A stretch of 64,000 nt of DNA from Fundidesulfovibrio magnetotacticus. GTDB taxonomy: Bacteria > Desulfobacterota > Desulfovibrionia > Desulfovibrionales > Desulfovibrionaceae. Under the pieces are notes generated by a model, which ran no database searches, had not been told where the DNA came from, and saw only the letters and a list, made by a program, of their open reading frames with translations. Position 1 is the stretch's first letter, and the number at the start of each line of letters is the position of its first letter. Where the stretch lies: the NCBI RefSeq assembly GCF_013019105.1, contig NZ_BLTE01000002.1:1-64000 (forward strand), read 5' to 3'. The translations under genes were made by a program, and so were the position numbers. Shown here one piece after another: positions 1 through 64,000 of this stretch.

Positions 1-65
1 GGATAACCCCTTGAAATGTGTGGTGGAGCTGGACGGAATCGAACCGACGACCTCTTGAATGCCAT
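1..65. repeat. Distal attachment site (att1) of the tRNA-Ala island
   Basis: Positions 21-65 match the 3' 45 nt of the tRNA-Ala gene at 47194-47238. The match also extends leftward through 1-20, giving 65 bp identical to 47174-47238. The repeat runs from the tRNA 3' CCA end to the anticodon loop, as for integrases that recombine in a tRNA anticodon arm. Sequence left of position 1 is not visible, so the identity may run further. Confidence 0.9.
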
Positions 66-116
66 GAATGGGTGCCGCAGCGATAACCATACAAAATCAA
101 ACAGCTTTTGTTGGTC

Positions 117-173
117 GATGTCACCCGTCACCCGGCAAAACGCGGCAAAAAGTGACGAAAAACGGTGACATCA
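117..173. promoter_or_regulatory. Putative integrase arm-type sites, left end of element A
   Basis: GATGTCACCC at 117-126 is followed by GTCACCC (127-133), and the inverted form GGTGACATCA lies at 164-173. The same word recurs near the other end of element A (19335-19374), in both orientations. Matching short repeats just inside both att copies are what arm-binding sites of a tyrosine integrase look like. The function is inferred. The rest of 66-189 holds no gene. Confidence 0.55.
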
Positions 174-189
174 GCGCCCAGGCCCTACG

Positions 190-2469
190 CTAGACGACCT
201 CTACAGCATTGACCTTGCCCATCACCTTGGCAATGATCGCCTTCAGTTCCACAATGTCCACGGGTTTGGAGATGTAGTCGTTCATCCCGGCATCAAGGAA
301 CTTCTCGCGATCACCGGTCATGGCATAGGCGGTTATGGCTATGATCGGGATTTCGCGGATCGCCTCGAACCGGTCATTGAAGCGGATTGCGCGGGTAGCT
401 TCCATTCCGTCCATCACGGGCATCTGGATGTCCATGAGTATCAGGTCGAACTGCTCCTGTTCAAGAATCCGCAACGCGTCTGCCCCATGCTCTGCCACGC
501 TCACGCTGTGTCCAGCCTTTTCCAGAAGACGCTTGAGGGTGAGACGAGTCACGGCGTCATCTTCCGTAATGAGAATTCGCCAACTTACTCCAGTGGAGTC
601 AAATGGCGTCCGTGCCAAGGGAACCGGAGGGTGCAGTGGTGGCATCTTGAAGGGGATGGATAAATAAATAGTAGTCCCAGCACCCACTTCACTTTCGATA
701 GCTATTTCCCCTCCGAGTAACCTCACCAGTCGAGCCACGATGGAGAGGCCGAGGCCAGCCCCCTGGTAGCGCCTGACATAACTGTTCTCCGCTTGAACAA
801 AAGGCTCAAAAATGCTCTTGGCTAGAGCGTCATCGATGCCGATGCCAGTATCGCTCACCGTGATCAGGACCCGACACGTTCCTTGCTGGACAACTTGTAA
901 GGGTGACATTTCCGTCAACACGCGTCCTGCCTGGGTGAACTTAATGGCGTTGCCTATGAGGTTAAAGAGAATCTGCCTGACACGCGCTTCGTCCCCCATC
1001 AGGACGTGCGGCAGTCGCTCGTCAATAACGAATTCCAGAGCAAGCCCCTTTTCCTTGGCCGCAAGTGAGAAAAGGTCAAATACGGCTTCTTTAAGAAGCC
1101 TCGTTTCGAATCGCTCTTCGCGCAGGCTCATCTTGCCCACTTCGATTCGTGACAGGTCCAGGATGTCCGAGAGAAGGCTGGCCAACCGTTTGGAGGAGCG
1201 GATGGCCGTCAGGACGTACTGCTTCTGCTCGTCATCTTGAGCAGTGGTCTGAAGCAACTGGAGCATGCCAAGGATTCCATTGAGGGGCGTGCGGATTTCG
1301 TGGCTCATGTTGGCCAGGAACTCTGATTTGGCACGATTGGCGGCTTCGGCCTGCAACTTGGCGTTCAAGATGTCTGTCCTGTCCTTCATGCGGGCCACCG
1401 CTATCGCGAAGAGGTCGGCAAGAACTTCAACCGCCTTCAAGTCATCATCATTGTAGTCGCGGCCAGGATTTGCCAGGGCGATCTCGCCCACGAGATTCCC
1501 CTCGTAAAGGGCCGGTACGGCGAGAAATTGTTCGATGGGTACATGTCCATGGGGAAGCCCCTTGAAGGACCCGTGGCGGGAGGGAGCGTTCGTGTAGAAT
1601 GGCCGACGGGTATTGAGCGCGTGGCCCCACAGTCCGCCATACCCTCCGGGGCCTTTAGGAAAGGCGATAGGCTTTTCTGTGACGTAGCAGGAGCCGTCCT
1701 CCATCATGTCGGAAAGGGTGTGCCCTATGTTGTTTCCCGTGGAATGGTCTATTGAGGATGCAAACCCGCAGCGGCTTCCTGTGACCTTCAAAGCCCAGGA
1801 GTGGACTATGGCTGCTATCCCTTCCAGGCTGGATCCGGCATTGATGAGTGTCTTGGCGAGTTCGGCCTGGGCGGCGTAGCGTCCCTCGCTCGCTTTCAAC
1901 TCTTCGGTGCGTTTGGCCACCTCTTGTTCCAAGTTCTGGTACAGATGGGCGTTGCGCAGGATGAGCGCCAAGATGGGAGAGAGACGACAGAGCGTGCTCA
2001 CGATGGAGTCGATGCCGCTCACATCCATGACCCCAAGCAGGAGAATGACGCCAATGCGAAGGCCTGAATACTGAAGCGGCACCACGAGGGAGTCTCCCAC
2101 CCCGAGGTGCAGGAGCAGTTCGCCTCCCGGTTCGGAAGGGTCGCCGACCCTGATGAATTTGGCCTTGTCTATCTCATGGCTGAAAACGGCAAGCTGCTGG
2201 ACCTCAGGCCTTGAGGCCAGCCCGCGGCGGCGCTCTGGAAGAACCGCAAGGATGGTGTGCGCTCCAACGCCTGTGAAGTGCGCGCATTCCATGACGACCA
2301 CGGTCTGCACGGCCAGAAGCTCGCGAACCTGGCTGGCAATGTATTCGCAACACCGGCTTGGGGAATCGGCCAGGGCCATGATGCTCGTCACCAAGTCCTC
2401 AAAGAGAACCGCGAACGCGTTATGCTGGCGGATCTTCTCATCCATGCTAGCCGAGCCTCCGGATGACAT
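190..2469 (-). CDS. Hybrid histidine kinase with two GAF domains and a receiver
   Basis: 759 residues with no clear transmembrane segment, so probably cytoplasmic. Order: GAF-like domain (about 15-175), short coiled coil, second GAF domain (about 195-360), HisKA with the phospho-His in [11 protein letters not shown] (H390), HATPase (about 490-620, DTGIGI and GLGLSI boxes), and a C-terminal receiver with the acceptor in LILMDIQMP. It is the last gene of an operon whose earlier genes encode a corrinoid protein, a UroD-type methyltransferase and a DUF1638 protein; its start overlaps the DUF1638 gene by 23 bp. An alternative ATG at 2445 has a GGAGG ten bases upstream. The ligand is unknown; the neighbours suggest a methylated compound or corrinoid state. 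No partner response regulator is nearby. Confidence 0.9.
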
Positions 2470-3031
2470 CCATCACCCCTCGCTCCAGGTGTTCAAGCCC
2501 GATTGGCCGGACCTCGACGGGCATGTCGAAGAACGCCTCGATGTCTCTCAAGGTTCTGGTCGGAACGTCGGCCAGCCCCGTGTCCAGGTACATGAGCCGC
2601 GTGTGCATCTCGTGCATGAACTCCCTTGCCAGCGGTCGGTCCTTGAGGCCAAGCTCCACCCGGAACACCTCCTCCCAGCGCGAAGTCCATTCCGGCAGGA
2701 AGAAGAACACCCCCTCACGCCGCAACTGGCGGTACATGGTCTGGCCCAGGATGATGTCGCAGCAATTGACCCCCCGGACCTTCCTGATGCTTGGCAGCCT
2801 TGTCAAATCTGCCATGTGGGGGCAGCAGTCGCCATATACCAACGCCATGCGCCGGTCTTCGTTCTTGGCCAGCCCCAGTAGTATCTCATCGAGTTTGGCC
2901 GGGCGCATGTGCAGCATGGAGTCCAGAAACATCAGTCGCGCCTGTCCCATCACGGAGGGACCGAGGCGTGCAAGCTCTTCGCGGAAGATTCCGCAACTCA
3001 CGAGCAGGATCTCTGCTGTGGCCGTTTTCAT
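2447..3031 (-). CDS. DUF1638 family protein
   Basis: 194 residues that I recognise as DUF1638, a family that often sits beside corrinoid and methyltransferase genes and whose reaction is not established. Visible features are a Cys pair in YGDCCPHM, a second in GVNCCDII and a conserved-looking PEWTSRWEE segment. There is no signal peptide. The start codon overlaps the stop of the methyltransferase gene (ATGA at 3028-3031), and its end overlaps the kinase gene, so translation is probably coupled. In context it is likely to act with the corrinoid protein and methyltransferase, or to pass their state to the kinase. That role is inference. Confidence 0.8.
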   Translation of the reverse strand: MKTATAEILLVSCGIFREELARLGPSVMGQARLMFLDSMLHMRPAKLDEILLGLAKNEDRRMALVYGDCCPHMADLTRLPSIRKVRGVNCCDIILGQTMYRQLRREGVFFFLPEWTSRWEEVFRVELGLKDRPLAREFMHEMHTRLMYLDTGLADVPTRTLRDIEAFFDMPVEVRPIGLEHLERGVMDVIRRLG

Positions 3032-4053
3032 GTCATCTCCCTGCCAGCGTCCCGCACGGCCCGGCCCACGGCCTTGACCGTTTCCAAGGGGGTACTCCAG
3101 GGGACATCGGCGCTGCTGGTGCAGAATATAAAGCGGGGGTCGGCCTCGCGCTCCGACAGAATGGCTTGGGTCCGGTCGTAGGCTCCTTCAGGAGAAAGGC
3201 CGGGAAGGTGTGGGCCGCTCAAGTTGCCTAAAAGCACCGGATTGTCCCCGACGATTGCGCGCGCTTCGGCGAAGCTGTCGCGGTGGTCCAGGGCGAAGCC
3301 CAGCACATTGGGTAGGGTTTTGAACATGTCGAGGTGTGCGGCCAGTGGATTTCCGCCGTGGTGGAAGACAATGGGGCCTGGAACCCGAGAGAAAGCGCTT
3401 GAGAGGGGAGGGACCACATGCTCGCGCACCATGCCCGGGGTGAGAAAGCGCGGGTTGATAAACACTGCCGGGGTGGCTACGAAACTGGCGCCAGCCTCCA
3501 GCATTGCAGAGGCCAGAGCCACAAAATGATTGCTGGCTCTGCCCAGCAATTCGTCCCTCACCTCGAAGTTGAAAAGCAGGGCCTCGATCCACTCTCCGAT
3601 GGTCACCAGCAGCGCGGGCAGATCCATAGGCGCGGTGAGCACGGCGGCGATGGGTTTTTCTCCTCCAAACTCTCGCGCCAGGAGCCTCGTGGATTCCACC
3701 AGATACCGAAGCCCAGGATCCTTTGCCATGTCCGGTGCACGCAGCGTAGCAAGATCGTTCAGCCCCTTGCAGGCGGGGCGGATGACGTTCGGCGGCGCTG
3801 TGTCGAAGTGCTTCAGGGTGCAGCCGAAAGCCTGCGCCTCGAGCGTCAGGGCGAATGGTGTGAACAGGATGTCCGGGTCTACAAGGTCCACCACGGCCCT
3901 CTGGCCGGCCAGGTACGCTTCCGGCTTGGAGTAATACTCCGACAGGCTACATCCCGTGAGTTTCGCCCCGTAAAGGCTCAAGACGAGGGAGAAAGCGCGG
4001 CGGTCGGCAGGCTCGCCCTTCACCGCCGCAAAGACGCGGTCGAGCGAGTTCAT
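3028..4053 (-). CDS. UroD/MtaA-type corrinoid-dependent methyltransferase
   Basis: 341 residues of the uroporphyrinogen decarboxylase fold as used by MtaA/CmuA-like methyltransferases, which move methyl groups between a corrinoid protein and a thiol or other acceptor. The family start (SLDRVFAAVKGEPADR) and the HHGGNPLA barrel motif are visible, and a late FIFCTSS could supply a metal-binding Cys. The neighbouring corrinoid gene argues for methyl transfer rather than haem synthesis. It overlaps both neighbours by four bases. Donor and acceptor cannot be told from sequence. Confidence 0.85.
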   Translation of the reverse strand: MNSLDRVFAAVKGEPADRRAFSLVLSLYGAKLTGCSLSEYYSKPEAYLAGQRAVVDLVDPDILFTPFALTLEAQAFGCTLKHFDTAPPNVIRPACKGLNDLATLRAPDMAKDPGLRYLVESTRLLAREFGGEKPIAAVLTAPMDLPALLVTIGEWIEALLFNFEVRDELLGRASNHFVALASAMLEAGASFVATPAVFINPRFLTPGMVREHVVPPLSSAFSRVPGPIVFHHGGNPLAAHLDMFKTLPNVLGFALDHRDSFAEARAIVGDNPVLLGNLSGPHLPGLSPEGAYDRTQAILSEREADPRFIFCTSSADVPWSTPLETVKAVGRAVRDAGREMT

Positions 4054-4730
4054 GGCGACACCTCTCCCACAGCAAGTGATCTGGCCCAGAGGATATCAAA
4101 CAGGGCCGGGGCCTGGATCGCGCTGGCGCATGTTCCGTCGCCGCCCACCGTGTCCACCAACTCGGGGCGCAAGTTGATGACCGCCCCTCCAATGGCCAGC
4201 TGCACCCGCCCGGAAAGCCCCCTGCGGTCGATCTCCTGACGGACGAGGATGATGTTCTCCGCCGTGGTCAGCATCATGGCCGACACGCCGATTATGCGGG
4301 CACCCAACTCCTCTGCCTTGTCCACGAAATCAATGGGCGGCACATCGTTACCCAGATCCACCACCCCCCATCCGGCTGCGGCAAGGAATACGGCCACCAT
4401 CTTTCTGCCCAGGGCATGGTGGTCGTCCTCAATGTTGCCGATGACCACAGGGCCTTTCTTCTCTCCGTCAGACTGTGGGGACGCCTTGGCCATTTTGAAG
4501 AGGATATCTTCGGCCACTTTCCCAGCAACATACCCTTGGGCAAGCGAGAGCTTGTCTTTGGCCCAGCGCTCGCCGATCTCCACAAGCACCGGCTCCAGAA
4601 CCTCATGCACGGCATAGCTGAAGCCTTTGCCCGCGCCCACAGAATCCAGCAGTTCCACGGCTTTGTCACGCCTAGCCTCGATGATCTGCTCAAACAACGC
4701 CTCTTGGAGATCCTGAAGATCTTGGGTCAA
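4050..4730 (-). CDS. Corrinoid (B12-binding) methyltransferase subunit
   Basis: About 226 residues, MtaC/MtbC-like. An N-terminal four-helix cap (about 1-90) is followed by a Rossmann B12 domain with the lower-ligand motif DHHALG (D-x-H-x2-G, near residue 105). First gene of the operon that continues with the methyltransferase, DUF1638 protein and kinase. No ATG is available. I place the start at the TTG at 4730 because it lies six bases after GGGAGG; the TTG at 4736 abuts that ribosome site. Oddly, no corrinoid reactivating protein (RamA/RACo type) is encoded nearby, so reactivation would have to come from elsewhere. Confidence 0.85.
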   Translation of the reverse strand: MTQDLQDLQEALFEQIIEARRDKAVELLDSVGAGKGFSYAVHEVLEPVLVEIGERWAKDKLSLAQGYVAGKVAEDILFKMAKASPQSDGEKKGPVVIGNIEDDHHALGRKMVAVFLAAAGWGVVDLGNDVPPIDFVDKAEELGARIIGVSAMMLTTAENIILVRQEIDRRGLSGRVQLAIGGAVINLRPELVDTVGGDGTCASAIQAPALFDILWARSLAVGEVSP

Positions 4731-4996
4731 GGTCAACCTCCCAGGGCTGCTGAATTGTCATGACCGAACATAACTCAAGTGCTGGATACCTTGGACGCAA
4801 GGAAACAATCAACCCGCTCCACGCAAAACGCGTTGGGATTTTGAAACAATTCAAGCGCCCCCCTCGAGAGGTGCTCTAATAGGGTTGGGTTGACAGTGCT
4901 AAAGACCGCGCTGCTCTGCCTGGCCACGCTGGACTCCACAGGGAGGCCCCCTTCGCCCTGCATCCCGCCTCCATGCCTTCCGGTGCCAGCCAGCGG

Positions 4997-5028
4997 AAAA
5001 GAAAGGGCCGGAGGTTTCCCCCCGGCCC
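4997..5028 (-). terminator. Intrinsic terminator after the integrase operon of element A
   Basis: Stem GGGCCGG/CCGGCCC (5005-5011 with 5022-5028), followed on the minus strand by TTTCTTTT. It sits 27 bp past the stop of the 5055 gene. The rest of 4737-5054 shows no convincing gene; it must hold the promoter of the corrinoid operon, but I see no clear -35/-10 pair. Confidence 0.75.
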
Positions 5029-5054
5029 CGGCTACGGTTATGCTGCCAAGCGTC

Positions 5055-5552
5055 CTACGCGCCGACGTCCTCGGCCCTTTCGTTGTCGGACTCGGGGCTA
5101 GCCGCACTGGCTCCAGGGACCTCCTCGACCTCGTTGGAGACCTTGGACTTCTTCTTGCGCCCAGTCACCTTGCCGTTGCCGAGGAGGAAGTAGTAGGCAC
5201 CCTCTTCAGGATCATAGTGCAAGGGATATGACATGGTTTCACCCGCCTCATAGAGCGGATGGTCAATCAAGAAGGCCCCCGCACTTGCTTGATAAGCTGC
5301 CAGTTTCCCCTCCTTGTCCTTCTGTGCCTTGAAGGTACAGACGTCAGCACCGTCCACCTCCACCCCCTCGACGTATTGAAAAGCCACCTTGTCTTCGATC
5401 ACGTGATCTCCGAACAGTGCTATCCGGCCTTCCTTGAGCCTGTACTCCCGAATAGCTACCGAGTTCACAGCCAATGTACCGTTGCTATAAATCGACACCG
5501 AACACTGACTGCCACGCCTGGAATCACGCTTTTTCAGTCTATACAGAGCCAT
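5055..5552 (-). CDS. Hypothetical protein next to integrase
   Basis: 165 residues that I do not recognise. The N-terminal two thirds looks like a beta-rich domain (MALYRLKKRDSRRGSQ, later YPLHYDPEEGAYYFLLGNG). The tail is Lys-rich (GRKKKSK) and then acidic, and probably unstructured. It begins nine bases after the integrase stop and is followed by a strong terminator, so it is the last gene of the excisionase-integrase operon of element A. Element B has no counterpart at this position. Confidence 0.6.
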   Translation of the reverse strand: MALYRLKKRDSRRGSQCSVSIYSNGTLAVNSVAIREYRLKEGRIALFGDHVIEDKVAFQYVEGVEVDGADVCTFKAQKDKEGKLAAYQASAGAFLIDHPLYEAGETMSYPLHYDPEEGAYYFLLGNGKVTGRKKKSKVSNEVEEVPGASAASPESDNERAEDVGA

Positions 5553-5561
5553 GGCATCCTC

Positions 5562-6584
5562 CTACGGCTGCTTGGAAATGTTCGGGAGGAGGCCCACTGC
5601 ACGAGCCTGCTCAATCTTATTGAAATGGTAATACGTGTCTGCCGTCATCTTGATCGTGGAGTGCCCCATGAGCTTGCTCACGGCGGCCAAATCTGCGCCG
5701 TTGTTCAACAGTGTCGTGCAGTACAGGTGGCGCACGTCGTAGAATCGTACTGGATAATCTATCCCGGCCTTCTCGCAGGCAGTCTTGAAGGACCTCCGCA
5801 AGGTCTTCACGGGACGGCTCTTGAACTCGATCAGGAAGGGCGTCGCGGCCTCGGCCTTCATGGCCTTCAGCCGCTCCAAGAACTCCGGCTTCAGCGGGAC
5901 GACCCTCCAGGTCCGGGTCTTGGGCGCGTAGACCTTGATCTCGCCCTGGGTGAAATCGACCTGGCTCCACTTGAGGGCCAGGAGTTCGCTCTCGCCGGTC
6001 CTGACCCCGGTGTTGAAGGCGACATCGAGCGCCCAGGCAAGATGGGGTTCGGCGGCGGCGATGATCCGGCCCAAGTCTTCGACAGTAAGCTGGACGTCCC
6101 GCTTGGCTTCCCGAGGCTTCTTCCAACCGGCCAGGGGGTTCGCCGGGATCAACTTGGACGACACGCCGAAGTTGAGAATGGCGTTCAAGTAATCCATGTA
6201 CCTGTTCCGAGTGCTCTGGGCCTTGCCCTCGAAACGGCCCGCGAAAACCAGGACGTCCTCGAACGTGAAATCCGCCACGGGCTTGTCCGGCAGTCCAGGC
6301 ACGTAAATGCCGTTCAACAGGGTCACCATGTTTTTGACGTGGCCCGCCGACCGCCCGGCAGCCCGGAGCTGATCAACATACAGCTGACCAAGCTCGTCGA
6401 AGTAGAGACCCGTCCGTGGCTTGTTCCCGGGGACGCTCTGGCCGCGCTTCTTGGCGAGCTTGATCTCGGCGTCATACAGCTCGGCCTTCATCTTCGCCTC
6501 TGGCCCGGCCCCGAAGTGCTTCTGGCGCTGGACGCCGTTCTCGCGCCACCGGCAAAACCAACTGTTACCTTTGCAACGCACCAT
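5562..6584 (-). CDS. Tyrosine site-specific integrase of element A
   Basis: 340 residues. N-terminal arm-binding region (1-55), core-binding SAM-like domain (about 60-150) and catalytic domain (about 160-340). Catalytic residues seen: R195 in TGVRTGESE, K222 in YAPKTRTW, R285 in YDVRH (first box His replaced by Tyr), H308 in LMGHST and the nucleophile Tyr in TADTYYH (318/319). It probably recombines the tRNA-Ala site using the GATGTCACC motifs at the element ends. It shares the stretch ADLAAVSKLMGHST and the PRDVQ-type linker with the integrase of element B, yet the arm motifs of the two elements differ. Confidence 0.92.
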   Translation of the reverse strand: MVRCKGNSWFCRWRENGVQRQKHFGAGPEAKMKAELYDAEIKLAKKRGQSVPGNKPRTGLYFDELGQLYVDQLRAAGRSAGHVKNMVTLLNGIYVPGLPDKPVADFTFEDVLVFAGRFEGKAQSTRNRYMDYLNAILNFGVSSKLIPANPLAGWKKPREAKRDVQLTVEDLGRIIAAAEPHLAWALDVAFNTGVRTGESELLALKWSQVDFTQGEIKVYAPKTRTWRVVPLKPEFLERLKAMKAEAATPFLIEFKSRPVKTLRRSFKTACEKAGIDYPVRFYDVRHLYCTTLLNNGADLAAVSKLMGHSTIKMTADTYYHFNKIEQARAVGLLPNISKQP

Positions 6585-6598
6585 GACCCACCCCCTCC

Positions 6599-6817
6599 CT
6601 AGACGATGCTCTTCCGGGATCGCCGGAGGGTCACCGACTTTTCCATGAAAGTCACGGGGGCGGCCATGAACAGGTCCAGGTCTTCCTTGCGGAACCTGTT
6701 CCGCCTGGGGCCGTAAGTCGGGAGGGAGTAGCGTTTGTAGAGGTCGCGGAAGGCACGGAGGCCGTAGCCCAGATACGCGGCAGCTTCAGCCGTCGTCAGG
6801 AACGAAGAAAAAACCAT
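6599..6817 (-). CDS. Excisionase-like winged-helix protein
   Basis: 72 residues of the HTH_17/AlpA-MerR-like type used by excisionases. LTTAEAAAYLGYGLRAFRDL forms the helix-turn-helix and RNRFRKEDLDLFM the wing. It lies 14 bp upstream of the integrase gene on the same strand, the usual place for a recombination directionality factor. It has its own leader region, because the upstream recombinase gene ends in a terminator at 6941-6961. Element B has no equally clear homologue. Confidence 0.75.
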   Translation of the reverse strand: MVFSSFLTTAEAAAYLGYGLRAFRDLYKRYSLPTYGPRRNRFRKEDLDLFMAAPVTFMEKSVTLRRSRKSIV

Positions 6818-6940
6818 ATAAACCCCTAGTGAGGTTTACAATATGGCTTCTGAATGCGGGGATAATTTTGCGGCCACGTCGGCCTAATCGGTAAGTGTCG
6901 GTTTTATAATTCTTGCCGTTCGCCACGTCAAGAGTTCTTG

Positions 6941-6961
6941 AAAAAAAGGGCCTCGCGGCCC
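6941..6961 (-). terminator. Intrinsic terminator of the short recombinase gene
   Basis: GGGCC-GCGA-GGCCC hairpin (6948-6961), followed on the minus strand by seven T (6941-6947). It lies directly after the stop of the 6967 gene. Confidence 0.85.
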
Positions 6962-6966
6962 TTGGG

Positions 6967-7524
6967 CTAGATGGTATTCATCAGAATTTCCTCTACTTCC
7001 TCCTCCTGGATGCCCAGGTACCGACGCGTGATGGCCGGGCTCGAGTGGTTGAGCCTCTTGGCGATCACCTCCCAGCTTACGCCGAAGGTCTTGCGCTGTT
7101 GGTAGCACCACGTCTTGCGAAGCGTGTGCGCCCCGAAGTTGCCCTTGAGGTTCAACGCCGCCGCCCACTCCTTCACGTACTTGGTGACGGCGAAGGTGGT
7201 GAGTGGGTAGTTCTTGCCCTTTCTAGATTTGAAGAGGAAGTGGTACGGTTCTGGGGACACTGCGGCCAAGTAGCCGGTGATGGCGTCCATGATCTCCTTG
7301 TTGAAGATCAGAACGTTATCCTTGCCGGTCTTCTTCTCCCTGATGGCGATCCGGTCCCCGACCTTCACGCCAAGGACATCTGCGACTTTGAGTTCAAGAA
7401 GGTCTTGAACTCGCAATCCTGAGTTGATCCCCATGATGAAGAGCAGCCGATCTCGCGGATTATCCTTGAGCAACTTCTTGATGCTCTTCACGTCCTTCAA
7501 GTCTATGAATGGTTCGACTTTCAT
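6967..7524 (-). CDS. Short FimB-like tyrosine recombinase, element A
   Basis: 185 residues, only a catalytic domain and no core-binding domain, the size of fimbrial invertases. Catalytic set: R38 (SGLRVQD), K65/66 (EKKTGKD), H133 and R136 (HTLRKTW), H160 (RLNHSS) and Y169 (RRYLG). I start at the second of two adjacent ATGs, because GGAGG lies five bases before it and the homologue in element B (35196-35753) starts the same way with MKVEP. The two copies keep nearly identical blocks such as FLFKSRKGKNYPLTT. It could resolve dimers, invert a segment or help integration; the role is unproven. Confidence 0.88.
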   Translation of the reverse strand: MKVEPFIDLKDVKSIKKLLKDNPRDRLLFIMGINSGLRVQDLLELKVADVLGVKVGDRIAIREKKTGKDNVLIFNKEIMDAITGYLAAVSPEPYHFLFKSRKGKNYPLTTFAVTKYVKEWAAALNLKGNFGAHTLRKTWCYQQRKTFGVSWEVIAKRLNHSSPAITRRYLGIQEEEVEEILMNTI

Positions 7525-7748
7525 CATGACCTCCGAAGAATGTTTCTGTTGGTAAACCTGCCGAAAACGTACTTTCTAATCAGCTCCGCCTGCCTGCCCA
7601 ACACGGACTCGGCAGTTAACTCGTTGAAATACGTGGACTAGCAGCCTCTTTAATTCTGAATGCACGTTTTTAGGGAAAAACGTACTTTCCTGATATGATG
7701 ATTTCTCTATGAAAGTTATGAATATGAAAGCCGCGAAACATCTCTTGC

Positions 7749-7782
7749 AAAAGAAAAGGGGCACGCGATTAAACGTACCCCG
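7749..7782 (-). terminator. Intrinsic terminator of the AbrB-like regulator gene
   Basis: Stem GGGGTACG with CGTGCCCC (about 7758-7782), followed on the minus strand by TTTTCTTTT. It lies 16 bp past the stop at 7798. Between 7528 and 7748 I see nothing but AT-rich leader DNA. Confidence 0.75.
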
Positions 7783-7797
7783 TCACTCTTCAAATCG

Positions 7798-8163
7798 TCA
7801 CGACATCCGAAGCATGATGTGATCATCCTCGATGTTCACCACGAACTCGTCGCCTTCGATAACCTCGCGGCCATCGAACTTAACACCCTTCAGGTTGATG
7901 CACAGGACTCCATTCTTCTTGACCTTCGGCCTTGAAGATGTCTTCATGTACAAGCCACGCACTTCGTAGTACTGCTTGTCATCATTGATGAGCTTCAAAA
8001 CGTGCTGACGCAAAGTCTGCTTGTGTTTGATGGAAAGCTTCTCCATAATCTCACTCGCGCTCTCTCCAGCGTTTATGAGATGACGAAGCGCTCTTGCATC
8101 GTAGCGAGACTCAGGAATCCCTGTTGATCCTTCACCGTCTTCAGTGTTCTTTCTCTTGCCCAT
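7798..8163 (-). CDS. HTH plus AbrB-like regulator of element A
   Basis: About 121 residues. A helical HTH-like N-terminal half (SRYDARALRHLINAGESA, then IMEKLSIKHKQTLRQ) is followed by a beta-hairpin AbrB/SpoVT-like tail (EVIEGDEFVVNIEDDHIML). I choose the ATG at 8163, with GGAG six bases upstream; longer reading gives an unlikely hydrophobic extension. It is clearly homologous to 36110-36493 of element B and sits in the same place, between the origin region and the short recombinase. It is probably a DNA-binding switch controlling replication or excision. It has its own terminator. Confidence 0.7.
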   Translation of the reverse strand: MGKRKNTEDGEGSTGIPESRYDARALRHLINAGESASEIMEKLSIKHKQTLRQHVLKLINDDKQYYEVRGLYMKTSSRPKVKKNGVLCINLKGVKFDGREVIEGDEFVVNIEDDHIMLRMS

Positions 8164-8302
8164 GATTTGCTCCATGTTATGAAGATTTAAATCTATGAAT
8201 GATATTTCTCTATCAATGCATTGAATCTTCAAAATTCTGCGCAAAATCGCGCGAAAGAACGAAAAAACGAAGAAAGTCATCACCATAATCCGTTGAATTT
8301 CT

Positions 8303-8365
8303 GGGCAAAACAGTCTTTGGGCCAGACTTACCCCCTACGGGCTCCGGGGTCACGGGGGAGGGGAA
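8303..8365 (-). promoter_or_regulatory. Recurring GC-rich cis-element, copy A1
   Basis: About 140 bp upstream of the regulator gene at 8163. On the plus strand it reads GCAAAACAG, then TTTGGGCC, CCCCC, GGCTCCGG and GGTCACGGGGGAGG. The same words in the same order occur upstream of other operons in both elements (13223-13321, 36593-36692, 42414-42464, 46563-46618 and 19114-19175). It could be an operator or structured leader; no protein is known to bind it. Confidence 0.5.
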
Positions 8366-8589
8366 ACCATGGCCCAAGACCCTAGACGCGCTCCTCGCCC
8401 ATTTTTGGGGCAAGGGCTCCCGGGGACACTGGAACCAGCCCCCAGAAACAAGCAAACATCTGCAATTTTGCACGAATTTGACGAAAAAAGAGGAGGCCAG
8501 CCGCGTTTGCAGCCGACCTCCTTACGTTTTACAGGACCCAACGCGAAATCGGGCTCGCCTGACTAGGTCAGAAGGCCCGAAACGGTGGG

Positions 8590-8665
8590 TAGGGGTCGAA
8601 TGGAGCTGTCACCAGTCCAAGCGCCCTGTTACTTCCGGACGTGCGGTTTTCCCGCATCCGGCGGT
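8590..8665 (-). other. Possible group II intron remnant (domain-like stem)
   Basis: On the minus strand there is a GC stem CCGGATGCGG-GAAAA-CCGCACGTCCGG (8635-8661), followed by TTCGACCCCTACC. This resembles the stem near the reverse-transcriptase insertion point and the 3' end of bacterial group II introns. No reverse transcriptase is present, so at most it is a relic. Confidence 0.3.
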
Positions 8666-9528
8666 TTCGTGATGTGTGCTTGATGTTGTTGTTTTTAGAA
8701 TTGATTTTTAAGTTGATATCGATCTTGATTTTGCGCGCCAAATTCAAATCAATATTTTCTTGCACACTTCACGATGTCTCCTTACGAAACGCAGCCATGA
8801 ACTTCATTGCTATTTCTCCCAGAAAATAGCCCGAATACGTCGGAACTGAAATTCACTTCCCTTGGTCTTTGTCACGGTCATTCTGAAGCATCCAGAACAT
8901 AATCGCTTACATACGCCATTGCATTAATGAACTTCTGTTTACCACGAACATCGTTCAACGTATGCGCCACCTCTGTTTCGATCATGTTGAAGATGATCTT
9001 CTGGCTACTCCTCAGGTCTCAGCCTCTCCCCTATCCAGATCACTCCGTAATAAGTTGGCACGTCTTCAGCAGAATGATTCGATGGGAACGACCATTCCGT
9101 TTGTTCTGAAGATTAATTGTTTTTTGACCTTGCCATGTAAACATGACACCCCTAAAACAAGAGCATTGGACCGATGACAAATACAAGGCTCCCGTGGCAA
9201 TTGCCTGTATAGTTTGGAAATATATCTTTGGATCTGACTTGATGAGCAAATCGAGACCAATATGATAGGAATATTTCTGTATTACTATGTCGAATATAAA
9301 ATAGCCACCCTGGTCATCACATCGAAGACAAATTGAAACCCATGGCCTGAATATGAATGAGATCTTTACTGTAACTATAATGCGTATAATTGTACTGATT
9401 GTTCTGCAAGTTGATTATCTCGACCATCTCGAAACCGTTCCCGCAAGTTCTGTTGATGGCCAAACTATCGCAAACCCTAGAAACATGTTAAGGGTTTTCA
9501 TTAGCTGTTACCATTTGGCAACGGTGCT
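8666..9528. other. Gene-free AT-rich region of element A
   Basis: No open frame here has a ribosome site and protein-like composition. Base composition drops sharply from the flanking GC-rich element. A GTG at about 8772 with AAGGAG five bases upstream opens only a seven-codon frame, which may be chance. The region runs into the origin-like repeats at 9529. Confidence 0.5.
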
Positions 9529-9717
9529 GGGTGATGGGTGACGGGTGGATTTTCCTTTTTTTATTATTAAAATATAAAAAATATAAATCCAACCTATCAC
9601 CTGTCACCTGTTTAAAAAGTATAATAATTTTATATATTTACATACAAATCCGAGGTGATGGGTGGAATCCCCCCCACCTGTCACCCAGGGGGTTGGGGTT
9701 CCCCCCGCCCCCCTGGG
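9529..9717. other. Putative replication origin of element A (iterons and AT-rich tracts)
   Basis: GGTGATGGGTGACGGGTGG (9530-9548) is followed by an AT tract (9549-9590), inverted words TATCACCTGTCACCTG (9595-9610), a second AT tract (9611-9648), then GAGGTGATGGGTGG (9652-9665) and CCACCTGTCACCC (9674-9686). A stem CCCAGGGGG/CCCCCTGGG closes it (9684-9717). Iteron, AT-rich, iteron, AT-rich, iteron is a classic origin layout. It lies just past the 3' end of the element's ATPase gene, exactly where element B has its own repeat array. The final stem may also terminate the ATPase transcript. Confidence 0.55.
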
Positions 9718-9755
9718 ACACCTCACGGATCAGACCATCGCATCAACCTGTTCAG

Positions 9756-11786
9756 CTAAAACTTGAGGAGGGCCGCCACACGCTCACGTTCAGCCCGTTC
9801 ACGCTCGTCCTCCTCGTCCTCGGCAGCAGGGTCGAGATTCTGGCCAGCCAGCCTGACCTTCAACTCCGTGACCTCCTTCTCCAGTTCAGCAAGTTTCAGG
9901 TCCGCAAGCGACAAGTACTGGTCGCAGAGCCTGAACTCGTAGCGATCCTCGATGACCTCCTGCGTCTTCATGCAAGTCATCCCGCTAGCACCGCCGTAGG
10001 CGCACTGGTAGCACATGACCGCCCCATCTTCAGGGGTCAGCGCCCGCGTCGGCACAGGAGGCTCTTTCGGGGTATACGGGTAACCCTGGTCATCAACGAA
10101 CGGAGGATCAAGGTCCATAGGCGGCTCTTCAAATCCTCCTGGTGCCCTGGCAGGAAGCCCCCCACCAGGGTCACTGGTAAACGACGGCGGGGGCAGTATC
10201 GGGGCAGGAGGGAAGCCGTCCACGTACTCCAGGAGACCAGGATGTTCAGTGAACTCCGGCGGAGTAGTGACCGCGAACACTTCGCCTGTGTTGGGGTCAA
10301 TGCGTTCAGCCTGTTCCTCGCAGGGGGCATCGCCAGAACCATGCGTGCCTTCATCCGCCGCGTTATCTACTGGAGCCACATACGCCAGCGTGAAGCGCTT
10401 CCCATTCCTGGTTTTGTTGGCTTCCAGGTAGACGCCCTGTTCCTCCAGGTGGTCCTTCACCCGCGAAAGCGCTTTGCCCAACTGGACGGCACTTTCCGGC
10501 CAGCTCGCTCCATTCGGTAAGCTCCGAGGCCGGAGTTTATTCAGGGCCGCCAGCAGGTCATCACTCCCCCCAGTGAACTTTCCGGCGCTCTGGGCCAGCT
10601 GGATCAGAGCCGCCGCGACCGGGTCACTGGCTTCAACCGCTTCCTTGGCTGATTCCCGCAAGGCCCCGAGGAGAGCGTCCATGTATCGCCGCGCCCCGTA
10701 TCCCAGAATATCAGCCATAGCCGCACCATACCGAGCGAAATCAGAGTAGCGCGGCAGGTCCTGGAAATTAAGGGTCGGTTCCATCTTCTTCGCCTCCACA
10801 AGCAAGTCGAGCATGCCCCCGAGGATGTTCGGGCGATCCCTCTCGAAGGCAATCTCCAAGCCGCTCCCGGCGCTCTTTGTGAGAGTTTTCGAGCCCTCCA
10901 TGTCGACCACCAAGCAGCGATCCAGAAAGTCCGTCCGGTTCGTTGGCAGGATCAAGGAGGTGATGATCATGCCCCTGCGGTAGCTGATGCGGTAATCGCC
11001 AGCGTTCGTGTACAAGGTACGCTTCTGAAAGCCGCCCCCGGTGAAGGCTTCACAGTACATGTCCGAGAGCCACGGGGGGATATCGCTTAAGTTGTCTAAG
11101 ACAGGCAGGGCGTTAGAACCCATAAGCAGCGCCTGCTCTTCGATCTTGCGCGGCGATTTGTTCGCCCACGGGTCTGCAGGGTCGAGCAAGGTGCGGTAGA
11201 GCCGGGCTATCGTAGACTTCCCCTTCCTTTTGTCGCCCACCAGCAGGATGATCGGGCGTTCAATGTCGGCCATGAGCATTGCTGGCATGCTGGGGAGAAC
11301 TAGCAGCTTCCCGTCCTCTGTGAGGTTCAGATACTGGGCGATCCGGGTGTAGTCCCCTGCGCCAATAGGCGTTGGAATTTCGAGGAGAGACGGAGGCCGC
11401 AAGAAGTTTACCATCGGGGTCGTCGAGTAGGTCCAACCGGCGGCGGTGACGTCCACGACCATACCGGAAGGGTTGGCCAAGTCCAGGATATGCACCCCAT
11501 TGGCCGCACCAAAGCGCAGAAAAGTCTCTTCGTGAGGCATCTGCCGCGCTTGTGCCGCTACCAAACGGACCAAACCCTTGAGTTCGTTCTGTGACACGAT
11601 GTTTGAAGTGGTCTTGAAGTAAAGGTCTATGATGAAATCCTCGAACCGCTGCCCGGATACTTCTATGCAATCTGTACGTGCGCCCGTGGGAATCTTTACG
11701 AATGCCTTGCCGGATTTGTCCTGAAATAATTTCGTAGAATTCAGTATTGTTTGTAATATTGTTTGTGCTGTCGTAGCCTGTTTCAT
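9756..11786 (-). CDS. Replication-type ATPase with C-terminal zinc-ribbon, element A
   Basis: 676 residues. Walker A GDKRKGKST near residue 185, a Walker B-like LPVLDNLSDI, and an arrangement like the ATP-binding proteins of integrative elements that prime or unwind their own origin; exact family not certain. The C-terminal third is Pro-rich and low complexity, then has a Cys cluster CYQCAYGGASGMTC...LCDQ (about 590-625) and a coiled coil with an acidic tail. Element B has a DUF927 ATPase at this position and a separate Cys-rich protein. The start has AGGA four bases upstream and a UUCG-type hairpin just before it (11802-11821). No primase domain is recognisable. Confidence 0.65.
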   Translation of the reverse strand: MKQATTAQTILQTILNSTKLFQDKSGKAFVKIPTGARTDCIEVSGQRFEDFIIDLYFKTTSNIVSQNELKGLVRLVAAQARQMPHEETFLRFGAANGVHILDLANPSGMVVDVTAAGWTYSTTPMVNFLRPPSLLEIPTPIGAGDYTRIAQYLNLTEDGKLLVLPSMPAMLMADIERPIILLVGDKRKGKSTIARLYRTLLDPADPWANKSPRKIEEQALLMGSNALPVLDNLSDIPPWLSDMYCEAFTGGGFQKRTLYTNAGDYRISYRRGMIITSLILPTNRTDFLDRCLVVDMEGSKTLTKSAGSGLEIAFERDRPNILGGMLDLLVEAKKMEPTLNFQDLPRYSDFARYGAAMADILGYGARRYMDALLGALRESAKEAVEASDPVAAALIQLAQSAGKFTGGSDDLLAALNKLRPRSLPNGASWPESAVQLGKALSRVKDHLEEQGVYLEANKTRNGKRFTLAYVAPVDNAADEGTHGSGDAPCEEQAERIDPNTGEVFAVTTPPEFTEHPGLLEYVDGFPPAPILPPPSFTSDPGGGLPARAPGGFEEPPMDLDPPFVDDQGYPYTPKEPPVPTRALTPEDGAVMCYQCAYGGASGMTCMKTQEVIEDRYEFRLCDQYLSLADLKLAELEKEVTELKVRLAGQNLDPAAEDEEDERERAERERVAALLKF

Positions 11787-11801
11787 CGTTCCTCGCGAGA
11801 A

Positions 11802-11821
11802 GGGGAGGCCGAAGCCTCCCC
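11802..11821 (-). terminator. UUCG hairpin between small gene and ATPase gene
   Basis: Perfect stem GGGGAGGC/GCCTCCCC with a CGAA loop on the plus strand (UUCG on the transcribed minus strand), followed by TTCTCGCG. It separates the 11828 gene from the ATPase start at 11786 and could terminate or attenuate. Similar hairpins precede start codons in element B (40011-40038 and 43442-43462). Confidence 0.6.
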
Positions 11822-11827
11822 AGGTTG

Positions 11828-12067
11828 CTATTCAATCTCTACGGCGTCCTGCTCGTAATATCCGTATTCAGAATCGTGTGCGTTGCTATCAACGACCACC
11901 TTGCGGTTTCTAATCAAGGAGATAATGTCGCTCGTCTCGATGAGCACAATATTGTTGAATTCGCTGTATCCAATGGTTCCACTGCCAATACAATTCCAGA
12001 CCGTATCTTCTGGCATCCCAATATTTTTCTGAATCTCGCTCGGGGTCATGAACATTGGGAGGCTCAT
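11828..12067 (-). CDS. Small putative HTH protein
   Basis: 79 residues. The N-terminal half (MTPSEIQKNIGMPEDTVWNC) looks like a short helix-turn-helix, followed by a beta hairpin and an acidic tail (YEQDAVEIE). Its start overlaps the stop of the preceding coiled-coil gene (12064), so the pair is probably co-translated. I do not recognise the family. By position, upstream of the replication ATPase, it may be a copy-control or helper protein, but this is a guess. Confidence 0.55.
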   Translation of the reverse strand: MSLPMFMTPSEIQKNIGMPEDTVWNCIGSGTIGYSEFNNIVLIETSDIISLIRNRKVVVDSNAHDSEYGYYEQDAVEIE

Positions 12068-12336
12068 GAACGTTCTCCAGACTTTTCACTTTGCGCTGCT
12101 TCCACAACCTGCCTGAGCGCTTCCTTCATGACCATCGCGCCTTGCAAGTTCATCTCGACCTTCGATTCCAATTCAGAGAGCCTCTCCGTGACGATCTCCA
12201 AATCCATCAGCACGGCGTTAAGTTCGCTCTTCATGGCCTGCAACTGCATCGTGTTTGCCGAAGCTACCGCAAAGTACGCCTTGGCGTGCTCTACGAGAGA
12301 ACGTGCGGCTTTTGTTGAGTTTGATACTTTGCCCAT
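12064..12336 (-). CDS. Small coiled-coil protein
   Basis: About 90 residues, almost wholly helical with heptad-like Leu/Met/Val spacing (LVEHAKAYFAVASA, then LNAVLMDLEIVTERLSELE). I start at the ATG at 12336 (MGKVSNS), which has AGGAGG-like sequence upstream; the frame is open to 12360. No known family. It overlaps the next gene by four bases. Such short coiled coils often mediate oligomerisation of replication or regulatory partners. Confidence 0.5.
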   Translation of the reverse strand: MGKVSNSTKAARSLVEHAKAYFAVASANTMQLQAMKSELNAVLMDLEIVTERLSELESKVEMNLQGAMVMKEALRQVVEAAQSEKSGERS

Positions 12337-12783
12337 GGGAATCCTCCTTGGTGGGCACATCAGGTTAATCTTCGGGGCCTTCGCCGACGGTCCATGTACC
12401 TCCTTCGTGGGTATGCTCTTGGAAATCTCTCGAAGACGATCTTAGGAACATTCTGTACGATCTTGGCGTACTCACTGTTCAAATCGCTCCCGAATGCAAA
12501 GGCTAGGCTGCTCTTCAACTTCTTCTGCAAACTGATCTTGAATTCAATAGATGGAATAGTATTCGGCGGACGCCGCAATATGGTGGGAAAATTAGCAGAG
12601 GGGAAAACGAGGAAAACGGTGAAGATTCATCACAAACCATGCCCGGGGAATCTCACCACAAGACTCTTGAAGTTACCAACCGAGCACTATGCAATTGTCA
12701 ATGACCATGACAACCCCCACAAAACAGGCTGCCGATAAATTTCAATAGTCAGCACTGGCTCTAGTGTCAATCCCCTGCCTCAA
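12337..12783. other. Intergenic region of element A, no convincing gene
   Basis: A frame at 12360-12578 (minus) could encode 72 residues from a TTG but has no ribosome site and an Arg-rich tail, so I do not call it. No strong terminator or promoter is evident. Confidence 0.4.
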
Positions 12784-13167
12784 TTATTCATCTCCGGGCA
12801 ACATCAGGGTCAGGACAGCCTCCCCCTGGTCGCCAGGGCCGACGTGGAGGATCACCGTGACCTTCTCCCGCCCCCCTGGCCGCATAAGGAAGAGCACCTC
12901 GAACTCCACTCGGTTATGGTTCATGCCCCTCCTGGCCGCGATCATCGCCAGGGAGAGAAGATCATGGAGGCGGCCCTCAACGCTCTGACCCTCTCCCTCC
13001 AGGCCCTCCGGTGGCACGACGTGCCCGTGGAAGAGGTTGTCCGTGACCGCCGTGGGCAGTTTGAAGCCATACTCGCGGGCGGCGGCGCTGATGTCGACGA
13101 GCACGCCGTCATCCAAGGCTTGGGCGCGCGTGTAGCTGTAGATGATTTCGAAGTCGGAAAAAGGCAT
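12784..13167 (-). CDS. DUF6573-like protein, element A
   Basis: 127 residues homologous to 41780-42169 of element B. Shared blocks include YxRAQAxxDGVLVD near the N-terminus, GRLHDxLxLAxxAAR in the middle and HxGPGDxxEx at the end. I recall this family as DUF6573, common on plasmids and integrative elements and of unknown function. The start has GGAGG five bases upstream. The recurring GC-rich cis-element lies directly upstream (13223-13321), so this is probably the first gene of the element's long minus-strand module. Confidence 0.75.
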   Translation of the reverse strand: MPFSDFEIIYSYTRAQALDDGVLVDISAAAREYGFKLPTAVTDNLFHGHVVPPEGLEGEGQSVEGRLHDLLSLAMIAARRGMNHNRVEFEVLFLMRPGGREKVTVILHVGPGDQGEAVLTLMLPGDE

Positions 13168-13222
13168 GAGGCCCTCCAGAGTGATTCAGGATGTGGAGGT
13201 CCATGGGTATCCTGGGTCGGGA

Positions 13223-13321
13223 GGGATGGTCACGGGAGGGCCGGAAAGTAGCCGACGCGAAAACAGGCTTTGGGCCAAAAACGCCCCCTCCTGGGCTCCG
13301 GCCCGGAAGGGGACGGGAGGG
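13223..13321 (-). promoter_or_regulatory. Recurring GC-rich cis-element, copy A2
   Basis: Upstream of the gene starting at 13167. It contains GGTCACGGGAGGG (13229-13241), GCGAAAACAGG, CTTTGGGCC, CCCCCTCCTGGGCTCCGG and a trailing GGGAGGG. The order matches copy A1, and CCCCCTCCTG is shared with copies A3 and B3. Confidence 0.5.
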
Positions 13322-13336
13322 CAAGCGCTGGGCCCC

Positions 13337-13584
13337 ATACCTGGCATCCTTGGCCAGGACATCGAGGTAAGCCAAATGGCGGCTTGTGCCGTCGAAGAAG
13401 AGGCAGAGGACCTGTTTGAAAAGTTCGACGATGGCTAGGCCCTTGGGGTGCTTGCGCATGGAGCCAAATAGCCGTTCGACGTGCGGGAAAAGGGTAATGC
13501 CCCGGAGGTGGCGGGCAAACAGGTTGAGACCAGCACGGTCGGTCAGGCAATCGTTCGCAACCTGGACATCATTGATGAAATCTG
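13337..13584 (-). pseudogene. Transposase N-terminal remnant
   Basis: The minus strand from 13584 to 13337 reads, without a start codon and after two in-frame stops, ADFINDVQVANDCLTDRAGL, then FARHLRGITLFPHVERLFGS and MRKHPKGLAIVELFKQVLC, ending near YLDVLAKDARY. This looks like the N-terminal region of an IS transposase (IS1380-like is my best recollection, family uncertain). Beyond DARY the frame runs into the GC-rich cis-element and stops looking like protein. No terminal inverted repeats were found, so it is a decayed fragment. Confidence 0.5.
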
Positions 13585-13657
13585 CTTATTATGCATTACG
13601 CTAGGCCCGGATGAACTCGGTTGAACCGGCATGACTACCTACGTCAGGGAGACGGCT

Positions 13658-14710
13658 ATGCACAAGTGCGCTTTCATTATCTTCCTCAGCCTTGTCTTGC
13701 TGGCCGAAGCGGTTCACGCGCAAGTCAAACAGTACAGGGTTGGCGTGTTGTACTGGTCCATGAACATTCCTGGGCAGGTTGCCATGCGCGAAGGCCTGGA
13801 ACAGGAGGCCCAGCGCATAAACGATGCCGCTAAAGCCAGCGGGAAACCCAGTGTGGTTCTTGAGGCCAAAGTGGCAGGCGACGGCGAGCAGGGCATCGAG
13901 AACCAGGTTCGCCAGATGAAGGAGTTCATCACTGCCAAGGTGGACATGATCATCGTTCAGCCAACGGACAACGCCGCCCTGGCCGATCCTCTGATCGCGG
14001 CCAACAACGCCAATATCCCCGTTGTTGCCTACGACCAGTACATAAGCCGGGGGAAGCTGGCAGCCTACAGGACGTCGGACAACTACCAGGCCGGTTTTCT
14101 TGGTGGGGAATACATCGCCGCGCGCTTTAAGGACAAGCCGGAGATCAAGCTGGTTCTTGTGGAATACCCACACGTTTCGTCCACCGTTGAGAGAGTGAAC
14201 GGCTTTCTCGACGCTCTGGCACAGTCAAAAAGATCCTACAAGCTCTTGAAGAGCTACTCCGCTGTGGAACCTGTGGCAGGCAAAAAGGTCGCCGGAGACA
14301 TTCTGCGGGAGTTCCCGGAACAAGGAAGCATCGACGTCGTCTTTACAGTGAACGATGGCGGCGGACTGGAAGTGGTTAATGGTCTTGGCAACGCGGGCCG
14401 TACGGAAATCCAGGTGGCCACGGTGGATGGGGACCCAGCCTCGGTGGGCAACATTCGGGCGGGCTGGCTAACCGTGATCGACGCGGCCCAGTTTTGCGGC
14501 CCCTTGGGCGCTGAAACCATGCGGGCGGCATACGCCGTGCTGAGCGGCGAGAATCCGCCCCAGCACGCCCTGGTGCCGGTATTTCCCATAACGCAAGAGA
14601 CGCTCGCGGCGTATCCCGGCTGGATGGGCCCATTGCCTGAATCATTTGCAAAGCCCTGGCCCAGTGTCGTCCCCCTGTGGGAAAACACACTGCGCGTGGT
14701 TAAGCCTTAG
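13658..14710 (+). CDS. Periplasmic sugar-binding-like (TorT-type) sensor protein
   Basis: 350 residues. Signal peptide (MHKCAFIIFLSLVLLAEAVH, cleaved near A-Q), then a type I periplasmic-binding fold of the Peripla_BP_4/RbsB-TorT class (QYRVGVLYWSMNIPGQVAM, DMIIVQPTDNAALADPLI, AYDQYISRG). I use the ATG at 13658, with GGGAG six bases upstream. No ABC transporter genes follow; instead a membrane PAS histidine kinase starts 12 bp downstream. This is the TorT/TorS arrangement, in which the binding protein presents a ligand to a kinase. The ligand is unknown. Confidence 0.85.
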   Translation: MHKCAFIIFLSLVLLAEAVHAQVKQYRVGVLYWSMNIPGQVAMREGLEQEAQRINDAAKASGKPSVVLEAKVAGDGEQGIENQVRQMKEFITAKVDMIIVQPTDNAALADPLIAANNANIPVVAYDQYISRGKLAAYRTSDNYQAGFLGGEYIAARFKDKPEIKLVLVEYPHVSSTVERVNGFLDALAQSKRSYKLLKSYSAVEPVAGKKVAGDILREFPEQGSIDVVFTVNDGGGLEVVNGLGNAGRTEIQVATVDGDPASVGNIRAGWLTVIDAAQFCGPLGAETMRAAYAVLSGENPPQHALVPVFPITQETLAAYPGWMGPLPESFAKPWPSVVPLWENTLRVVKP

Positions 14711-14722
14711 AGGGGAGACCAT

Positions 14723-17700
14723 ATGCCGTCCGCAGACGCCCCCTTACGCTATGAGCGCAGGTTCGCCATAAGCTTTGGGGGCGTTTTGCTGGTGCTCATG
14801 CTCCTGGCCACTGGAGCAACGTTTTTGCTTTTGCAGCAACAGCAGGAGCGCGACGAGGACCGTCTGTGCGAAACCATCACTGCCATCGTCAGCGAGTCCA
14901 TCAGCCGGGTGAGCTTCTCCGGGAAACACCACGCCCGCCTGATGGCGCAAGACATCCTGGTCAGGGCTCCCCAGCTGGCCTACATATCCATCGAAACAAA
15001 AGCAGGGGAGGTGTTGGCCCACAGCTCCCCGGAACGCAACGACTCCAGGCTGAACGAAGAAGCCCTGGCCCAGGCCAAGCAAAGCCTGGAATCCGGCCGT
15101 CCCGTGCTGACCCAGCGACACTGGGGAAAGGACCTGGTGAAGGAAGTCATCGTTCCTTACCGTGGCGGGTTCGACAACCAAGTACTGGGCGTGGTGCGCG
15201 TGGGCGTTGGCCTGTCCGAGTCCCGGGCGGTCATGGCCGCGATCATGGCCAGGCTCCTGGTGCTTATTGCATGCCTGACCATGGCGGCCATTTTCGCTGT
15301 CTTCTGGCTCAGCAGGTACTACGGAAGGACCACCACCAGCCTAGCCAGCCAATTGCGCGGCATTTTAGACAACGCGCCCCTGGCCATTTGCGTAAGCGAC
15401 TCCAAGGGACATCTGCTGGCCTGCAGCGCGGCTTTCCACTCTCTGCTGAGAACGTCCGGCAGCGAATCCTGTCCAGAATGCTTGCTTGTCTCCATGCTGC
15501 CTCCCGAGGCAAGCATCTTGATGCAACAGCTTTTGGCACAGGAATACAGCGCGCTTACGCGAATCAATGAAGAACTGAACGTATCGCTTCCTGAAGGCGA
15601 ACGCATCTGGCATTTTCTTGGATTCCCCATCTCCCTGAGCACTTCAGGCGCGGTTCTCCAGTACTGCGTGGTCATCAGCGACATCACTGAGGAAAAATCC
15701 GCGCAGAGAAGGATGCAGGACGTTCTGGAACGCCTGCGTACAATAACGGCAACTGTTCCAGTGGTTCTCTACGAGGTCGCACCCGCCAACACGGACCCGC
15801 TGGAATTCCGGTTCGGCTTCGTGAGCGAGAAGGTCCGCGAGCTGCTTGGAATATCCGCCGACGAACTGATGAGGGATCCAGGAATTCTTCTCTCCCTTGT
15901 CCATCCCGATGATCGCGAAGGCTTCATGCAGGCCAACTATGATGCCCTCAGGAGGCTTGGCCCCTTCCTGTACGACTTCCGGGTAGAATTACAAAACGGT
16001 GAACAAAAATGGGTGCGTGCCGCGTCCATACCCGGCGGCTCTTCCGCCCAAAGCACGAGCTGGAGCGGCTATCTCATGGACATCAGCCAGTCCAAGCTTG
16101 CCGGGCTGGCCCTGGCCAGCAGCGAAAAGAAATACCGGCTTCTGGTGGAGCACCAGACGGATTTGGTTGTCAAAGTGAACACCTCAGGCCGCTTCCTCTA
16201 CGTGAGTCCCTCCTATTGCCAAACCTTCGGCAAATCGGAAGAGGAGCTCTTGAAGACCACTTTTATGCCCCTGGTGCACGAGGACGACAAGGAGGCCACG
16301 CGGGACGCCATGGAGGCCCTGTATGTGCCGCCCCACACGGCCTACATGGAACAGCGGGCCATGACGGCGAACGGCTGGCGCTGGTTCGCCTGGAACGATT
16401 CGGCCGTGGTCGATGCCAGCGGGGCCATCGTGGAGATAATAGGCGTTGGCCGTGACATCACCGAGAGAAAGAACCTGGAGTTGCGCTTGGCCGACCAGCT
16501 GGCCTTTCAGCAGGCCCTCATGGACACCATACCCTACGCGGTGTTCTACAAAGGGCCGGATTCGCGTTTCGTGGGCTTTAACAAGGCCTACGAGGACTGT
16601 TTCGGAGTCAGGCGGGAGGACCTTATCGGCAAACGGGTGCTGGACCTCGAGTACCTGCCCATGGCCGACCGCAACGCCTACCAGGCCGAGGACGTGGCCG
16701 TCATAGAGAGCGCCGGGCGCGTGCACAAGGAAATGCCCATCCCCTTTGCCGACGGGAAGCTGCACCAGACGCTCTATTCGGTCACGGGTTTCCGCCTTTC
16801 CGATGGCCAGACCGGGGGACTCATCGGCATCATCGTGGACATTACGGAGCGCAAGTACAACGAGGAAAAGCACCGGGTGCTCTTCGAAGCCTCTCCGGAC
16901 GCCATCTTCCTCGTGAAGAACAGCCTCATCGTAGACTGCAATCCCAAAGCTCTTACCTTAATGAACTGCGGAAAGGACCAATTGACCGGCCGCAACCCAG
17001 GCGAACTCTCCCCAACCTTCCAGGCGGGTGGTGAAGAGTCCGTGGCCCTGGCCACCAGGAGGATGCAAGAGGCGCTTGAAGGACGGCCGCAAACGTTCGA
17101 GTGGGTGCATCAACGGCCTGACGGCACGGAGTTCACCGCAGAAGTCTCACTGTCGGTCATGGATCTTTACAGCGAAACCTTCGTGATCTGTTTTTTCAGG
17201 GATATAACGGACCGCAAGCGGATGCAGGAACTCATGGTCCAGACCGAGAAGATGATGAGCGTGGGCGGTCTGGCCGCAGGCATGGCCCACGAGATCAACA
17301 ACCCGCTCTCCGGCATCCTCCAGAGCATCCAGGTCATGAGCCGGAGGCTCAAATCGCCCGATCCGACGAACCTCAAGGCCGCTGAAGAGGCGGGGTGCAC
17401 GTTCGAGAGCATCAAACACTTCATGGAAAGGCGTGAAATCCTAACTTCACTCGAAACCATGCGCGACGCTGGCGTGAGGGCCGCGCGTATCGTGGCCAGC
17501 ATGCTCGAATTCAGCCGCACCAGCAGCAGCGAATTCGCGCCCGTGGAGATCAATTCGCTGCTCAACAAATCCCTGGACCTCTGCGCCACGGACTATGACC
17601 TGAAGAAGAAGTACGATTTCAGAAAGATCGTCATCGAAAAGGAATTCGCTTCAGGCCTTTCCCCGGTCCTAGGTTCGGCCACTCAGATCCAGCAGGTGTT

Positions 17701-18031
17701 CATGAACATCCTCACCAATTCCGCCCAGGCCTTGGCGGGAGCGGCCTCTCCGACATTATCCCTGCGGACCGAAGCCTCAGAAGGCTGGGTGAGGATAGAA
17801 ATCGAGGACAACGGGCCCGGCATGTCGCCGGATGTCCGCAAGAGGATCTTCGAGCCATTTTTCACTACCAAGGGGGTGGGTGAGGGCACCGGGCTTGGCT
17901 TGTCGGTTTCCTACTACATCATCACCAACAACCACGGGGGGACGCTCGATGTGGAGTCCTCTCCCGGCGAGGGGGCACGGTTCATTATCAGACTGAAAGC
18001 GGCGAAGGCCGTTGTCCGCTCCCAGTCCTAA
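14723..18031 (+). CDS. Multi-PAS membrane sensor histidine kinase
   Basis: 1102 residues. TM1 (about 13-35), periplasmic sensor (about 40-170), TM2 (about 172-197), then five PAS-like segments (about 210-840, several ending in DITERK or DITDRK), HisKA with H856 in [11 protein letters not shown], and HATPase ([16 protein letters not shown]). No receiver domain. The kinase core is strongly similar to the kinase at 57658-60636, including [20 protein letters not shown]. The gene directly upstream encodes a periplasmic binding protein, the likely signal donor. Its response regulator is not in the window. Confidence 0.9.
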
Positions 18032-18405
18032 CCTCCTCTGACAGTGTCTCTTCCGGAGGACGATCTGTGCACGATCGCGTCCAGGGCAACTGCGGCTCCC
18101 TGGTGCAGGGAGAACAGAAGCGCCGCGCACTCCGGGTAAGCGCCCGTGCTTGCGGGATGATCCGCTGGGAGAAAAGGCTGTGATTTGACGGATGATGAAG
18201 AAAAACAGTCGGGCCATGAGGCCTCATCCAATGAGGTGAACGCCTGCCCAAGGGTTATCCGGAGTAAAATTGAAACAATACAGCCTATTAAGCTGGATGA
18301 TGTTATGTTCGTCGGCCGTGAATCACTGAAGTTGGGTAAGGATTGACATAACCTGCGTCTTGAACGAACCCATTAAGACAACATCAAACCTTGGCGGTCT
18401 ATCAA
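18032..18405. other. Intergenic region before hemerythrin gene
   Basis: No convincing gene. A TTGACA at 18343-18348 could be a -35 for the hemerythrin gene, but no good -10 follows at 16-18 bp. Confidence 0.35.
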
Positions 18406-18972
18406 ATGCCCGGTTCAACGGAAGAACTGTTCAAGCTCATCGAATGGAAGTCCGAGTATGATTGCGCAGTTAGAACACTGAACTGCCAACACAAAGACAC
18501 CGCCATCTTCCTTAATAAATGGTTCACCGACATTAAACTTCAACGGATCAAACAAGGGCGGGTGGCTACCTATTTGGACGACAAAATTCAATACTTTGAA
18601 CATTTTTGTTCGCAGCATTTTGCATTTGAAGAAGACGTCATAACCATTCTCTGCACGAGGTTTAAATTCAATCCGGAGCACTACGAAAAACACATTGCCT
18701 GCCACAAAAACTTCTACTCCTCATTGCTCAAAGTGTTGGCAGAGCAGATTTCTTATTTTAAGAAACATGGAGACACTACAACGATTGAAGACCTGATTGG
18801 CGACAGTTTAAAGGATATATCTCGCTGGTGGTTTTACCACATCACGACCGGAGAGCGCAGGACAGGAGGCGTCTCGGACAATGAATACAGATCATACATC
18901 AACAGCTTTTCACCGCATCAAAAGATTGACCTGCTTAATGAAATCGTGAGCAAGTCACATCTCCCAGATTGA
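18406..18972 (+). CDS. Bacteriohemerythrin-like diiron protein
   Basis: 188 residues. The hemerythrin ligand series is present: H29 (QHK), H71 and E75 (HFAFEE), H96 and H100 (HIACH) and H145 (YHI). The usual final Asp five residues later is Glu (E150, HITTGE), a conservative change. The family binds O2 or NO at a diiron centre and is common in Desulfovibrio. No signal peptide, so cytoplasmic. I start at the ATG at 18406; a TTG at 18391 is possible and the ribosome site is weak for both. It is the last gene of element A. Confidence 0.8.
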   Translation: MPGSTEELFKLIEWKSEYDCAVRTLNCQHKDTAIFLNKWFTDIKLQRIKQGRVATYLDDKIQYFEHFCSQHFAFEEDVITILCTRFKFNPEHYEKHIACHKNFYSSLLKVLAEQISYFKKHGDTTTIEDLIGDSLKDISRWWFYHITTGERRTGGVSDNEYRSYINSFSPHQKIDLLNEIVSKSHLPD

Positions 18973-19113
18973 TTCTGGTTCTTGTGAAGACATTGTTGCA
19001 GCGCCTTGTCCACCACGTGCCAAGGGAGGATTTTTCATAGGCACTAGCGATCACCCCCGTGGTGATTTGCAAGCTGCACAACAAGCAGGTACTTGAGCTA
19101 TACGGCACAGCCC

Positions 19114-19175
19114 TGGCAAAAACGCTGATTGGCCCATAGCTACCCCCTCCTGTAGGAGGGCAGGGCCGGGGAGAA
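19114..19175. promoter_or_regulatory. Recurring GC-rich cis-element, copy A3
   Basis: Contains GGCAAAAACG, TTGGCCCATAG and CCCCCTCCTG followed by AGGAGGGCAGG. It matches copy B3 closely (CAAAAACGC, CCCCATACCTG, CCCCCTCCTG). Unlike the other copies it has no minus-strand gene just downstream. It lies in 18973-19439, which holds no gene. Confidence 0.4.
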
Positions 19176-19334
19176 CCAATCCCGCAGTCCCAAGGAAGAG
19201 GTGTCCGGGGGGCTAGGAGTGAGGCCCACTATGAGGGCACGACCACCCGGTGCGGTCTGAAGGAAATTCTAGCAGGAGTGATTCAAGCGCACGCAGCCAG
19301 GAAACCCGTTCCGGCTCTAACGCGCTGGGATTTT

Positions 19335-19374
19335 GATGTCACCCAGGGGGTGGGTGACATCATGGGTGACATCA
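19335..19374. promoter_or_regulatory. Putative integrase arm-type sites, right end of element A
   Basis: GATGTCACCC (19335-19344), GGGTGACATCA (19352-19362) and GGGTGACATCA again (19364-19374): one inverted and two direct copies of the word found inside att1. They lie 65-105 bp from the att2 core. Function inferred from position and repetition. Confidence 0.55.
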
Positions 19375-19386
19375 CTTGAATTTGGA

Positions 19387-19423
19387 AAAGAAGAAGGCCG
19401 GCTAGGGTTACCTAACCGGCCTT
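19387..19423 (-). terminator. Terminator linked to the att2 tRNA fragment
   Basis: Stem AAGGCCGG..TAGG / CCTA..CCGGCCTT (19393-19423), followed on the minus strand by CTTCTTTTCC. It is placed 16 bp past the tRNA 3' end copy at 19440, so when element A is next to the intact tRNA it would end tRNA transcription. The tRNA now has a different terminator (47145-47185). Confidence 0.7.
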
Positions 19424-19439
19424 GTTCATTGGGAAATCT

Positions 19440-19484
19440 TGGTGGAGCTGGACGGAATCGAACCGACGACCTCTTGAATGCCAT
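19440..19484. repeat. Internal attachment site (att2), junction of elements A and B
   Basis: 45 bp identical to the 3' part of tRNA-Ala (47194-47238) and to 21-65. The left flank differs from that of the other two copies, and the right flank is the start of element B. Confidence 0.9.
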
Positions 19485-19517
19485 GCCAGCAGCATGCTGA
19501 AATTATTAGACTTTAAC

Positions 19518-19661
19518 TAGCCAGCCAACGATTGCCAACGTATCATTTTGGCGTCTGCCAACAGTTTTGTGGCTTTCAGTGGCGCTCCTGCCAACGTGCC
19601 GCCAACAGGGATTTGGTGGCAGTGGTTGCGTAGTTGCTAAGCCAGTGGTTAGACAGCCAAC
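19518..19661. promoter_or_regulatory. Putative integrase arm-type sites, left end of element B
   Basis: The word GCCAAC occurs repeatedly (GCCAACGATTGCCAACG, TGCCAACAG, TGCCAACG, GCCGCCAACAGGGATTTGG, GCCAACGG) between the att2 core and the first gene. A near copy of the longest one, GCCGCCAACAGGATTTG, is at the other end of element B (47108-47131). The motif differs from that of element A. Confidence 0.55.
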
Positions 19662-19702
19662 GGGGCAGTGGCACGTCCAGATTCACAGGTTCCTGTGAGT
19701 CT
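19656..19702. repeat. 47-bp direct repeat, copy 1
   Basis: About 40 of 47 positions match 22953-22999, including CAGATTCACAGG and a CTGTGA. The two copies flank the outer-membrane barrel and alkylsulfatase genes in direct orientation. It overlaps the end of the GCCAAC array. Details are given under findings. Confidence 0.7.
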
Positions 19703-19707
19703 TAAAG

Positions 19708-20517
19708 CTAAAAATTAAATGCAACTCCAATAATTGGACCGTGCAAGGCACCACTGAACTTCAATTCGTCTTTGCGTCCCCCTCCATCACGATTAATTCC
19801 AACCGCACGATATCCAGCATATAGAGTGCCATGCTCCCAGAAAGTATACCCCACCAAACCCGTTGCATCCCAGGTGAAATCTGAACCAATCCCAAATCCG
19901 CCAATTCCTCCGCGGAGATTTATGGACCAGTCATCATTAAACTTCCAAGCTACTCGGGCTCCAACGATGGGATCTACCCAACTCGTTTCTTTTGAGATAG
20001 ATGGAGAAAATCTTCTGAAATCAACGTCGAAGTCAGCCTTAACATTCCAGACTCTTATGCCTGCTAATCCGTCGAAGGTGATTGATCCAGCTTTTCCTAT
20101 CCCCCATGTTCCGAATCTATAGAAAGGCACGATATCAGCCAGGAACAAGGTAGACTTTCCAGAAAGTGACGCCGACTTTGCAGAAACATTGGTCCCCAGA
20201 GATGCAAAGTTTATGTCGGACAGCAAGCCGAGTCTGTCCCTGTAAATTGCTTCAACATGGCCCATCAGGGCTACATTCATACCAGTACCGAATGTGCCTC
20301 CGCTTCCAATCATGTCGATAAAACTTGCATTTATTACTGAAGAATTTCCCTTTGTCCCAATAGTCGCCGTTACGCTTGTCAACCAAGCATATGGGGCAAC
20401 TGTAAACTTCAAATCCTCAGACAGCTTGTAATCTGCAGCAATTGCCATCGAAGCAATGTTCATCATAACAACTAGCGATAAAATAATACTGAGTGCGGCT
20501 GGTGCTATTTTCTTCAA
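19708..20517 (-). CDS. Outer-membrane beta-barrel protein
   Basis: About 269 residues. Signal peptide (KKIAPAALSIILSLVVMM ... MAIAAD), then alternating amphipathic strands and a C-terminal Phe (IIGVAFNF), typical of small outer-membrane barrels. I start at the TTG at 20517, because GAGGG lies five bases upstream and it gives a clean signal peptide; a TTG at 20547 is less likely. It lies downstream of the alkylsulfatase gene on the same strand, with a hairpin between. It might admit alkyl sulfates to the periplasm; that is inference. A and T are more frequent here than in the host core. Confidence 0.7.
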   Translation of the reverse strand: MKKIAPAALSIILSLVVMMNIASMAIAADYKLSEDLKFTVAPYAWLTSVTATIGTKGNSSVINASFIDMIGSGGTFGTGMNVALMGHVEAIYRDRLGLLSDINFASLGTNVSAKSASLSGKSTLFLADIVPFYRFGTWGIGKAGSITFDGLAGIRVWNVKADFDVDFRRFSPSISKETSWVDPIVGARVAWKFNDDWSINLRGGIGGFGIGSDFTWDATGLVGYTFWEHGTLYAGYRAVGINRDGGGRKDELKFSGALHGPIIGVAFNF

Positions 20518-20590
20518 AATGCCCTCGGAAGAAAGAACTTGAAGCAATGAACGTATTTTCCATGAATCTGCTAATGGACACTGCTCTTCA

Positions 20591-20619
20591 GGGAGAGGCA
20601 GAGTTCACCTGCCCCTCCC
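20591..20619 (-). terminator. Hairpin between alkylsulfatase and barrel genes
   Basis: Stem GGGAGaGGCAG/CTGCCcCTCCC (20591-20601 with 20609-20619). No T-run follows, so it may be a weak or processing hairpin. Confidence 0.45.
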
Positions 20620-20640
20620 GTGAGCATCAACTATATTCTG

Positions 20641-22749
20641 TTACATCCCGGCAGAACTCCCCGGCTCTTGCTGCTGGAAAGGACTCATCGCGGGTGGCGA
20701 CGTCGGCTGGGCAGCCTTTGTTCCGGGCATCATTTCAAAGTCGGGTGTGAACTGGACCAGGACTCCCTTGAGTTGGTCGTAAGGCTTTCTGTCACCATCC
20801 AACTTAGCCTTGCCCGTGGCAATCTGGTCGTCCAAGGTTACCGTGCCCATCATCACAGGTTCAAGATCGGAACGGTTGATGGTGATAGTGAGGTCAGGTT
20901 TCTTGGCTTGAACGCCCTTGATGTTGGTGAGCACGCAATTGCTCATCTCCACCACGAACTTTTCACAGTTGTCAGGCGTGACGATGTTGACAACAAACTT
21001 CATGCCTTCGGCTTTCTTGCTGTCGAGGCGGATGCCGAGGAAGTCGAGCCAGAGGTCAGTGGACATCGCCCGAATAGTATCCGGCCCCGAACTTTTCGGG
21101 GAAGCACCTCCGGGAATGCCTGAACGAAGTTCGTACGCTGCTGCAAGGAAGCTGTTGCGCACGCTCGGGCTTTCCTTCTGGTAGCCGATCTGTTCAAACA
21201 CATCCGCAAGCAGGTCCTTAGCGGCTTGGTTGGTCGGTTCAGCGTATACAAGCTTGTTCAAAATCTCCATGGCTTCACGGTACTTGCCCTGGTCGTGCAA
21301 CTCCTTGCCCTTGGCCATGATCTTCGCTGCCCCGCCCATCATCTCCACATACAAGGGGGCGGAATCGCGGGGTGAGAGCGGGATTAACGTGGCGGGGTTG
21401 GCGTCCCAATAGCCGAGATACCGGTTGATCACCGCCCGGCTGTTATGCTCCTCTGATCCATGGTAACTGTGCGCTGCCCATTGCTGCTGCAAGCTCTTGG
21501 GCGGCTGATAGACGTTGTGGATCTCATTGATTGTGACGCCTTTGTTGGCCTGATGGAGCACTTCGTTGTTCAGGTTGCCGTATATGTCACGCTGTGTCCG
21601 CATTACTTCTTGTATCCGGTCATTCCCGAAACGAGGCCAGCTATGAGAAGCAAACATCACTTCGGCTTCGTTTCCATACAGATACAAAGCTTCGTTGACT
21701 TTTTTTGACCACTCCAGGGCATCTCGAACCAAAGCTCCGCGAAGCGTATATATGTTGTGTACTGTGCCGCATATATTTTCAGCCGCCCAGAACGCCTTAA
21801 ACTGCGGAAAGTACGTGTTCATCTCTGCAGGAGCTTCAGTGCCTGGGGTATTCTGGAACACCATCCTCACCCCGTCGACAGTCAGCTCTTCAATATCTTT
21901 CGTAATGATCCGGGTGGGGGGGATCAATCCCAAATTCCCTGCGGCTGTATTTTTGCCGATTGATTGGTCTACATGACCGAATGGGCTACGAGGCAGTAAA
22001 ACTCCGTACTGAAAGAACAGGCGGCGGTTCATTGCATTGCCTGCGTAAACATTCTCCGCCACCGCATATTTCATGAAACCAAGCGGAGCAATAATTTGTG
22101 CCTTGCCGCTTTTGACGTTAGCTTCATCCACAACGCCACGGACACCGCCGTAATGGTCAGCGTGTGAATGTGAGTAAACAACAGCTACCACTGGAAGCTT
22201 GCCGACTTTCTCGTTGATAAAATCAAGTGCGGCCTTAGCGGTCTCCTTGGCAGTCAGAGGGTCGAACACGATCCAACCCGTGTCGCCCTTGATGAAACTG
22301 ATATTTGCCAAGTCGAAGCCACGGACTTGGTATATTTTACCAGGAACTACTTCATAAAGACCATATGCCATGTTCAAGATGGCTTGACGCTGCAAGGAAG
22401 GGTGAACGCTGTCGAAGTCCTTTCCCTGAAGAAGAAATTCATAGCTCCCCATGTCCCAGGCGACGTTCCCTGCTTCAGCCATGATTTTCTTGTACGATGG
22501 AGCAGCGATGAACCCTTTTTGTGCTTCCTCAAAGTCGCGTTTATCCTCGAAAGGAAGAGTCTTTCGTAAGCCGTTTTGGAGTTCGACAGTGAAAGACGAA
22601 GGCATCTTGCCTTTTGGGTGAAAATGTTTGCCTTCCATTGCGCCAGGATCAGCCAGGACCCCACCACCACTTGCCGCTAGCGCTACGCCGCTAGCCCAGG
22701 GGAGAAGTGCCAGCGCCATACCGAGAAAGAACACATTTAATGATTTCAT
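20641..22749 (-). CDS. Secreted alkylsulfatase (SdsA1/BDS1-like)
   Basis: About 702 residues. Signal peptide (MKSLNVFFLGMALALLPWAS), then a metallo-beta-lactamase domain with the metal motif HSHADHYGG (typical THxHxDH), a helical dimerisation region (about 420-560), and a C-terminal SCP2-like lipid-binding domain (TITINRSDLEPVMMG). The family hydrolyses primary or secondary alkyl sulfates such as SDS in the periplasm, releasing sulfate and an alcohol. I start at the ATG at 22749 for the better signal peptide; 22764 is possible. Released sulfate could serve as electron acceptor in a sulfate reducer, which is inference. Confidence 0.88.
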   Translation of the reverse strand: MKSLNVFFLGMALALLPWASGVALAASGGGVLADPGAMEGKHFHPKGKMPSSFTVELQNGLRKTLPFEDKRDFEEAQKGFIAAPSYKKIMAEAGNVAWDMGSYEFLLQGKDFDSVHPSLQRQAILNMAYGLYEVVPGKIYQVRGFDLANISFIKGDTGWIVFDPLTAKETAKAALDFINEKVGKLPVVAVVYSHSHADHYGGVRGVVDEANVKSGKAQIIAPLGFMKYAVAENVYAGNAMNRRLFFQYGVLLPRSPFGHVDQSIGKNTAAGNLGLIPPTRIITKDIEELTVDGVRMVFQNTPGTEAPAEMNTYFPQFKAFWAAENICGTVHNIYTLRGALVRDALEWSKKVNEALYLYGNEAEVMFASHSWPRFGNDRIQEVMRTQRDIYGNLNNEVLHQANKGVTINEIHNVYQPPKSLQQQWAAHSYHGSEEHNSRAVINRYLGYWDANPATLIPLSPRDSAPLYVEMMGGAAKIMAKGKELHDQGKYREAMEILNKLVYAEPTNQAAKDLLADVFEQIGYQKESPSVRNSFLAAAYELRSGIPGGASPKSSGPDTIRAMSTDLWLDFLGIRLDSKKAEGMKFVVNIVTPDNCEKFVVEMSNCVLTNIKGVQAKKPDLTITINRSDLEPVMMGTVTLDDQIATGKAKLDGDRKPYDQLKGVLVQFTPDFEMMPGTKAAQPTSPPAMSPFQQQEPGSSAGM

Positions 22750-22952
22750 AGAATTATCCGCCATCTCCGTGGGTTGACGTTTGCAGCATCAGAGATACAA
22801 TTGCAGCAAAACTGAAGCCGACAGTGGCAATCAGGGGGATCGATACGAACACCTCTGAAAGCCATCTTGGTTTTGTCTCATTTGTGGAAACACATGGCAA
22901 GGCTGCCCATCCTTGCCTAGGAACACGCAACAAATGGGGTTACCACAAGGCA

Positions 22953-22999
22953 GTCAACGCGGCAGTGTCACGTTCAGATTCACAGGCTTCTGTGATTCT
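22953..22999. repeat. 47-bp direct repeat, copy 2
   Basis: Matches 19656-19702 at about 40 of 47 positions. It lies upstream of the small 23031 gene and marks the far side of the barrel/alkylsulfatase pair. No att-like tRNA sequence is present. Confidence 0.65.
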
Positions 23000-23030
23000 C
23001 AACCCCAGCAACCTTCACCTGCGCATAATG

Positions 23031-23264
23031 ATGACACTTTCCGAGAAAACCCACACCGACAAGCCTTGGGCCATCCTCGGCATCAGTCGGCGTCAGTACG
23101 ACTCCGCCAAGCCTTGGAAGAAAGCCAAGATGAGCAAGGAGGAATTCGCCAAGCTTATCTGCTTGGTCCCACCTGAAGCTATCAAGCGACTGAGGGACAA
23201 CGCCGACGCGGAAGTGCTCCTCGAAGCTGCCTTTGGGAAAGGGTTCTCCGCTGAGGGCGAGTAG
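23031..23264 (+). CDS. Small hypothetical DNA-binding-like protein
   Basis: About 77 residues. The helical sequence KPWAILGISRRQYDSAKPWKK resembles a short HTH as in phage-type regulators, followed by KMSKEEFAKLICLVPPEA. The frame is open from 22824, but only the part after the paired ATGs (23028/23031) looks like protein. The ribosome site is poor. I do not recognise the family. Confidence 0.4.
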   Translation: MTLSEKTHTDKPWAILGISRRQYDSAKPWKKAKMSKEEFAKLICLVPPEAIKRLRDNADAEVLLEAAFGKGFSAEGE

Positions 23265-23409
23265 CACCAGGGCTTCCTTTTTTACAGATGCAGGTTCCTG
23301 CGCATGCTCTAGGACCTGTGATGCCACTGTACAAACAATCGTAGTTTACTTCCCGCATGCAAAACAAGATGTTTGATAATTTGCCTCGATATGTTTAAGG
23401 CAAATCAAT

Positions 23410-25002
23410 TCATTTTATCGTGCTAATTGCACTAACCTTGTTCCTTCCGGTGCGTTTAGACTCATAAAGGGCTGAATCAGCCCGAGCCATAATTGATTCA
23501 AGTGAATCATCAGCTTCGATTTCGGCAACGCCGAAGCTCATGGTCACTTTCAGATTGGATGCAAAAGAATGTTCAGCCATAGCTAAACGTATTTTTTCAG
23601 CAAGAGAAACAGCAGCTTGTAAATCGCTTGATGTGGCCAAAACAACAAACTCTTCCCCACCCCACCTCACCAAGACATCTGTCGCCCTAACTATTTTAGA
23701 CATCAACGATGTCACTTCAATTAAAACACTATCCCCCACATTGTGTCCGCAATTGTCATTAACTTTTTTAAAATGATCGATGTCCACCATTATCACGCTA
23801 AAAGTCGTTTTATATCGAGAAAAACGTTGAAACTCTGACTCAAAAATATCTAAAAACTTGGTTCTATTGTAAATTCCAGTGAGCCTATCCGTTGAAGCCA
23901 TCTTTTCTTTTTCTTCAAGCAACTCACTTGTAAACTTCAACAAAGAGTTGAGAGAATTTGATATATTAGAAATTTCGTCATTACCAGGGTCTGTGATTTC
24001 AACCCCGTAATCATTATTCTTCAATATTAGCTTCATTTTGGCATCTATATTTTCAACGCGCGACGAAAATGATCTCATCAAATTTGCAACATAAAACCAT
24101 GAAGCAACGACAACAACACCCGTGACACACAACACTATCAGGCTATATACTTTAGTCTTCTTTATTTCATTTTCTAAAAATGCCCCATAAACGCCTGACA
24201 ATTCTTTTTCCACATCATAAAACACGTCCATTGCACCCGTGGACAAATCAAACCAACCATCGTAGTCAAATCCTTGTTGCTTTTCCCCCAAAAACAGGAG
24301 GATAGCCTCATCTGTTTTTTTGACCTTTTCACTTTCGACTATCATACTTGCGTATAGTGGTTGTTTGCTCTTGAGGCTTTTCAAAAACTCCATTTTCGAG
24401 ACCTTATAAAATCCAAACTTTTCTTTCACATAAAAAAAACCAACATCATCCACATGATGATTGCTAGCTAAAACTGAAATGTATGCTCGTATTTTTCCGA
24501 GATGTTCTCGTGCCATCAACAAATTAGTTAACGACAAAAATAGATGGTCATGTTGAATATGCTCGAAAGACCGATCCGAGCCAAAAGCGCTTATTATTTC
24601 GTATATACAATCCGAATACTGTAAAAAAATATTCTCGGGCGAAATTGCTTTTGAATCGACCAAATTGTGCAAGCCCGCGTAAGTTGCTCGTAAATTTTGA
24701 GAAAATTGAGTACCATGAAATTCAACAATCGCACTATAAGTCTTAGCACGCCAAGCTTTAAGTTCATCAATATTGCTACGAGTAGGACGGAAAAGGCTTT
24801 TCACGGTAAGACCACGCTCTTTCTGCAGCATGTGAATAACCGTTGATGACAACCTAAAAACATTGTACTCTTTGAGCAATTCTTGCTTTTCTGTGTAACT
24901 ATTCCAACTGTAAATCGTTGCGATAAAGGCAATAGTGGCTAGTAGCAACACCATACACACATAAAGTAAATAAAACTTTGCGCGTACTGTGGTAAATAAC
25001 AT
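23410..25002 (-). CDS. NIT-domain diguanylate cyclase
   Basis: About 530 residues. TM1 (about 8-32), a periplasmic helical NIT-like (nitrate/nitrite-sensing) domain with VIHMLQKERGLTVKSL and paired helices, TM2 (about 285-305), a HAMP-like linker, and a GGDEF domain with active site RWGGEEFVVL, which makes c-di-GMP. No EAL domain. Start at the ATG at 25002, with GAGG eight bases upstream. The gene is AT-rich compared with its neighbours, suggesting separate acquisition. It lies near hcp and the NO reductase, so a nitrate/nitrite input would fit; this is inferred. Confidence 0.85.
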   Translation of the reverse strand: MLFTTVRAKFYLLYVCMVLLLATIAFIATIYSWNSYTEKQELLKEYNVFRLSSTVIHMLQKERGLTVKSLFRPTRSNIDELKAWRAKTYSAIVEFHGTQFSQNLRATYAGLHNLVDSKAISPENIFLQYSDCIYEIISAFGSDRSFEHIQHDHLFLSLTNLLMAREHLGKIRAYISVLASNHHVDDVGFFYVKEKFGFYKVSKMEFLKSLKSKQPLYASMIVESEKVKKTDEAILLFLGEKQQGFDYDGWFDLSTGAMDVFYDVEKELSGVYGAFLENEIKKTKVYSLIVLCVTGVVVVASWFYVANLMRSFSSRVENIDAKMKLILKNNDYGVEITDPGNDEISNISNSLNSLLKFTSELLEEKEKMASTDRLTGIYNRTKFLDIFESEFQRFSRYKTTFSVIMVDIDHFKKVNDNCGHNVGDSVLIEVTSLMSKIVRATDVLVRWGGEEFVVLATSSDLQAAVSLAEKIRLAMAEHSFASNLKVTMSFGVAEIEADDSLESIMARADSALYESKRTGRNKVSAISTIK

Positions 25003-25192
25003 TGCATTCACCTCACAACACAATAAATTACTAGCGCGACTTGAACTGCCTGATCAATAAATCATTTCAAAACATACCATACGCGCCCCAGGAAGGCTAC
25101 AGACACCGATTGTAGCCAGGCCAGGGCTTCTTTGACGGATGCTTTCCAACCAAGCCAGAGACAATTTTACGATAACACTCTGTTATTTCGTT

Positions 25193-25909
25193 TTATTCTT
25201 GCGTACCATCCATCTCCGTCAGCATCCCATCGCGAAGGTAAAATATCTGATCAAACCGGTCGAAAATTTTTTCATCATGGGTGACTACCAATACCGCAGC
25301 TCCCTGCTCAGCTGCTACCTTGCGCAGCAGGTCCATCACGACGCCAGCACGTTCAGAATCCAAAGCGGCAGTGGGTTCATCAGCCAGGATGATATGAGGA
25401 CGGTTAGCCAATGCACGAGCAATGGCCACACGCTGCGCTTCACCTCCGGAAAGCCTTGACGGCATTGTTTCGCAGCGATGTTCTACCTGGAGGTAGCTGA
25501 GCAACTCAAGAGCACGCTGGCGGGCTAACATAGCACTTGTATTAGCGATTTCCAAAACTACGGCAACATTTTCAATGGCATTCAGAAAAGGAAGCAGGTT
25601 GTGAAACTGGAAAATGAACCCGATTCGGTCCAAACGCAGGCGACGTAAATCACCCTGTAGCCATTTGCCATCATAGACAACTTGCCCGTCGAGTTCCATG
25701 CGCCCACTGCTTGGCTCCAGGATGCAACCAATGATGTTGAGCAGGGTACTTTTTCCGGAACCGCTCGGACCAAGCAGTCCCACCACCTGCCCAGCATACA
25801 CCTGCAGCGTGACCTGCTTCAGTGCATCGACTCGCGCGTCTCCCTGTCCGAAGGATTTGCTAAGATTGCTGATGGTTACCAAAGGTGTCCCTAGGGTGGA
25901 CATATTCAT
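25193..25909 (-). CDS. ABC exporter ATPase (DevA/LolD-like)
   Basis: 238 residues. Walker A GLLGPSGSGKST, signature LSGGEAQRVAIARAL, Walker [13 protein letters not shown] and switch HDEK are all present. It belongs to the MacB/LolD/DevA group that powers transport of substrates from the periplasm or inner membrane. It lies four bases after the permease gene and ends the TetR-adaptor-permease-ATPase operon. A 102-bp stretch around the signature and Walker B is duplicated in decayed form at 28919-29020. Confidence 0.92.
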   Translation of the reverse strand: MNMSTLGTPLVTISNLSKSFGQGDARVDALKQVTLQVYAGQVVGLLGPSGSGKSTLLNIIGCILEPSSGRMELDGQVVYDGKWLQGDLRRLRLDRIGFIFQFHNLLPFLNAIENVAVVLEIANTSAMLARQRALELLSYLQVEHRCETMPSRLSGGEAQRVAIARALANRPHIILADEPTAALDSERAGVVMDLLRKVAAEQGAAVLVVTHDEKIFDRFDQIFYLRDGMLTEMDGTQE

Positions 25910-25912
25910 GCC

Positions 25913-27046
25913 CTATCCTCCCAAAGCCACTGAAGGTTCGATCTTGAGTGCAAGGCGCACCCCCATCCCACTGGCAAGCACGCACAAGAAGAGCACCACA
26001 ATGGCCAAAGCTAATCCGTCCTGCGGCAAAAGAATCACTCGTCGAGGAAAGAAATCACTGGTCAAGTTGATGAGTAGTGCTCCCAGTGAGAAGCCGATTA
26101 CGGCCATGGCGACGGCTTCCTGAATGATGAGTCCGACAATGGTTCTGTCCGGCGCACCTATGAGTTTGAGCGTGGCGATCTCCCGTACTTTATCCATTGT
26201 CATAGTGTAGAGGATGAGCGAGATAATCACCGCCGAAACGACAAGCAATATTACGGTGAAGAGTCCGATTTGGCGTCGGGATTTGTCCACCACCGACTTG
26301 GTCAGAATTTCCTCTTGAGCCGACTGGCTCAATCCGGTGAGGTGTTTCCAACGTCCGACTGCCTCGACCACCCGATCCGGGGTCGTTCCTGGCGCGACTT
26401 TGGCCACCACGGCGTTAACGATATCCGAGCCGACCGGTGAAGTGCCGCGTTCGGCCTCCCGTCGGGCCACCGGGGGTTCCAATTCAAATTGCAAACGCTG
26501 CGCGTCTCGCAACGTAATATAGGCTACAGGATCGCCGCCTGAAGAAACTTGATTTCGGGTCAAGCCTACTACAGTAAAAATATTGCGTCCAAGACGCACC
26601 TGTTCACCCGACATAAGTCCGCTTTTCGAGTCGACCAACATTTCATAGTGGCTACGGGTCATGTGGCGCCCAGCAAATATTTTTACAGGTCCTCCTGGCC
26701 TCCCTGGTTCATATCCAACCACGTAAAGCCGTATTTTTTTTCCATTATGCATAGCCTCCACTGATTGATACGTCATGGATCCCGTTGACACCACCTGCGA
26801 CAGGCTGGCGATTACTTCGCGGGTGTCGCCAGGTATTCGCGATGACTCCGCGAAAGGACCCCTCTTCCCTGCCTCCACGACCCAAAGATCGGCTCCTGGC
26901 GCTCTGGACAAGGACAAGGCTTCTTCAACCAACCCTCGGTAGATGCCGATCATAGACAACACGAGGCCCAACAGCAGGCTGAGTCCCAGACACGTCAGTA
27001 CGAAGCGGCCGAGGTTGTGCCGGATATCGCGCACCGCCAGATTCAT
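25913..27046 (-). CDS. ABC exporter permease (DevC/MacB-like)
   Basis: 377 residues. One N-terminal TM (about 12-32), a large periplasmic MacB-PCD-like domain (about 40-240), then three TMs with the FtsX-type C-terminal pattern (ILLVVSAVIISLILYTMTMD, then VREIATLKLIGAPDRTIVGL). The KLIGA coupling segment is typical. It overlaps the adaptor gene by four bases. With the ATPase and HlyD-like adaptor it forms a DevBCA-type exporter of unknown substrate. Confidence 0.9.
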   Translation of the reverse strand: MNLAVRDIRHNLGRFVLTCLGLSLLLGLVLSMIGIYRGLVEEALSLSRAPGADLWVVEAGKRGPFAESSRIPGDTREVIASLSQVVSTGSMTYQSVEAMHNGKKIRLYVVGYEPGRPGGPVKIFAGRHMTRSHYEMLVDSKSGLMSGEQVRLGRNIFTVVGLTRNQVSSGGDPVAYITLRDAQRLQFELEPPVARREAERGTSPVGSDIVNAVVAKVAPGTTPDRVVEAVGRWKHLTGLSQSAQEEILTKSVVDKSRRQIGLFTVILLVVSAVIISLILYTMTMDKVREIATLKLIGAPDRTIVGLIIQEAVAMAVIGFSLGALLINLTSDFFPRRVILLPQDGLALAIVVLFLCVLASGMGVRLALKIEPSVALGG

Positions 27047-28203
27047 GGGGTGCCTCCGGATTGTACCGTGGCCTTCCGTCCTTGGCGCAGGCCGGACGGC
27101 AAGGCTGCCAGAACCTGGGCTCCCTCAGGCATCCCTTGGATCACCGGAAGACGCCCATCCAACGTGCTTTGCCCGAAAATCACCCGGCGCTTATTGAGTT
27201 GCCCTTGTTCCACAGTCCATATCTGGCCACTACTACCATCTCGCTCAAAAACGAGTGTTTCTGATACCAGCACTACGTTATCCAACAAGCCGCTATTGAT
27301 CACCACCTCTGCTTGTTCGCCGAGATGGAAATCGCGGGGGCAATCTCCCCAGGTTACGTAAATACGTCGTTCCTCGCCGACCCTATCACTTTCCAGGTCA
27401 ATACGCGCAACTTTACTGGGAAATCGTTTTCCAGGAAGGGAGCGTAGTCGCACCTCAACCAGCTGCCCAACTTCTATATAGCCAGCCTTGGCCTCGTCCA
27501 CAAAAGCCCGGACCCATACTGTGCAGGGATCCACCAATGTGAAGACCGGCTCTCCTGCCTGCATGATTGTACCAATCTCCTTGTGGCGACCAATAATCAC
27601 GGCATCGTATGGAGCCACCAGAAAATGTTGGGACAAGACTTCCCGGGACAAGCCGAGCTGAGCTTCAGCATCCTTTACAGAAGCTGCCGCCGCAGCCATC
27701 TCTGCCTCTGACAGAAGCACTTCTGCCTCTGCTGCTTGCGCTGCGGCCAATGAAACTTCGGCCTCTTCTCCAGCAAGAACATATTTATTTTTAAGCTCTT
27801 GGCGACGATGGCTTTGCTGCTGCTTCAGGGCAAGGTTGGTGCGGGACTTCTTTAGACTTGCCTTTGCCAGATTGAGGTTAGCCTGAGCCTTGTCCAAGTT
27901 GGCCAAGGCCTTGGCTACTTGATTTTCTTGCTCGCCGCTGTCCAGTAACGCCAGAAGCTGCCCCGCCCTTACCTCGTCGGCATGGTCAACCTTCAATTCA
28001 CGAAGCAATCCATTTACCTTGAAGCCTACCTTGGAAAGTACTCTCGCTTCCACAGTGCCCAGGCCGAATACCTGGAGCGCCTCCTGTGCGGCCGGTTCAA
28101 CGACTCGGACTGAAATTGGGCGAAAGTAAAGGTGAATCAGCACGAAGACAATGACCATACCCCCAACGCCTGCGAATAAAACTCTTTTTCTATTTCTGGA
28201 CAT
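27043..28203 (-). CDS. HlyD/DevB-like membrane fusion protein
   Basis: 386 residues. N-terminal membrane anchor (about 7-26), lipoyl half-motifs (VGFKVNGLLRELKVDHADEV and FLVAPYDAVIIGRHKEIGT) enclosing a long coiled-coil hairpin (about 80-180, Ala-rich), then the beta-barrel domain. It links the inner-membrane ABC permease to the outer membrane or periplasm. First transport gene after the TetR gene, 19 bp downstream, with GGGGA upstream of the start. No outer-membrane TolC-type gene is close by. Confidence 0.88.
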   Translation of the reverse strand: MSRNRKRVLFAGVGGMVIVFVLIHLYFRPISVRVVEPAAQEALQVFGLGTVEARVLSKVGFKVNGLLRELKVDHADEVRAGQLLALLDSGEQENQVAKALANLDKAQANLNLAKASLKKSRTNLALKQQQSHRRQELKNKYVLAGEEAEVSLAAAQAAEAEVLLSEAEMAAAAASVKDAEAQLGLSREVLSQHFLVAPYDAVIIGRHKEIGTIMQAGEPVFTLVDPCTVWVRAFVDEAKAGYIEVGQLVEVRLRSLPGKRFPSKVARIDLESDRVGEERRIYVTWGDCPRDFHLGEQAEVVINSGLLDNVVLVSETLVFERDGSSGQIWTVEQGQLNKRRVIFGQSTLDGRLPVIQGMPEGAQVLAALPSGLRQGRKATVQSGGTP

Positions 28204-28222
28204 GGACGATTCCCCTTGACCG

Positions 28223-28822
28223 TCAATGAATTTTGCTCATACCATACAGCAAGATTTCCAAAAGTCGTGTGCCGTCTTTCGCGAGGTTGAAAGTGCGCCC
28301 GCTAAGTGACCAGCGTGTGGCTAGGCCTGACGGCAACGTCAACAGTAAGTTAGCTATTTCATGAGGGGCAAAATCACTTGACAGCTCGCCTGCGACCTGA
28401 GCTTGCTTAGTCAAATCGGTTAACAAGACATGAAAGACCGTGCCCATAGAGTTAAAAGATCGGCGCAATTCTTCGTTTTGCGCGTGGAGTTCACGTGAAA
28501 ATATCAGAGAGTGGACCGCGGGAGTCTGTTGAATAAATTCAAACTGCGCTTCTATGACGCACCTTATTCCCGCGAGAGGACTTTTTTCAGATTTGCGTGC
28601 CTTAGCCCAGCGTGCTTGGGCTTCCATAACCAACCAGTCCGCCACGGCAAGCCAAAGATCTTTCTTCGCCGGAAAGTGCCGAAACACGCCAGCCTGAGTA
28701 ATGCCTACCCGATCGGCCACCGCCTGGGTGGTCGCACATGCAGGCCCTAATTCGGCAACCAGGGCAAGCATGGCTTCCACGATTTCGGCCTTTCTGTCCG
28801 CACTGTTTTTGCGAGACCCCAT
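28223..28822 (-). CDS. TetR-family repressor of the exporter operon
   Basis: 199 residues. N-terminal HTH (IVEAMLALVAELGPACATTQ, VADRVGITQAGVFRHFPAKK) and a helical ligand-binding domain (about 70-195). It is the first gene of its operon. A perfect inverted repeat lies just upstream (28837-28860), so it very likely represses itself and the exporter until an effector, probably the exported compound, binds. Confidence 0.9.
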   Translation of the reverse strand: MGSRKNSADRKAEIVEAMLALVAELGPACATTQAVADRVGITQAGVFRHFPAKKDLWLAVADWLVMEAQARWAKARKSEKSPLAGIRCVIEAQFEFIQQTPAVHSLIFSRELHAQNEELRRSFNSMGTVFHVLLTDLTKQAQVAGELSSDFAPHEIANLLLTLPSGLATRWSLSGRTFNLAKDGTRLLEILLYGMSKIH

Positions 28823-28836
28823 AGACTTTCCCTCGT

Positions 28837-28860
28837 TTGTTAGTTATTGCTAACTAACAA
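28837..28860 (-). promoter_or_regulatory. TetR-type operator
   Basis: Perfect 10-bp inverted repeat TTGTTAGTTA / TAACTAACAA with a 4-nt spacer, 15 bp upstream of the TetR start codon. Confidence 0.8.
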
Positions 28861-28918
28861 TGGTGAGGGTGTTTGTCAATCCGGGTTGGCGATTGCCCTT
28901 CTTAACCTCGAGCTCACA

Positions 28919-29020
28919 TCCAAAGCGGCAGTGGGTTCGTCAGCCAGAACGACATGAGGACGGTTAGCCAACGCACGAGCAATGGGCACACGCTGTGCTT
29001 CGCTTCCGGAAAGCCTTGAT
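28919..29020 (-). pseudogene. Fragment of a second ABC-exporter ATPase
   Basis: 102 bp matching 25359-25460 at about 92 positions, same orientation. Read on the minus strand it gives [20 protein letters not shown] and then [10 protein letters not shown], i.e. signature and Walker B with the second signature Gly changed to Ser. Most differences are third-position, so the fragment came from a functional relative. It is cut off at both ends between the TetR operator and the hcp promoter. Confidence 0.8.
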
Positions 29021-29028
29021 TACTTCTT

Positions 29029-29042
29029 TTGACTTATGTCAA
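29029..29042 (+). promoter_or_regulatory. CRP/FNR-family (Dnr/HcpR-like) binding site before hcp
   Basis: Palindrome TTGAC-TTAT-GTCAA, the 5-4-5 shape bound by CRP/FNR-family regulators, 137 bp upstream of the hcp start. Regulators of this family commonly control hcp and NO reductase genes. If it acts at -41.5, transcription would start near 29077. Which regulator binds is not encoded in the window. Confidence 0.6.
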
Positions 29043-29178
29043 GGATACTATCGGAGACGAGTGGGACGATCATCGGCAACAAGGTGAGAAAAAGAAGCTG
29101 TGCATCGTCGCGCCCGCCGGAACTGAACCGAACCAAAACACGCTTGAATCACTGGACAATCAACCACAAGGAGGCGCG

Positions 29179-30840
29179 ATGTACTGCTTTCAATGCCAGG
29201 AGACGGCAAAAAATACCGGCTGCACCATCAAGGGCATGTGTGGAAAACCCGAGGAGACTGCCAACCTTCAAGACCTTTTGATCTTCGTGTTGCGCGGCAT
29301 TGCCGTGTATGGTGAAGGTCTCAAGGACCTGGGGCAGCCTGACCGTTCAAACGATGACTTCGTGCTTCAGGGTCTGTTCGCCACTATCACCAACGCCAAC
29401 TGGGACGACGCTCGTTTCGAAGGCATGATTGAAGAGGGTCTGAAGCGTCGCGATGCGCTCAAAACAAAGTTCCATGAAGCCTACAAAGCAAAGCATGGGA
29501 AGGAATTCAGCGATCCTTTGCACGACGCCGCCACCTGGCGCGGCCCATCCTCCTCTTTCACCGAAAAAGCGAAGACTGTGGGCATCTTGGCAACGGAGAA
29601 CGAGGATGTGCGTTCCTTGCGGGAATTCCTTATCATCGGGCTCAAAGGCGTAGCCGCCTATGCCGAACACGCAGCCATACTTGGATTCCGTAAACCGGAA
29701 ATCGACGAATTCATGCTTGAGGCTCTGGCATCAACAACTAAAGACCTGTCTGTGGACGACATGGTCGGTATGGTGATGAAAGCCGGTGAAGTGGCCGTGA
29801 CTACCATGGCCCTGCTGGACGAGGCCAACACGAGTAGCTACGGGCACCCGGAGGTAACCCATGTCAATATTGGCGTAGGCACGAACCCGGGCATCCTCAT
29901 CAGCGGTCATGATCTCAAAGACATGGACGAACTGCTCAAGCAGACCGAGGGTACGGGCGTGGATGTCTACACCCACGGCGAGATGCTCCCGGCCAACTAC
30001 TACCCGGTCTTCAAAAAATACAAACACTTGATCGGCAACTACGGCGGCTCCTGGTGGCACCAAAATCCCGAGTTCGAAGCCTTCAACGGCCCCATCCTGC
30101 TGACCACCAACTGCCTGGTGCCGCTCAAGAAGGATAACACGTACCTCGGCCGCCTCTACACCACAGGGGTAGTCGGCTACGAGGGTGCCACGCACATCCT
30201 GGACCGTCCGACCGGCGGGGCCAAGGATTTCTCGGCCATGATCGCCCAAGCCAAGAAGTGCGCGCCGCCCACCGAACTTGAAAAGGGAGCCATCGTCGGA
30301 GGTTTTGCCCACCACCAAGTCATGGCTCTGGCCGACAAGGTTGTTGAGGCCGTCAAGTCCGGCGCAGTCAAGCGCTTCGTGGTAATGGCCGGTTGCGACG
30401 GCCGTCAGAAGTCCCGCGAATACTACACTCAGGTGGCCGAAGCTCTGCCGGAGGACACCATCATACTCACGGCGGGCTGCGCAAAGTACCGTTACAACAA
30501 GTTGAACCTCGGCGACATCGGCGGCATCCCGCGCGTGCTGGACGCCGGCCAGTGCAATGACTCCTATTCCCTGGCTGTCATTGCACTGAAGCTCAAAGAG
30601 GTCTTCGGTCTCGACGACATCAACAAGCTGCCCGTGTCCTACGACATTGCTTGGTACGAACAGAAGGCAGTGGCCGTGCTCCTTGCCCTCCTGTTCCTCG
30701 GAGTAAAGGGTATCCGGCTCGGCCCCACGTTGCCGGGCTTCTTGTCCCCGAACGTGGCTAAGGTCGTCATCGAGAAGTTCGGCCTGAAACCCATAGGCAC
30801 GGTACAGGACGACATCGCGGCCATGATGACAGGCCAGTAA
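29179..30840 (+). CDS. hcp: Hybrid cluster protein (hydroxylamine reductase)
   Basis: 553 residues. N-terminal class I cluster motif C3-x2-C6-x8-C15-x5-C21 ([14 protein letters not shown]). Later conserved segments bind the hybrid 4Fe-2S-2O cluster ([42 protein letters not shown]). The protein reduces NO or hydroxylamine and takes part in protein S-nitrosylation under anaerobic nitrosative stress. The start ATG at 29179 has AAGGAGG four bases upstream; the frame is open further but unlikely to be used. A strong terminator follows, then the NO reductase gene. Confidence 0.95.
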
Positions 30841-30844
30841 AATG

Positions 30845-30870
30845 AAAGGGGGAGCTTCGGCTCCCCCTTT
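30845..30870. terminator. Bidirectional-looking terminator after hcp
   Basis: AAAGGGGGAGC-TTCG-GCTCCCCCTTT, an 11-bp perfect stem with a UUCG loop, five bases past the hcp stop. Confidence 0.9.
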
Positions 30871-30958
30871 GCCATTAAACTGAAGCGAGTTTCTTCAAGT
30901 CTTGTTGAGCTTCCCAACTATTTGGGTGTATTGTTTTGATCAAACGAGGGAGGAAAGG

Positions 30959-33196
30959 ATGACGAGTCCAAAAGTAAAGGCAGTTCTCCTATTTTGTCTC
31001 GCGTTGACTTTCGGCATACTTATCTTTGGAGGTTATGCCATCAACAAGGGCAAACCACCAATTCCCGTCAAGGTTCTGGATGATTCCGGCAACGTCATGT
31101 TCACGGGCGAAGATATCATCAGCGGCCAAAACTATTTTTATAGCAGAGGTGGGCAGCATATCGGAACCATCTGGGGACATGGCGCGTATCTAGCACCTGA
31201 TTGGTCGGCAGATTTTTTACATCGCATGGGTCTCTTTCTGGCCGCTAGACACAGTGGGCTTGACGCTACACAAGCTAGCGCGCTCACCCATGACGACTTC
31301 AAAAAATTAAACCCCGTCGAACAGGCCCGGCTTCAAGTTTTAGTCACTCAGGAAATAAAAAAGAACCGCTACGACCCCAGCACCGGGGTACTGACATCAA
31401 CGAAGTTTCAGACCGAAGCGTTTAAAGCTTTGAACGCCTATTACACGGAGCTCTTTCAGAACGGAAACGATCGCATGGGCTTGCAGCCGGGGATCGTCAG
31501 GAATGCGGAAGAAGGTCGCCTTGTAACAATCTTCTTCTCATGGCTTTCTTGGGCTGCCGGGACACAGCGGCTTGACGCAGAGCACACCTACACGACCAAC
31601 TGGCCATACGACCCCTTGGTCGGCAACGTAGCTCTGCCAGACTTCCTTATTTGGTCTATTGTCAGCGTAATTTTACTTATTTTCGGCATTGCAGGTTCAC
31701 TGTTCGTTTATCAACGATACATTGGCCAAGGAGATGAGGGGAATAAGCTTAATCTCGACTTCCCAGAACCAACTCCAACTCCAAGCCAGAAAGCAACGCT
31801 TATATATTTCTTGACAGCGATCATACTGTTTACACTACAACTCAGTTTTGGAGCGGTAACAGCCCACTTCACTGTTGAGGGAAATTCATTCTTCGGGATC
31901 CCCATATCTTCGTTCTTGCCATATGCAGCAGTCAGAACATGGCACATCCAACTGGCAATTTTTTTCATCGCCACATGTTTCTTGGCAGCAGGCCTCTTCC
32001 TTGGGCCGTTTGTTGGCAAGGAGCCCCGGAGACAAGCTTTTTGGGTTTTTGCACTTTTTGGTGCGTTAGTAATCGTTGTACTTGGAACACTTAGTGGAAC
32101 ATGGCTTTCCGTCTCTGGATTTTTCAATGGCGATGGGTTTATGTTTGGCCATCAGGGATACGAATTCATCGAACTTGGTCGATTTTGGCAAGTGTTATTG
32201 ATTGTTGGAATGATAGTTTGGCTTATTCTTGTGTGGCGAGCAATACAACCAGCAATACGTGACGAGCATGATAATGGCGGCCTCACGCATATGCTTCTGT
32301 ATAGCTCCATATCTATACCACTTTTTTACATGGCAGGTCTGCTCTATGGGAAAGGAAGCCACCTTTCTGATGCAGAATATTGGAGATGGTGGGTAGTTCA
32401 TCTTTGGGTAGAAGGATTTTTTGAGGTTTTTGCTACAGTTGTCATGGCTTTTTTACTTTCGCATATTGGCGCTGTAAGCAAAAGATTTGCTCTTACCAGC
32501 GTTTATTTTATTGTTTTTTTATATCTCGGCAGCGGAGTCATCGGCACGTTCCACCATCTGTATTGGAGTGGTTCCCCGACCATCATCATTGCCCTCGGGG
32601 CGGTATTTTCCGCTCTGGAGGTTGTCCCTCTTTCGCTCTTGGGGTTCGAAGCCGCGCACAACCTTCGGACTGTAGGCGCAGGAGGCAAGGATTTCGCCTA
32701 TAAGTGGCCCATCTATTTCTTTGTGGCTGTTGCATTTTGGAATCTAGTTGGAGCAGGAGTATTTGGATTCTTGATAAATCCGCCAATTGTACTCTATTAT
32801 GCACAGGGCATAAACACCACACCGATCCATTCGCACGGGGCTCTCTTTGGTGTGTACGGCATGCTCGCCATCTCTCTTATGCTCTTTTCCGTTCGTCATA
32901 TCATCACAAAAGCTTCTTGGTCAGACAGGCTCTTGAAATGGAGTTTCTGGGGGCTTAACTGCGGCTTGGCAGCCATGATGATATTTAGCCTCATACCGTC
33001 AGGATTTTATCAGTTTTACCACGCCATCAAGGAAGGCCTGTGGTATGCGCGCAGCCCGGAAATCGCTTCTAGCGAATTCATCCGCACGGTGACATGGATG
33101 CGAGCGCTTCCAGATGTTGTATTTGCTGTTGGGGCTTTTTCCCTGTTGTTGTTTTTGTTGCGTGGGATATGGCTGAGTTATTTTAAAAAATCATAA
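30959..33196 (+). CDS. norZ: Quinol-dependent nitric oxide reductase (qNor)
   Basis: 745 residues, the length of single-subunit qNor. An N-terminal TM plus a periplasmic cytochrome-c-like domain without haem (about 30-215) is fused to a 12-TM haem-copper-oxidase core. Conserved sites seen: HLWVEGFFEVF, GTFHHLYWSG and IHSHGALFGVYG, which supply haem and FeB ligands. It reduces 2 NO to N2O with quinol at the inner membrane. The start at 30959 has GAGGGAGGAAAGG directly upstream. Follows hcp on the same strand, separated by a terminator, so it probably has its own promoter; a TTTGATCAAA palindrome lies about 20 bp before the start. Confidence 0.93.
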   Translation: MTSPKVKAVLLFCLALTFGILIFGGYAINKGKPPIPVKVLDDSGNVMFTGEDIISGQNYFYSRGGQHIGTIWGHGAYLAPDWSADFLHRMGLFLAARHSGLDATQASALTHDDFKKLNPVEQARLQVLVTQEIKKNRYDPSTGVLTSTKFQTEAFKALNAYYTELFQNGNDRMGLQPGIVRNAEEGRLVTIFFSWLSWAAGTQRLDAEHTYTTNWPYDPLVGNVALPDFLIWSIVSVILLIFGIAGSLFVYQRYIGQGDEGNKLNLDFPEPTPTPSQKATLIYFLTAIILFTLQLSFGAVTAHFTVEGNSFFGIPISSFLPYAAVRTWHIQLAIFFIATCFLAAGLFLGPFVGKEPRRQAFWVFALFGALVIVVLGTLSGTWLSVSGFFNGDGFMFGHQGYEFIELGRFWQVLLIVGMIVWLILVWRAIQPAIRDEHDNGGLTHMLLYSSISIPLFYMAGLLYGKGSHLSDAEYWRWWVVHLWVEGFFEVFATVVMAFLLSHIGAVSKRFALTSVYFIVFLYLGSGVIGTFHHLYWSGSPTIIIALGAVFSALEVVPLSLLGFEAAHNLRTVGAGGKDFAYKWPIYFFVAVAFWNLVGAGVFGFLINPPIVLYYAQGINTTPIHSHGALFGVYGMLAISLMLFSVRHIITKASWSDRLLKWSFWGLNCGLAAMMIFSLIPSGFYQFYHAIKEGLWYARSPEIASSEFIRTVTWMRALPDVVFAVGAFSLLLFLLRGIWLSYFKKS

Positions 33197-33206
33197 AACC
33201 AGAAAG

Positions 33207-33237
33207 AGGGGAGGGGCCAACTTGACCTCTCCCCTTT
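33207..33237 (+). terminator. Terminator after qNor
   Basis: Stem AGGGGAGGGG/CCTCTCCCCT (33207-33216 with 33226-33235), then TTGG. The tail is short of T, so termination may be partial. Confidence 0.6.
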
Positions 33238-33614
33238 GGACTCAACAGCAAAAGCATGGCCATCAAACGAAGGGCGTGCGGGGACCGGAACCGGAAGCAC
33301 TTCATGACCGCCATCTACTTCTTCTGCGGCACCTCGACCTCTATCCCAAGCATGCCTGAGCCCGGTTACCCACGGAAAACCCGGAATGACCAGCTAAACT
33401 ATGCAAGCAACTTATCTTGTCAAAAACTGCAAACCTTGCCTTTCTGAGTAGAAGGATTGTCTTTACTAATATCATCATAAAACGCCTTTTCACACTTATT
33501 GCAAAAATAGACATAATTATCTGCTTTTGCATAACAGGAAAGCTGGCGGCCTCAGCCCGCACGAACTCTGTTTTCCAAAAAAATAACACGGCGATTACTT
33601 TTTTTACACAGAAT
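33238..33614. other. Cargo/backbone boundary of element B, no gene
   Basis: Short frames only, none with a ribosome site. This separates plus-strand cargo from the minus-strand element backbone. Confidence 0.45.
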
Positions 33615-33647
33615 GGGGCAAGAATCTACTCACAAGATTCCTGCCCC
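33615..33647 (-). terminator. Hairpin after the element B integrase
   Basis: Stem GGGGCAaGAATC/GATTCcTGCCCC, eight bases past the integrase stop at 33656. On the minus strand it is followed by ATTCTGTG and then a T-poor stretch, so termination strength is uncertain. Confidence 0.5.
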
Positions 33648-33655
33648 GGTTAATC

Positions 33656-34834
33656 TTATGCTGCTGGCTCAAGGCTGGGCAACTTGCTAACTGCCCGTTC
33701 TTTCTCACCTTCCAAGTAGTGATAGTACACGTCCGCCGTCATCTTCACGGTGCTGTGCCCCATCAGCTTCGACACCGCCGCCAAGTCAGCTCCGTTCGCC
33801 AGCATCGTCGTTGCGAAGAGATGGCGCAGGTCATACATCCTGACATCCACGGTGATTCCAGCCTTCACGCAGGCCTTGTTGAAGCTCTTGCGAATCGTCG
33901 TCACCGGCTTCCCGTCGTATTCGACGATGTACCCAGACCTTGAAAACCTCCTCATCTCTCGAAGGCGATCCAGAAATGCCGCCGTCACCGGGACAGTCCG
34001 ATAGGTCTGCGTTTTGGTAGCGAAAATCCGCACCGTGCCAGCGCCGAAATCCACATTTTCATAGCGCAGGGCGAAGAGCTCCGAAGGACCAGGCCGAGTC
34101 CCGAGGTTAAAGCAGACCTCCATGGCCCACCGGACATGAGGCTCAGCGCACTCCATGATCCGGCGCAGGTCATCAACTCCGACCTGGACGTCCCGAGGTT
34201 TCTCCTTGGCTTTCTTCCGACCCTTCATCGGGTTCCTGGCAATGAGTTCCATCTCGATGCCGAAGTTGAAGATCGCGTCGAGGTAGTCGCAGTAGCGATT
34301 CACGCAGGACTGGGACCGTGGCCTTTTCGTCTGATGACTGATCCCTTGCATCTCCTTGATGAACGGAACGATGTCCTTCAGGTAAGTCATGCCCTCGACC
34401 AGGGTGTCCCGACCAAGGATGTCGAAGAACATGCCCTTGAGCAGGTTCTCGAGATTGGCGATGTGCTTCGGCGTCCGACCCGACACCCGAAGGTGGTCCA
34501 GGTACATCATCGACAACTGACCAAAGGTGACCCCCTTGGCAGGGACGGCAACAGCAGCCACCGTCGCTACCGACGTCGCCAGCGGCATTTCAGCCTGGAC
34601 TTCTCCAGGCCCATCCACTGGCTCTTCCTGGTGCGCAACCGGGTCCGACACCGCCTCAACGACCTGCTCCTCCTGCACAGGTACGTGCACGTTCGCTTTC
34701 GCTTGCTGGATCGCAAGATTAAACGCCTCAGCCTGGAGACGGGCCAACTCGCCCCTACCGAAGGACTTGTCCCGCCTCTTACCTTCTTCGTGCCAATAGA
34801 CCATGAACCGTCCATCGCGTTGATAGACGCCCAT
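33656..34834 (-). CDS. Tyrosine site-specific integrase of element B
   Basis: 392 residues. N-terminal arm-binding region (1-50), an Ala/Pro/Glu/Val-rich linker (about 50-100) absent from the element A enzyme, core-binding domain (about 100-200) and catalytic domain. Catalytic residues: R247 (NLGTRPG), R337 (YDLRH, first His replaced by Tyr), H360 (LMGHST) and Y370/371 (ADVYYHY). It shares ADLAAVSKLMGHST with the A integrase. It probably recombines the same tRNA core but reads different arms (GCCAAC). Last gene of the element B backbone. Confidence 0.92.
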   Translation of the reverse strand: MGVYQRDGRFMVYWHEEGKRRDKSFGRGELARLQAEAFNLAIQQAKANVHVPVQEEQVVEAVSDPVAHQEEPVDGPGEVQAEMPLATSVATVAAVAVPAKGVTFGQLSMMYLDHLRVSGRTPKHIANLENLLKGMFFDILGRDTLVEGMTYLKDIVPFIKEMQGISHQTKRPRSQSCVNRYCDYLDAIFNFGIEMELIARNPMKGRKKAKEKPRDVQVGVDDLRRIMECAEPHVRWAMEVCFNLGTRPGPSELFALRYENVDFGAGTVRIFATKTQTYRTVPVTAAFLDRLREMRRFSRSGYIVEYDGKPVTTIRKSFNKACVKAGITVDVRMYDLRHLFATTMLANGADLAAVSKLMGHSTVKMTADVYYHYLEGEKERAVSKLPSLEPAA

Positions 34835-34882
34835 TTGAGCACCCTCCGTTGGTGGTGATTGCAGATAATTTGTGAAGAGGAC

Positions 34883-34905
34883 GGGGCGACCAGATCGATC
34901 GCCCC
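34883..34905 (-). terminator. Hairpin after the 34926 gene
   Basis: Stem GGGGCGA/TCGCCCC (34883-34889 with 34899-34905), between the 34926 gene and the integrase start. No strong T-run. Confidence 0.5.
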
Positions 34906-34925
34906 AGAAATCGAATAACTAGATC

Positions 34926-35141
34926 TTACACATCAAGACCGAACTGGATCGTCAGACGGTTGCCCTTGAGGAGCATTTCAGAATAATGCCCGTCTTCAAC
35001 AGATTCGAACGGATAGTCATGTTCTTCATCCATCTTGACCAGAAGCTGGAGATTCGGGATCATGCACAACAAGCGCAACATGTTCTCGATATTTGAAGCG
35101 TGCTGCAAAGTTTCCAACGAAGTGTAGTGGCTATCACTCAT
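34926..35141 (-). CDS. Small hypothetical protein before the integrase
   Basis: 71 residues (MSDSHYTSLETLQHASNIEN...). Start at the ATG at 35141, with GGAG seven bases upstream. I see no HTH, so it is not an obvious excisionase, although it occupies the place of the excisionase gene of element A. Hairpin terminators lie on both sides, so it seems to be a separate small unit. Confidence 0.5.
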   Translation of the reverse strand: MSDSHYTSLETLQHASNIENMLRLLCMIPNLQLLVKMDEEHDYPFESVEDGHYSEMLLKGNRLTIQFGLDV

Positions 35142-35160
35142 GGCGATTCTCCAGATAATG

Positions 35161-35180
35161 AAAAGGGTCATTTCTGACCC
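35161..35180 (-). terminator. Intrinsic terminator of the element B short recombinase
   Basis: GGGTCA-GAAA-TGACCC followed by TTTT on the minus strand, 15 bp past the stop at 35196. Confidence 0.85.
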
Positions 35181-35195
35181 TGCTAAAGTGTTTGA

Positions 35196-35753
35196 TCACA
35201 ATGCGTTGAGGAGAATTTCTTCCACCTCTTCGTCCTGCACCCCAAGATACCTTCGCGTTATCGAGGGGCTACTGTGATTGAGCCTCTTGGCCAACAACTC
35301 CCATGAAACACCAAATGTTTTGCGTTGATGGTAACACCACGTCTTTCGCAGTGTATGCGCTCCAAAGTTGCCTTGAAGATTGATCTCGTCGCACCATCGC
35401 TGCACCATCATGGTGACAGCATACGTGGTCAGCGGATAATTCTTCCCCTTGCGGCTCTTGAACAGGAAATGTTCATCTTCGAGTTTCGAGGTTGCAAGGT
35501 GCTCGGCGAGAGCAGACTTAATTTCCTTGTTCATTATGAGGATGTTCTCTTTGCCAGTTTTCTTTTCCTTGAGGCAGACGCGGTCGCCAATCTTGCAATA
35601 CTTCACGTCTGACACCTTCAAGGCCAATATGTCTTGGACCCTGAGCCCAGAGTTCACCCCCATGGCAAACAGTAGCCGGTTACGCGGCTGATCCGCCAAG
35701 AGCTTCTTGATGCTCTTGATGTTCTTGAGGTCGATAATGGGCTCGACTTTCAT
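35196..35753 (-). CDS. Short FimB-like tyrosine recombinase, element B
   Basis: 185 residues and collinear with 6967-7524. Same catalytic set (SGLRVQD, EKKTGKE, HTLRKTW, RLNHSS, RRYLG) and near-identical blocks such as FLFKSRKGKNYPLTT. Start at the ATG at 35753, with AGGAGG five bases upstream; the longer open frame lacks a ribosome site. It has no core-binding domain. Its conservation exceeds that of the other backbone proteins shared by A and B, which suggests a fixed target common to both. Confidence 0.88.
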   Translation of the reverse strand: MKVEPIIDLKNIKSIKKLLADQPRNRLLFAMGVNSGLRVQDILALKVSDVKYCKIGDRVCLKEKKTGKENILIMNKEIKSALAEHLATSKLEDEHFLFKSRKGKNYPLTTYAVTMMVQRWCDEINLQGNFGAHTLRKTWCYHQRKTFGVSWELLAKRLNHSSPSITRRYLGVQDEEVEEILLNAL

Positions 35754-36060
35754 GAGCACCTCCTTTGCAACGTTGTTTTTCGTTTCCAAACCCAACGAAA
35801 TCGTAGATTCAAAACCGGGGCTACTTGGGACCGTCCAGCTAGGGCTGGAGTATCCCGTTGTAATACAACATCTTATGCAGCAACGCGCCTCCAATGTACG
35901 ATTCTATCTATTATAGTTCTTTCCTCCGTTATAGAGTCGTCGCATTATACCAATCATATCTGTATTACTTTGTGCATTCTGCCAGAAAATTGAAGTGACC
36001 ATTTGAGAGGCTGCGAATCAGAAGTTATGTTGCACGGAGGACGGAAAGCAGGATTCAAAC

Positions 36061-36094
36061 AGAAGAAAATGCCACCTCTCTAGAGCATGGCATT
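36061..36094 (-). terminator. Intrinsic terminator of the element B regulator gene
   Basis: Stem AATGCCA/TGGCATT followed by TTCTTCT on the minus strand, 16 bp past the stop at 36110. The leader 35754-36060 between this and the recombinase start holds no gene. Confidence 0.65.
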
Positions 36095-36109
36095 CGTAGA
36101 TGGTTGATT

Positions 36110-36493
36110 TCAGATCACCGTCAGGATGATGCGATTGTCTTCGACAGTGACGGCGAACTCGTCGCCTTCATTGACGTCAAGGCTGCCCAGATCAAGCTTG
36201 TTGACGTTGATCCGCACCTCGCCCTTCTTGTTGACGTAGGGACGTGCAGAACTCTTGAGATAGAGCCCTTTGACGTCGTAGAACTGCCTGTCCTGGCTGA
36301 TGAGTTTGAGGACGAAGTGCTTGAGTGTCGGCTTATGCGTAATGTTCATCTTTTCCATGATGGACTTCGCGTCAAGACCTTCCCTGATGCACTCCCTGAG
36401 AAGCGAAGCATTGTACTTCGACTCAGGGCGCTTCTTTTCGCCCACGCCATCGAACTCTTCACCCTCAATGGGCTGAACCTTCTTCGCTGACAT
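36110..36493 (-). CDS. HTH plus AbrB-like regulator of element B
   Basis: 127 residues, homologous to 7798-8163. Conserved segments are ESKYNASLLRECI, SIMEKMNITHKPTLKHFVLK, YDVKGLYLKSSARP and the AbrB-like hairpin VNEGDEFAVTVEDNRIILTV. It lies between the origin-like region and the short recombinase, as in element A, and a copy of the recurring GC-rich cis-element lies about 100 bp upstream. Likely a transcriptional switch of the element. Confidence 0.7.
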   Translation of the reverse strand: MSAKKVQPIEGEEFDGVGEKKRPESKYNASLLRECIREGLDAKSIMEKMNITHKPTLKHFVLKLISQDRQFYDVKGLYLKSSARPYVNKKGEVRINVNKLDLGSLDVNEGDEFAVTVEDNRIILTVI

Positions 36494-36592
36494 ATTGCCT
36501 CCTTTGTTTTAGGCGGTGGTATAAGAATCTAATATCTATATGATATGACTCGAATAATGTCATAGGAAGGAAGAAGCTTTCCCGTTGCGACA

Positions 36593-36692
36593 GGCGAAAA
36601 CGTTCGTTGGGCCGAGGATCGCTCCTATGGGGTTTTCTGGTCCGACGCAGGGTCAACCCTGGGGAAGCCCCAGAAAGCGCAGGAGGCGGGAG
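36593..36692 (-). promoter_or_regulatory. Recurring GC-rich cis-element, copy B1
   Basis: Contains GGCGAAAACG, CGTTGGGCCGAGG, a stem CTGGGGaagCCCCAG near 36659-36673 and GGAGGCGGGAG. The first half matches copies A1 and A2; the second half is diverged. Confidence 0.4.
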
Positions 36693-36929
36693 ATTTGGAG
36701 GGTTGGAAAGCTGACGAAGTGGTATTCACAAAGAGTACACATTGACAGAAAGGAAATTGAGCAAGCAAACAATATGTTGGCCATTCAGCTTTCCGCATCT
36801 TATTGAACATTTATTTCATATATTGTGAGTCATTATGCGTCCTACAATGCACCGGGAATTTAATTCCTGGATCGCGTTGACCAAACAATATAGCGCTAAT
36901 CATAAATTCAAGTCTTCCTGACAATACAT

Positions 36930-36961
36930 AAAAAAAGATACGGAGAGGACATGCCCCTCCG
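36930..36961 (-). terminator. Intrinsic terminator after the 31-residue gene
   Basis: Stem CGGAGaGG/CCcCTCCG (36940-36961) followed by TTTTTT on the minus strand. Confidence 0.8.
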
Positions 36962-36974
36962 TGCTGGAACGGGG

Positions 36975-37070
36975 TCAGATTGATCTTTTAATGACAACGA
37001 TTAGGGCTTGCTTCAGTATTTCCCTCGCAAGCTTTGATTCAATGAGAACCATGACGACTCTCAAAACCAT
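36975..37070 (-). CDS. 31-residue hydrophobic/amphipathic peptide
   Basis: ATG at 37070 with AAAAGGAGG four bases upstream, stop at 36975, then a strong terminator 14 bp on. The peptide (MVLRVVMVLIESKLAREILK, ending VVIKRSI) is rich in Val, Leu and Ile with Arg/Lys at intervals, so it is amphipathic or membrane-active. Its start overlaps the end of a 60-codon frame (37061-37243, TTG start, no ribosome site) that might be translated with it. It resembles small membrane peptides or type I toxins only in size and composition; no antitoxin RNA is evident. Confidence 0.45.
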   Translation of the reverse strand: MVLRVVMVLIESKLAREILKQALIVVIKRSI

Positions 37071-37438
37071 AGTGCCTCCTTTTCGTCAGTTGTCCTGTTC
37101 TCCATCGCCTTCCTGTAAAGAACAAAGCCCTTGACTCCGAAAAGCCAAGGGCCTTGCTCAGCCACCGTACGATACCCTCTAATATCTCTATGAACGCGAC
37201 TCAAAATGACATCGTATTTGTCATTGTCTTCGTTGCAATTCAAAATAGATATACATAATTTGCAGGCGTAGACATTATTGTATTGCTTCTTCGCTCAGCA
37301 ACACTAAGCTGTCGACGATGCAGACGACTCAAATGCTGGCGAATTTGAAGGACATCTTTCGCTTTGTGTTATCAAAATTTTTCAAATCTCGCTGACCACG
37401 AACCCTTTATCCTAGCTGCAGGACACCAGATGGCAGCG

Positions 37439-37852
37439 TCACAGATCCTCAACTGATTCAGGACAGTAATAGCTCGAACAAGTTGAAGCACATTGTTTGG
37501 CGTCGGCAATCACAAAACCCATGGCAGAGCAACGCATCCCATCAGACCCTGTTTCGAAATCCTCATCAGGCTGACAGAAATCACAGTCCGAGCAGGACCT
37601 GTCATTCGGAACCATATTTGGCGCAGACGACTGAACATTACTCGGTTGATCAACATGGACACGATTCAATTGAAGCTCATTACCACCTGCATGAGCTAGA
37701 TTGTTTTCATAACTATCTTTATGAAATGAAATGCCACTTTTTATGTCGTCCTCGCAAGAGGCATCTGACTCGGCATTGACCACTTCAATGTCGAATGGGC
37801 AGAACGTCTCCAGGTCAAGTCCTAAACCTTTTAGGAAGTTCAAGAAGACCAT
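37439..37852 (-). CDS. Cys-rich small protein of element B
   Basis: 137 residues. The N-terminal part is hydrophobic then acidic; the C-terminal part has many Cys (CSDCDFC, MRCSAMG, AKQCASTCSSYYC), suggesting one or two zinc sites. Start has GGAG eight bases upstream. It sits just past the origin-like repeats, downstream of the DUF927 ATPase. The ATPase of element A carries a comparable Cys cluster at its own C-terminus, so the function may be split here and fused there. That link is inference. Confidence 0.55.
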   Translation of the reverse strand: MVFLNFLKGLGLDLETFCPFDIEVVNAESDASCEDDIKSGISFHKDSYENNLAHAGGNELQLNRVHVDQPSNVQSSAPNMVPNDRSCSDCDFCQPDEDFETGSDGMRCSAMGFVIADAKQCASTCSSYYCPESVEDL

Positions 37853-37924
37853 GTCGCTTTCTCCTTCGCATGGTTATTATTCAAAACCTTCATCTCCATA
37901 GAACTGGAATCGCCAGCGGCTTCG

Positions 37925-38110
37925 ACGTTCCAAATACCCAACAAAAATCTGCCACCACCGTCGCTATTTATATTATAATGATATCATAATAATAATTATA
38001 TATAATAAATTTATTTTAGTTATTTGGAACGTATAATAAGAATAAGAATCACATGTACACATTGAACAGTTACAGGAGCAGGGTGACGGGGATGCAAAAA
38101 TTTGGAACGT
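37925..38110. other. Putative replication origin of element B (iterons and AT-rich tract)
   Basis: The 10-mer TTTGGAACGT occurs three times: inverted at 37925-37934 (ACGTTCCAAA) and direct at 38023-38032 and 38101-38110. Between the first two is a tract of about 55 bp that is almost pure A/T (37965-38022). It lies directly after the 3' end of the replication ATPase gene, matching the position of the unrelated repeats of element A (9529-9717). Confidence 0.6.
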
Positions 38111-38115
38111 ACGAG

Positions 38116-39990
38116 TTATTTAGGACTGGTCCTTCCCCGTCCGTCCCAAAAGGATTTGGCACTGAAGCAGTACATTGGCACTATTACGTTCTTCGACTCG
38201 CCAGCAGTTTTAGGGATGACGACCTTTCGCTGATACCCTTTGGACCAGTCATCGGTGATGAGCCAGCCCTTGTCCTTCCAAAGACGGACCATTTCTAAGG
38301 CTTTAAATCCATTCTTTCTAAGAATATCATCCAGAAACGTTTTCGTTACCCCTACGAATGTCCATTCTCCATCGTCAGTCACGTCGCAATACGCTCCATG
38401 CATGTCACCAGACCAAGGGATATTTTGACGCGCCTCGGCAGGTGAATACACTCGATGCTGATTACTGTTGATCCATTCTTCGACACATTCAAATGCCTGA
38501 GAAGCGACATCGGCTGATTTTGATTCGTTCATGGCCCTGGACCACACAGAATCGAGTAGGATTCGAACTGGCGTGCTCCGTTTCAGTTCAGGTAGAGCCG
38601 CATGGATGATTGCAATCGCAGTAGCGACAGCGGCGAAGTATTCACCAAGACGCATTTCAATGGATGTCAAATCAGGCAGTTTCGTAAGAAGTTCATTCGC
38701 CTCAGCATACGCTTCCTTCCAAAGGGGCCATTGATCCCGGTGGTCCAGGATGAACTGAACCATGCGATGTCCAGCATGGCCGAAGTGGTCAGTGACCACG
38801 CCCTTGATCCTGGTGACGACTGCTTTGCTCTCGGCGTCTGTCCTGAGGAAAGGGTTGCCCCAAAGGTCGATGATCCTGCCCCTGGCTCCACCGTCTGTAC
38901 TCAGGTCCAGGCTTGGCGTCTCTCCGGTTGAAAAAAGGATGGTCCTGAACGGTTGCACCCGATCAGAGCCATGGAGAGTCGCGCGGGCCTTGTCCCGGCC
39001 AGATGCGATCATGTAGATGGTGTCGGTGACGAGGTCGCTGCCGTACTTGTTCCTTTTGTTCTGCAATCTAGCCAGCTTGGTTTCATCCAGGAAAAGCGGC
39101 AGTCCATTGAGCAGCGCCGCCATCCTACCGATCCTGTTGTCGGTCCCGTTCCAGGTGTTGATGAACGAGCCCGCATACGGAGCAGGATTTCCCCATGCCG
39201 ATGCCGCCAGCATCAGCGCGGTGGTTTTCCCTGAAGAACTTGGAGCACAGAGTTCGAGTGTGAAGTTGTCCACCCCCAGGATCGGAAGCAATGGCGCGGC
39301 CAAGGACGTGTACAGCGCAAAGGCGACGTCAGGATATTCCAGCGCCTCATTGACCATGGAGGCCCAGGCGGCGAAGCTTCCCTTTTGAACAAAGCCGCTT
39401 GCGAATTGCTCATCTCCCTGGTCGGCACCCTTGAAACGAACCACCGGGGCCTGGCCGGGAAGTTTACCGGCGGAAGTCCCACTCAAGTACGAGTGCCCCC
39501 AGAGAAACCCCGCCATGTCCTCGGTCCAACCCAGGCGGCCGTCCACAAACGTCTTCGGGATGTTGCCACTGTTAACCCGATCATATTCTTGAAGATACTC
39601 GATGATGCCATTTGCGTTAATGCTCGTGACGGGGAAGTTGTAATTTGCCAATCCGACAATGCTGGTCTTGCTTGCGATGACCCCGCGTTCAATTTGATGC
39701 TGATGCCACCTCCCGTCGCGCATCCAGGCCAATGTGACATAATGCAGCCCCGTAGACCTGTTCTCCGAACATTCGCTAATCACGATTGGGCATGGTGAAA
39801 GCCGTATCCCGCCTGCATCAGTCGATTTCACAAGGCTCAGGTCCTTCGCAAACAGATACCGATGCGGCAATTCAGACGCATTTGATACTGGCGCATTGGG
39901 AATACGCTGTCGAATGTTAATCGTCTTAAGAACTGTATCCTGAGCAACTGCGCTCATGCTGCTTGTGTTGACAGTTTGATTCGTATTCAT
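38116..39990 (-). CDS. DUF927-type replication ATPase, element B
   Basis: 624 residues. N-terminal region, then the DUF927 ATPase core with Walker A APSSSGKTT near residue 250, Walker B LPLFLDETK and an arginine-rich DNKARATLHG-like loop (SGRDKARATLHGSDR). DUF927 proteins are helicase-like ATPases of plasmids and integrative elements. I start at the ATG at 39990 with AGGA eight bases upstream; a GTG at 40053 would overlap the radical SAM stop but lies before a hairpin. It ends 6 bp before the iteron array. No TOPRIM or primase domain is seen. Confidence 0.75.
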   Translation of the reverse strand: MNTNQTVNTSSMSAVAQDTVLKTINIRQRIPNAPVSNASELPHRYLFAKDLSLVKSTDAGGIRLSPCPIVISECSENRSTGLHYVTLAWMRDGRWHQHQIERGVIASKTSIVGLANYNFPVTSINANGIIEYLQEYDRVNSGNIPKTFVDGRLGWTEDMAGFLWGHSYLSGTSAGKLPGQAPVVRFKGADQGDEQFASGFVQKGSFAAWASMVNEALEYPDVAFALYTSLAAPLLPILGVDNFTLELCAPSSSGKTTALMLAASAWGNPAPYAGSFINTWNGTDNRIGRMAALLNGLPLFLDETKLARLQNKRNKYGSDLVTDTIYMIASGRDKARATLHGSDRVQPFRTILFSTGETPSLDLSTDGGARGRIIDLWGNPFLRTDAESKAVVTRIKGVVTDHFGHAGHRMVQFILDHRDQWPLWKEAYAEANELLTKLPDLTSIEMRLGEYFAAVATAIAIIHAALPELKRSTPVRILLDSVWSRAMNESKSADVASQAFECVEEWINSNQHRVYSPAEARQNIPWSGDMHGAYCDVTDDGEWTFVGVTKTFLDDILRKNGFKALEMVRLWKDKGWLITDDWSKGYQRKVVIPKTAGESKNVIVPMYCFSAKSFWDGRGRTSPK

Positions 39991-40010
39991 TTCGGATTTC
40001 CTTTGAAGAA

Positions 40011-40038
40011 GGGCCACCAAGCTTTCACTTGATGGCCC
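40011..40038. terminator. Hairpin between radical SAM and DUF927 genes
   Basis: Stem GGGCCACCAAG/CTTGATGGCCC. On the plus strand TCTTTT follows; on the minus strand TTCTTC follows. It lies 11 bp past the radical SAM stop and 20 bp before the DUF927 start. Confidence 0.65.
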
Positions 40039-40049
40039 TCTTTTAACGC

Positions 40050-40991
40050 TCACCGCTTCAGCCAGATCACTGCTGCGTCATTGACGTTGTACCCGTCACC
40101 ATCAGAGTAAACCAAAATCTTGAGCTTATCCAAACAGCCCCTGGAGATGGCGGCATTGGTTGCGGTATTGATCAAGTCTTCAACATACAATTGATGAAAG
40201 TGAGATGACCGGATCATATCGAATTCGTGAGCATGCAATCCATACCCTTTCTGTTGAAGCGCCTTGGCGCAGTTGACGATTCCAGGCCCTCGCGCATTCA
40301 AAGGTTCAGTCCAAATCGTTTCTGGTTTTGCAGCCAAAACAGAATCGAGCATGCTTTCGTAGTCTGATTGCGACGTGCCAATACCAGGCAGAACTGGACA
40401 TATCATTCCGTAGGTTCGAATGCCCATGTCCCGAGCCAGATGCAGGGCTTGCAAGCGTTCGGTGATGCTGGAGGCATTCGGCTCGATGATCTTCGCGAGG
40501 TGCTCATTGTGAACCGGAGCTGTGATGCTCAGTCCAACCATCACCCTATTGCGATATTTCGATATCAGGTCAAAATCATACGCAATAGATGCGCTCTTCG
40601 TGAGAATCCGTACGGAGCAGGTGCTCTTGGACAAAATCGTCGACAAAAGATGACGCCCAAGATCGCGCTCCCGTGCTTCTGGAGCCCAGCAATCCGTTAG
40701 CGTGCTCATCATCACGACATCGTTACTATCAAGCTTCATGCTCTGGCGTTGAACACGCAAATGTGTCCACAAGTCGACAATAGCTGTTCCGCTTTCAAGG
40801 GCAGCAAAAGACGTGATCTTGTTCTCCTTGAAAAATCTATGCGTTCTTATCAGCGACGGTGTTGAACAATACTTGCACGCATGGCCGCAAATCAGTCCGC
40901 AATTTACAGCATGCGTAGCCAATTGCTTTTTTGCAAACTCATTCGAAAGAGTGATTCCGATGTTCCTTTGGCATGTTAAGACGTTACTCAT
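40050..40991 (-). CDS. Radical SAM protein of the spore-photoproduct-lyase-like group
   Basis: 313 residues. Cluster motif C35-x3-C39-x2-C42 (CGHACKYC) with an extra Cys at 31. Later landmarks match the SPL/COG1533 group: MMSTLTDCWAPEARERD, VRILTKSASI, VGLSITAP, EPNASSITERLQAL and ICPVLPGIG. This group includes DNA photoproduct lyases and many enzymes of unknown substrate. Start at the ATG at 40991, with GGGGG five bases upstream. It lies directly upstream of the replication ATPase, a rare partner. It may repair or modify DNA or tRNA of the element; substrate unknown. Confidence 0.8.
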   Translation of the reverse strand: MSNVLTCQRNIGITLSNEFAKKQLATHAVNCGLICGHACKYCSTPSLIRTHRFFKENKITSFAALESGTAIVDLWTHLRVQRQSMKLDSNDVVMMSTLTDCWAPEARERDLGRHLLSTILSKSTCSVRILTKSASIAYDFDLISKYRNRVMVGLSITAPVHNEHLAKIIEPNASSITERLQALHLARDMGIRTYGMICPVLPGIGTSQSDYESMLDSVLAAKPETIWTEPLNARGPGIVNCAKALQQKGYGLHAHEFDMIRSSHFHQLYVEDLINTATNAAISRGCLDKLKILVYSDGDGYNVNDAAVIWLKR

Positions 40992-41779
40992 TAGCACCCC
41001 CATTGATCATTGTTTTCTGACACTGGCCGACGCAATTGATCCTTGCGACCAGATTTCAGCACTCTAATGGGGATATATCTTTATTGCTTTGTTCCGTTAG
41101 AACATCAGCAAGGGGTAAGGCCAGAAAGGTGCTCGGTGTCGAAAGGTGTCCGGGGAACGGACCAGGAGCAACCCCGACGTCGGAGACTCTGGCAGAAACG
41201 ATTTACCACCAGACACTCGAAAATGAGGGAGTGGTGCGGAATATCCCGAAGTTTGACTTTATTACTTCCCACGCGAGGACAGAGTTGCGCAGGATATTCG
41301 CCATATGTTCCCACTCCTACTCAAAGCGACTCGCAGCTATTTCACACTATTTTCAGATGAAATTCGTGCGGTGCCATCCAGAACCATGGCGTGCAGCAGT
41401 GAGCACGGCTAACCACCCCTGGCGCTTTCAATGAGCGAACCAAAGGGATCAGAGACCGAGGCGAGAAGGGGTGGACAGGACAGGAAGCCCGAGACGACGA
41501 AGTGGGCGGCGTTGATTCCCGCCCCCATGGTTCTCCTTCGGGTCGGGGCTATGTCTTCCCTGGGGCTGGCGTCAGCCAAGATGGCCCCCGAGGGGCGGAC
41601 CAGAGACATGACAACAACACGCCCATCCCGCTTGGACAGCAAGAAGGAATTTTGCGACCGTCAGTAGCCATCAGCACGCTTGGCATGCCTCTGTCTGGAT
41701 CGGCCGATTTCAGCGCCATAATGAGCCTACCGATTATGCGTTTCGAAAGACGGCATCCAGCCACAACCTCCTTATCCTG
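40992..41779. other. Intergenic region of element B without a convincing gene
   Basis: 788 bp. A frame at 41431-41667 (plus) lacks a ribosome site and is rich in Pro/Arg/Gly as random GC-rich DNA is. The upstream promoter of the radical SAM gene must lie here. GC-rich segments near 41530-41600 recall the recurring cis-element but do not share its words. Confidence 0.4.
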
Positions 41780-42169
41780 TTAATCATCTTCCGCCAGCAT
41801 GATCGTCAAACAAGGTTCATAATTGTCGCCAGGACCAATATGCGCGATTGCCTCGATAGTCTCCTTCCTGCCTGGGGCCATCAGAAAGTCGACCTTGAAG
41901 GTGACCCTGTCGGTGTTGACGGCGCGTCTGGCGGCGAACAAAGCCAACGTGAGCACGTCATGGAGTCTACCTGTGACGCTTTGGCCAAAGCTCCCGTCTA
42001 GGCCGGCGGGCGGTTCGATATAGCGATGGAAGATGGTACCGGTAATGACCGTGTGAATCTTAAATCCAATCTGTTTCGCCTGCTCGGTGACGTCTACGAG
42101 TACGCCGTCGGCAATCGCTTGTGCCCTTGAATATTCGAACACGACGTTCCAATCCTTATCAGGCGTCAT
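41780..42169 (-). CDS. DUF6573-like protein, element B
   Basis: 129 residues, homologous to 12784-13167 of element A: YSRAQAIADGVLVDVTEQA, GRLHDVLTLALFAARRAV and IAHIGPGDNYEPCLTIMLAE align well. Start at the ATG at 42169 with AGGAGG six bases upstream; it overlaps the end of the preceding small gene. Function unknown. Its retention in both elements marks it as backbone. Confidence 0.75.
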   Translation of the reverse strand: MTPDKDWNVVFEYSRAQAIADGVLVDVTEQAKQIGFKIHTVITGTIFHRYIEPPAGLDGSFGQSVTGRLHDVLTLALFAARRAVNTDRVTFKVDFLMAPGRKETIEAIAHIGPGDNYEPCLTIMLAEDD

Positions 42170-42383
42170 TGCTAGCCTCCTGAGATTTCGAAGACAGTAT
42201 CTCATCAAGCTTGCGTCGAAAACAATTGCAAAGAACAAGACCAACCTCGCCATACGACTTAGTAAAGTCTCCAGAAACTTCTGGCGATGACTTGTCCATT
42301 ATTTTGAAAAGCTGTTCTATTGGACGAAATACGGCTACGAGTTCGTCCTTCAATGCAAGACTATCGAGCTGTTGTGGCTCCAT
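42159..42383 (-). CDS. Small helical protein
   Basis: 74 residues (MEPQQLDSLALKDELVAVFR...), all helical and acidic-basic mixed, family unknown. Start at the ATG at 42383 with GGAGGAGG four bases upstream. It overlaps the DUF6573-like gene by 11 bp, so the two are co-translated. It occupies a position similar to the coiled-coil gene of element A but is not clearly homologous. Confidence 0.55.
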   Translation of the reverse strand: MEPQQLDSLALKDELVAVFRPIEQLFKIMDKSSPEVSGDFTKSYGEVGLVLCNCFRRKLDEILSSKSQEASNDA

Positions 42384-42413
42384 TTGACCTCCTCCCATGC
42401 ATACCGCAGTGAT

Positions 42414-42464
42414 AGCTTTGGGGAAGGATACCCTGGGGCGAAGGGGCTGGTCACGGGGAGGCAC
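42414..42464 (-). promoter_or_regulatory. Recurring GC-rich cis-element, copy B2
   Basis: CTTTGGGGAAGG, then CCCTGGGGCGAAGGGGCTGG and TCACGGGGAGG. The GGTCACGGGGAGG word is shared with A1 and A2. It lies 30 bp upstream of the 42383 start, nearer than the other copies. Confidence 0.4.
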
Positions 42465-42479
42465 TCTTATCTTTGCACC

Positions 42480-42515
42480 AAAAGAAAGAGCAGCCGAAGG
42501 CTGCCCTTTCTTCAT
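42480..42515 (-). terminator. Intrinsic terminator of the TGT-like gene
   Basis: Stem GGGCAGCC-TTC-GGCTGCTC with flanking AAGAAA/TTTCTT extension, followed by TTTCTTTT on the minus strand, 20 bp past the stop at 42535. Confidence 0.85.
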
Positions 42516-42534
42516 ATATAGTCCTTGTAAAACA

Positions 42535-43422
42535 CTAGAGGATCAACGGGTTGGATTTGTGGAGATCAGTAACAACACATTCAATTTGCCTGTAGTAGAG
42601 CATACCCAGAACGGCACGATTGCGCTGGCCATGAATGCCAATCAAATCTTGAATTTTATACCCAACATTTCTAATAAACATTTTAAAATCATCGAGGCTA
42701 TCATACATATCGTATCTCACCGTGCCGTCTTTAGTGCCATCAAGCTCATTAGGGAAATACAGCTTGTCTGTCTTGTTGAAGGCACTTTTCTTGCTGTTCC
42801 AGTAACGGACAATACCTGTCTTGGCGTCATCGAGCCATGACTTTGAATCACATGAATTCACAGGACATCCTGTGATTAATTCAAACTTTGTAATGCCAAA
42901 CAAATGAATCTTTACATTGACATCATTCAGGCCAAACACTTGAGGAAAGAGCACCAGGGGATTTGCCTTGCCTTCCTGCTTTCCAATTGCGATCGAATCG
43001 CATCCGATGCTCTGGTAGACTCGCGCCTCCAACCCTGACTTCATGCTATGAATCACAGGGACAACGTTCAAGCCGATCTTCTTCAACTTAAGATAGTACA
43101 GCAGGTTTTTCATGAGGCCATGCGCATCGAAATCAGGGTCATAGCTAAACACAAGATCAAATAAACCATCATTGAGCCTCGCAAACTCTTTGTACTGTGC
43201 ATAGAGCTGACTTTCCGTGAGCCCGAGGTTGGAGTTGTTCAAGCTAAATGCACCACAGTCTAACGCTTTTTTATTGACTATCGAGCTATATCTCTCGAAG
43301 TAGCTGTGCATTCCTACGGGCATTCTTGCTCGAGTCAAAAGTATGTTAAACTTTTGTCCAGGGCAGCGAGCAACAAGTTCGTCCATTACCTCGTCCGTCG
43401 GTGAAGACAAATAGATGTCCAT
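42535..43422 (-). CDS. TGT/DpdA-like base-exchange enzyme homologue
   Basis: 295 residues. A TIM-barrel sequence with hallmarks of the tRNA-guanine transglycosylase superfamily: D55 in LDCGAFSL (DSGGFQ-like), VVPVIHSM, SIAIGKQEG, HLFGITKFEL, and a second Asp in CDSKSW (D192), where DpdA-like phage enzymes have VDSTSW. Both catalytic Asp positions seem kept. The C-terminal zinc site of tRNA enzymes is not evident. DpdA relatives put 7-deazaguanines into DNA; here no preQ0 synthesis genes are present, so a host precursor or another base is needed. Start at 43422 has GGAG six bases upstream. Confidence 0.65.
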   Translation of the reverse strand: MDIYLSSPTDEVMDELVARCPGQKFNILLTRARMPVGMHSYFERYSSIVNKKALDCGAFSLNNSNLGLTESQLYAQYKEFARLNDGLFDLVFSYDPDFDAHGLMKNLLYYLKLKKIGLNVVPVIHSMKSGLEARVYQSIGCDSIAIGKQEGKANPLVLFPQVFGLNDVNVKIHLFGITKFELITGCPVNSCDSKSWLDDAKTGIVRYWNSKKSAFNKTDKLYFPNELDGTKDGTVRYDMYDSLDDFKMFIRNVGYKIQDLIGIHGQRNRAVLGMLYYRQIECVVTDLHKSNPLIL

Positions 43423-43441
43423 GATTTTCTCCGAAGCGGCC

Positions 43442-43462
43442 CCCCTGATTTGCAACCAGGGG
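43442..43462 (-). terminator. Hairpin before the TGT-like gene
   Basis: Stem CCCCTG/CAGGGG (43442-43447 with 43457-43462), between the stop at 43482 and the start at 43422. No T-run, so it may attenuate or process the message. Confidence 0.4.
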
Positions 43463-43481
43463 AGCCACATTGATGTTTCAG

Positions 43482-44627
43482 TTAGGCCCTGGGAGAAAAA
43501 GCAACCTTCTCGAAGTCTTCCAGCGCCGCGATCAATGCATCGTAGTTCTCACGGTTCACATTGTTGGCGCTGACCTTGCCACTCTTTATAGCTGCTGTGA
43601 TAATCTGGCTCGTCGTGACGAACGTGGTGTTGATGTCAGGGACTTTATGCTGATCTCCAGCACCCTTTTTCTTGCCAGGATTCGTGAGTGAAAAAACGCG
43701 GCTACCCGCGTTTTTGCTGATGCTCTCCAGATGGGCCACGGGATCGAGCCCCACCTTCTTCATCGCCTGCATTTCCTTGATGTCCGCCGCGTTAAGCTCG
43801 AACTTTTGCTCGCAGAAGGTACGAAGGGCAGGCATCGGGATAACCAGGCCCGCTTTCTTCAGCTTGAGGTCACCGATCGCGAGGGCTGCAAGGACCGAAT
43901 AGTCACACTCGAGGGCCTCAGACTTCGTTTGGACATACTCGAACACGGCTTCGAGCGGATCGTCTTCGGTGCTGAAAGGGGGATTTTCGGCGATAGGGTT
44001 CAGCTTCTTGAGCAGTGTCAGGCCCCTATGGCAGTGCCTTTCGACTTTGCGGAGGCTGGCAAGCCTCATATTCTCCTGAAGAACCTTGATGCTCTTACCG
44101 GGAAAGTACTTCATAGCCATGGGCATCCATTCGCCATGGGCCATGGAGGCTTTTATAATGTTGGCCATGCGGCCACAGATGAGAGCGCAAACCACTCGCA
44201 CCACGTCGGCCTGGACCATGACAGGGCTAAAGACGTCGTTCCAAACCCGTGCCGTGATCTCCGCTTGATTGTCTGGCGATTTGTTGGACAGGATGCCGCA
44301 GAAATCGTCGGCGAGCTTATTGAATTCCCTGACGCCCTCCTGCTTGGCTTCGCCGTCTTGACTCAGCAAGTCAAAGACGTAGCGAACACGCCGCGCCTGC
44401 TGAGTAGGATCGATAGAGGGCGTTCCTACGGCAATAGCGTTACGGGAAGACTGCGCCTCGACCTCACCGTTTGTAGCCGCCGCGTCATCAATGGGGCGAA
44501 CGACACTCGGGTCAGAAAATTGCTCCAGGCCTGGGCTAGGCCAAGGATCAATTTTTACGGAAGAATGGTGGGGGATTTCGGTGAGGACCTGGTCGACTGC
44601 CCGGTCCTCCAGATTGGCCTCGTTCAT
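43482..44627 (-). CDS. Unknown element B protein (381 aa)
   Basis: I do not recognise it. The N-terminal 90 residues are low complexity (Pro/Ser/Ala/Glu) and probably disordered; about 90-300 is helical (ARRVRYVFDLLSQDGEAKQE, VVRVVCALICGRMANIIKAS); the C-terminus has a basic GKKKGAG and then DALIAALEDFEKVAF. No catalytic motif is visible. Start has AAAGGAAA six bases upstream. It lies between the AAA+ gene and the TGT-like gene on the same strand, so the three probably act together. Confidence 0.65.
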   Translation of the reverse strand: MNEANLEDRAVDQVLTEIPHHSSVKIDPWPSPGLEQFSDPSVVRPIDDAAATNGEVEAQSSRNAIAVGTPSIDPTQQARRVRYVFDLLSQDGEAKQEGVREFNKLADDFCGILSNKSPDNQAEITARVWNDVFSPVMVQADVVRVVCALICGRMANIIKASMAHGEWMPMAMKYFPGKSIKVLQENMRLASLRKVERHCHRGLTLLKKLNPIAENPPFSTEDDPLEAVFEYVQTKSEALECDYSVLAALAIGDLKLKKAGLVIPMPALRTFCEQKFELNAADIKEMQAMKKVGLDPVAHLESISKNAGSRVFSLTNPGKKKGAGDQHKVPDINTTFVTTSQIITAAIKSGKVSANNVNRENYDALIAALEDFEKVAFSPRA

Positions 44628-44633
44628 GTGCTT

Positions 44634-44717
44634 TCCTTTGGAAGGAGGTTCTTGCGCTTCCGTCCCCGCCCCAGTGGCGAGTTTCGTTTGCGCCCACCCT
44701 CTACCCTTTCCAAAGGA
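44634..44717 (-). promoter_or_regulatory. Inverted repeat upstream of the 381-aa gene
   Basis: TCCTTTGGAA (44634-44643) and its exact inverse TTCCAAAGGA (44708-44717), 64 bp apart, in the leader of the 43482-44627 gene. The first arm overlaps the ribosome site. It could be a looping operator or an RNA stem hiding the start. Confidence 0.4.
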
Positions 44718-44771
44718 CGTGCCGCAGACAGTGATCTTGTAACTAGCTAATATTAAGTGATTTTATATTTC

Positions 44772-46469
44772 TCACTTCAAGATGACTAGCCTTTTCCTCG
44801 GCGTATAATTAAGTTTTCTAAATTTTTCATTAAGTCCATTCTTATCGAGTACTTGCGATACTCGACCCTCCGTACGGCCAGCAACCTTCGCAATTTTTTT
44901 CTGATACCCATGGGATGTTCCGAGAACAGAGCACAGCGTTTCATAATAAAGGTCTCGCAATTCATTTAATGAAATGTTTTCGATATGAATCTCCTCACCG
45001 TCTGCCTCAACTTCTTCTCCTAAATAGTAGGCCAAGAACTCATTTCCCCTGTAGTGCTTGCGCAGAGCATTTATATCAAGCAAATCATCGGTTTTAATCT
45101 CTTTAATACCTGTCAAAAACTTAGTACACTCAAGAACAACAAGCTTCATCTCTTCAGTAAGAGTGCTAAATATTTCTAGCGCTTGTGGCTCGTCATCGTA
45201 TATATAATTAACAAAGTTAATATAATTTAACTTTCCAGAGACATGCTTACAAGCACTCTCCACTGCCTCATTGCTAAAAGCCATCTGTTCTATCCGCTCA
45301 GCTATCCTTTCTTTGCTAAATTTATTGCACACAACTGAACTTTTCAAATCCAACAAGTCGCTACTAGAATTAATGTTCTGAGAAAACACAAAACAAAATG
45401 ACCAAAAACCACCGTATAGCTTTCGAAATATGCCGTTATCAACAATCTTGATTCTTTCTCCGATCGACGAAACTACATATTCAACCGTATTGTTCAGATC
45501 ATTTTCAACAGACCCGACTATCACTGAAGAAAAACTGTCCAGGCCCAAGCGAAATTCATCAAGGACTGCCTCAATGCATTTAACATTAACGCCGCCTTGC
45601 TTAAGTCTCAACACCAGTTCACTCCCTTTGCTGAAGCAAAAAGAACCCTCTTCAGATCTCTGGCGAAACAATGCGCTGTATTGTTGACGATGAAATGCCT
45701 TGACAGTAAACTCAAATTTATCATCCTTTATGAATTTATTTCTTCTGGCATATTCAATATTTTCACGAATAGCATTGCATACGCTCTCTACCTCTCTGAC
45801 ATTCCCTGGCCAATTATATCCGAACAGGGCCAGAACTACACCGCCTGTAAGCAACCCAATGAGTTCTTTGTCAAAGTGTTGGACATAATATATAACGTCA
45901 TACCGGCGCTTATGAAGAGGAGGAACTGCAAACGTCTCAAATCTGAACCAAAAATCTGGCCTAAATTTTTCTCGTGGAGCGTTAGTTGTTGCGACAATTT
46001 GAGCGTTGAGCCTTGTTTCTTTTGTGTCGCCAAGCGAAAAAAACACTCTTCTCTCTATCGCAACAAGAAGCTTCGCTTGAAGATTTTTTTCCATTTCTCC
46101 AAGCTCTTCTAATATTACAACACCATCTCCAGCAATTTCTAAAATTCCCTTTTTATCTTTGACAGCCGTGCTAGACGCTCCTTTCTTATATCCAAATAGT
46201 TCAGACTCCAATAATGTTTCTGGTATTGCTGAACAATTGATAGCTACAACTCTTCTCCCTGGATACTGTTTAAGATACTTGTGAACAAAGCACTCGGCAA
46301 ACATGCTTTTACCAACGCCGGTTTCCCCGCGAATCAATAGACAGGAATGCTCTCCAGCCTTTTTCTTATTTATGATCGCGTCGCAGCGAATTTCAAATCG
46401 AGCCAGCGTTTCGACTAATCCTGGCGGCACAATCCAAGACCCTGGTTCCCACGAGTAGGTGCTATCCAT
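44772..46469 (-). CDS. AAA+ protein resembling sigma-54 activators but lacking GAFTGA
   Basis: 565 residues. N-terminal sigma-54-interaction-type ATPase: Walker A GETGVGKS (48-55), NCSAIPETLLESELFG, Walker B GVVILEELGEM (usual Asp replaced by Glu) and NWPGNVREVE. The loop that should read GAFTGA reads GASSTA, so contact with sigma-54 is unlikely. The long middle (about 250-470) is unlike known domains and the C-terminus has an HTH-like segment (GYQKKIAKVAGRTEGRVSQV). AT-rich relative to the core. It heads a gene series with the unknown 381-aa protein and the TGT-like protein. Confidence 0.75.
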   Translation of the reverse strand: MDSTYSWEPGSWIVPPGLVETLARFEIRCDAIINKKKAGEHSCLLIRGETGVGKSMFAECFVHKYLKQYPGRRVVAINCSAIPETLLESELFGYKKGASSTAVKDKKGILEIAGDGVVILEELGEMEKNLQAKLLVAIERRVFFSLGDTKETRLNAQIVATTNAPREKFRPDFWFRFETFAVPPLHKRRYDVIYYVQHFDKELIGLLTGGVVLALFGYNWPGNVREVESVCNAIRENIEYARRNKFIKDDKFEFTVKAFHRQQYSALFRQRSEEGSFCFSKGSELVLRLKQGGVNVKCIEAVLDEFRLGLDSFSSVIVGSVENDLNNTVEYVVSSIGERIKIVDNGIFRKLYGGFWSFCFVFSQNINSSSDLLDLKSSVVCNKFSKERIAERIEQMAFSNEAVESACKHVSGKLNYINFVNYIYDDEPQALEIFSTLTEEMKLVVLECTKFLTGIKEIKTDDLLDINALRKHYRGNEFLAYYLGEEVEADGEEIHIENISLNELRDLYYETLCSVLGTSHGYQKKIAKVAGRTEGRVSQVLDKNGLNEKFRKLNYTPRKRLVILK

Positions 46470-46494
46470 ATTTAACTCACTTTATTTTTTTAAA

Positions 46495-46522
46495 CTTTTA
46501 TGCTTGCCTGAGGGATTGTCAA
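46495..46522 (-). promoter_or_regulatory. Candidate promoter of the AAA+ gene
   Basis: On the minus strand TTGACA (46517-46522), a 16-bp spacer and TAAAAG (46495-46500), about 30 bp before the start codon. The -10 is a moderate match. Confidence 0.4.
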
Positions 46523-46562
46523 CGGCTCCGTTTTCAGCATGGGGAACAAAACCTGAGTCGCC

Positions 46563-46618
46563 TGCAAAAACGCACATTCCCCCATACCTGCCCCCTCCTG
46601 GACGAGGGACTGCCCCAG
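46563..46618 (-). promoter_or_regulatory. Recurring GC-rich cis-element, copy B3
   Basis: CTGCAAAAACGC, CCCCCATACCTG, CCCCCTCCTG and GACGAGGG, about 100 bp upstream of the AAA+ start. It is closest to copy A3. From here to 47107 no gene is evident; a perfect 16-bp palindrome CTTGAAAATTTTCAAG is at 47029-47044. Confidence 0.45.
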
Positions 46619-47107
46619 GCCCAAGCCCAAAGGGGCCGCAGGGAAAATCCCAGGAAGGCCCCTTACCGCGCAAACCCGAGGGACAGGGGGAGATGACGGG
46701 AAGGGAGGACCGGGACAGCTCCAGAGGACCAAGGGGGCCGGGTAAATTCCCGCAGCCATAGTGCTCACTCCGGCAGTTCCTGAATCAGGCCCTGCGTCAA
46801 TGCTCATTCTAGCAGCCACGGAGACATGGCCCATGGGGATGGTATCCACCCTCGTACTAGAATCTCAGAATTTTTCAGGTGATGCATCTGGATGTCCAGA
46901 TGTCCAAATGGGGGGCGACCTCTTGAAAACCTCCCAAGGGGCATTGGGCTGGTTTCTAGGTCATCATCTTGGGAAGATTAGACAAAAATACTTGTCGGCG
47001 GGAGTAAAAAAGGGGCAGGGGATGACGTCTTGAAAATTTTCAAGCGACCCCACCTGGGGGTGATCAGGCTGGATTGATGGTGCGAAACATCGTGCTGCTC
47101 CGCCGGG

Positions 47108-47140
47108 GCCGCCAACAGGATTTGTTGGCGGATGTTGGCT
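47108..47140. promoter_or_regulatory. Putative integrase arm-type sites, right end of element B
   Basis: GCCGCCAACAGG followed by the inverse TTGTTGGCGG and then TGTTGGC. The same GCCGCCAACAGG word stands at the left end (19598-19609). It lies about 55-85 bp from the tRNA 3' end. Confidence 0.55.
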
Positions 47141-47144
47141 AAGT

Positions 47145-47173
47145 AAAAATTCGAAGGGGTTACCCAGTTTCCC

Positions 47174-47185
<12 letters not shown>
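47145..47185 (-). terminator. Current tRNA-Ala terminator
   Basis: Stem AAGGGGTTA/TAACCCCTT (47154-47162 with 47177-47185), followed on the minus strand by AATTTTTAC. The right arm and next bases are also present at 1-12, beside att1. Confidence 0.75.
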
Positions 47186-47269
<84 letters not shown>

Positions 47270-47399
47270 ACACGGGAGAACTGCTTCTGCCAGCGTCTCG
47301 CCGATTCGTCAACAGCTTTTTCCCATCCGCTCGAAATTTTCTTCACCCCTTCCCTCCCCGCCACCACCCCTGCTACATCTTCTGCCGCCGGAGGACATC

Positions 47400-48395
47400 G
47401 TGACCGAGCTCATCAAACGTCTGCTCCTCAAAGCCGTCTGGCTCGCCGTGGTGTTCCTGGGCATCACGCTCATCAGCTTCTGGGTCATCAATCTCGCGCC
47501 CGGCAAGCCCACGGACCTCCAGACAGACCTGAACCCCCTCATCACACCCGAGGCCATCGAGCGCCTCGAGAAGCTCTACGGCCTCGACCAGCCCATCCAC
47601 GTCCGTTACAGGCTCTGGCTCGAGCGACTCGTCAAGCTCGACTTCGGCAACGCCCTCACCGGCGACCGCCGCCCCGTCTGGGACAAGATCAGCGAGCGCC
47701 TGCCCCTCACCGTGGGCATGAACCTCGCCGCCATGGTCCTCACCCTGGCCCTGGCCATCCCCATCGGCGTCACCGCCGCCGCGCGCCACAACGGACCCTT
47801 CGACCGCGCCTCCACCGTCTTCGTCTTCCTGGGCTTCGCCATGCCCGGTTTCTGGCTGGCCCTTCTGCTCATGCTGGGCCTGGGCATCGCCTGGCCCGTG
47901 CTGCCCATCTCCGGCGTCACCTCCCTGGACCACGCCACGCTCTCGCCCCCCGCAAGGGCCTGGGACATCATCCGGCATCTGGCCCTGCCCATGTTCATCT
48001 ACGTTTTCGGCGGCCTGGCGGGCATGAGCCGCTACATGCGCTCGGCCATGCTGGAGGTGCTCCGGCAGGACTACATCCTCACCGCGCGCGCCAAGGGCCT
48101 CTCCGAGCGCGCGGTGATCTATCGCCACGCCCTGCGCAACGCCCTGCTCCCCGTGATCACCCTCCTGGGGCTCTCGGTGCCGGGGCTCATCGGAGGATCG
48201 GTGATCATCGAGCAGATCTTCTCCCTGCCCGGCCTGGGGCAGCTCTTCTACCAGGCCGTCATGAGCCGGGACTATCCCCTGATCATGGCCAACCTCGTGC
48301 TGGGCGCCGTGCTCACCCTGGGGGGCAACCTCCTGGCCGACATGGGCTATTCCCTGGCCGATCCGCGCATCCGCTCCGGAGGCGGCCGTGGCTGA
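47400..48395 (+). CDS. ABC peptide/nickel-type permease (DppB-like)
   Basis: 331 residues with six TM segments. The first TM is followed by a large loop (PGKPTDLQTDL), and the coupling motif reads RQDYILTARAKGLSERAVIY, typical of DppB/OppB permeases for peptides or nickel. GTG start at 47400 with GGAGG five bases upstream. It overlaps the DppC-like gene. No binding protein or ATPase is in the window, so these would be elsewhere. First gene of the core after the tRNA. Confidence 0.92.
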   Translation: MTELIKRLLLKAVWLAVVFLGITLISFWVINLAPGKPTDLQTDLNPLITPEAIERLEKLYGLDQPIHVRYRLWLERLVKLDFGNALTGDRRPVWDKISERLPLTVGMNLAAMVLTLALAIPIGVTAAARHNGPFDRASTVFVFLGFAMPGFWLALLLMLGLGIAWPVLPISGVTSLDHATLSPPARAWDIIRHLALPMFIYVFGGLAGMSRYMRSAMLEVLRQDYILTARAKGLSERAVIYRHALRNALLPVITLLGLSVPGLIGGSVIIEQIFSLPGLGQLFYQAVMSRDYPLIMANLVLGAVLTLGGNLLADMGYSLADPRIRSGGGRG

Positions 48396-49221
48396 GGGAT
48401 TCGCGCGCCGCGCGTTGCGCCACCCCATGTTCGTGGCCGGGCTCCTCATGGTGGGCGTGGTCTCGGCGGCGGCGCTCCTGGCCCCCTGGATCGCCCCGCA
48501 CGACCCCGTGGCTCTGGACGTGGAGAACATCCTGCGCCCCCCCGGGGCCGCCCACTGGCTTGGCACCGACGCCCTGGGCCGCGACGTGTTCTCGCGCCTG
48601 GTGCACGGCGGGCGCGTCTCCCTGTGGGTGGGCTTCCTGGCCGTGGGGCTCTCGGTGGCCGTGGGCCTGGCCTTCGGGCTGGCTTCGGGCTACTTCGGCG
48701 GCATCGTGGACGAGGCCATCATGCGCGGCGTGGACGTGATGCTCTGCTTCCCCTCGTTCTTCCTGATCCTGGCCGTGATCGCCTTCCTGGAACCCAACCT
48801 GGCCAACATCATGATCGTCATCGGGCTCACCTCCTGGATGGGCGTGGCCCGGCTCGTGCGGGCCGAGGCCCTCACGCTCAAGGGGCGCGATTTCGTCAGC
48901 GCGGCCCGGCTGGCGGGGTGCGGCCCGGCGCGCATCCTGGCGCGCCACATCCTGCCCAACGCCGCCGCGCCGGTGCTCGTCTCGGCCACGCTGGGGGTGG
49001 CGGGGGCCATTCTCACGGAGTCGGCGCTGTCGTTCCTGGGCCTGGGCGTGCAGCCGCCCACGCCCTCGTGGGGCAACATGCTCCTGGAGGGCAAGGAGGT
49101 GCTGCAGATCGCGCCGTGGCTCTCGGTGTTCCCGGGGCTGGCCATCCTGGTGACGGTGCTTGGCTACAACCTGCTCGGGGAGTCCCTGCGGGACTTGCTG
49201 GACCCCAGGCTTCGGCAGTAA
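48388..49221 (+). CDS. ABC peptide/nickel-type permease (DppC-like)
   Basis: 277 residues, the partner permease. DppC-type N-terminus with one TM (about 13-35), the PPGAAHWLGTDALGRDVFSRL signature region and the EAA coupling loop VRAEALTLKGRDFVSAARLA. GTG start overlaps the upstream stop by eight bases. Ends ten bases before recN. Together the two permeases form one importer channel, substrate undefined. Confidence 0.92.
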   Translation: MAEGFARRALRHPMFVAGLLMVGVVSAAALLAPWIAPHDPVALDVENILRPPGAAHWLGTDALGRDVFSRLVHGGRVSLWVGFLAVGLSVAVGLAFGLASGYFGGIVDEAIMRGVDVMLCFPSFFLILAVIAFLEPNLANIMIVIGLTSWMGVARLVRAEALTLKGRDFVSAARLAGCGPARILARHILPNAAAPVLVSATLGVAGAILTESALSFLGLGVQPPTPSWGNMLLEGKEVLQIAPWLSVFPGLAILVTVLGYNLLGESLRDLLDPRLRQ

Positions 49222-49231
49222 GGGGTTCTCC

Positions 49232-50845
49232 GTGATCGAATTTTTACGCATTCGCAACCTTGCCCTCATCGCCGACGTGGAGCTGGAGTTCGCTCCAGGC
49301 CTCAACGTGCTCACGGGCGAGACGGGCGCGGGCAAGACCTTCGTGCTCAAGGCCCTGGAGTTTCTGACCGGCGAGCGTCTGGCCCCGGACATGGTGCGCC
49401 CCGGGACGGACAAGGCCCTGGTGGAGGCGCTTTTCGTGCTGGAGGGTCGCGAGGTGATCCTGCGCCGCGAGCTTTCGGCCGGATCGGGCCGGGCCAGGCT
49501 CTCCATCGACGGCCAGCTGGCCACGGCCGAAGCCCTGCGCGAACTCAAGCCCAGGCTCCTCCTGCACGCCAGCCAGAACGGCCAGCAGAAGCTGCTCTCC
49601 CCGGCCTTCCAGGCCCGGCTCCTGGACCACTTCCTGCCGGAGCAGGCCCTGCTGGAGGAGCGCCGCGAACTCTCGCGCCGACTGACCGGCGTGGAGCGCG
49701 AGGCCCGGGAGCTGCGCGAACGGGTGGCCCACCTGGAAGACCGGCGCGAGGTGCTGGAACTCAAGCGCACGGAGATCGACAAGGCGGCCCCCCGCGAGGG
49801 CGAGGAGGAGGAGCTTCTGGAGCGCCAGCAGGCCCTGCGCCACGCGCGCAAGGCCCGCGAGGCCCGCGAGGCCGCCCTGGACCTTCTGCTGGGCGAGCAG
49901 GGAGCAGGCGCGGTGCTGGGGCGTCTGGAGCGCGAGCTCGGCCATCTGGCCCAGGCCGGAGAGCCTTACCAGGCCGACCTGGACGCCGTGCGCGAGGCGC
50001 GCCTGGGCCTTTCGGAGCTGGCCCAGCGCCTGCGCCAGGGCGGCGCGGGGCCAGCGGACGACCCCGAGGCCGTGGAGGCCCGCCTGTGGGAGCTGGCGCA
50101 GCTCAAGCGCAAGCTCAAGCTTTCCATGCCCGAGATCCTCTCGCTGCACCGCGAGATTGAGGCCAACCTGAGCTTCCTGGACAACGCCGGGCTCGACCTC
50201 AAGCGCCTGGAGCGCGAGGCCGGGGAGCTGCGCGCGGCCCTCGGGCGCGCCCTCTCGCGCCTGGACGGGGCGCGCGGCGAAGCGGCCGGAGCTCTCTGCG
50301 CGCGCGTCGAGGAGGAGTTGCGCGGCCTGGGCTTCTCCGAGCACGTGCGCACGCTCTTCGAGTTCGCGCCCGTGGAGCTTTTCCCCGCCGACGCCGGGCA
50401 CGAGGCCCTTACGGAGCTTTCGGCAAGGCTGCTCTTCGCGCCCAACCCGGGCCAACCGCCCCGGCCCCTGGACCGCATCGCCTCGGGGGGCGAGCTGTCG
50501 CGCTTTCTCCTGGCGCTCACGAGCCTGCGCGCCGAGAACGACGAGGCCGTGCTCATCTTCGACGAGGTGGACGCGGGCATCGGCGGGCTCACGCTCAACC
50601 GCGTGGGCGAGCGCCTGAAGGCCCTGGCGGGGGAGCGCCAGATGCTGCTCATCACCCACTGGCCTCAGCTGGCGGCCCTGGCGGAGCGCCACTTCCTGGT
50701 GGCCAAGCACGTGGCCGAAGGCCAGACCGAAACCACCGTGACACGCCTGGAAGGCCGCAACCTCTCCGAAGAACTCTCGCGCATGGCCGGAGGCGGCGAG
50801 CAGGGCCGTGCCATGGCCGAGAAGCTGCTGCTGCCCCTGGGCTGA
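49232..50845 (+). CDS. recN: DNA repair protein RecN
   Basis: 537 residues, an SMC-like ATPase of double-strand-break repair. N-terminal Walker A NVLTGETGAGKT (about 29-40), a long central coiled coil (about 150-370), C-terminal signature RIASGGELSRFLLAL and Walker B VLIFDEVDAGIGG. GTG start at 49232 (VIEFLRIRNLALI). Closely follows the permease genes, though functionally separate. Confidence 0.93.
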   Translation: MIEFLRIRNLALIADVELEFAPGLNVLTGETGAGKTFVLKALEFLTGERLAPDMVRPGTDKALVEALFVLEGREVILRRELSAGSGRARLSIDGQLATAEALRELKPRLLLHASQNGQQKLLSPAFQARLLDHFLPEQALLEERRELSRRLTGVEREARELRERVAHLEDRREVLELKRTEIDKAAPREGEEEELLERQQALRHARKAREAREAALDLLLGEQGAGAVLGRLERELGHLAQAGEPYQADLDAVREARLGLSELAQRLRQGGAGPADDPEAVEARLWELAQLKRKLKLSMPEILSLHREIEANLSFLDNAGLDLKRLEREAGELRAALGRALSRLDGARGEAAGALCARVEEELRGLGFSEHVRTLFEFAPVELFPADAGHEALTELSARLLFAPNPGQPPRPLDRIASGGELSRFLLALTSLRAENDEAVLIFDEVDAGIGGLTLNRVGERLKALAGERQMLLITHWPQLAALAERHFLVAKHVAEGQTETTVTRLEGRNLSEELSRMAGGGEQGRAMAEKLLLPLG

Positions 50846-51050
50846 TTGCCCTTTCCTTTCCGTCCTGAACAGCTCTCGCCCACGCGGCGGCGTGCATGGC
50901 CGGTCCGGTCGTCCGAGGCTCCGGCACCCTGAACAGGTACTCCACCATGGAGAGGGCCGCCTTGGAGACTTCGCCGAGAGCCCCGGTTTGGCCTTCGTCG
51001 CGCAGACGCCTCACTGTGTCGATGTCGCCCTCCGCAACAGCGGCGTTCAT
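50846..51050 (-). CDS. Possible small gene opposite the recN end
   Basis: An ATG at 51050 with AAGG five bases upstream opens a frame beginning MNAAVAEGDIDTVRRLRDEG and GEVSKAALSMVEYL, which looks like a helical, ankyrin-like start. Its open frame runs to 50652, into the antisense of recN, where composition turns random. The gene may be truncated or not real; the end given here marks the protein-like part only. Confidence 0.25.
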
Positions 51051-51162
51051 GTTCGCCTTATCACGGATGCGCGCGAAGAGGCGCCCCTCCCCGCCGTCAC
51101 AATCGCCCGGAACCCCGTGAGCCCGCGCGGGCCGGACATCGCTTGCGCTTTGCCCCTGGAAA

Positions 51163-51187
51163 TGTCACCGCATCGTCACATTGTCAC
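51163..51187 (+). promoter_or_regulatory. Pho-box-like repeats before phoB
   Basis: TGTCAC at 51163-51168, CGTCAC at 51174-51179 and TGTCAC at 51182-51187. The first pair has the 11-bp period of PhoB direct repeats (CTGTCAT-type). About 53-77 bp upstream of the phoB start, fitting autoregulation. Confidence 0.5.
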
Positions 51188-51239
51188 CATGGCCCCGTCA
51201 CCGGCCCGTGATGGGTAGCGACCACCGGAGGTTGCGGCA

Positions 51240-51923
51240 ATGACCAAAGACACCGTGCTCATCGTCGAAGACGACGAGGACATTCTCCAGCTCCTCGAAT
51301 ACAATTTCCAGTCCGCCGGGTTCGACGTCTCCACGGCCCGCGACGGCCTGGACGCACTGGCTAAAATCAGGCGCAGAACGCCGGACCTCGTGCTCCTGGA
51401 CATCATGCTCCCGGGCGCGGACGGCTTCGAGGTCTGCAAGACCATCAAGCGCGACCCCAAGACCGCCCAGACGCCGGTGATCATGCTCACGGCGCGCGGC
51501 GAGGAGGTGGACCGCATCGTGGGCCTGGAACTGGGCGCGGACGACTACGTGGTGAAGCCCTTCAGCCCCCGCGAGCTGATCCTGCGCGCTCGGGCCGTGC
51601 TCAAGCGCCTGGCCCCCGAGGCCGCGCCCAAGCAGGTGCTGCGCCGCGACGGGCTCGACGTGGATCTGGACGCCCACAGGGCCACATCCCACGGCGAGGA
51701 GCTGCTGCTCACGGCCACGGAGTTCAAGCTCCTGGCCGAACTCTTCAAGAGCCAGGGCCGCGTGCAGACCCGCGACCAGCTCCTGAACACCGTCTGGGGC
51801 TACGAATTCGAGGGCTACGCCCGCACCGTGGACACCCACGTGCGCCGCCTGCGCCAGAAACTCGGCCCCCACGCCGCTCTCATCGAGACCGTGCGCGGCG
51901 TGGGCTACCGCTTCAAACAGTAA
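51240..51923 (+). CDS. phoB: PhoB-type response regulator
   Basis: 227 residues. Receiver domain (1-120) with acidic pocket EDDED, phospho-acceptor D54 (VLLDIMLPG) and conserved Lys in VVKPFSP, then an OmpR/PhoB winged helix (about 130-225, LTATEFKLLAELF and VDTHVRRLRQKLG). Start with GGAGG eight bases upstream. Followed by phoR, pstB and phoU, so this is the phosphate-starvation regulator. Confidence 0.92.
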   Translation: MTKDTVLIVEDDEDILQLLEYNFQSAGFDVSTARDGLDALAKIRRRTPDLVLLDIMLPGADGFEVCKTIKRDPKTAQTPVIMLTARGEEVDRIVGLELGADDYVVKPFSPRELILRARAVLKRLAPEAAPKQVLRRDGLDVDLDAHRATSHGEELLLTATEFKLLAELFKSQGRVQTRDQLLNTVWGYEFEGYARTVDTHVRRLRQKLGPHAALIETVRGVGYRFKQ

Positions 51924-51931
51924 GGACACGC

Positions 51932-53299
51932 ATGATCGGCTTCGGAGCGCGCATCTTCCTCTCCCATCTCGCGGCCTGCTGCGTGGCCCTGCTCACGCTG
52001 GCCGCCGCCCCCCCCGGCGCGGCCGGCGCCGGGCTGGCCGTGGGCGCCGGGCTGGCCGCCTCGGCCCTGCTCGGCTGGCTGGCCGCGCGGCGCCATGCCC
52101 GCTTCGTGCGCCAGTGCGCCGCGGTGCTCCAGGCCGTGGGCGACGGCGACCACGGCCGCAGGCTCTGGCCCGAACCCGGCCAGGCCCTGGAGGAACTGGC
52201 CCAGGGCGTGAACGCCATGGCCGACGGCATCGAGGGCCAGATCCGCGCCCTGGAGGCCGAGAAGCTGCGCATGGAGACCATCCTGGACGGCATGCGCGAG
52301 GGGCTCATGGTCCTGGGCGCGGACGGGCGCATCCTGCTGGCCAACAAGGCCCTGGAGGCCCTCTTCCCCCAGGCCGCCGGGGCCGTGGGCAAGCGCCCCA
52401 TCGAGGTGCTGGCCTGCCCCGAGCTCCAGACCGCCGCCGACACCGTGCTCCACTGGAAGGACCCCGAACGCCCCGCCGTGGTCTCGGTGCAGATCGAGCC
52501 CGGCCAGGAACGCTTCCTGGACGTGAGCCTCGTGCGCCCGAGCCCCCCCCAGGCCGGGCTGGGCGCGGTGCTCGTCTTCCACGACCTCACCGAGTTCAAG
52601 CGCCTGGACAAGGTGCGGCGCGATTTCGTGGCCAACGTCTCCCACGAGTTGCGCACGCCGCTCACCTCCATCAAGGGCTACGCCGAGACGCTCATGGCCG
52701 AGAAGCCCTTCCGCGAGGGCCAGCCCAGGCGCTTCCTGGACGTGATCCTGAAAAACGCCAACCACATGTCGCGCATGGTGGACGAACTCCTGGGCCTGGC
52801 CCGCATCGAGAACGACCGCCAGCCCGCGGTGAAGTCCCCGGTGCGCGCCTCCGATTGCCTGCGCGCCGCCCTGCGCGAGTGCGCCGCGCTCTCGGCCGAG
52901 CGGCGCGTCGCCGTGGAGAGCCTGCTGCCCCCCGACGGGCCGGTGGTGCTGGCCGACGCGGGCAGGCTCACCCAGGTGCTGCGCAACCTCGTGGAGAACG
53001 CCCTGAAATACGGCCCCGAGGGGTCCGCCGTCACCGTATCGCATCATCCCGGCGACACGGGCGTCATCTTCCGGGTGGAAGATGACGGCCCGGGCGTGCC
53101 CGAGGCCGAACGTCTGCGCGTCTTCGAGCGCTTCTACCGGGTGGACAGGCCCCGCAACAAGGGCGAAGGCGGCACCGGACTGGGGCTGGCCATCGCCAAG
53201 CACATCGTGGAGCGCCACGGCGGACGCATCTGGGCCGAACAGGCCAGGCCCCCCCGGACCGGCGCGGCCTTCTGTTTCAGCCTGCCCGAAGCCCCGTAA
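51932..53299 (+). CDS. phoR: PhoR-type sensor histidine kinase
   Basis: 455 residues. Two hydrophobic segments at the N-terminus (about 8-55), a HAMP-like linker, a PAS domain (about 105-215), HisKA with H238 in VSHELRTPLTS, and HATPase (DDGPGV, GTGLGLAIAK). The short periplasmic part fits PhoR, which senses phosphate through PstB/PhoU rather than directly. Eight bases after phoB. A huge opposite-strand open frame here is a GC artefact. Confidence 0.92.
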   Translation: MIGFGARIFLSHLAACCVALLTLAAAPPGAAGAGLAVGAGLAASALLGWLAARRHARFVRQCAAVLQAVGDGDHGRRLWPEPGQALEELAQGVNAMADGIEGQIRALEAEKLRMETILDGMREGLMVLGADGRILLANKALEALFPQAAGAVGKRPIEVLACPELQTAADTVLHWKDPERPAVVSVQIEPGQERFLDVSLVRPSPPQAGLGAVLVFHDLTEFKRLDKVRRDFVANVSHELRTPLTSIKGYAETLMAEKPFREGQPRRFLDVILKNANHMSRMVDELLGLARIENDRQPAVKSPVRASDCLRAALRECAALSAERRVAVESLLPPDGPVVLADAGRLTQVLRNLVENALKYGPEGSAVTVSHHPGDTGVIFRVEDDGPGVPEAERLRVFERFYRVDRPRNKGEGGTGLGLAIAKHIVERHGGRIWAEQARPPRTGAAFCFSLPEAP

Positions 53300-53323
53300 T
53301 CCCCGACCACAAGGAAACCCCAC

Positions 53324-54085
53324 ATGGCAACGCCGCCCAAAATGTCCGCCAGGAACCTGGACTTCTACTACGGGGACTTCAAGGCCCTGCACTCCGTGAG
53401 CATGGACATCACCGCCAACCAGGTGACCGCGCTCATCGGCCCCTCGGGCTGCGGCAAGTCCACCTTCCTGCGCTGCTTGAACCGCATGAACGACCTCATC
53501 GACATCGCCCGCGTGGAGGGCGAACTGACCCTCGACGGCCAGGACATCTACAAGACCGGCATGGACGTGGTGGAACTGCGCCGCCGCGTGGGCATGGTCT
53601 TCCAGAAGCCCAACCCCTTCCCCAAGACCATCTTCGAGAACGTGGCCTACGGGCTGCGCGTCAACGGCATCTCGGACAACGCCTTCATCGCCCGGCAGGT
53701 GGAGAAGAGCCTCAAGCAGGCCGCCCTCTGGACCGAGGTGAAGGACCGCCTGCACACCAACGCCCTGGGCCTCTCGGGTGGACAGCAGCAGCGCCTGTGC
53801 ATCGCCCGCGCCCTGGCCGTGGAGCCCGAAATCCTGCTCATGGACGAGCCCGCCTCGGCCCTGGACCCCATCGCCACGCAGAAGATCGAGGAACTCATCC
53901 ACGAGCTCAAGACCGACCTGACCATCATCATCGTCACCCACTCCATGCAGCAGGCCGCCCGCGTCTCCGACACCACGGCCTTCTTCTACATGGGCAAGCT
54001 CATCGAAATGGACCAGACGGAAACCATCTTCACCCGTCCGGCCAACAAGCAGACCGAAGACTACATCACCGGCCGGTTCGGCTAG
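53324..54085 (+). CDS. pstB: Phosphate ABC transporter ATPase PstB
   Basis: 253 residues. Walker [21 protein letters not shown] region, signature [15 protein letters not shown], Walker [14 protein letters not shown] and switch [12 protein letters not shown], all typical of PstB. Starts 24 bp after phoR. The permease and binding-protein genes pstS, pstC and pstA are not adjacent, so the transporter must be encoded in two places. Confidence 0.95.
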
Positions 54086-54094
54086 GAGGCGACC

Positions 54095-54763
54095 ATGGAC
54101 CCGCGTTTTCAAAAGGAACTGGAACAGCTCAAGGTCAAGGTCCTCCAGATGGCGGCCTACACCGACCGCGCCCTGGAGCGCGCCCTGAACGCCGTGCTCG
54201 GGCGCGACACCGACCTGGCCCGCGTGGTGATCGACTCCGACCGCGAGATCAACGCCATGGAGTGCGAGGTGGACAACCTCTGCCTGCGCCTGCTCGCCCT
54301 GGACCAGCCCGTGGCCATGGACCTGCGCTTCATCGTGGCCTCCATGCGCCTCGTGGTGGACCTCGAACGCATCGGCGACGAGGCCGTGAACATCGCCGAA
54401 CAGTCCATTCTTCTGGCCCAGGCCCCCACCGGGCCCGTCATCCCGGAACTGGGCGCCCTGAGCTCCCAGGTGTCCGGCATGTTCCGCACCGCCGTGAACT
54501 CCTTCCGCGAGCAGGACATCGAACTGGCGCGCCAGGTCTGCGCCGCCGACTCCCTGGCCGACGACCTCAACGTCAAGGTGCTCAAGGGCTGCATGGAGCT
54601 GGAATCCGCCGAGTGCGGCATGGCCGGGCTCGACCGCGCCATCCGCACCGTGATGGTGGCCCGCTCCATGGAGCGCGTGGGCGACTTGGCCACCAACATT
54701 GCCGAGGCCGCCATCTTCGTGGTCAAGGGCGTGTCCATCAAGCACCACTGCCAACCCTTCTAG
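54095..54763 (+). CDS. phoU: Phosphate signalling protein PhoU
   Basis: 222 residues, two three-helix repeats each with the metal-binding E/DxxxD motif (DLERIGDEAVNIAE and SMERVGDLATNIAE). It connects the Pst transporter to PhoR and keeps the regulon off when phosphate is ample. Ten bases after pstB with AGGAGG upstream. A strong hairpin follows. Confidence 0.95.
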   Translation: MDPRFQKELEQLKVKVLQMAAYTDRALERALNAVLGRDTDLARVVIDSDREINAMECEVDNLCLRLLALDQPVAMDLRFIVASMRLVVDLERIGDEAVNIAEQSILLAQAPTGPVIPELGALSSQVSGMFRTAVNSFREQDIELARQVCAADSLADDLNVKVLKGCMELESAECGMAGLDRAIRTVMVARSMERVGDLATNIAEAAIFVVKGVSIKHHCQPF

Positions 54764-54767
54764 GGCC

Positions 54768-54799
54768 GCGCGCCGCCCGGCCCGCACCGGGCGGCGCGC
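54768..54799 (+). terminator. Hairpin after phoU
   Basis: 13-bp perfect GC stem GCGCGCCGCCCGG/CCGGGCGGCGCGC with a 6-nt loop, five bases past the stop, followed by CCCTTCC rather than T. Confidence 0.65.
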
Positions 54800-54931
54800 C
54801 CCTTCCCCGTCCGACGCCCCCCCTCTCCCCCGACGCCGCGCCTGGACTTCCCCTCCTCGGGGCGCTAGAAGCCTTGCAGGATCGTCAGACCCCGGCCGGG
54901 CCTCCCGCCCGGGGCGCCCCACGGAGGCCTC

Positions 54932-56380
54932 GTGACGCCACACCCCCTCTTTTCCACCATCGAAGGCGCGTTCCTGGCGCTTTTGGCCGCATTCCACATG
55001 GCCGGGGCCTTCTCGGCGGTGCGCGCGCTCTTCACGGCTCGCTCCTCCCAGGGGGCCATCGCCTGGGCGCTTTCCATGGTCATGTTTCCCTACGTGGCCG
55101 TGCCGCTCTACTGGGTGCTCGGGCGCGACCGCTTCGTGGGCTACGTCACGGCGCGCCGGGGCGGCAGCCCCGAACTGCACGCCCTGCGCGCCGGGCTCGA
55201 CGCCAAACGCGCCGATTCGGCCCTCCTCCCCCACGAAACCGCCGTGCCCGCCGCCGTGCTGGAACGCCTGGCGGGCATGCCCTTCACCGCTGGCAACAAG
55301 GCCGACCTCCTGGTGAACGGCGAGGAGACCTTCCGCGCCATCTTCGAGGCCGTGGCCCAGGCCCACGACTACGTGCTCGTGCAGTTCTTCATCATCCACG
55401 ACGACGCCATCGGGCGCGACCTCAAGGACCGCCTCTGCGCCAAGGCCCGCCAGGGCGTGCGGGTGATGCTGCTCTACGACGAGATCGGCTGCCACGCCCT
55501 CCCGGAGGCCTACCTGGAGGACCTGCGCCACGCGGGCGTGGACGCCAGGGCCTTCAACACCACCAAGGGCCTGGTGAACCGCTTCCAGGTGAATTTCCGC
55601 AACCACCGCAAGATCGTGGTGGTGGACGGCCGCGTGGCCTTCGTGGGCGGCCACAACGTGGGCGACGAATACATGGGCCGCTCCCGCCGCTTCGGCCCCT
55701 GGCGCGACACCCACCTGCGCTGCGAAGGCCCAGCCGCCGCCCTGGTGCAGCTGTGCTTCGCCGAGGACTGGTTCTGGGCCGAGGGCGGCCTGCCCCGGCT
55801 GGACTGGTCCCTGGAAAGCCCCGCCGACGGCAGCGTGAGCCTCCTGGCCCTGCCCAGCAGCCCCGCCGACCTGGTGGAAACCTACACGCTGGCCTTTCTC
55901 CAGCTCGTGCAGTCCGCGCGCGAGCGCCTGTGGATCGTGAGCCCCTACTTCGTGCCCGACCGCGAGGTCACGGTGGCGCTCCAACTGGCGGCCCTGCGCG
56001 GCGTGGACGTGCGCGTGATGCTCCCCGCCCGGCCAGACCACAAGCTCGTCTATCTCGCCAGCTTCTCCTACTTCCCGGAGCTGGAGCGCCAGGGAGTCAA
56101 ATTCTACCGCTACCAGCCGGGCTTTCTGCACCAGAAGGTGGTGCTCATGGACCGCGACCTGGCCTTCGTGGGCACGGCCAACTGCGACAACCGCTCCTTC
56201 CGGCTCAATTTCGAGATCACCATGGCCGCCCTGGGCCGTGACTTCGCCGACCGGGTGGAGGCCATGCTCCTGGAGGATTTCGCCCGCTGCCGCCCGGCTA
56301 CGGCCAGCGACTACGAGGACCGCTCCATGGCCTTCAAGGCCATGGCGCGCCTGGCCCGGCTCCTTGCGCCCATCCTTTGA
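54932..56380 (+). CDS. cls: Cardiolipin synthase-like phospholipase D protein
   Basis: 482 residues. Two N-terminal TM segments (about 10-60), then two PLD catalytic motifs HRKIVVVD with a following GG and HQKVVLMD with GTANCDNR. The family condenses two phosphatidylglycerol molecules to cardiolipin at the inner membrane. GTG start at 54932 with GGAGG-like sequence five bases upstream. Being next to the pho genes may reflect phosphate-linked lipid change, but a terminator separates them. Confidence 0.92.
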   Translation: MTPHPLFSTIEGAFLALLAAFHMAGAFSAVRALFTARSSQGAIAWALSMVMFPYVAVPLYWVLGRDRFVGYVTARRGGSPELHALRAGLDAKRADSALLPHETAVPAAVLERLAGMPFTAGNKADLLVNGEETFRAIFEAVAQAHDYVLVQFFIIHDDAIGRDLKDRLCAKARQGVRVMLLYDEIGCHALPEAYLEDLRHAGVDARAFNTTKGLVNRFQVNFRNHRKIVVVDGRVAFVGGHNVGDEYMGRSRRFGPWRDTHLRCEGPAAALVQLCFAEDWFWAEGGLPRLDWSLESPADGSVSLLALPSSPADLVETYTLAFLQLVQSARERLWIVSPYFVPDREVTVALQLAALRGVDVRVMLPARPDHKLVYLASFSYFPELERQGVKFYRYQPGFLHQKVVLMDRDLAFVGTANCDNRSFRLNFEITMAALGRDFADRVEAMLLEDFARCRPATASDYEDRSMAFKAMARLARLLAPIL

Positions 56381-56468
56381 TGCGTTGCCTTCATCCCGCA
56401 GGATGCGTAAGGAGTCTGGGAAGTCTCGAAGAGATGTCGGCCCAACCGCGCATGCAAACGGAGAACAC

Positions 56469-57614
56469 ATGACCATCCGGTTCGTCGCGATCCTTCTGGC
56501 CCTGGCCCTCGCCCCGGGGCCCGTCGCGGCGCAGGCCCCCGGGCCTCTGCGCCTGGGCGTGAGCATTCCCCTCACGGGCGCGGCGGCCGGCATCGGACAG
56601 TATCTGCTCTGGGGCGTGGAGATCGCCGCGCAAGAGGCCAACAGCGCGGGCGGCGTGAACGGAAGGCCCGTGGAGCTCGTGATCGAGGACGACGAGACAG
56701 ACCCCGACAAGGCCCGCGCCAACGCCCGACACCTCGTGGAGCAGGAACGCGTGGCGGCGGTGCTTGGCCCCGCCAACAGCGGCAACGCCCTGGCCATGAT
56801 CCCCGTGCTCCAGCAGGCGAAAACCCCGCTGATGCTCCTTACGGCCTCGGCCACCCCCCTGACGCGCCCCCCGGCCGACGGCTCGAAGAACTACGTCTTC
56901 CGCGCCACGCTCCCGGACCGCGACCAGCTGCGCAAACTCGTGGACTGGGCCGCTCCCCGCTTCCAAAGCATCGCCGTGGCCGCCGACACCACACCTTACG
57001 GGAACCTTTGCCTCCAGGACATCACCGAACTCATGGCCGAAAAGGGCATAAAGCCCGTCGCCGTGGTGCGCTTCGACCTGGGCGAACAGGACCTTACCCC
57101 AAAGGCCCGCGAGCTGGCCCGCTCCACGGCCCAGGCTGTGGCCCTGCTCACCCTGGGCCAGGAGGTGGCCAACTTCGTGCGCGGGGCCGACCAGGCGGGC
57201 TACAGCACCCGTTTCATCGGCCAATACCCCTTCTTTCTCCAGCCCGTGAAGGACCTGCCCGAGCGGCTTTCCAACGGGCTCACCGGGGTGCTGGGCTCCT
57301 CGGCCGACGCAAGCCCCAAGGCCCGCGAGATCGACCGGCTCGTGCGCACGCGCTACCGCGTGGAGGGCTACTACCCCTTCAAGTTCGTCGAGGCCGCCTA
57401 CGAAGGGACCCGGCTCGTGCTGGAGGCCGCCGCCCGCGCCGCGCCGGACGACGGCACGGCCCTGCGCGACGCCCTGGAGTCCACCGAGCGCTTCGAGGGC
57501 GTGAGCCGGGTGTTCCTGCGCCCCTTCTCCCCGGGCCAGCACGAGCTCTACAAGGCCGACAACCTTTCCATGGGCGTGTGGAAAGACGGCGCGGTGGTGA
57601 GGCTCGACGAATGA
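56469..57614 (+). CDS. Branched-chain-amino-acid-type periplasmic binding protein
   Basis: 381 residues. Signal peptide (MTIRFVAILLALALAPGPVA, cut after A-Q-A), then a Peripla_BP_6/LivJ fold (LRLGVSIPLTGAAAGIGQY, AAQEANSAGGVNGRPVELVI, VLGPANSGNALAMIPV). Start at the ATG at 56469, with GGAG five bases upstream. No ABC genes follow; a membrane PAS kinase starts 43 bp on, so this is probably a ligand-presenting sensor protein. The pair repeats the design at 13658-18031 in element A. Confidence 0.88.
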   Translation: MTIRFVAILLALALAPGPVAAQAPGPLRLGVSIPLTGAAAGIGQYLLWGVEIAAQEANSAGGVNGRPVELVIEDDETDPDKARANARHLVEQERVAAVLGPANSGNALAMIPVLQQAKTPLMLLTASATPLTRPPADGSKNYVFRATLPDRDQLRKLVDWAAPRFQSIAVAADTTPYGNLCLQDITELMAEKGIKPVAVVRFDLGEQDLTPKARELARSTAQAVALLTLGQEVANFVRGADQAGYSTRFIGQYPFFLQPVKDLPERLSNGLTGVLGSSADASPKAREIDRLVRTRYRVEGYYPFKFVEAAYEGTRLVLEAAARAAPDDGTALRDALESTERFEGVSRVFLRPFSPGQHELYKADNLSMGVWKDGAVVRLDE

Positions 57615-57657
57615 GCGCCCACCGCCAGGCCCCCCGCGCGCGCCACGCAGGCCCCGC

Positions 57658-60636
57658 ATGAGCATCCGGCGCAAGCTCTTCCTGGGCGTGGCCGCGGCCT
57701 CGCTGGTCACGGTGGTCTGCGGCTTCGCGGCCGTGCGCTTCCTGGGGCTGGAGAGCTTCCGCCGGGTGGACCAGGAACGCGCCGTCAACGACATCGCCCG
57801 CGTCGCAGCGGCGCTGGACAACGAACTGGCCCACATGGACACGGCCCTGCGCTTCAAAAGCGCTTCGGACATCACCTACCGCTTCGCCAAGGACCGCGAC
57901 CGCCAGCTCGCCGCCAACTACTTCTCCCTGGAGGCCCTGCGCGGCGGCAACCTGAACCTCATGGCCCTCTACGATCCCCTGGGGGCCTTCGTGGCAGGGG
58001 CCGCTTTCGACCTGGCCACGCGGGAAAGCCTCCCCCTGACGCCCCTGCTGGAGAGCCTGCCTCCGGCCGTGCGCCTCTCCGGCACGGGCGGCAGCCCCAT
58101 CCAGGGACGGGGCCTGGCGGACACCGAAGCGGGGCTCATGCTCCTGTGCTGGCAGCCGGTGTTCAACTCCCTGGGCTGGGGGCCGCCCCGGGGAACGCTG
58201 GCAGCGGGCAGGATCCTGGACGAGCGCATGGCTGAAACGCTCTCGCGCCAGCTCCACGTGCGGTTCACCATCCAGGCCCTGGACCGGGCCGACCCCTCGG
58301 CCGTGGCCGGGGCGCTCACCGCCCGGCGCGAGGACAGGCCCGCCTCCTTCGGCCCCGAAAACGAGGAGAGCCTCACGGCGTACGCCGTCTACCCCGGCTA
58401 CGACGGCGCGCCCGTGGCGCTCCTGAGCGTGCACCACCCCAAGGCCGACATCGCCCAGCTCCGTCAGGCCATGCTCGCGGCCCTGGGCCTGGTGGGCCTG
58501 GCGGGTCTTTGCACCTTCGGGGTGAGCCTGTGGCTGCTCGTGCGCACGGTCACGCGGCCCCTGGAGCGCATCACCCGCCACGTGCGCGGCCTCAAGGACG
58601 CCCAGGGGCTCTCCCGCCCCCTGGCCCTGGGCCGCTCCGACGAACTGGGCGCGCTGGCCGACGCCCTGGACGCCGCCGGGCGCGACCTGGCCCGCCTCTA
58701 CGGACAGCTGGACCGCCAGAACGCCGCCCTGAGCCTGCTGGTGGAGAACATCCCCCACCCCATTTCCGTGAAGGACGGCCAGGGCCGCTACGTGCTGGCC
58801 AACCCGGCCCTGGCCGAACTCCTGGGCCAGCCCCTCACCCGCCTGACGGGGGCCACGGACCGCGAACTGAACGCGCCCGCGGGCTGGGCGCGCCGCGCCC
58901 GCCAGTTGGAGGCCGAGGTGCTCCTGGGCGGGGAGCCCCGCTTCGCCTCCGAGGAGATCTTCGACGCCCCGGCCGGAGGCACGCGCCTCTTCGAGACCAG
59001 CCGCCTCCCCCTGGCCGACCCCGAATCCGGCGCGACCCGCGTGCTCACCGTGAGCCTCGACGTCACCGAGCGAGCCCGCGCCGAGGAGCGGCTGCGCCTG
59101 AGCGAAAACAGATACCGCTCCCTCTTCGACTCCATGAACGAAGGGGCCGTGGTCCACGAAATCGTCCACGGAGCCGACGGGGAGCCCTCCGACTACCGCG
59201 TGCTGGACGTGAACGCCGCCTTCGAGCGCATCCTGGGCATTTCCCGCGCCAGGGCGGTGGGCGCGCTGGCCTCTCAGCTCTACGGAACGCCGGAAGCGCC
59301 TTTCCTCGCCGTGTACTCCCGGGTGGCCGAAACCGGCGAGCCCGCGCTTTTCGAGGTGTTCTTCGAGCCCATGGACAAGCACTTCACCATCTCGTCCTTC
59401 CGGCCGGCGCCGGGCCAGTTCGCCTCCATCTTCACCGACACCACGGAACGCCTGAAAACCCAGAAGGCCCTGCAGAACGCCCACCTGACCATCCAGCACG
59501 TGCTGGACTCCATGCCCTCGCCCGTGATCGGCGTGGACGCCCTGGCCCGCGTCACCCACGCCAACCGCGCCGCCTCGGCCCTCCTGGAGCACGCCCAGGG
59601 CGGCCTGCACGGCCGCCCCCTGGCCCAGGCCTTCCCGGCCCTGGCCCCCCACATGGCCGCCGTGGCCGACTCCCTGGAGCGGGGAGGCCCCGCCGAGCTC
59701 CACCGCATCCCGCTGACCGTGGGCGGCGTCCAGCGACTGTGCGACCTCCAGGCCTTCCCCATGACCGCCGCCGGGCGCGTCACGGGCGCGGTGGTGCGCA
59801 TCGACGACGTCACCGAGCGCGTGCGCATGCAGGAGGTGGTGCTCCAGACTGAAAAAATGATGAGCGTGGGCGGGCTGGCCGCGGGCATGGCCCACGAAAT
59901 CAACAATCCCCTGGGGGGCATCCTCCAGAGCGTGCAGATCATCAAGCGCCGCCTCCAGGAGGACCTGCCCGCCAACATCCGCGAGGCCAAGCGCCTGGGC
60001 TGCCCCCTGGAAAACGTGCTGGCCTACCTGGAGGCCCGCGAGGTCACGCGCTTCCTGGACGGCATCCACGAGGCCGGGCGGCGCGCCGCCGCCATCGTGG
60101 CCAACATGCTGGAGTTCAGCCGACGCAGCGAATCCAAGATGACCCCCTCCAAACTCGACGCCGTGGTGGACAAGGCCCTGGAACTGGCCTCCAGCGACTA
60201 CGACCTGCGCAAGAAATACGACTTCCGGCTCATCGGCATCGTGCGCGACTACGACCCCGCCCTCCCATCCGTGCGCTGCACCAAGACCGAGATCGAACAG
60301 GTGCTCCTGAACCTCATCAAGAACGCGGCCCAGGCCCTTTCCATGGGGCCTTCCCCCGACGCGCCGCGCATCACCCTGCGCCTGATCCGCGAGGAGAGCT
60401 TCGCGCGCATCGAGGTGGAAGACAACGGCCCAGGCATGGAGGAGGCCGTGCGCAAGCGCGTCTTCGAGCCCTTCTTCACCACCAAGCCCACCGGCGTGGG
60501 CACGGGCCTGGGGCTCTCGGTGTCCTACTTCATCGTCACCCAGAACCACGGCGGATCCATGACCGTGGAGTCCTCCCCCGGCCGGGGAGCGCGCTTCATC
60601 GTGCGCCTGCCGTTCTCGCCGCCCCCGCAGGCCTGA
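57658..60636 (+). CDS. Multi-PAS membrane sensor histidine kinase (core paralogue)
   Basis: 992 residues. TM1 (about 7-28), periplasmic sensor (about 35-265), TM2 (about 268-293), HAMP, three PAS segments (about 350-735), HisKA with H746 in [11 protein letters not shown] and HATPase ([16 protein letters not shown]). Its kinase core and the [20 protein letters not shown] lead-in match the element A kinase (14723-18031). The number of PAS segments and the sensor differ. It presumably takes its signal from the upstream binding protein. No response regulator is adjacent. Confidence 0.9.
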   Translation: MSIRRKLFLGVAAASLVTVVCGFAAVRFLGLESFRRVDQERAVNDIARVAAALDNELAHMDTALRFKSASDITYRFAKDRDRQLAANYFSLEALRGGNLNLMALYDPLGAFVAGAAFDLATRESLPLTPLLESLPPAVRLSGTGGSPIQGRGLADTEAGLMLLCWQPVFNSLGWGPPRGTLAAGRILDERMAETLSRQLHVRFTIQALDRADPSAVAGALTARREDRPASFGPENEESLTAYAVYPGYDGAPVALLSVHHPKADIAQLRQAMLAALGLVGLAGLCTFGVSLWLLVRTVTRPLERITRHVRGLKDAQGLSRPLALGRSDELGALADALDAAGRDLARLYGQLDRQNAALSLLVENIPHPISVKDGQGRYVLANPALAELLGQPLTRLTGATDRELNAPAGWARRARQLEAEVLLGGEPRFASEEIFDAPAGGTRLFETSRLPLADPESGATRVLTVSLDVTERARAEERLRLSENRYRSLFDSMNEGAVVHEIVHGADGEPSDYRVLDVNAAFERILGISRARAVGALASQLYGTPEAPFLAVYSRVAETGEPALFEVFFEPMDKHFTISSFRPAPGQFASIFTDTTERLKTQKALQNAHLTIQHVLDSMPSPVIGVDALARVTHANRAASALLEHAQGGLHGRPLAQAFPALAPHMAAVADSLERGGPAELHRIPLTVGGVQRLCDLQAFPMTAAGRVTGAVVRIDDVTERVRMQEVVLQTEKMMSVGGLAAGMAHEINNPLGGILQSVQIIKRRLQEDLPANIREAKRLGCPLENVLAYLEAREVTRFLDGIHEAGRRAAAIVANMLEFSRRSESKMTPSKLDAVVDKALELASSDYDLRKKYDFRLIGIVRDYDPALPSVRCTKTEIEQVLLNLIKNAAQALSMGPSPDAPRITLRLIREESFARIEVEDNGPGMEEAVRKRVFEPFFTTKPTGVGTGLGLSVSYFIVTQNHGGSMTVESSPGRGARFIVRLPFSPPPQA

Positions 60637-60724
60637 AACGGGCCGCGACCGCCGCGAGCGTCCGGCTTGCGTCCGGCCCCGCGCGGGCCTACACTGGGCC
60701 ATCATCCACATCCGGAGGTCCGCC

Positions 60725-61942
60725 GTGCGTTTCAGTGCCAGAATGGGCGGGGTGCGCCGCTCCTACATCCGTGAAATCTTGAAGGTCACGCAGAATCCCG
60801 AGATCATCTCCTTCGCCGGGGGGCTGCCCAGCCCGGACCACTTCCCCGCCCAGGCCATGGCCCGGGCCGCCGCCGAGGTGCTGGCCGACAACGGCCCCCA
60901 GGCCCTGCAATACGCCACCACCGAGGGCCATCCGCCCCTGCGCGAGTTCATCTCCCGACGTTACAAGGCCACCTGGGGCCTGGACATCCCGGCCGAGAAC
61001 ATCCTCATCACCACCGGCTCCCAGCAGGGGCTCGACCTCATGGCCAAGGTGATGCTCGACGTGGGCGACGCCGTGCTCATGGAGCGCCCGGGCTACCTGG
61101 GGGCCATCCAGGCCTTCTCGCTCTTCGGGGCGGCCTTCTCCACCGCCGACCTGGGTCCGCGCGGCGTGGACCTGGACCAGCTCGAAGAGCGCCTGCGCGA
61201 GCGCCCCAAGATCTTCTACGCCGTGCCGAGCTTCCAGAACCCCTCGGGCGCCACCTACGACGCCGCCACGCGGCGCGACGCGGCAAGGCTCCTGGAAAAC
61301 TCCGACACCATCCTGCTCGAGGACAACCCCTACGGAGAGCTGCGCTTCAAGGGCGAGGACGTGCCCCCCGTGCGCGCCTTCCTGGACCAGGAACGCTGCG
61401 CCCTCATGGGCTCGTTCTCCAAGATCGCCAGCCCCGGGCTGCGCATCGGCTGGATCACGGCCGCGCCGGAGCTGATGCACAAGCTCGTCACGGCCAAGCA
61501 GGCCTCGGACCTGCACACCTCCAGCCTGGCCCAGCGCATCCTTTACCGCTTCCTGGAGACCAACGACCTGGACGCCCACATCGCCGTGATCCGCCAGGCC
61601 TACGGCGAACGCCGCGACTGCATGGTGGAGGCCATCCGCCGCCACTTCCCCGAAGAAGCGCGCACCACCGAGCCCGAGGGCGGCATGTTCCTCTGGGGCA
61701 CACTCCCGGCGGGCACGGACTCGGAAGAGGTGTTCGCCAAGGCCATCGAGCGCAAGGTGGCCTTCGTGCCCGGCCGCCCCTTTTTCGTGGACGGCACGGA
61801 CAACGCCTTCCGGCTCAACTTCTCCAACTCCACGCCCGAGCGCATCGAGGAAGGCATCAAGCGCATGGGCCAGTGCCTCAAGGAGGTGATGGCCCGGGGC
61901 GGATCGGCCCCCGCCGGGGCGGAGCCGGGGCTGGACATCTAG
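60725..61942 (+). CDS. PLP-dependent class I aminotransferase
   Basis: 405 residues of the LysN/2-aminoadipate-transaminase-like group (MocR C-terminal-like without HTH). Landmarks: SFAGGLPSPDHFPA, ALQYATTEGHPPLREF, LITTGSQQGLDL, ILLEDNPYGELRF, the PLP lysine in GSFSKIASPGLRIGW (about residue 234) and FRLNFSN. It exchanges amino groups between an amino acid and 2-oxo acid. GTG start at 60725 with GGAGG six bases upstream. Single gene; exact substrate not determinable. Confidence 0.9.
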   Translation: MRFSARMGGVRRSYIREILKVTQNPEIISFAGGLPSPDHFPAQAMARAAAEVLADNGPQALQYATTEGHPPLREFISRRYKATWGLDIPAENILITTGSQQGLDLMAKVMLDVGDAVLMERPGYLGAIQAFSLFGAAFSTADLGPRGVDLDQLEERLRERPKIFYAVPSFQNPSGATYDAATRRDAARLLENSDTILLEDNPYGELRFKGEDVPPVRAFLDQERCALMGSFSKIASPGLRIGWITAAPELMHKLVTAKQASDLHTSSLAQRILYRFLETNDLDAHIAVIRQAYGERRDCMVEAIRRHFPEEARTTEPEGGMFLWGTLPAGTDSEEVFAKAIERKVAFVPGRPFFVDGTDNAFRLNFSNSTPERIEEGIKRMGQCLKEVMARGGSAPAGAEPGLDI

Positions 61943-61953
61943 GGGCGCGATCT

Positions 61954-62036
61954 TGAAAAACATGAATGTGTTTTTCATAATCATAATAAATGGTTCTGGC
62001 TGTTTGCCTTGAAAATCCGTAGGGACTGATTTTGAG
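61954..62036. promoter_or_regulatory. AT-rich inverted repeats before the RND operon
   Basis: A 24-bp inverted repeat TGAAAAACA-TGAATG-TGTTTTTCA (61954-61977), then TTCATAATCATAATAA, and a looser pair TTGAAAATC/GATTTTGAG (62009-62036). In this GC-rich core such AT-rich repeats stand out and recall metal-repressor (Fur-like) sites. The first may instead help end the aminotransferase transcript. Confidence 0.35.
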
Positions 62037-62074
62037 GACGCAACACCAGCCCCAAGATCGTGCGGACAAGACGA

Positions 62075-62111
62075 GCCGGGGAAGGCGCAGGCCTTCCCCG
62101 GCTTCGTTTTT
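62075..62111 (+). terminator. Intrinsic terminator upstream of the RND operon
   Basis: 12-bp stem GCCGGGGAAGGC/GCCTTCCCCGGC (62075-62086 with 62091-62102), then TTCGTTTTT. Confidence 0.9.
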
Positions 62112-62306
62112 GCGCCTGGACGCGCGCAATCCTCCCCGCCGCGACCGCATCCCGCCGCGCCGCCCGCCCCATCGCCCACCTTGGCGGTCGGCATTGCACG
62201 TTTCTTGACACACACCGCCCTCTTGCGCATGACATGCCAAGAGTCCCAATCCGGAACGGCGCATCGCCCCGGGGGGATTCTCCAGTCCCGCGCAGGAGGA
62301 ACCGCA

Positions 62307-63569
62307 ATGTCCACCGACCACGCCGGAGCGCACGCGCTTCCCGCGCCGACGCGCCGTCGGGGGGGCGCTCCAGCGCTCTCCCTCCCGCGCCCCTCCCGCC
62401 TGACGGCCGCCCTGGCCCTGCTGGCCGCCTGCCTCCTCTCCGCCTGCGGCAAAGAGGAGCCCGTCCGCCCCGCGCCCCGCTCCGTGCAGGCCCCCGTGGC
62501 CGTGGTCCGGGCCGTGGAGGCCGTGGAGTGCCGCTCCTTCCCGGCCCAGGTGGAGTCGCTGGGCTCCGTGACCCTGGCGGGCAAGTCCCCGGGCGCGGTG
62601 GTGGAGGTGTTCGCCCAGGAGGGCCAGGCCCTCAAGGCCGGGGACCCCATCCTGCGCCTGGACGACCAGGAGCTCAAAAGCCGCGAGCAGTCCCTGACGG
62701 CCTCCATGGCCCAGGCCGCCTCGGAGCGCCAGGCCGTGGCCGCCAAGGCCGCCCACGCACGGGCCAACCTGGAGCGCCTGGCCAAACTGCTGACCCAGAA
62801 GGTCATCAGCCAGGACGACTTCGAGCGCGCCCGCACCGAGGCCCTGGCCCTGGCCCGCGAGGAGGAGGCCATCGCCGCCCGCGAGCGCTCCGTGGCCGCC
62901 CAGCGCGACGAGTTGCGCGCCCAGGGCCAGTACCTGCACATCACCGCCCCCTTCGACGGCGTGCTCTCCCGCCGCTTCGTGGACCTGGGGGCCTTCGTCA
63001 CCGCCGGGCAGCCCCTGGCGCTGGTGGACGCCGTGTCCTCGGGCTTCGACCTCACGGCCCAGGTGGACGAGAGCCTGCTCTACACCCTCCACGTGGGCCA
63101 GCCCCTGGTGGGCGCCGTGCCGGCCCTCTCGCCCGCGCCCTTCGCCGCCCGCGTACGCGCCGTGGTGGGCCGCGTGGACCCGGCCACGCGCACCTTCCGG
63201 CTCAAGGCCGAGCTGCCCCCCCTGGGCGCGCAGCCCAGGGCCGGGCTCTACGGCAGGCTCTTCGTGCCCGCGCGCACGGCCAGAAAGATCCTCGTGCCCG
63301 CGGCCTGCCTGGCCCCGCGAGGCGACCTGCCCGCCGTGTTCACCGTGGACGACAAGGGCCTGGCCGCCCTGCGCGTGGTCAAGACGGGCGGGCGCTTCCT
63401 CAAGGTGGAGTTCGACGGCAAGCCCTTCCTCACCGACTCCGAAGCCTTCGACGACCCCTCCCGCGAGGCCTTCGTGGAGATCCTCTCCGGGCTCTCCGAG
63501 GGCGACCGCGTGGCCTGCGCCGGGAGCGTCCCCTTGCGCGACGGCGACCGCGTGGAGGCCGCCCCGTGA
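62307..63569 (+). CDS. RND efflux periplasmic adaptor lipoprotein
   Basis: 420 residues. Signal with lipobox LLSAC (Cys about 47), then MFP features: lipoyl halves (GKSPGAVVEVFAQEGQALKA and ITAPFDGVLSRRFVDLGAFV), a coiled-coil hairpin (about 125-200), beta barrel and a membrane-proximal domain. It links an RND pump to an outer-membrane channel. Start at 62307 with AGGAGG seven bases upstream. Its stop overlaps the RND pump start (GTGA). Confidence 0.9.
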   Translation: MSTDHAGAHALPAPTRRRGGAPALSLPRPSRLTAALALLAACLLSACGKEEPVRPAPRSVQAPVAVVRAVEAVECRSFPAQVESLGSVTLAGKSPGAVVEVFAQEGQALKAGDPILRLDDQELKSREQSLTASMAQAASERQAVAAKAAHARANLERLAKLLTQKVISQDDFERARTEALALAREEEAIAARERSVAAQRDELRAQGQYLHITAPFDGVLSRRFVDLGAFVTAGQPLALVDAVSSGFDLTAQVDESLLYTLHVGQPLVGAVPALSPAPFAARVRAVVGRVDPATRTFRLKAELPPLGAQPRAGLYGRLFVPARTARKILVPAACLAPRGDLPAVFTVDDKGLAALRVVKTGGRFLKVEFDGKPFLTDSEAFDDPSREAFVEILSGLSEGDRVACAGSVPLRDGDRVEAAP

Positions 63570-64000
63570 GCGCCGAGCCCCCCCGCCACGACCTTCTGGC
63601 GCGCGTCACGGCCGCCTTCGTGGACTCCCGACTCGTGCCGCTCATGGTGCTGGCCTCGCTCTTCCTGGGGGTCTTCGCGGTGGTCAAGACGCCCAGCGAG
63701 GAGGAGCCCCAGATCACGGCCCCCATGATCGACGTGCACGTCTCCATGCCCGGGGCCACGCCCCGGGAGATCGAGCGGCGCGTGGCGGCCCCCATGGAGA
63801 AGATCCTCATGGAGATCCCCGGGGTGGAGTACGTCTACTCCACGGCCGGGCACGGCGAGGCCCTCTGCGTGGTGCGCTTCGAGGTGGGCCAGGACCCCGA
63901 ACGCAGCGCCGTGAAAACCCACGACCGCCTCTTCCAGCACCTGGACTGGATCCCCCCGGGCTGCTCCCAGCCCCTGCTCAAGCCCCGCTCCATCGACGAC
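63566..64000 (+). CDS. RND efflux transporter, N-terminal part (cut by window end)
   Basis: First 145 residues: TM1 (SRLVPLMVLASLFLGVFAVV) and the start of the first porter loop (EEEPQITAPMIDVHVSMPGA, MEKILMEIPGVEYVYSTAG). AcrB/HAE1-like inner-membrane pump using proton force. GTG start overlaps the adaptor stop by four bases. The EEEPQI form suits the heavy-efflux group of AcrB-type proteins; substrate unknown. Confidence 0.88.
   Translation, partial: MSAEPPRHDLLARVTAAFVDSRLVPLMVLASLFLGVFAVVKTPSEEEPQITAPMIDVHVSMPGATPREIERRVAAPMEKILMEIPGVEYVYSTAGHGEALCVVRFEVGQDPERSAVKTHDRLFQHLDWIPPGCSQPLLKPRSIDD

Follow-up and report, generated by a model that had tools for sequence, protein, structure and literature searches.

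Introduction

The Salmonella-type Dpd system has DpdB-DpdK as companions of its DpdA. In its Salmonella Montevideo-type form, as presented in PMC12839542, the DpdA-family enzyme is carried on a mobile island; the same paper describes BRC systems in which a TGT homologue is recruited beside other conflict genes, the BRC set having PglZ, HerA/FtsK, DUF4007, and GNAT in a subset. Phage DpdAs are simpler. Expression of phage 9g DpdA by itself in Escherichia coli gives plasmid DNA that contains dPreQ0, and in some hosts of DpdA phages preQ0 synthesis is missing and the transporter YhhQ is present (PMC6884629). Singleton DpdAs, which lack precursor genes, are described there in phages whose hosts mostly have the queuosine pathway, and the passages on them mention no partner gene (Hutinet 2019, PMC6884629).

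We analysed positions 1-64,000 (forward strand) of contig NZ_BLTE01000002.1 of Fundidesulfovibrio magnetotacticus (GCF_013019105.1), a stretch referred to hereafter as the window. It carries a relative of the short phage DpdAs on a mobile island, as in the Salmonella Montevideo type, and with no precursor gene among the 10 proteins scanned, as in the phage singletons. Here the enzyme belongs to integrative elements and is accompanied by a 381-aa protein, P381. The phage-type DpdA relative and its co-evolving partner are a recurrent module of this integrative-element family. A preliminary description of the locus had proposed that the companions differ from those of known Dpd systems, and this held: a PADLOC scan of 10 module and backbone proteins, carried to E 1, gave no match to any Dpd model. 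As in BRC systems, a TGT homologue has been recruited, but PglZ, HerA/FtsK, DUF4007 and GNAT were all absent from the 10 window proteins by Pfam. Judged by titles and abstract openings, no such elements were described among the top matches in a library of open-access papers, which lacks most subscription papers.

An integrative element at a tRNA gene

The 45 bp at the end of tRNA-Ala(GGC), present in the intact tRNA gene at 47194-47238, recur exactly at 19440-19484, and a 65-bp copy lies at 1-65, which places the enzyme on a 27.8-kb element in tandem with a second one (Table 1). A tyrosine recombinase together with att repeats at a tRNA gene identifies this as a site-specific integrative element. 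A separate INT232 relative at 6970 belongs to the second element (1-19484), which holds neither the enzyme nor P381. Pfam scans of 10 proteins outside the left-hand cargo (19440-33600) showed neither relaxase nor type IV secretion genes.

Table 1. Features of the two tandem elements in the window.
Feature	Position	Strand	Remarks
Outer att of second, TGT-less element (1-19484)	1..65	+	exact 65-bp copy of 47174-47238
Left att, exact 45-bp copy of tRNA-Ala end	19440..19484	+	bounds 27.8-kb element 19440-47238
Tyrosine integrase (INT392)	33656..34834	-	weak AP2 match at N-terminus
Small tyrosine recombinase (INT232)	35196..35894	-	
127-aa backbone protein (u127)	36110..36493	-	36/43 loci
DUF927/Cch-like replication ATPase of element	38116..40053	-	
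Radical SAM protein	40050..41003	-	resembles PA0069/Rv2578c/mobile-pair-B families below their cut-offs
DUF6573 protein	41780..42253	-	backbone gene (33/43 loci)
118-aa ORF (u118)	42159..42515	-	recurrent beside DUF6573, 21/43 loci
DpdA/TGT-like putative base-exchange enzyme, 295 aa	42535..43422	-	longest ORF to 43470; D55, D95, H173, D192 kept
381-aa partner (P381 family)	43482..44627	-	directly upstream of enzyme, 59-bp gap; helical in low-confidence model
Sigma-54-activator-type AAA+ protein	44772..46469	-	degenerate GAFTGA loop (GASSTA); occasional neighbour
Intact tRNA-Ala(GGC)	47194..47269	-	47194-47238 = right att copy

A three-sequence profile located the enzyme at 42 places in 21 of 297 genomes of the window's order, the window's own place included, with up to six copies per genome. 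The family is rare outside the order: a sample of 395 genomes from across the phylum had it in five, three of which, the window genome included, belong to the window's family. A genome-contig profile search with three sequences gave a single relative. Viral contigs yielded no match to single proteins or to two of the profiles, and 7 and 5 partly overlapping loci, all remote phage relatives, to two other profiles; tblastn of plasmids with two family members found no match. The comparisons below rest on 43 loci, comprising the window, 40 neighbourhoods from the order and two from elsewhere in the phylum (the fragment G375:C4:77829 was omitted).

Selected for the enzyme, these 43 loci commonly share INT392 (37 loci), INT232 (34) and p635 (25), with DUF927 in five; the one p635 member scanned has PrimPol and Replicase domains. 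A radical SAM gene is present in five of the 43. Among the best 68 INT232 places (E <=1.6e-92), the enzyme lies upstream on the same strand, at a distance of 1.9-8.0 kb, in 32; the other 36 have no short enzyme upstream, indicating that many of the family's elements lack it. Twenty of those 36 were examined. Seven carry a longer ORF (435-500 aa) that the family profile matches weakly (E 2.9e-7 to 2.3e-3), and in L083 and L102 this ORF lies on the strand opposite to the integrase; the remaining 13 hold neither the short nor the longer enzyme, three of them in stretches of at most 9 kb. DSGGYS and further invariant residues persist in the longer proteins, and their profile, compared by hhalign, gave the short family a probability of 89 over 74 columns and phage DpdAs 2.5. 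To judge by these alignments, they are possible relatives of the short enzyme family. A sliding clamp was considered as their partner; the test, a weak one, did not support it (one template at hhalign probability 0.20, and nothing from the PDB). In L084, L086 and L096 a radical SAM gene, checked in L084 and L096, directly follows the longer enzyme.

The enzyme is related to the short DpdAs of phages

The three open reading frames of the preliminary description are present, all on the minus strand, at 42535-43470, 43482-44627 (381 aa) and 44772-46469 (565 aa). The enzyme probably starts at Met17 of its longest frame (base 43422): GGAG lies some 9 bases before it, and 37/43 homologues have Met in the same column. 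That start makes the earlier numbering of D55 and D192 correct, and both residues, together with HLFGIT and CDSKSW, are indeed found in the window enzyme.

The short DpdAs compared here are those of Queuovirinae and related phages (Iggy, Vid5, yong3, AQKL99, Acinetobacter phage HD01; PHROG 887). The element enzymes resemble them in being about 300 aa long, homologous over most of that length, and in having the same D, D, H and D positions; the landmarks HxFGxT and CDSxSW occur in most. PHROG 887, named 'queuine tRNA-ribosyltransferase', matches the window enzyme at E 5.8e-15. By hhalign, the enzyme family aligned to five phage DpdAs over 272 columns (probability 99.6, E 2.1e-24), as against 0.26 for eight canonical tgt proteins; the two negative controls gave 0.16 and 0.14. 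The tgt comparison was shallow, and phage DpdAs themselves reached only 2.99 with the same eight tgt proteins. The assignment to the DpdA side of the family is thus upheld and refined, the closest relatives found being short phage DpdAs. Phage records were also matched by tblastn, 119 and 144 of them with two other family members (many among the matches listed annotated as DpdA or queuine tRNA-ribosyltransferase) and eight with the window enzyme itself. In a 48-sequence tree the element enzymes formed a single clade apart from the phage DpdAs, with support 0.83.

Named models fit poorly. A Pfam search of the enzyme gave no match at E 0.1, and searching the PDB by sequence, with the enzyme or with its family, brought up no TGT. 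It scored 15 bits with the NCBIfam DpdA equivalog NF041059, unlike the Salmonella-type enzymes far below the cut-off of 200; of the phage DpdAs, that of Vid5 reached only 17 bits and that of Iggy gave no match. Neither Pfam TGT nor TIGR00430, the models for canonical tRNA TGTs, recognized the window enzyme, and TIGR00430 found one gene in G000, on a contig other than the window's. The CxCxxC motif, presumably the zinc motif of tRNA TGTs, is absent from the window enzyme. At the level of sequence, the window enzyme is a full-length relative of short phage DpdAs and not a canonical tRNA TGT.

Structure prediction, which had been proposed as a check, gave a divided answer. With models built from the window sequences and related loci only, the enzyme was predicted poorly (mean pLDDT 44.5). 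Searched against viral structures, the model had five matches at E <=0.001, two of them, including the best, named queuine tRNA-ribosyltransferase and the best coming from a phage; PDB matches were weak, mostly to generic barrels, none with E <0.001. The viral matches stand on the side of a TGT barrel and the low pLDDT and generic PDB barrels do not, so that this fold is weakly supported by the predicted model.

Very high divergence (median enzyme identity 0.29) and the poor fit of named TGT/DpdA models would suit a repurposed, non-catalytic TGT-fold protein that serves, together with P381, in replication or regulation. We regard this as very improbable, given that five residues, the presumed active-site D55, D95, H173 and D192 included, are invariant. 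In an alignment of 37 loci, the 43 less near-duplicates and fragments, S6, D55, D95, H173 and D192 were unchanged in 37/37 element enzymes, against a mean column identity of 33%, and the last four were unchanged also in 5/5 phage DpdAs. By TGT chemistry we take D192 to be the nucleophile and D55 the acid/base. The hallmark histidine of DpdA is His196 in literature numbering. The dN/dS of the enzyme was 0.20 relative to its nearest homologue, in element L038.

P381 is a constant partner of the enzyme

In five records, phage DpdA has folE and queD as neighbours, with a sliding clamp zero to three short ORFs downstream. Among the proteins scanned around the element enzymes, which form their own clade, neighbours of the folE, queD or clamp type were absent and P381 stands instead. 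Directly upstream of the enzyme, on the same strand, all 43 loci have an ORF of 100 aa or more, separated from it by -32 to 150 bp, and 40 of these ORFs join by single linkage at E 1e-3. When a member and its relatives above 40% identity were held out, the remainder recovered 41 of the 43 P381 members, missing L006, which is cut by a contig end, and L077; the only extra matches among 5,615 ORFs of the collected loci were, in L064 and L065, to longer stretches of the P381 gene itself. These comparisons define P381 as one family.

In the 297 genomes of the order, a P381 match lay within 800 bp upstream of 42/42 enzymes. Conversely, the enzyme was downstream of 44 of the 47 P381 matches (42 of 45 distinct places), a figure that is less circular since the P381 profile was built from enzyme neighbours. 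The three exceptions, two in G491 and one weak match in G575, had neither a short nor a long enzyme ORF in the stretch examined. P381 is, to our knowledge, a genetically fixed partner known from no described DpdA.

P381 is not assignable by sequence to any Pfam, PHROG or PDB family. A Pfam search of the window protein gave nothing at E 0.1. Among 36 members (the alignment covers 36 of the 43 loci, near-duplicates and fragments omitted), matches at E 0.01 were EspA in two, DNA_Packaging_2 in one and the FokI recognition domain in one, the last marginal (E 0.0098). PHROG matches fell in five families with one member each, PDB matches were weak and scattered, the predicted structure was poor (mean pLDDT 42.6), and no recognizable DNA-binding fold was seen in P381. 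DUF3102 was considered and rejected: 0/36 members matched it at E <=0.01, one homologue scored 14.2 bits against a cut-off of 24.4, and it was found in 0/99 genomes.

The preliminary description had grouped the enzyme with both the 381-aa and the AAA+ protein. The former is its regular partner; the latter, present in only 9/43 loci, is not, which rules it out as an obligate partner. The AAA+ domain is PF00158 (E 1.4e-36). GAFTGA, the loop motif of sigma-54 activators, reads GASSTA in the window protein and its near twin in L038, and is exact in five of the ten sequences in the alignment, to which the window's belongs. Sites of the -24/-12 type scoring at least 8 were found upstream of P381 in 12/43 loci as compared with 6.1 expected, the best in L045 and L049; in the window the score upstream of P381 was only at background level, and sigma-54 control of the pair there is unsupported. 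A regulatory role of the AAA+ protein is possible.

The pair diverges together

Divergence was compared in the 35 loci with an INT232 match. Median pairwise identity was 0.29 for the enzyme and 0.16 for P381, as compared with 0.64 for INT232 and 0.56 for DUF6573. Enzyme and P381 divergence were correlated in a Mantel test (rho 0.54, 0/2000 permutations), whereas neither followed INT232 closely (enzyme, rho 0.13, 113/2000; P381, rho 0.13, 148/2000). The enzyme and P381 diverge together, nearly independently of the integrase. Of 80 element pairs sharing 75% or more identity in INT232, 45 had enzymes less than 35% identical. The 24 closest enzyme pairs (at least 60%) had similar integrases too (median 0.81), showing that exchange is not complete. 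Relative to L038, the dN/dS of P381 was 0.32, and dS was 0.18-0.34 in the stretch of the AAA+ protein, P381 and the enzyme, as against 0.08-0.15 in five other genes tested. This pattern fits an exchangeable cassette under purifying selection.

Co-divergence, the swapping of the pair between backbones and the presence of up to six copies per genome would also be expected of a module for element-versus-element exclusion, immunity or a toxin-antitoxin-like function, in which each element would mark itself and P381 or an unseen effector would act on differently marked DNA. We consider such a module unlikely: the PADLOC scan of the 10 module and backbone proteins found no nuclease, only the AAA+ protein matching ATPase models, and P381 has no shared nuclease family, its Pfam matches being confined to at most 2/36 members.

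Supply of the base and choice of substrate

As the preliminary description had noted for the locus, no queuosine-precursor enzyme was found by Pfam among the 10 module and backbone proteins. Its suggestion that host preQ0 is used is made plausible by queC on another contig of the window genome. Among the 23 enzyme-bearing genomes, queC scored above cut-off in 15, the window genome included, and a gene of PF02592, which we take to be the family holding the preQ0 transporter YhhQ, was present in the other eight and only in those. Canonical tgt was found in 23/23, so that a supply of precursor is expected anyway. The queC/PF02592 pattern, taken from enzyme-bearing genomes alone, points to a likely supply and not to dependence.

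These genomes raise the question of whether the enzyme modifies RNA, such as tRNA or an element transcript, in place of DNA. The TGT-superfamily annotation of its PHROG points that way, as does the queuosine pathway of the hosts, each having tgt and either queC or PF02592. We nonetheless judge an RNA substrate improbable, since a canonical tgt already exists in every one of these genomes, the window enzyme lacks CxCxxC, and replication genes (p635, DUF927) occupy the same loci. Moreover, the nearest relatives found are phage DpdAs, and that of phage 9g acts on DNA, according to PMC6884629.

A proposed DNA-modification module

The reading we favour, with moderate confidence, is that the enzyme exchanges a DNA base with a host-supplied 7-deazaguanine and works with a co-adapted, probably DNA-targeting partner. 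We infer DNA as the substrate, the role of P381 and the purpose of the mark. The genes at 43482-44627 and 42535-43422 would form a two-protein DNA-modification module of the integrative element. By analogy with phage DpdA, as described in PMC6884629, the enzyme would remove guanine from DNA and insert a 7-deazaguanine, preQ0 or a salvaged relative, which would be drawn from the host's queuosine supply. P381 may bind DNA or the replication machinery and aim the enzyme at chosen sites. The mark would most likely shield the element from host restriction, or label self, during excision, replication or movement, and the rapid, exchangeable divergence of the pair would then reflect changing target sites or opponents. 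A more specific and rather doubtful form of this proposal is that P381 is a rapidly evolving specificity subunit, with each element writing its own 7-deazaguanine pattern and so telling apart co-resident elements, of which there are up to six per genome.

The pair offers a simple two-gene test of what gives DpdA its sequence selectivity. If P381 does target the enzyme, the two would amount to an epigenetic system of self-marking by base exchange, in which targeting falls to a dedicated partner. If the favoured reading is true, 7-deazaguanine DNA modification, described in phages and dpd islands, reaches small integrative elements too; the enzyme and its constant partner suggest that these islands mark or shield their DNA using a base that the host provides.

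Genes accompanying the short enzyme

Clustering by blastp placed a flagellin gene in 14 of the 43 loci that bear the short DpdA/TGT-like enzyme (L040, L042, L045, L046, L048, L051, L052, L057, L064, L065, L070, L072, L075 and L077). In nearly all 14 it lies upstream of the enzyme gene, often in the interval between the genes for the DUF6573 backbone protein and P381, the 381-aa partner family. A domain scan of the L057 member revealed PF00669 and PF00700 with a laminin-G-like insert. Two queC matches, both partial and under the cut-off, were found at G375:C4:64809-65324, on a contig carrying three enzyme copies.

Two P381 relatives have no TGT detected in their vicinity (Table). At L133, an AAA+ gene related to that of the window is placed divergently to the P381 relative. 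In the G421 and G498 copies (L064 and L065), P381 is broken into two ORFs, and the enzyme–P381 pair there may therefore be inactive.

Seven longer, possibly TGT-like proteins (435-500 aa) were observed near integrases at loci without the short enzyme. Five of the seven are preceded by a 482-620 aa protein, a D5/DUF5906 helicase in both members scanned, and by an uncharacterised protein of 250-290 aa.

Features outside the enzyme–P381 pair
Feature	Location	Remark
Longer possibly TGT-like protein	L083:15329-16831
	L084:9724-11031
	L086:5637-7061
	L094:10373-11686
	L096:5503-6846
	L100:3246-4553
	L102:11292-12605
P381 relative	L133:5575-6501	No TGT found nearby
P381 relative	L134:5993-6871	No TGT found nearby
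Small recombinase	window 6970-7548	Second element
676-aa ORF	window 9756-11786	Second element; replication ATPase-like, by eye
Cargo ORF	window 29029-30840
Cargo ORF	window 30902-33196

The tandem element and cargo

Window 1-19484 is a second element, in tandem at the same tRNA-Ala as the enzyme-bearing one. It also encodes a DUF6573 protein, and neither TGT nor P381 was found in it. Elsewhere in the window, the resemblance, judged by eye, of the first cargo ORF to a hybrid-cluster protein and of the second to a quinol nitric-oxide reductase suggests that 29029-33196 is candidate nitrosative-stress cargo.
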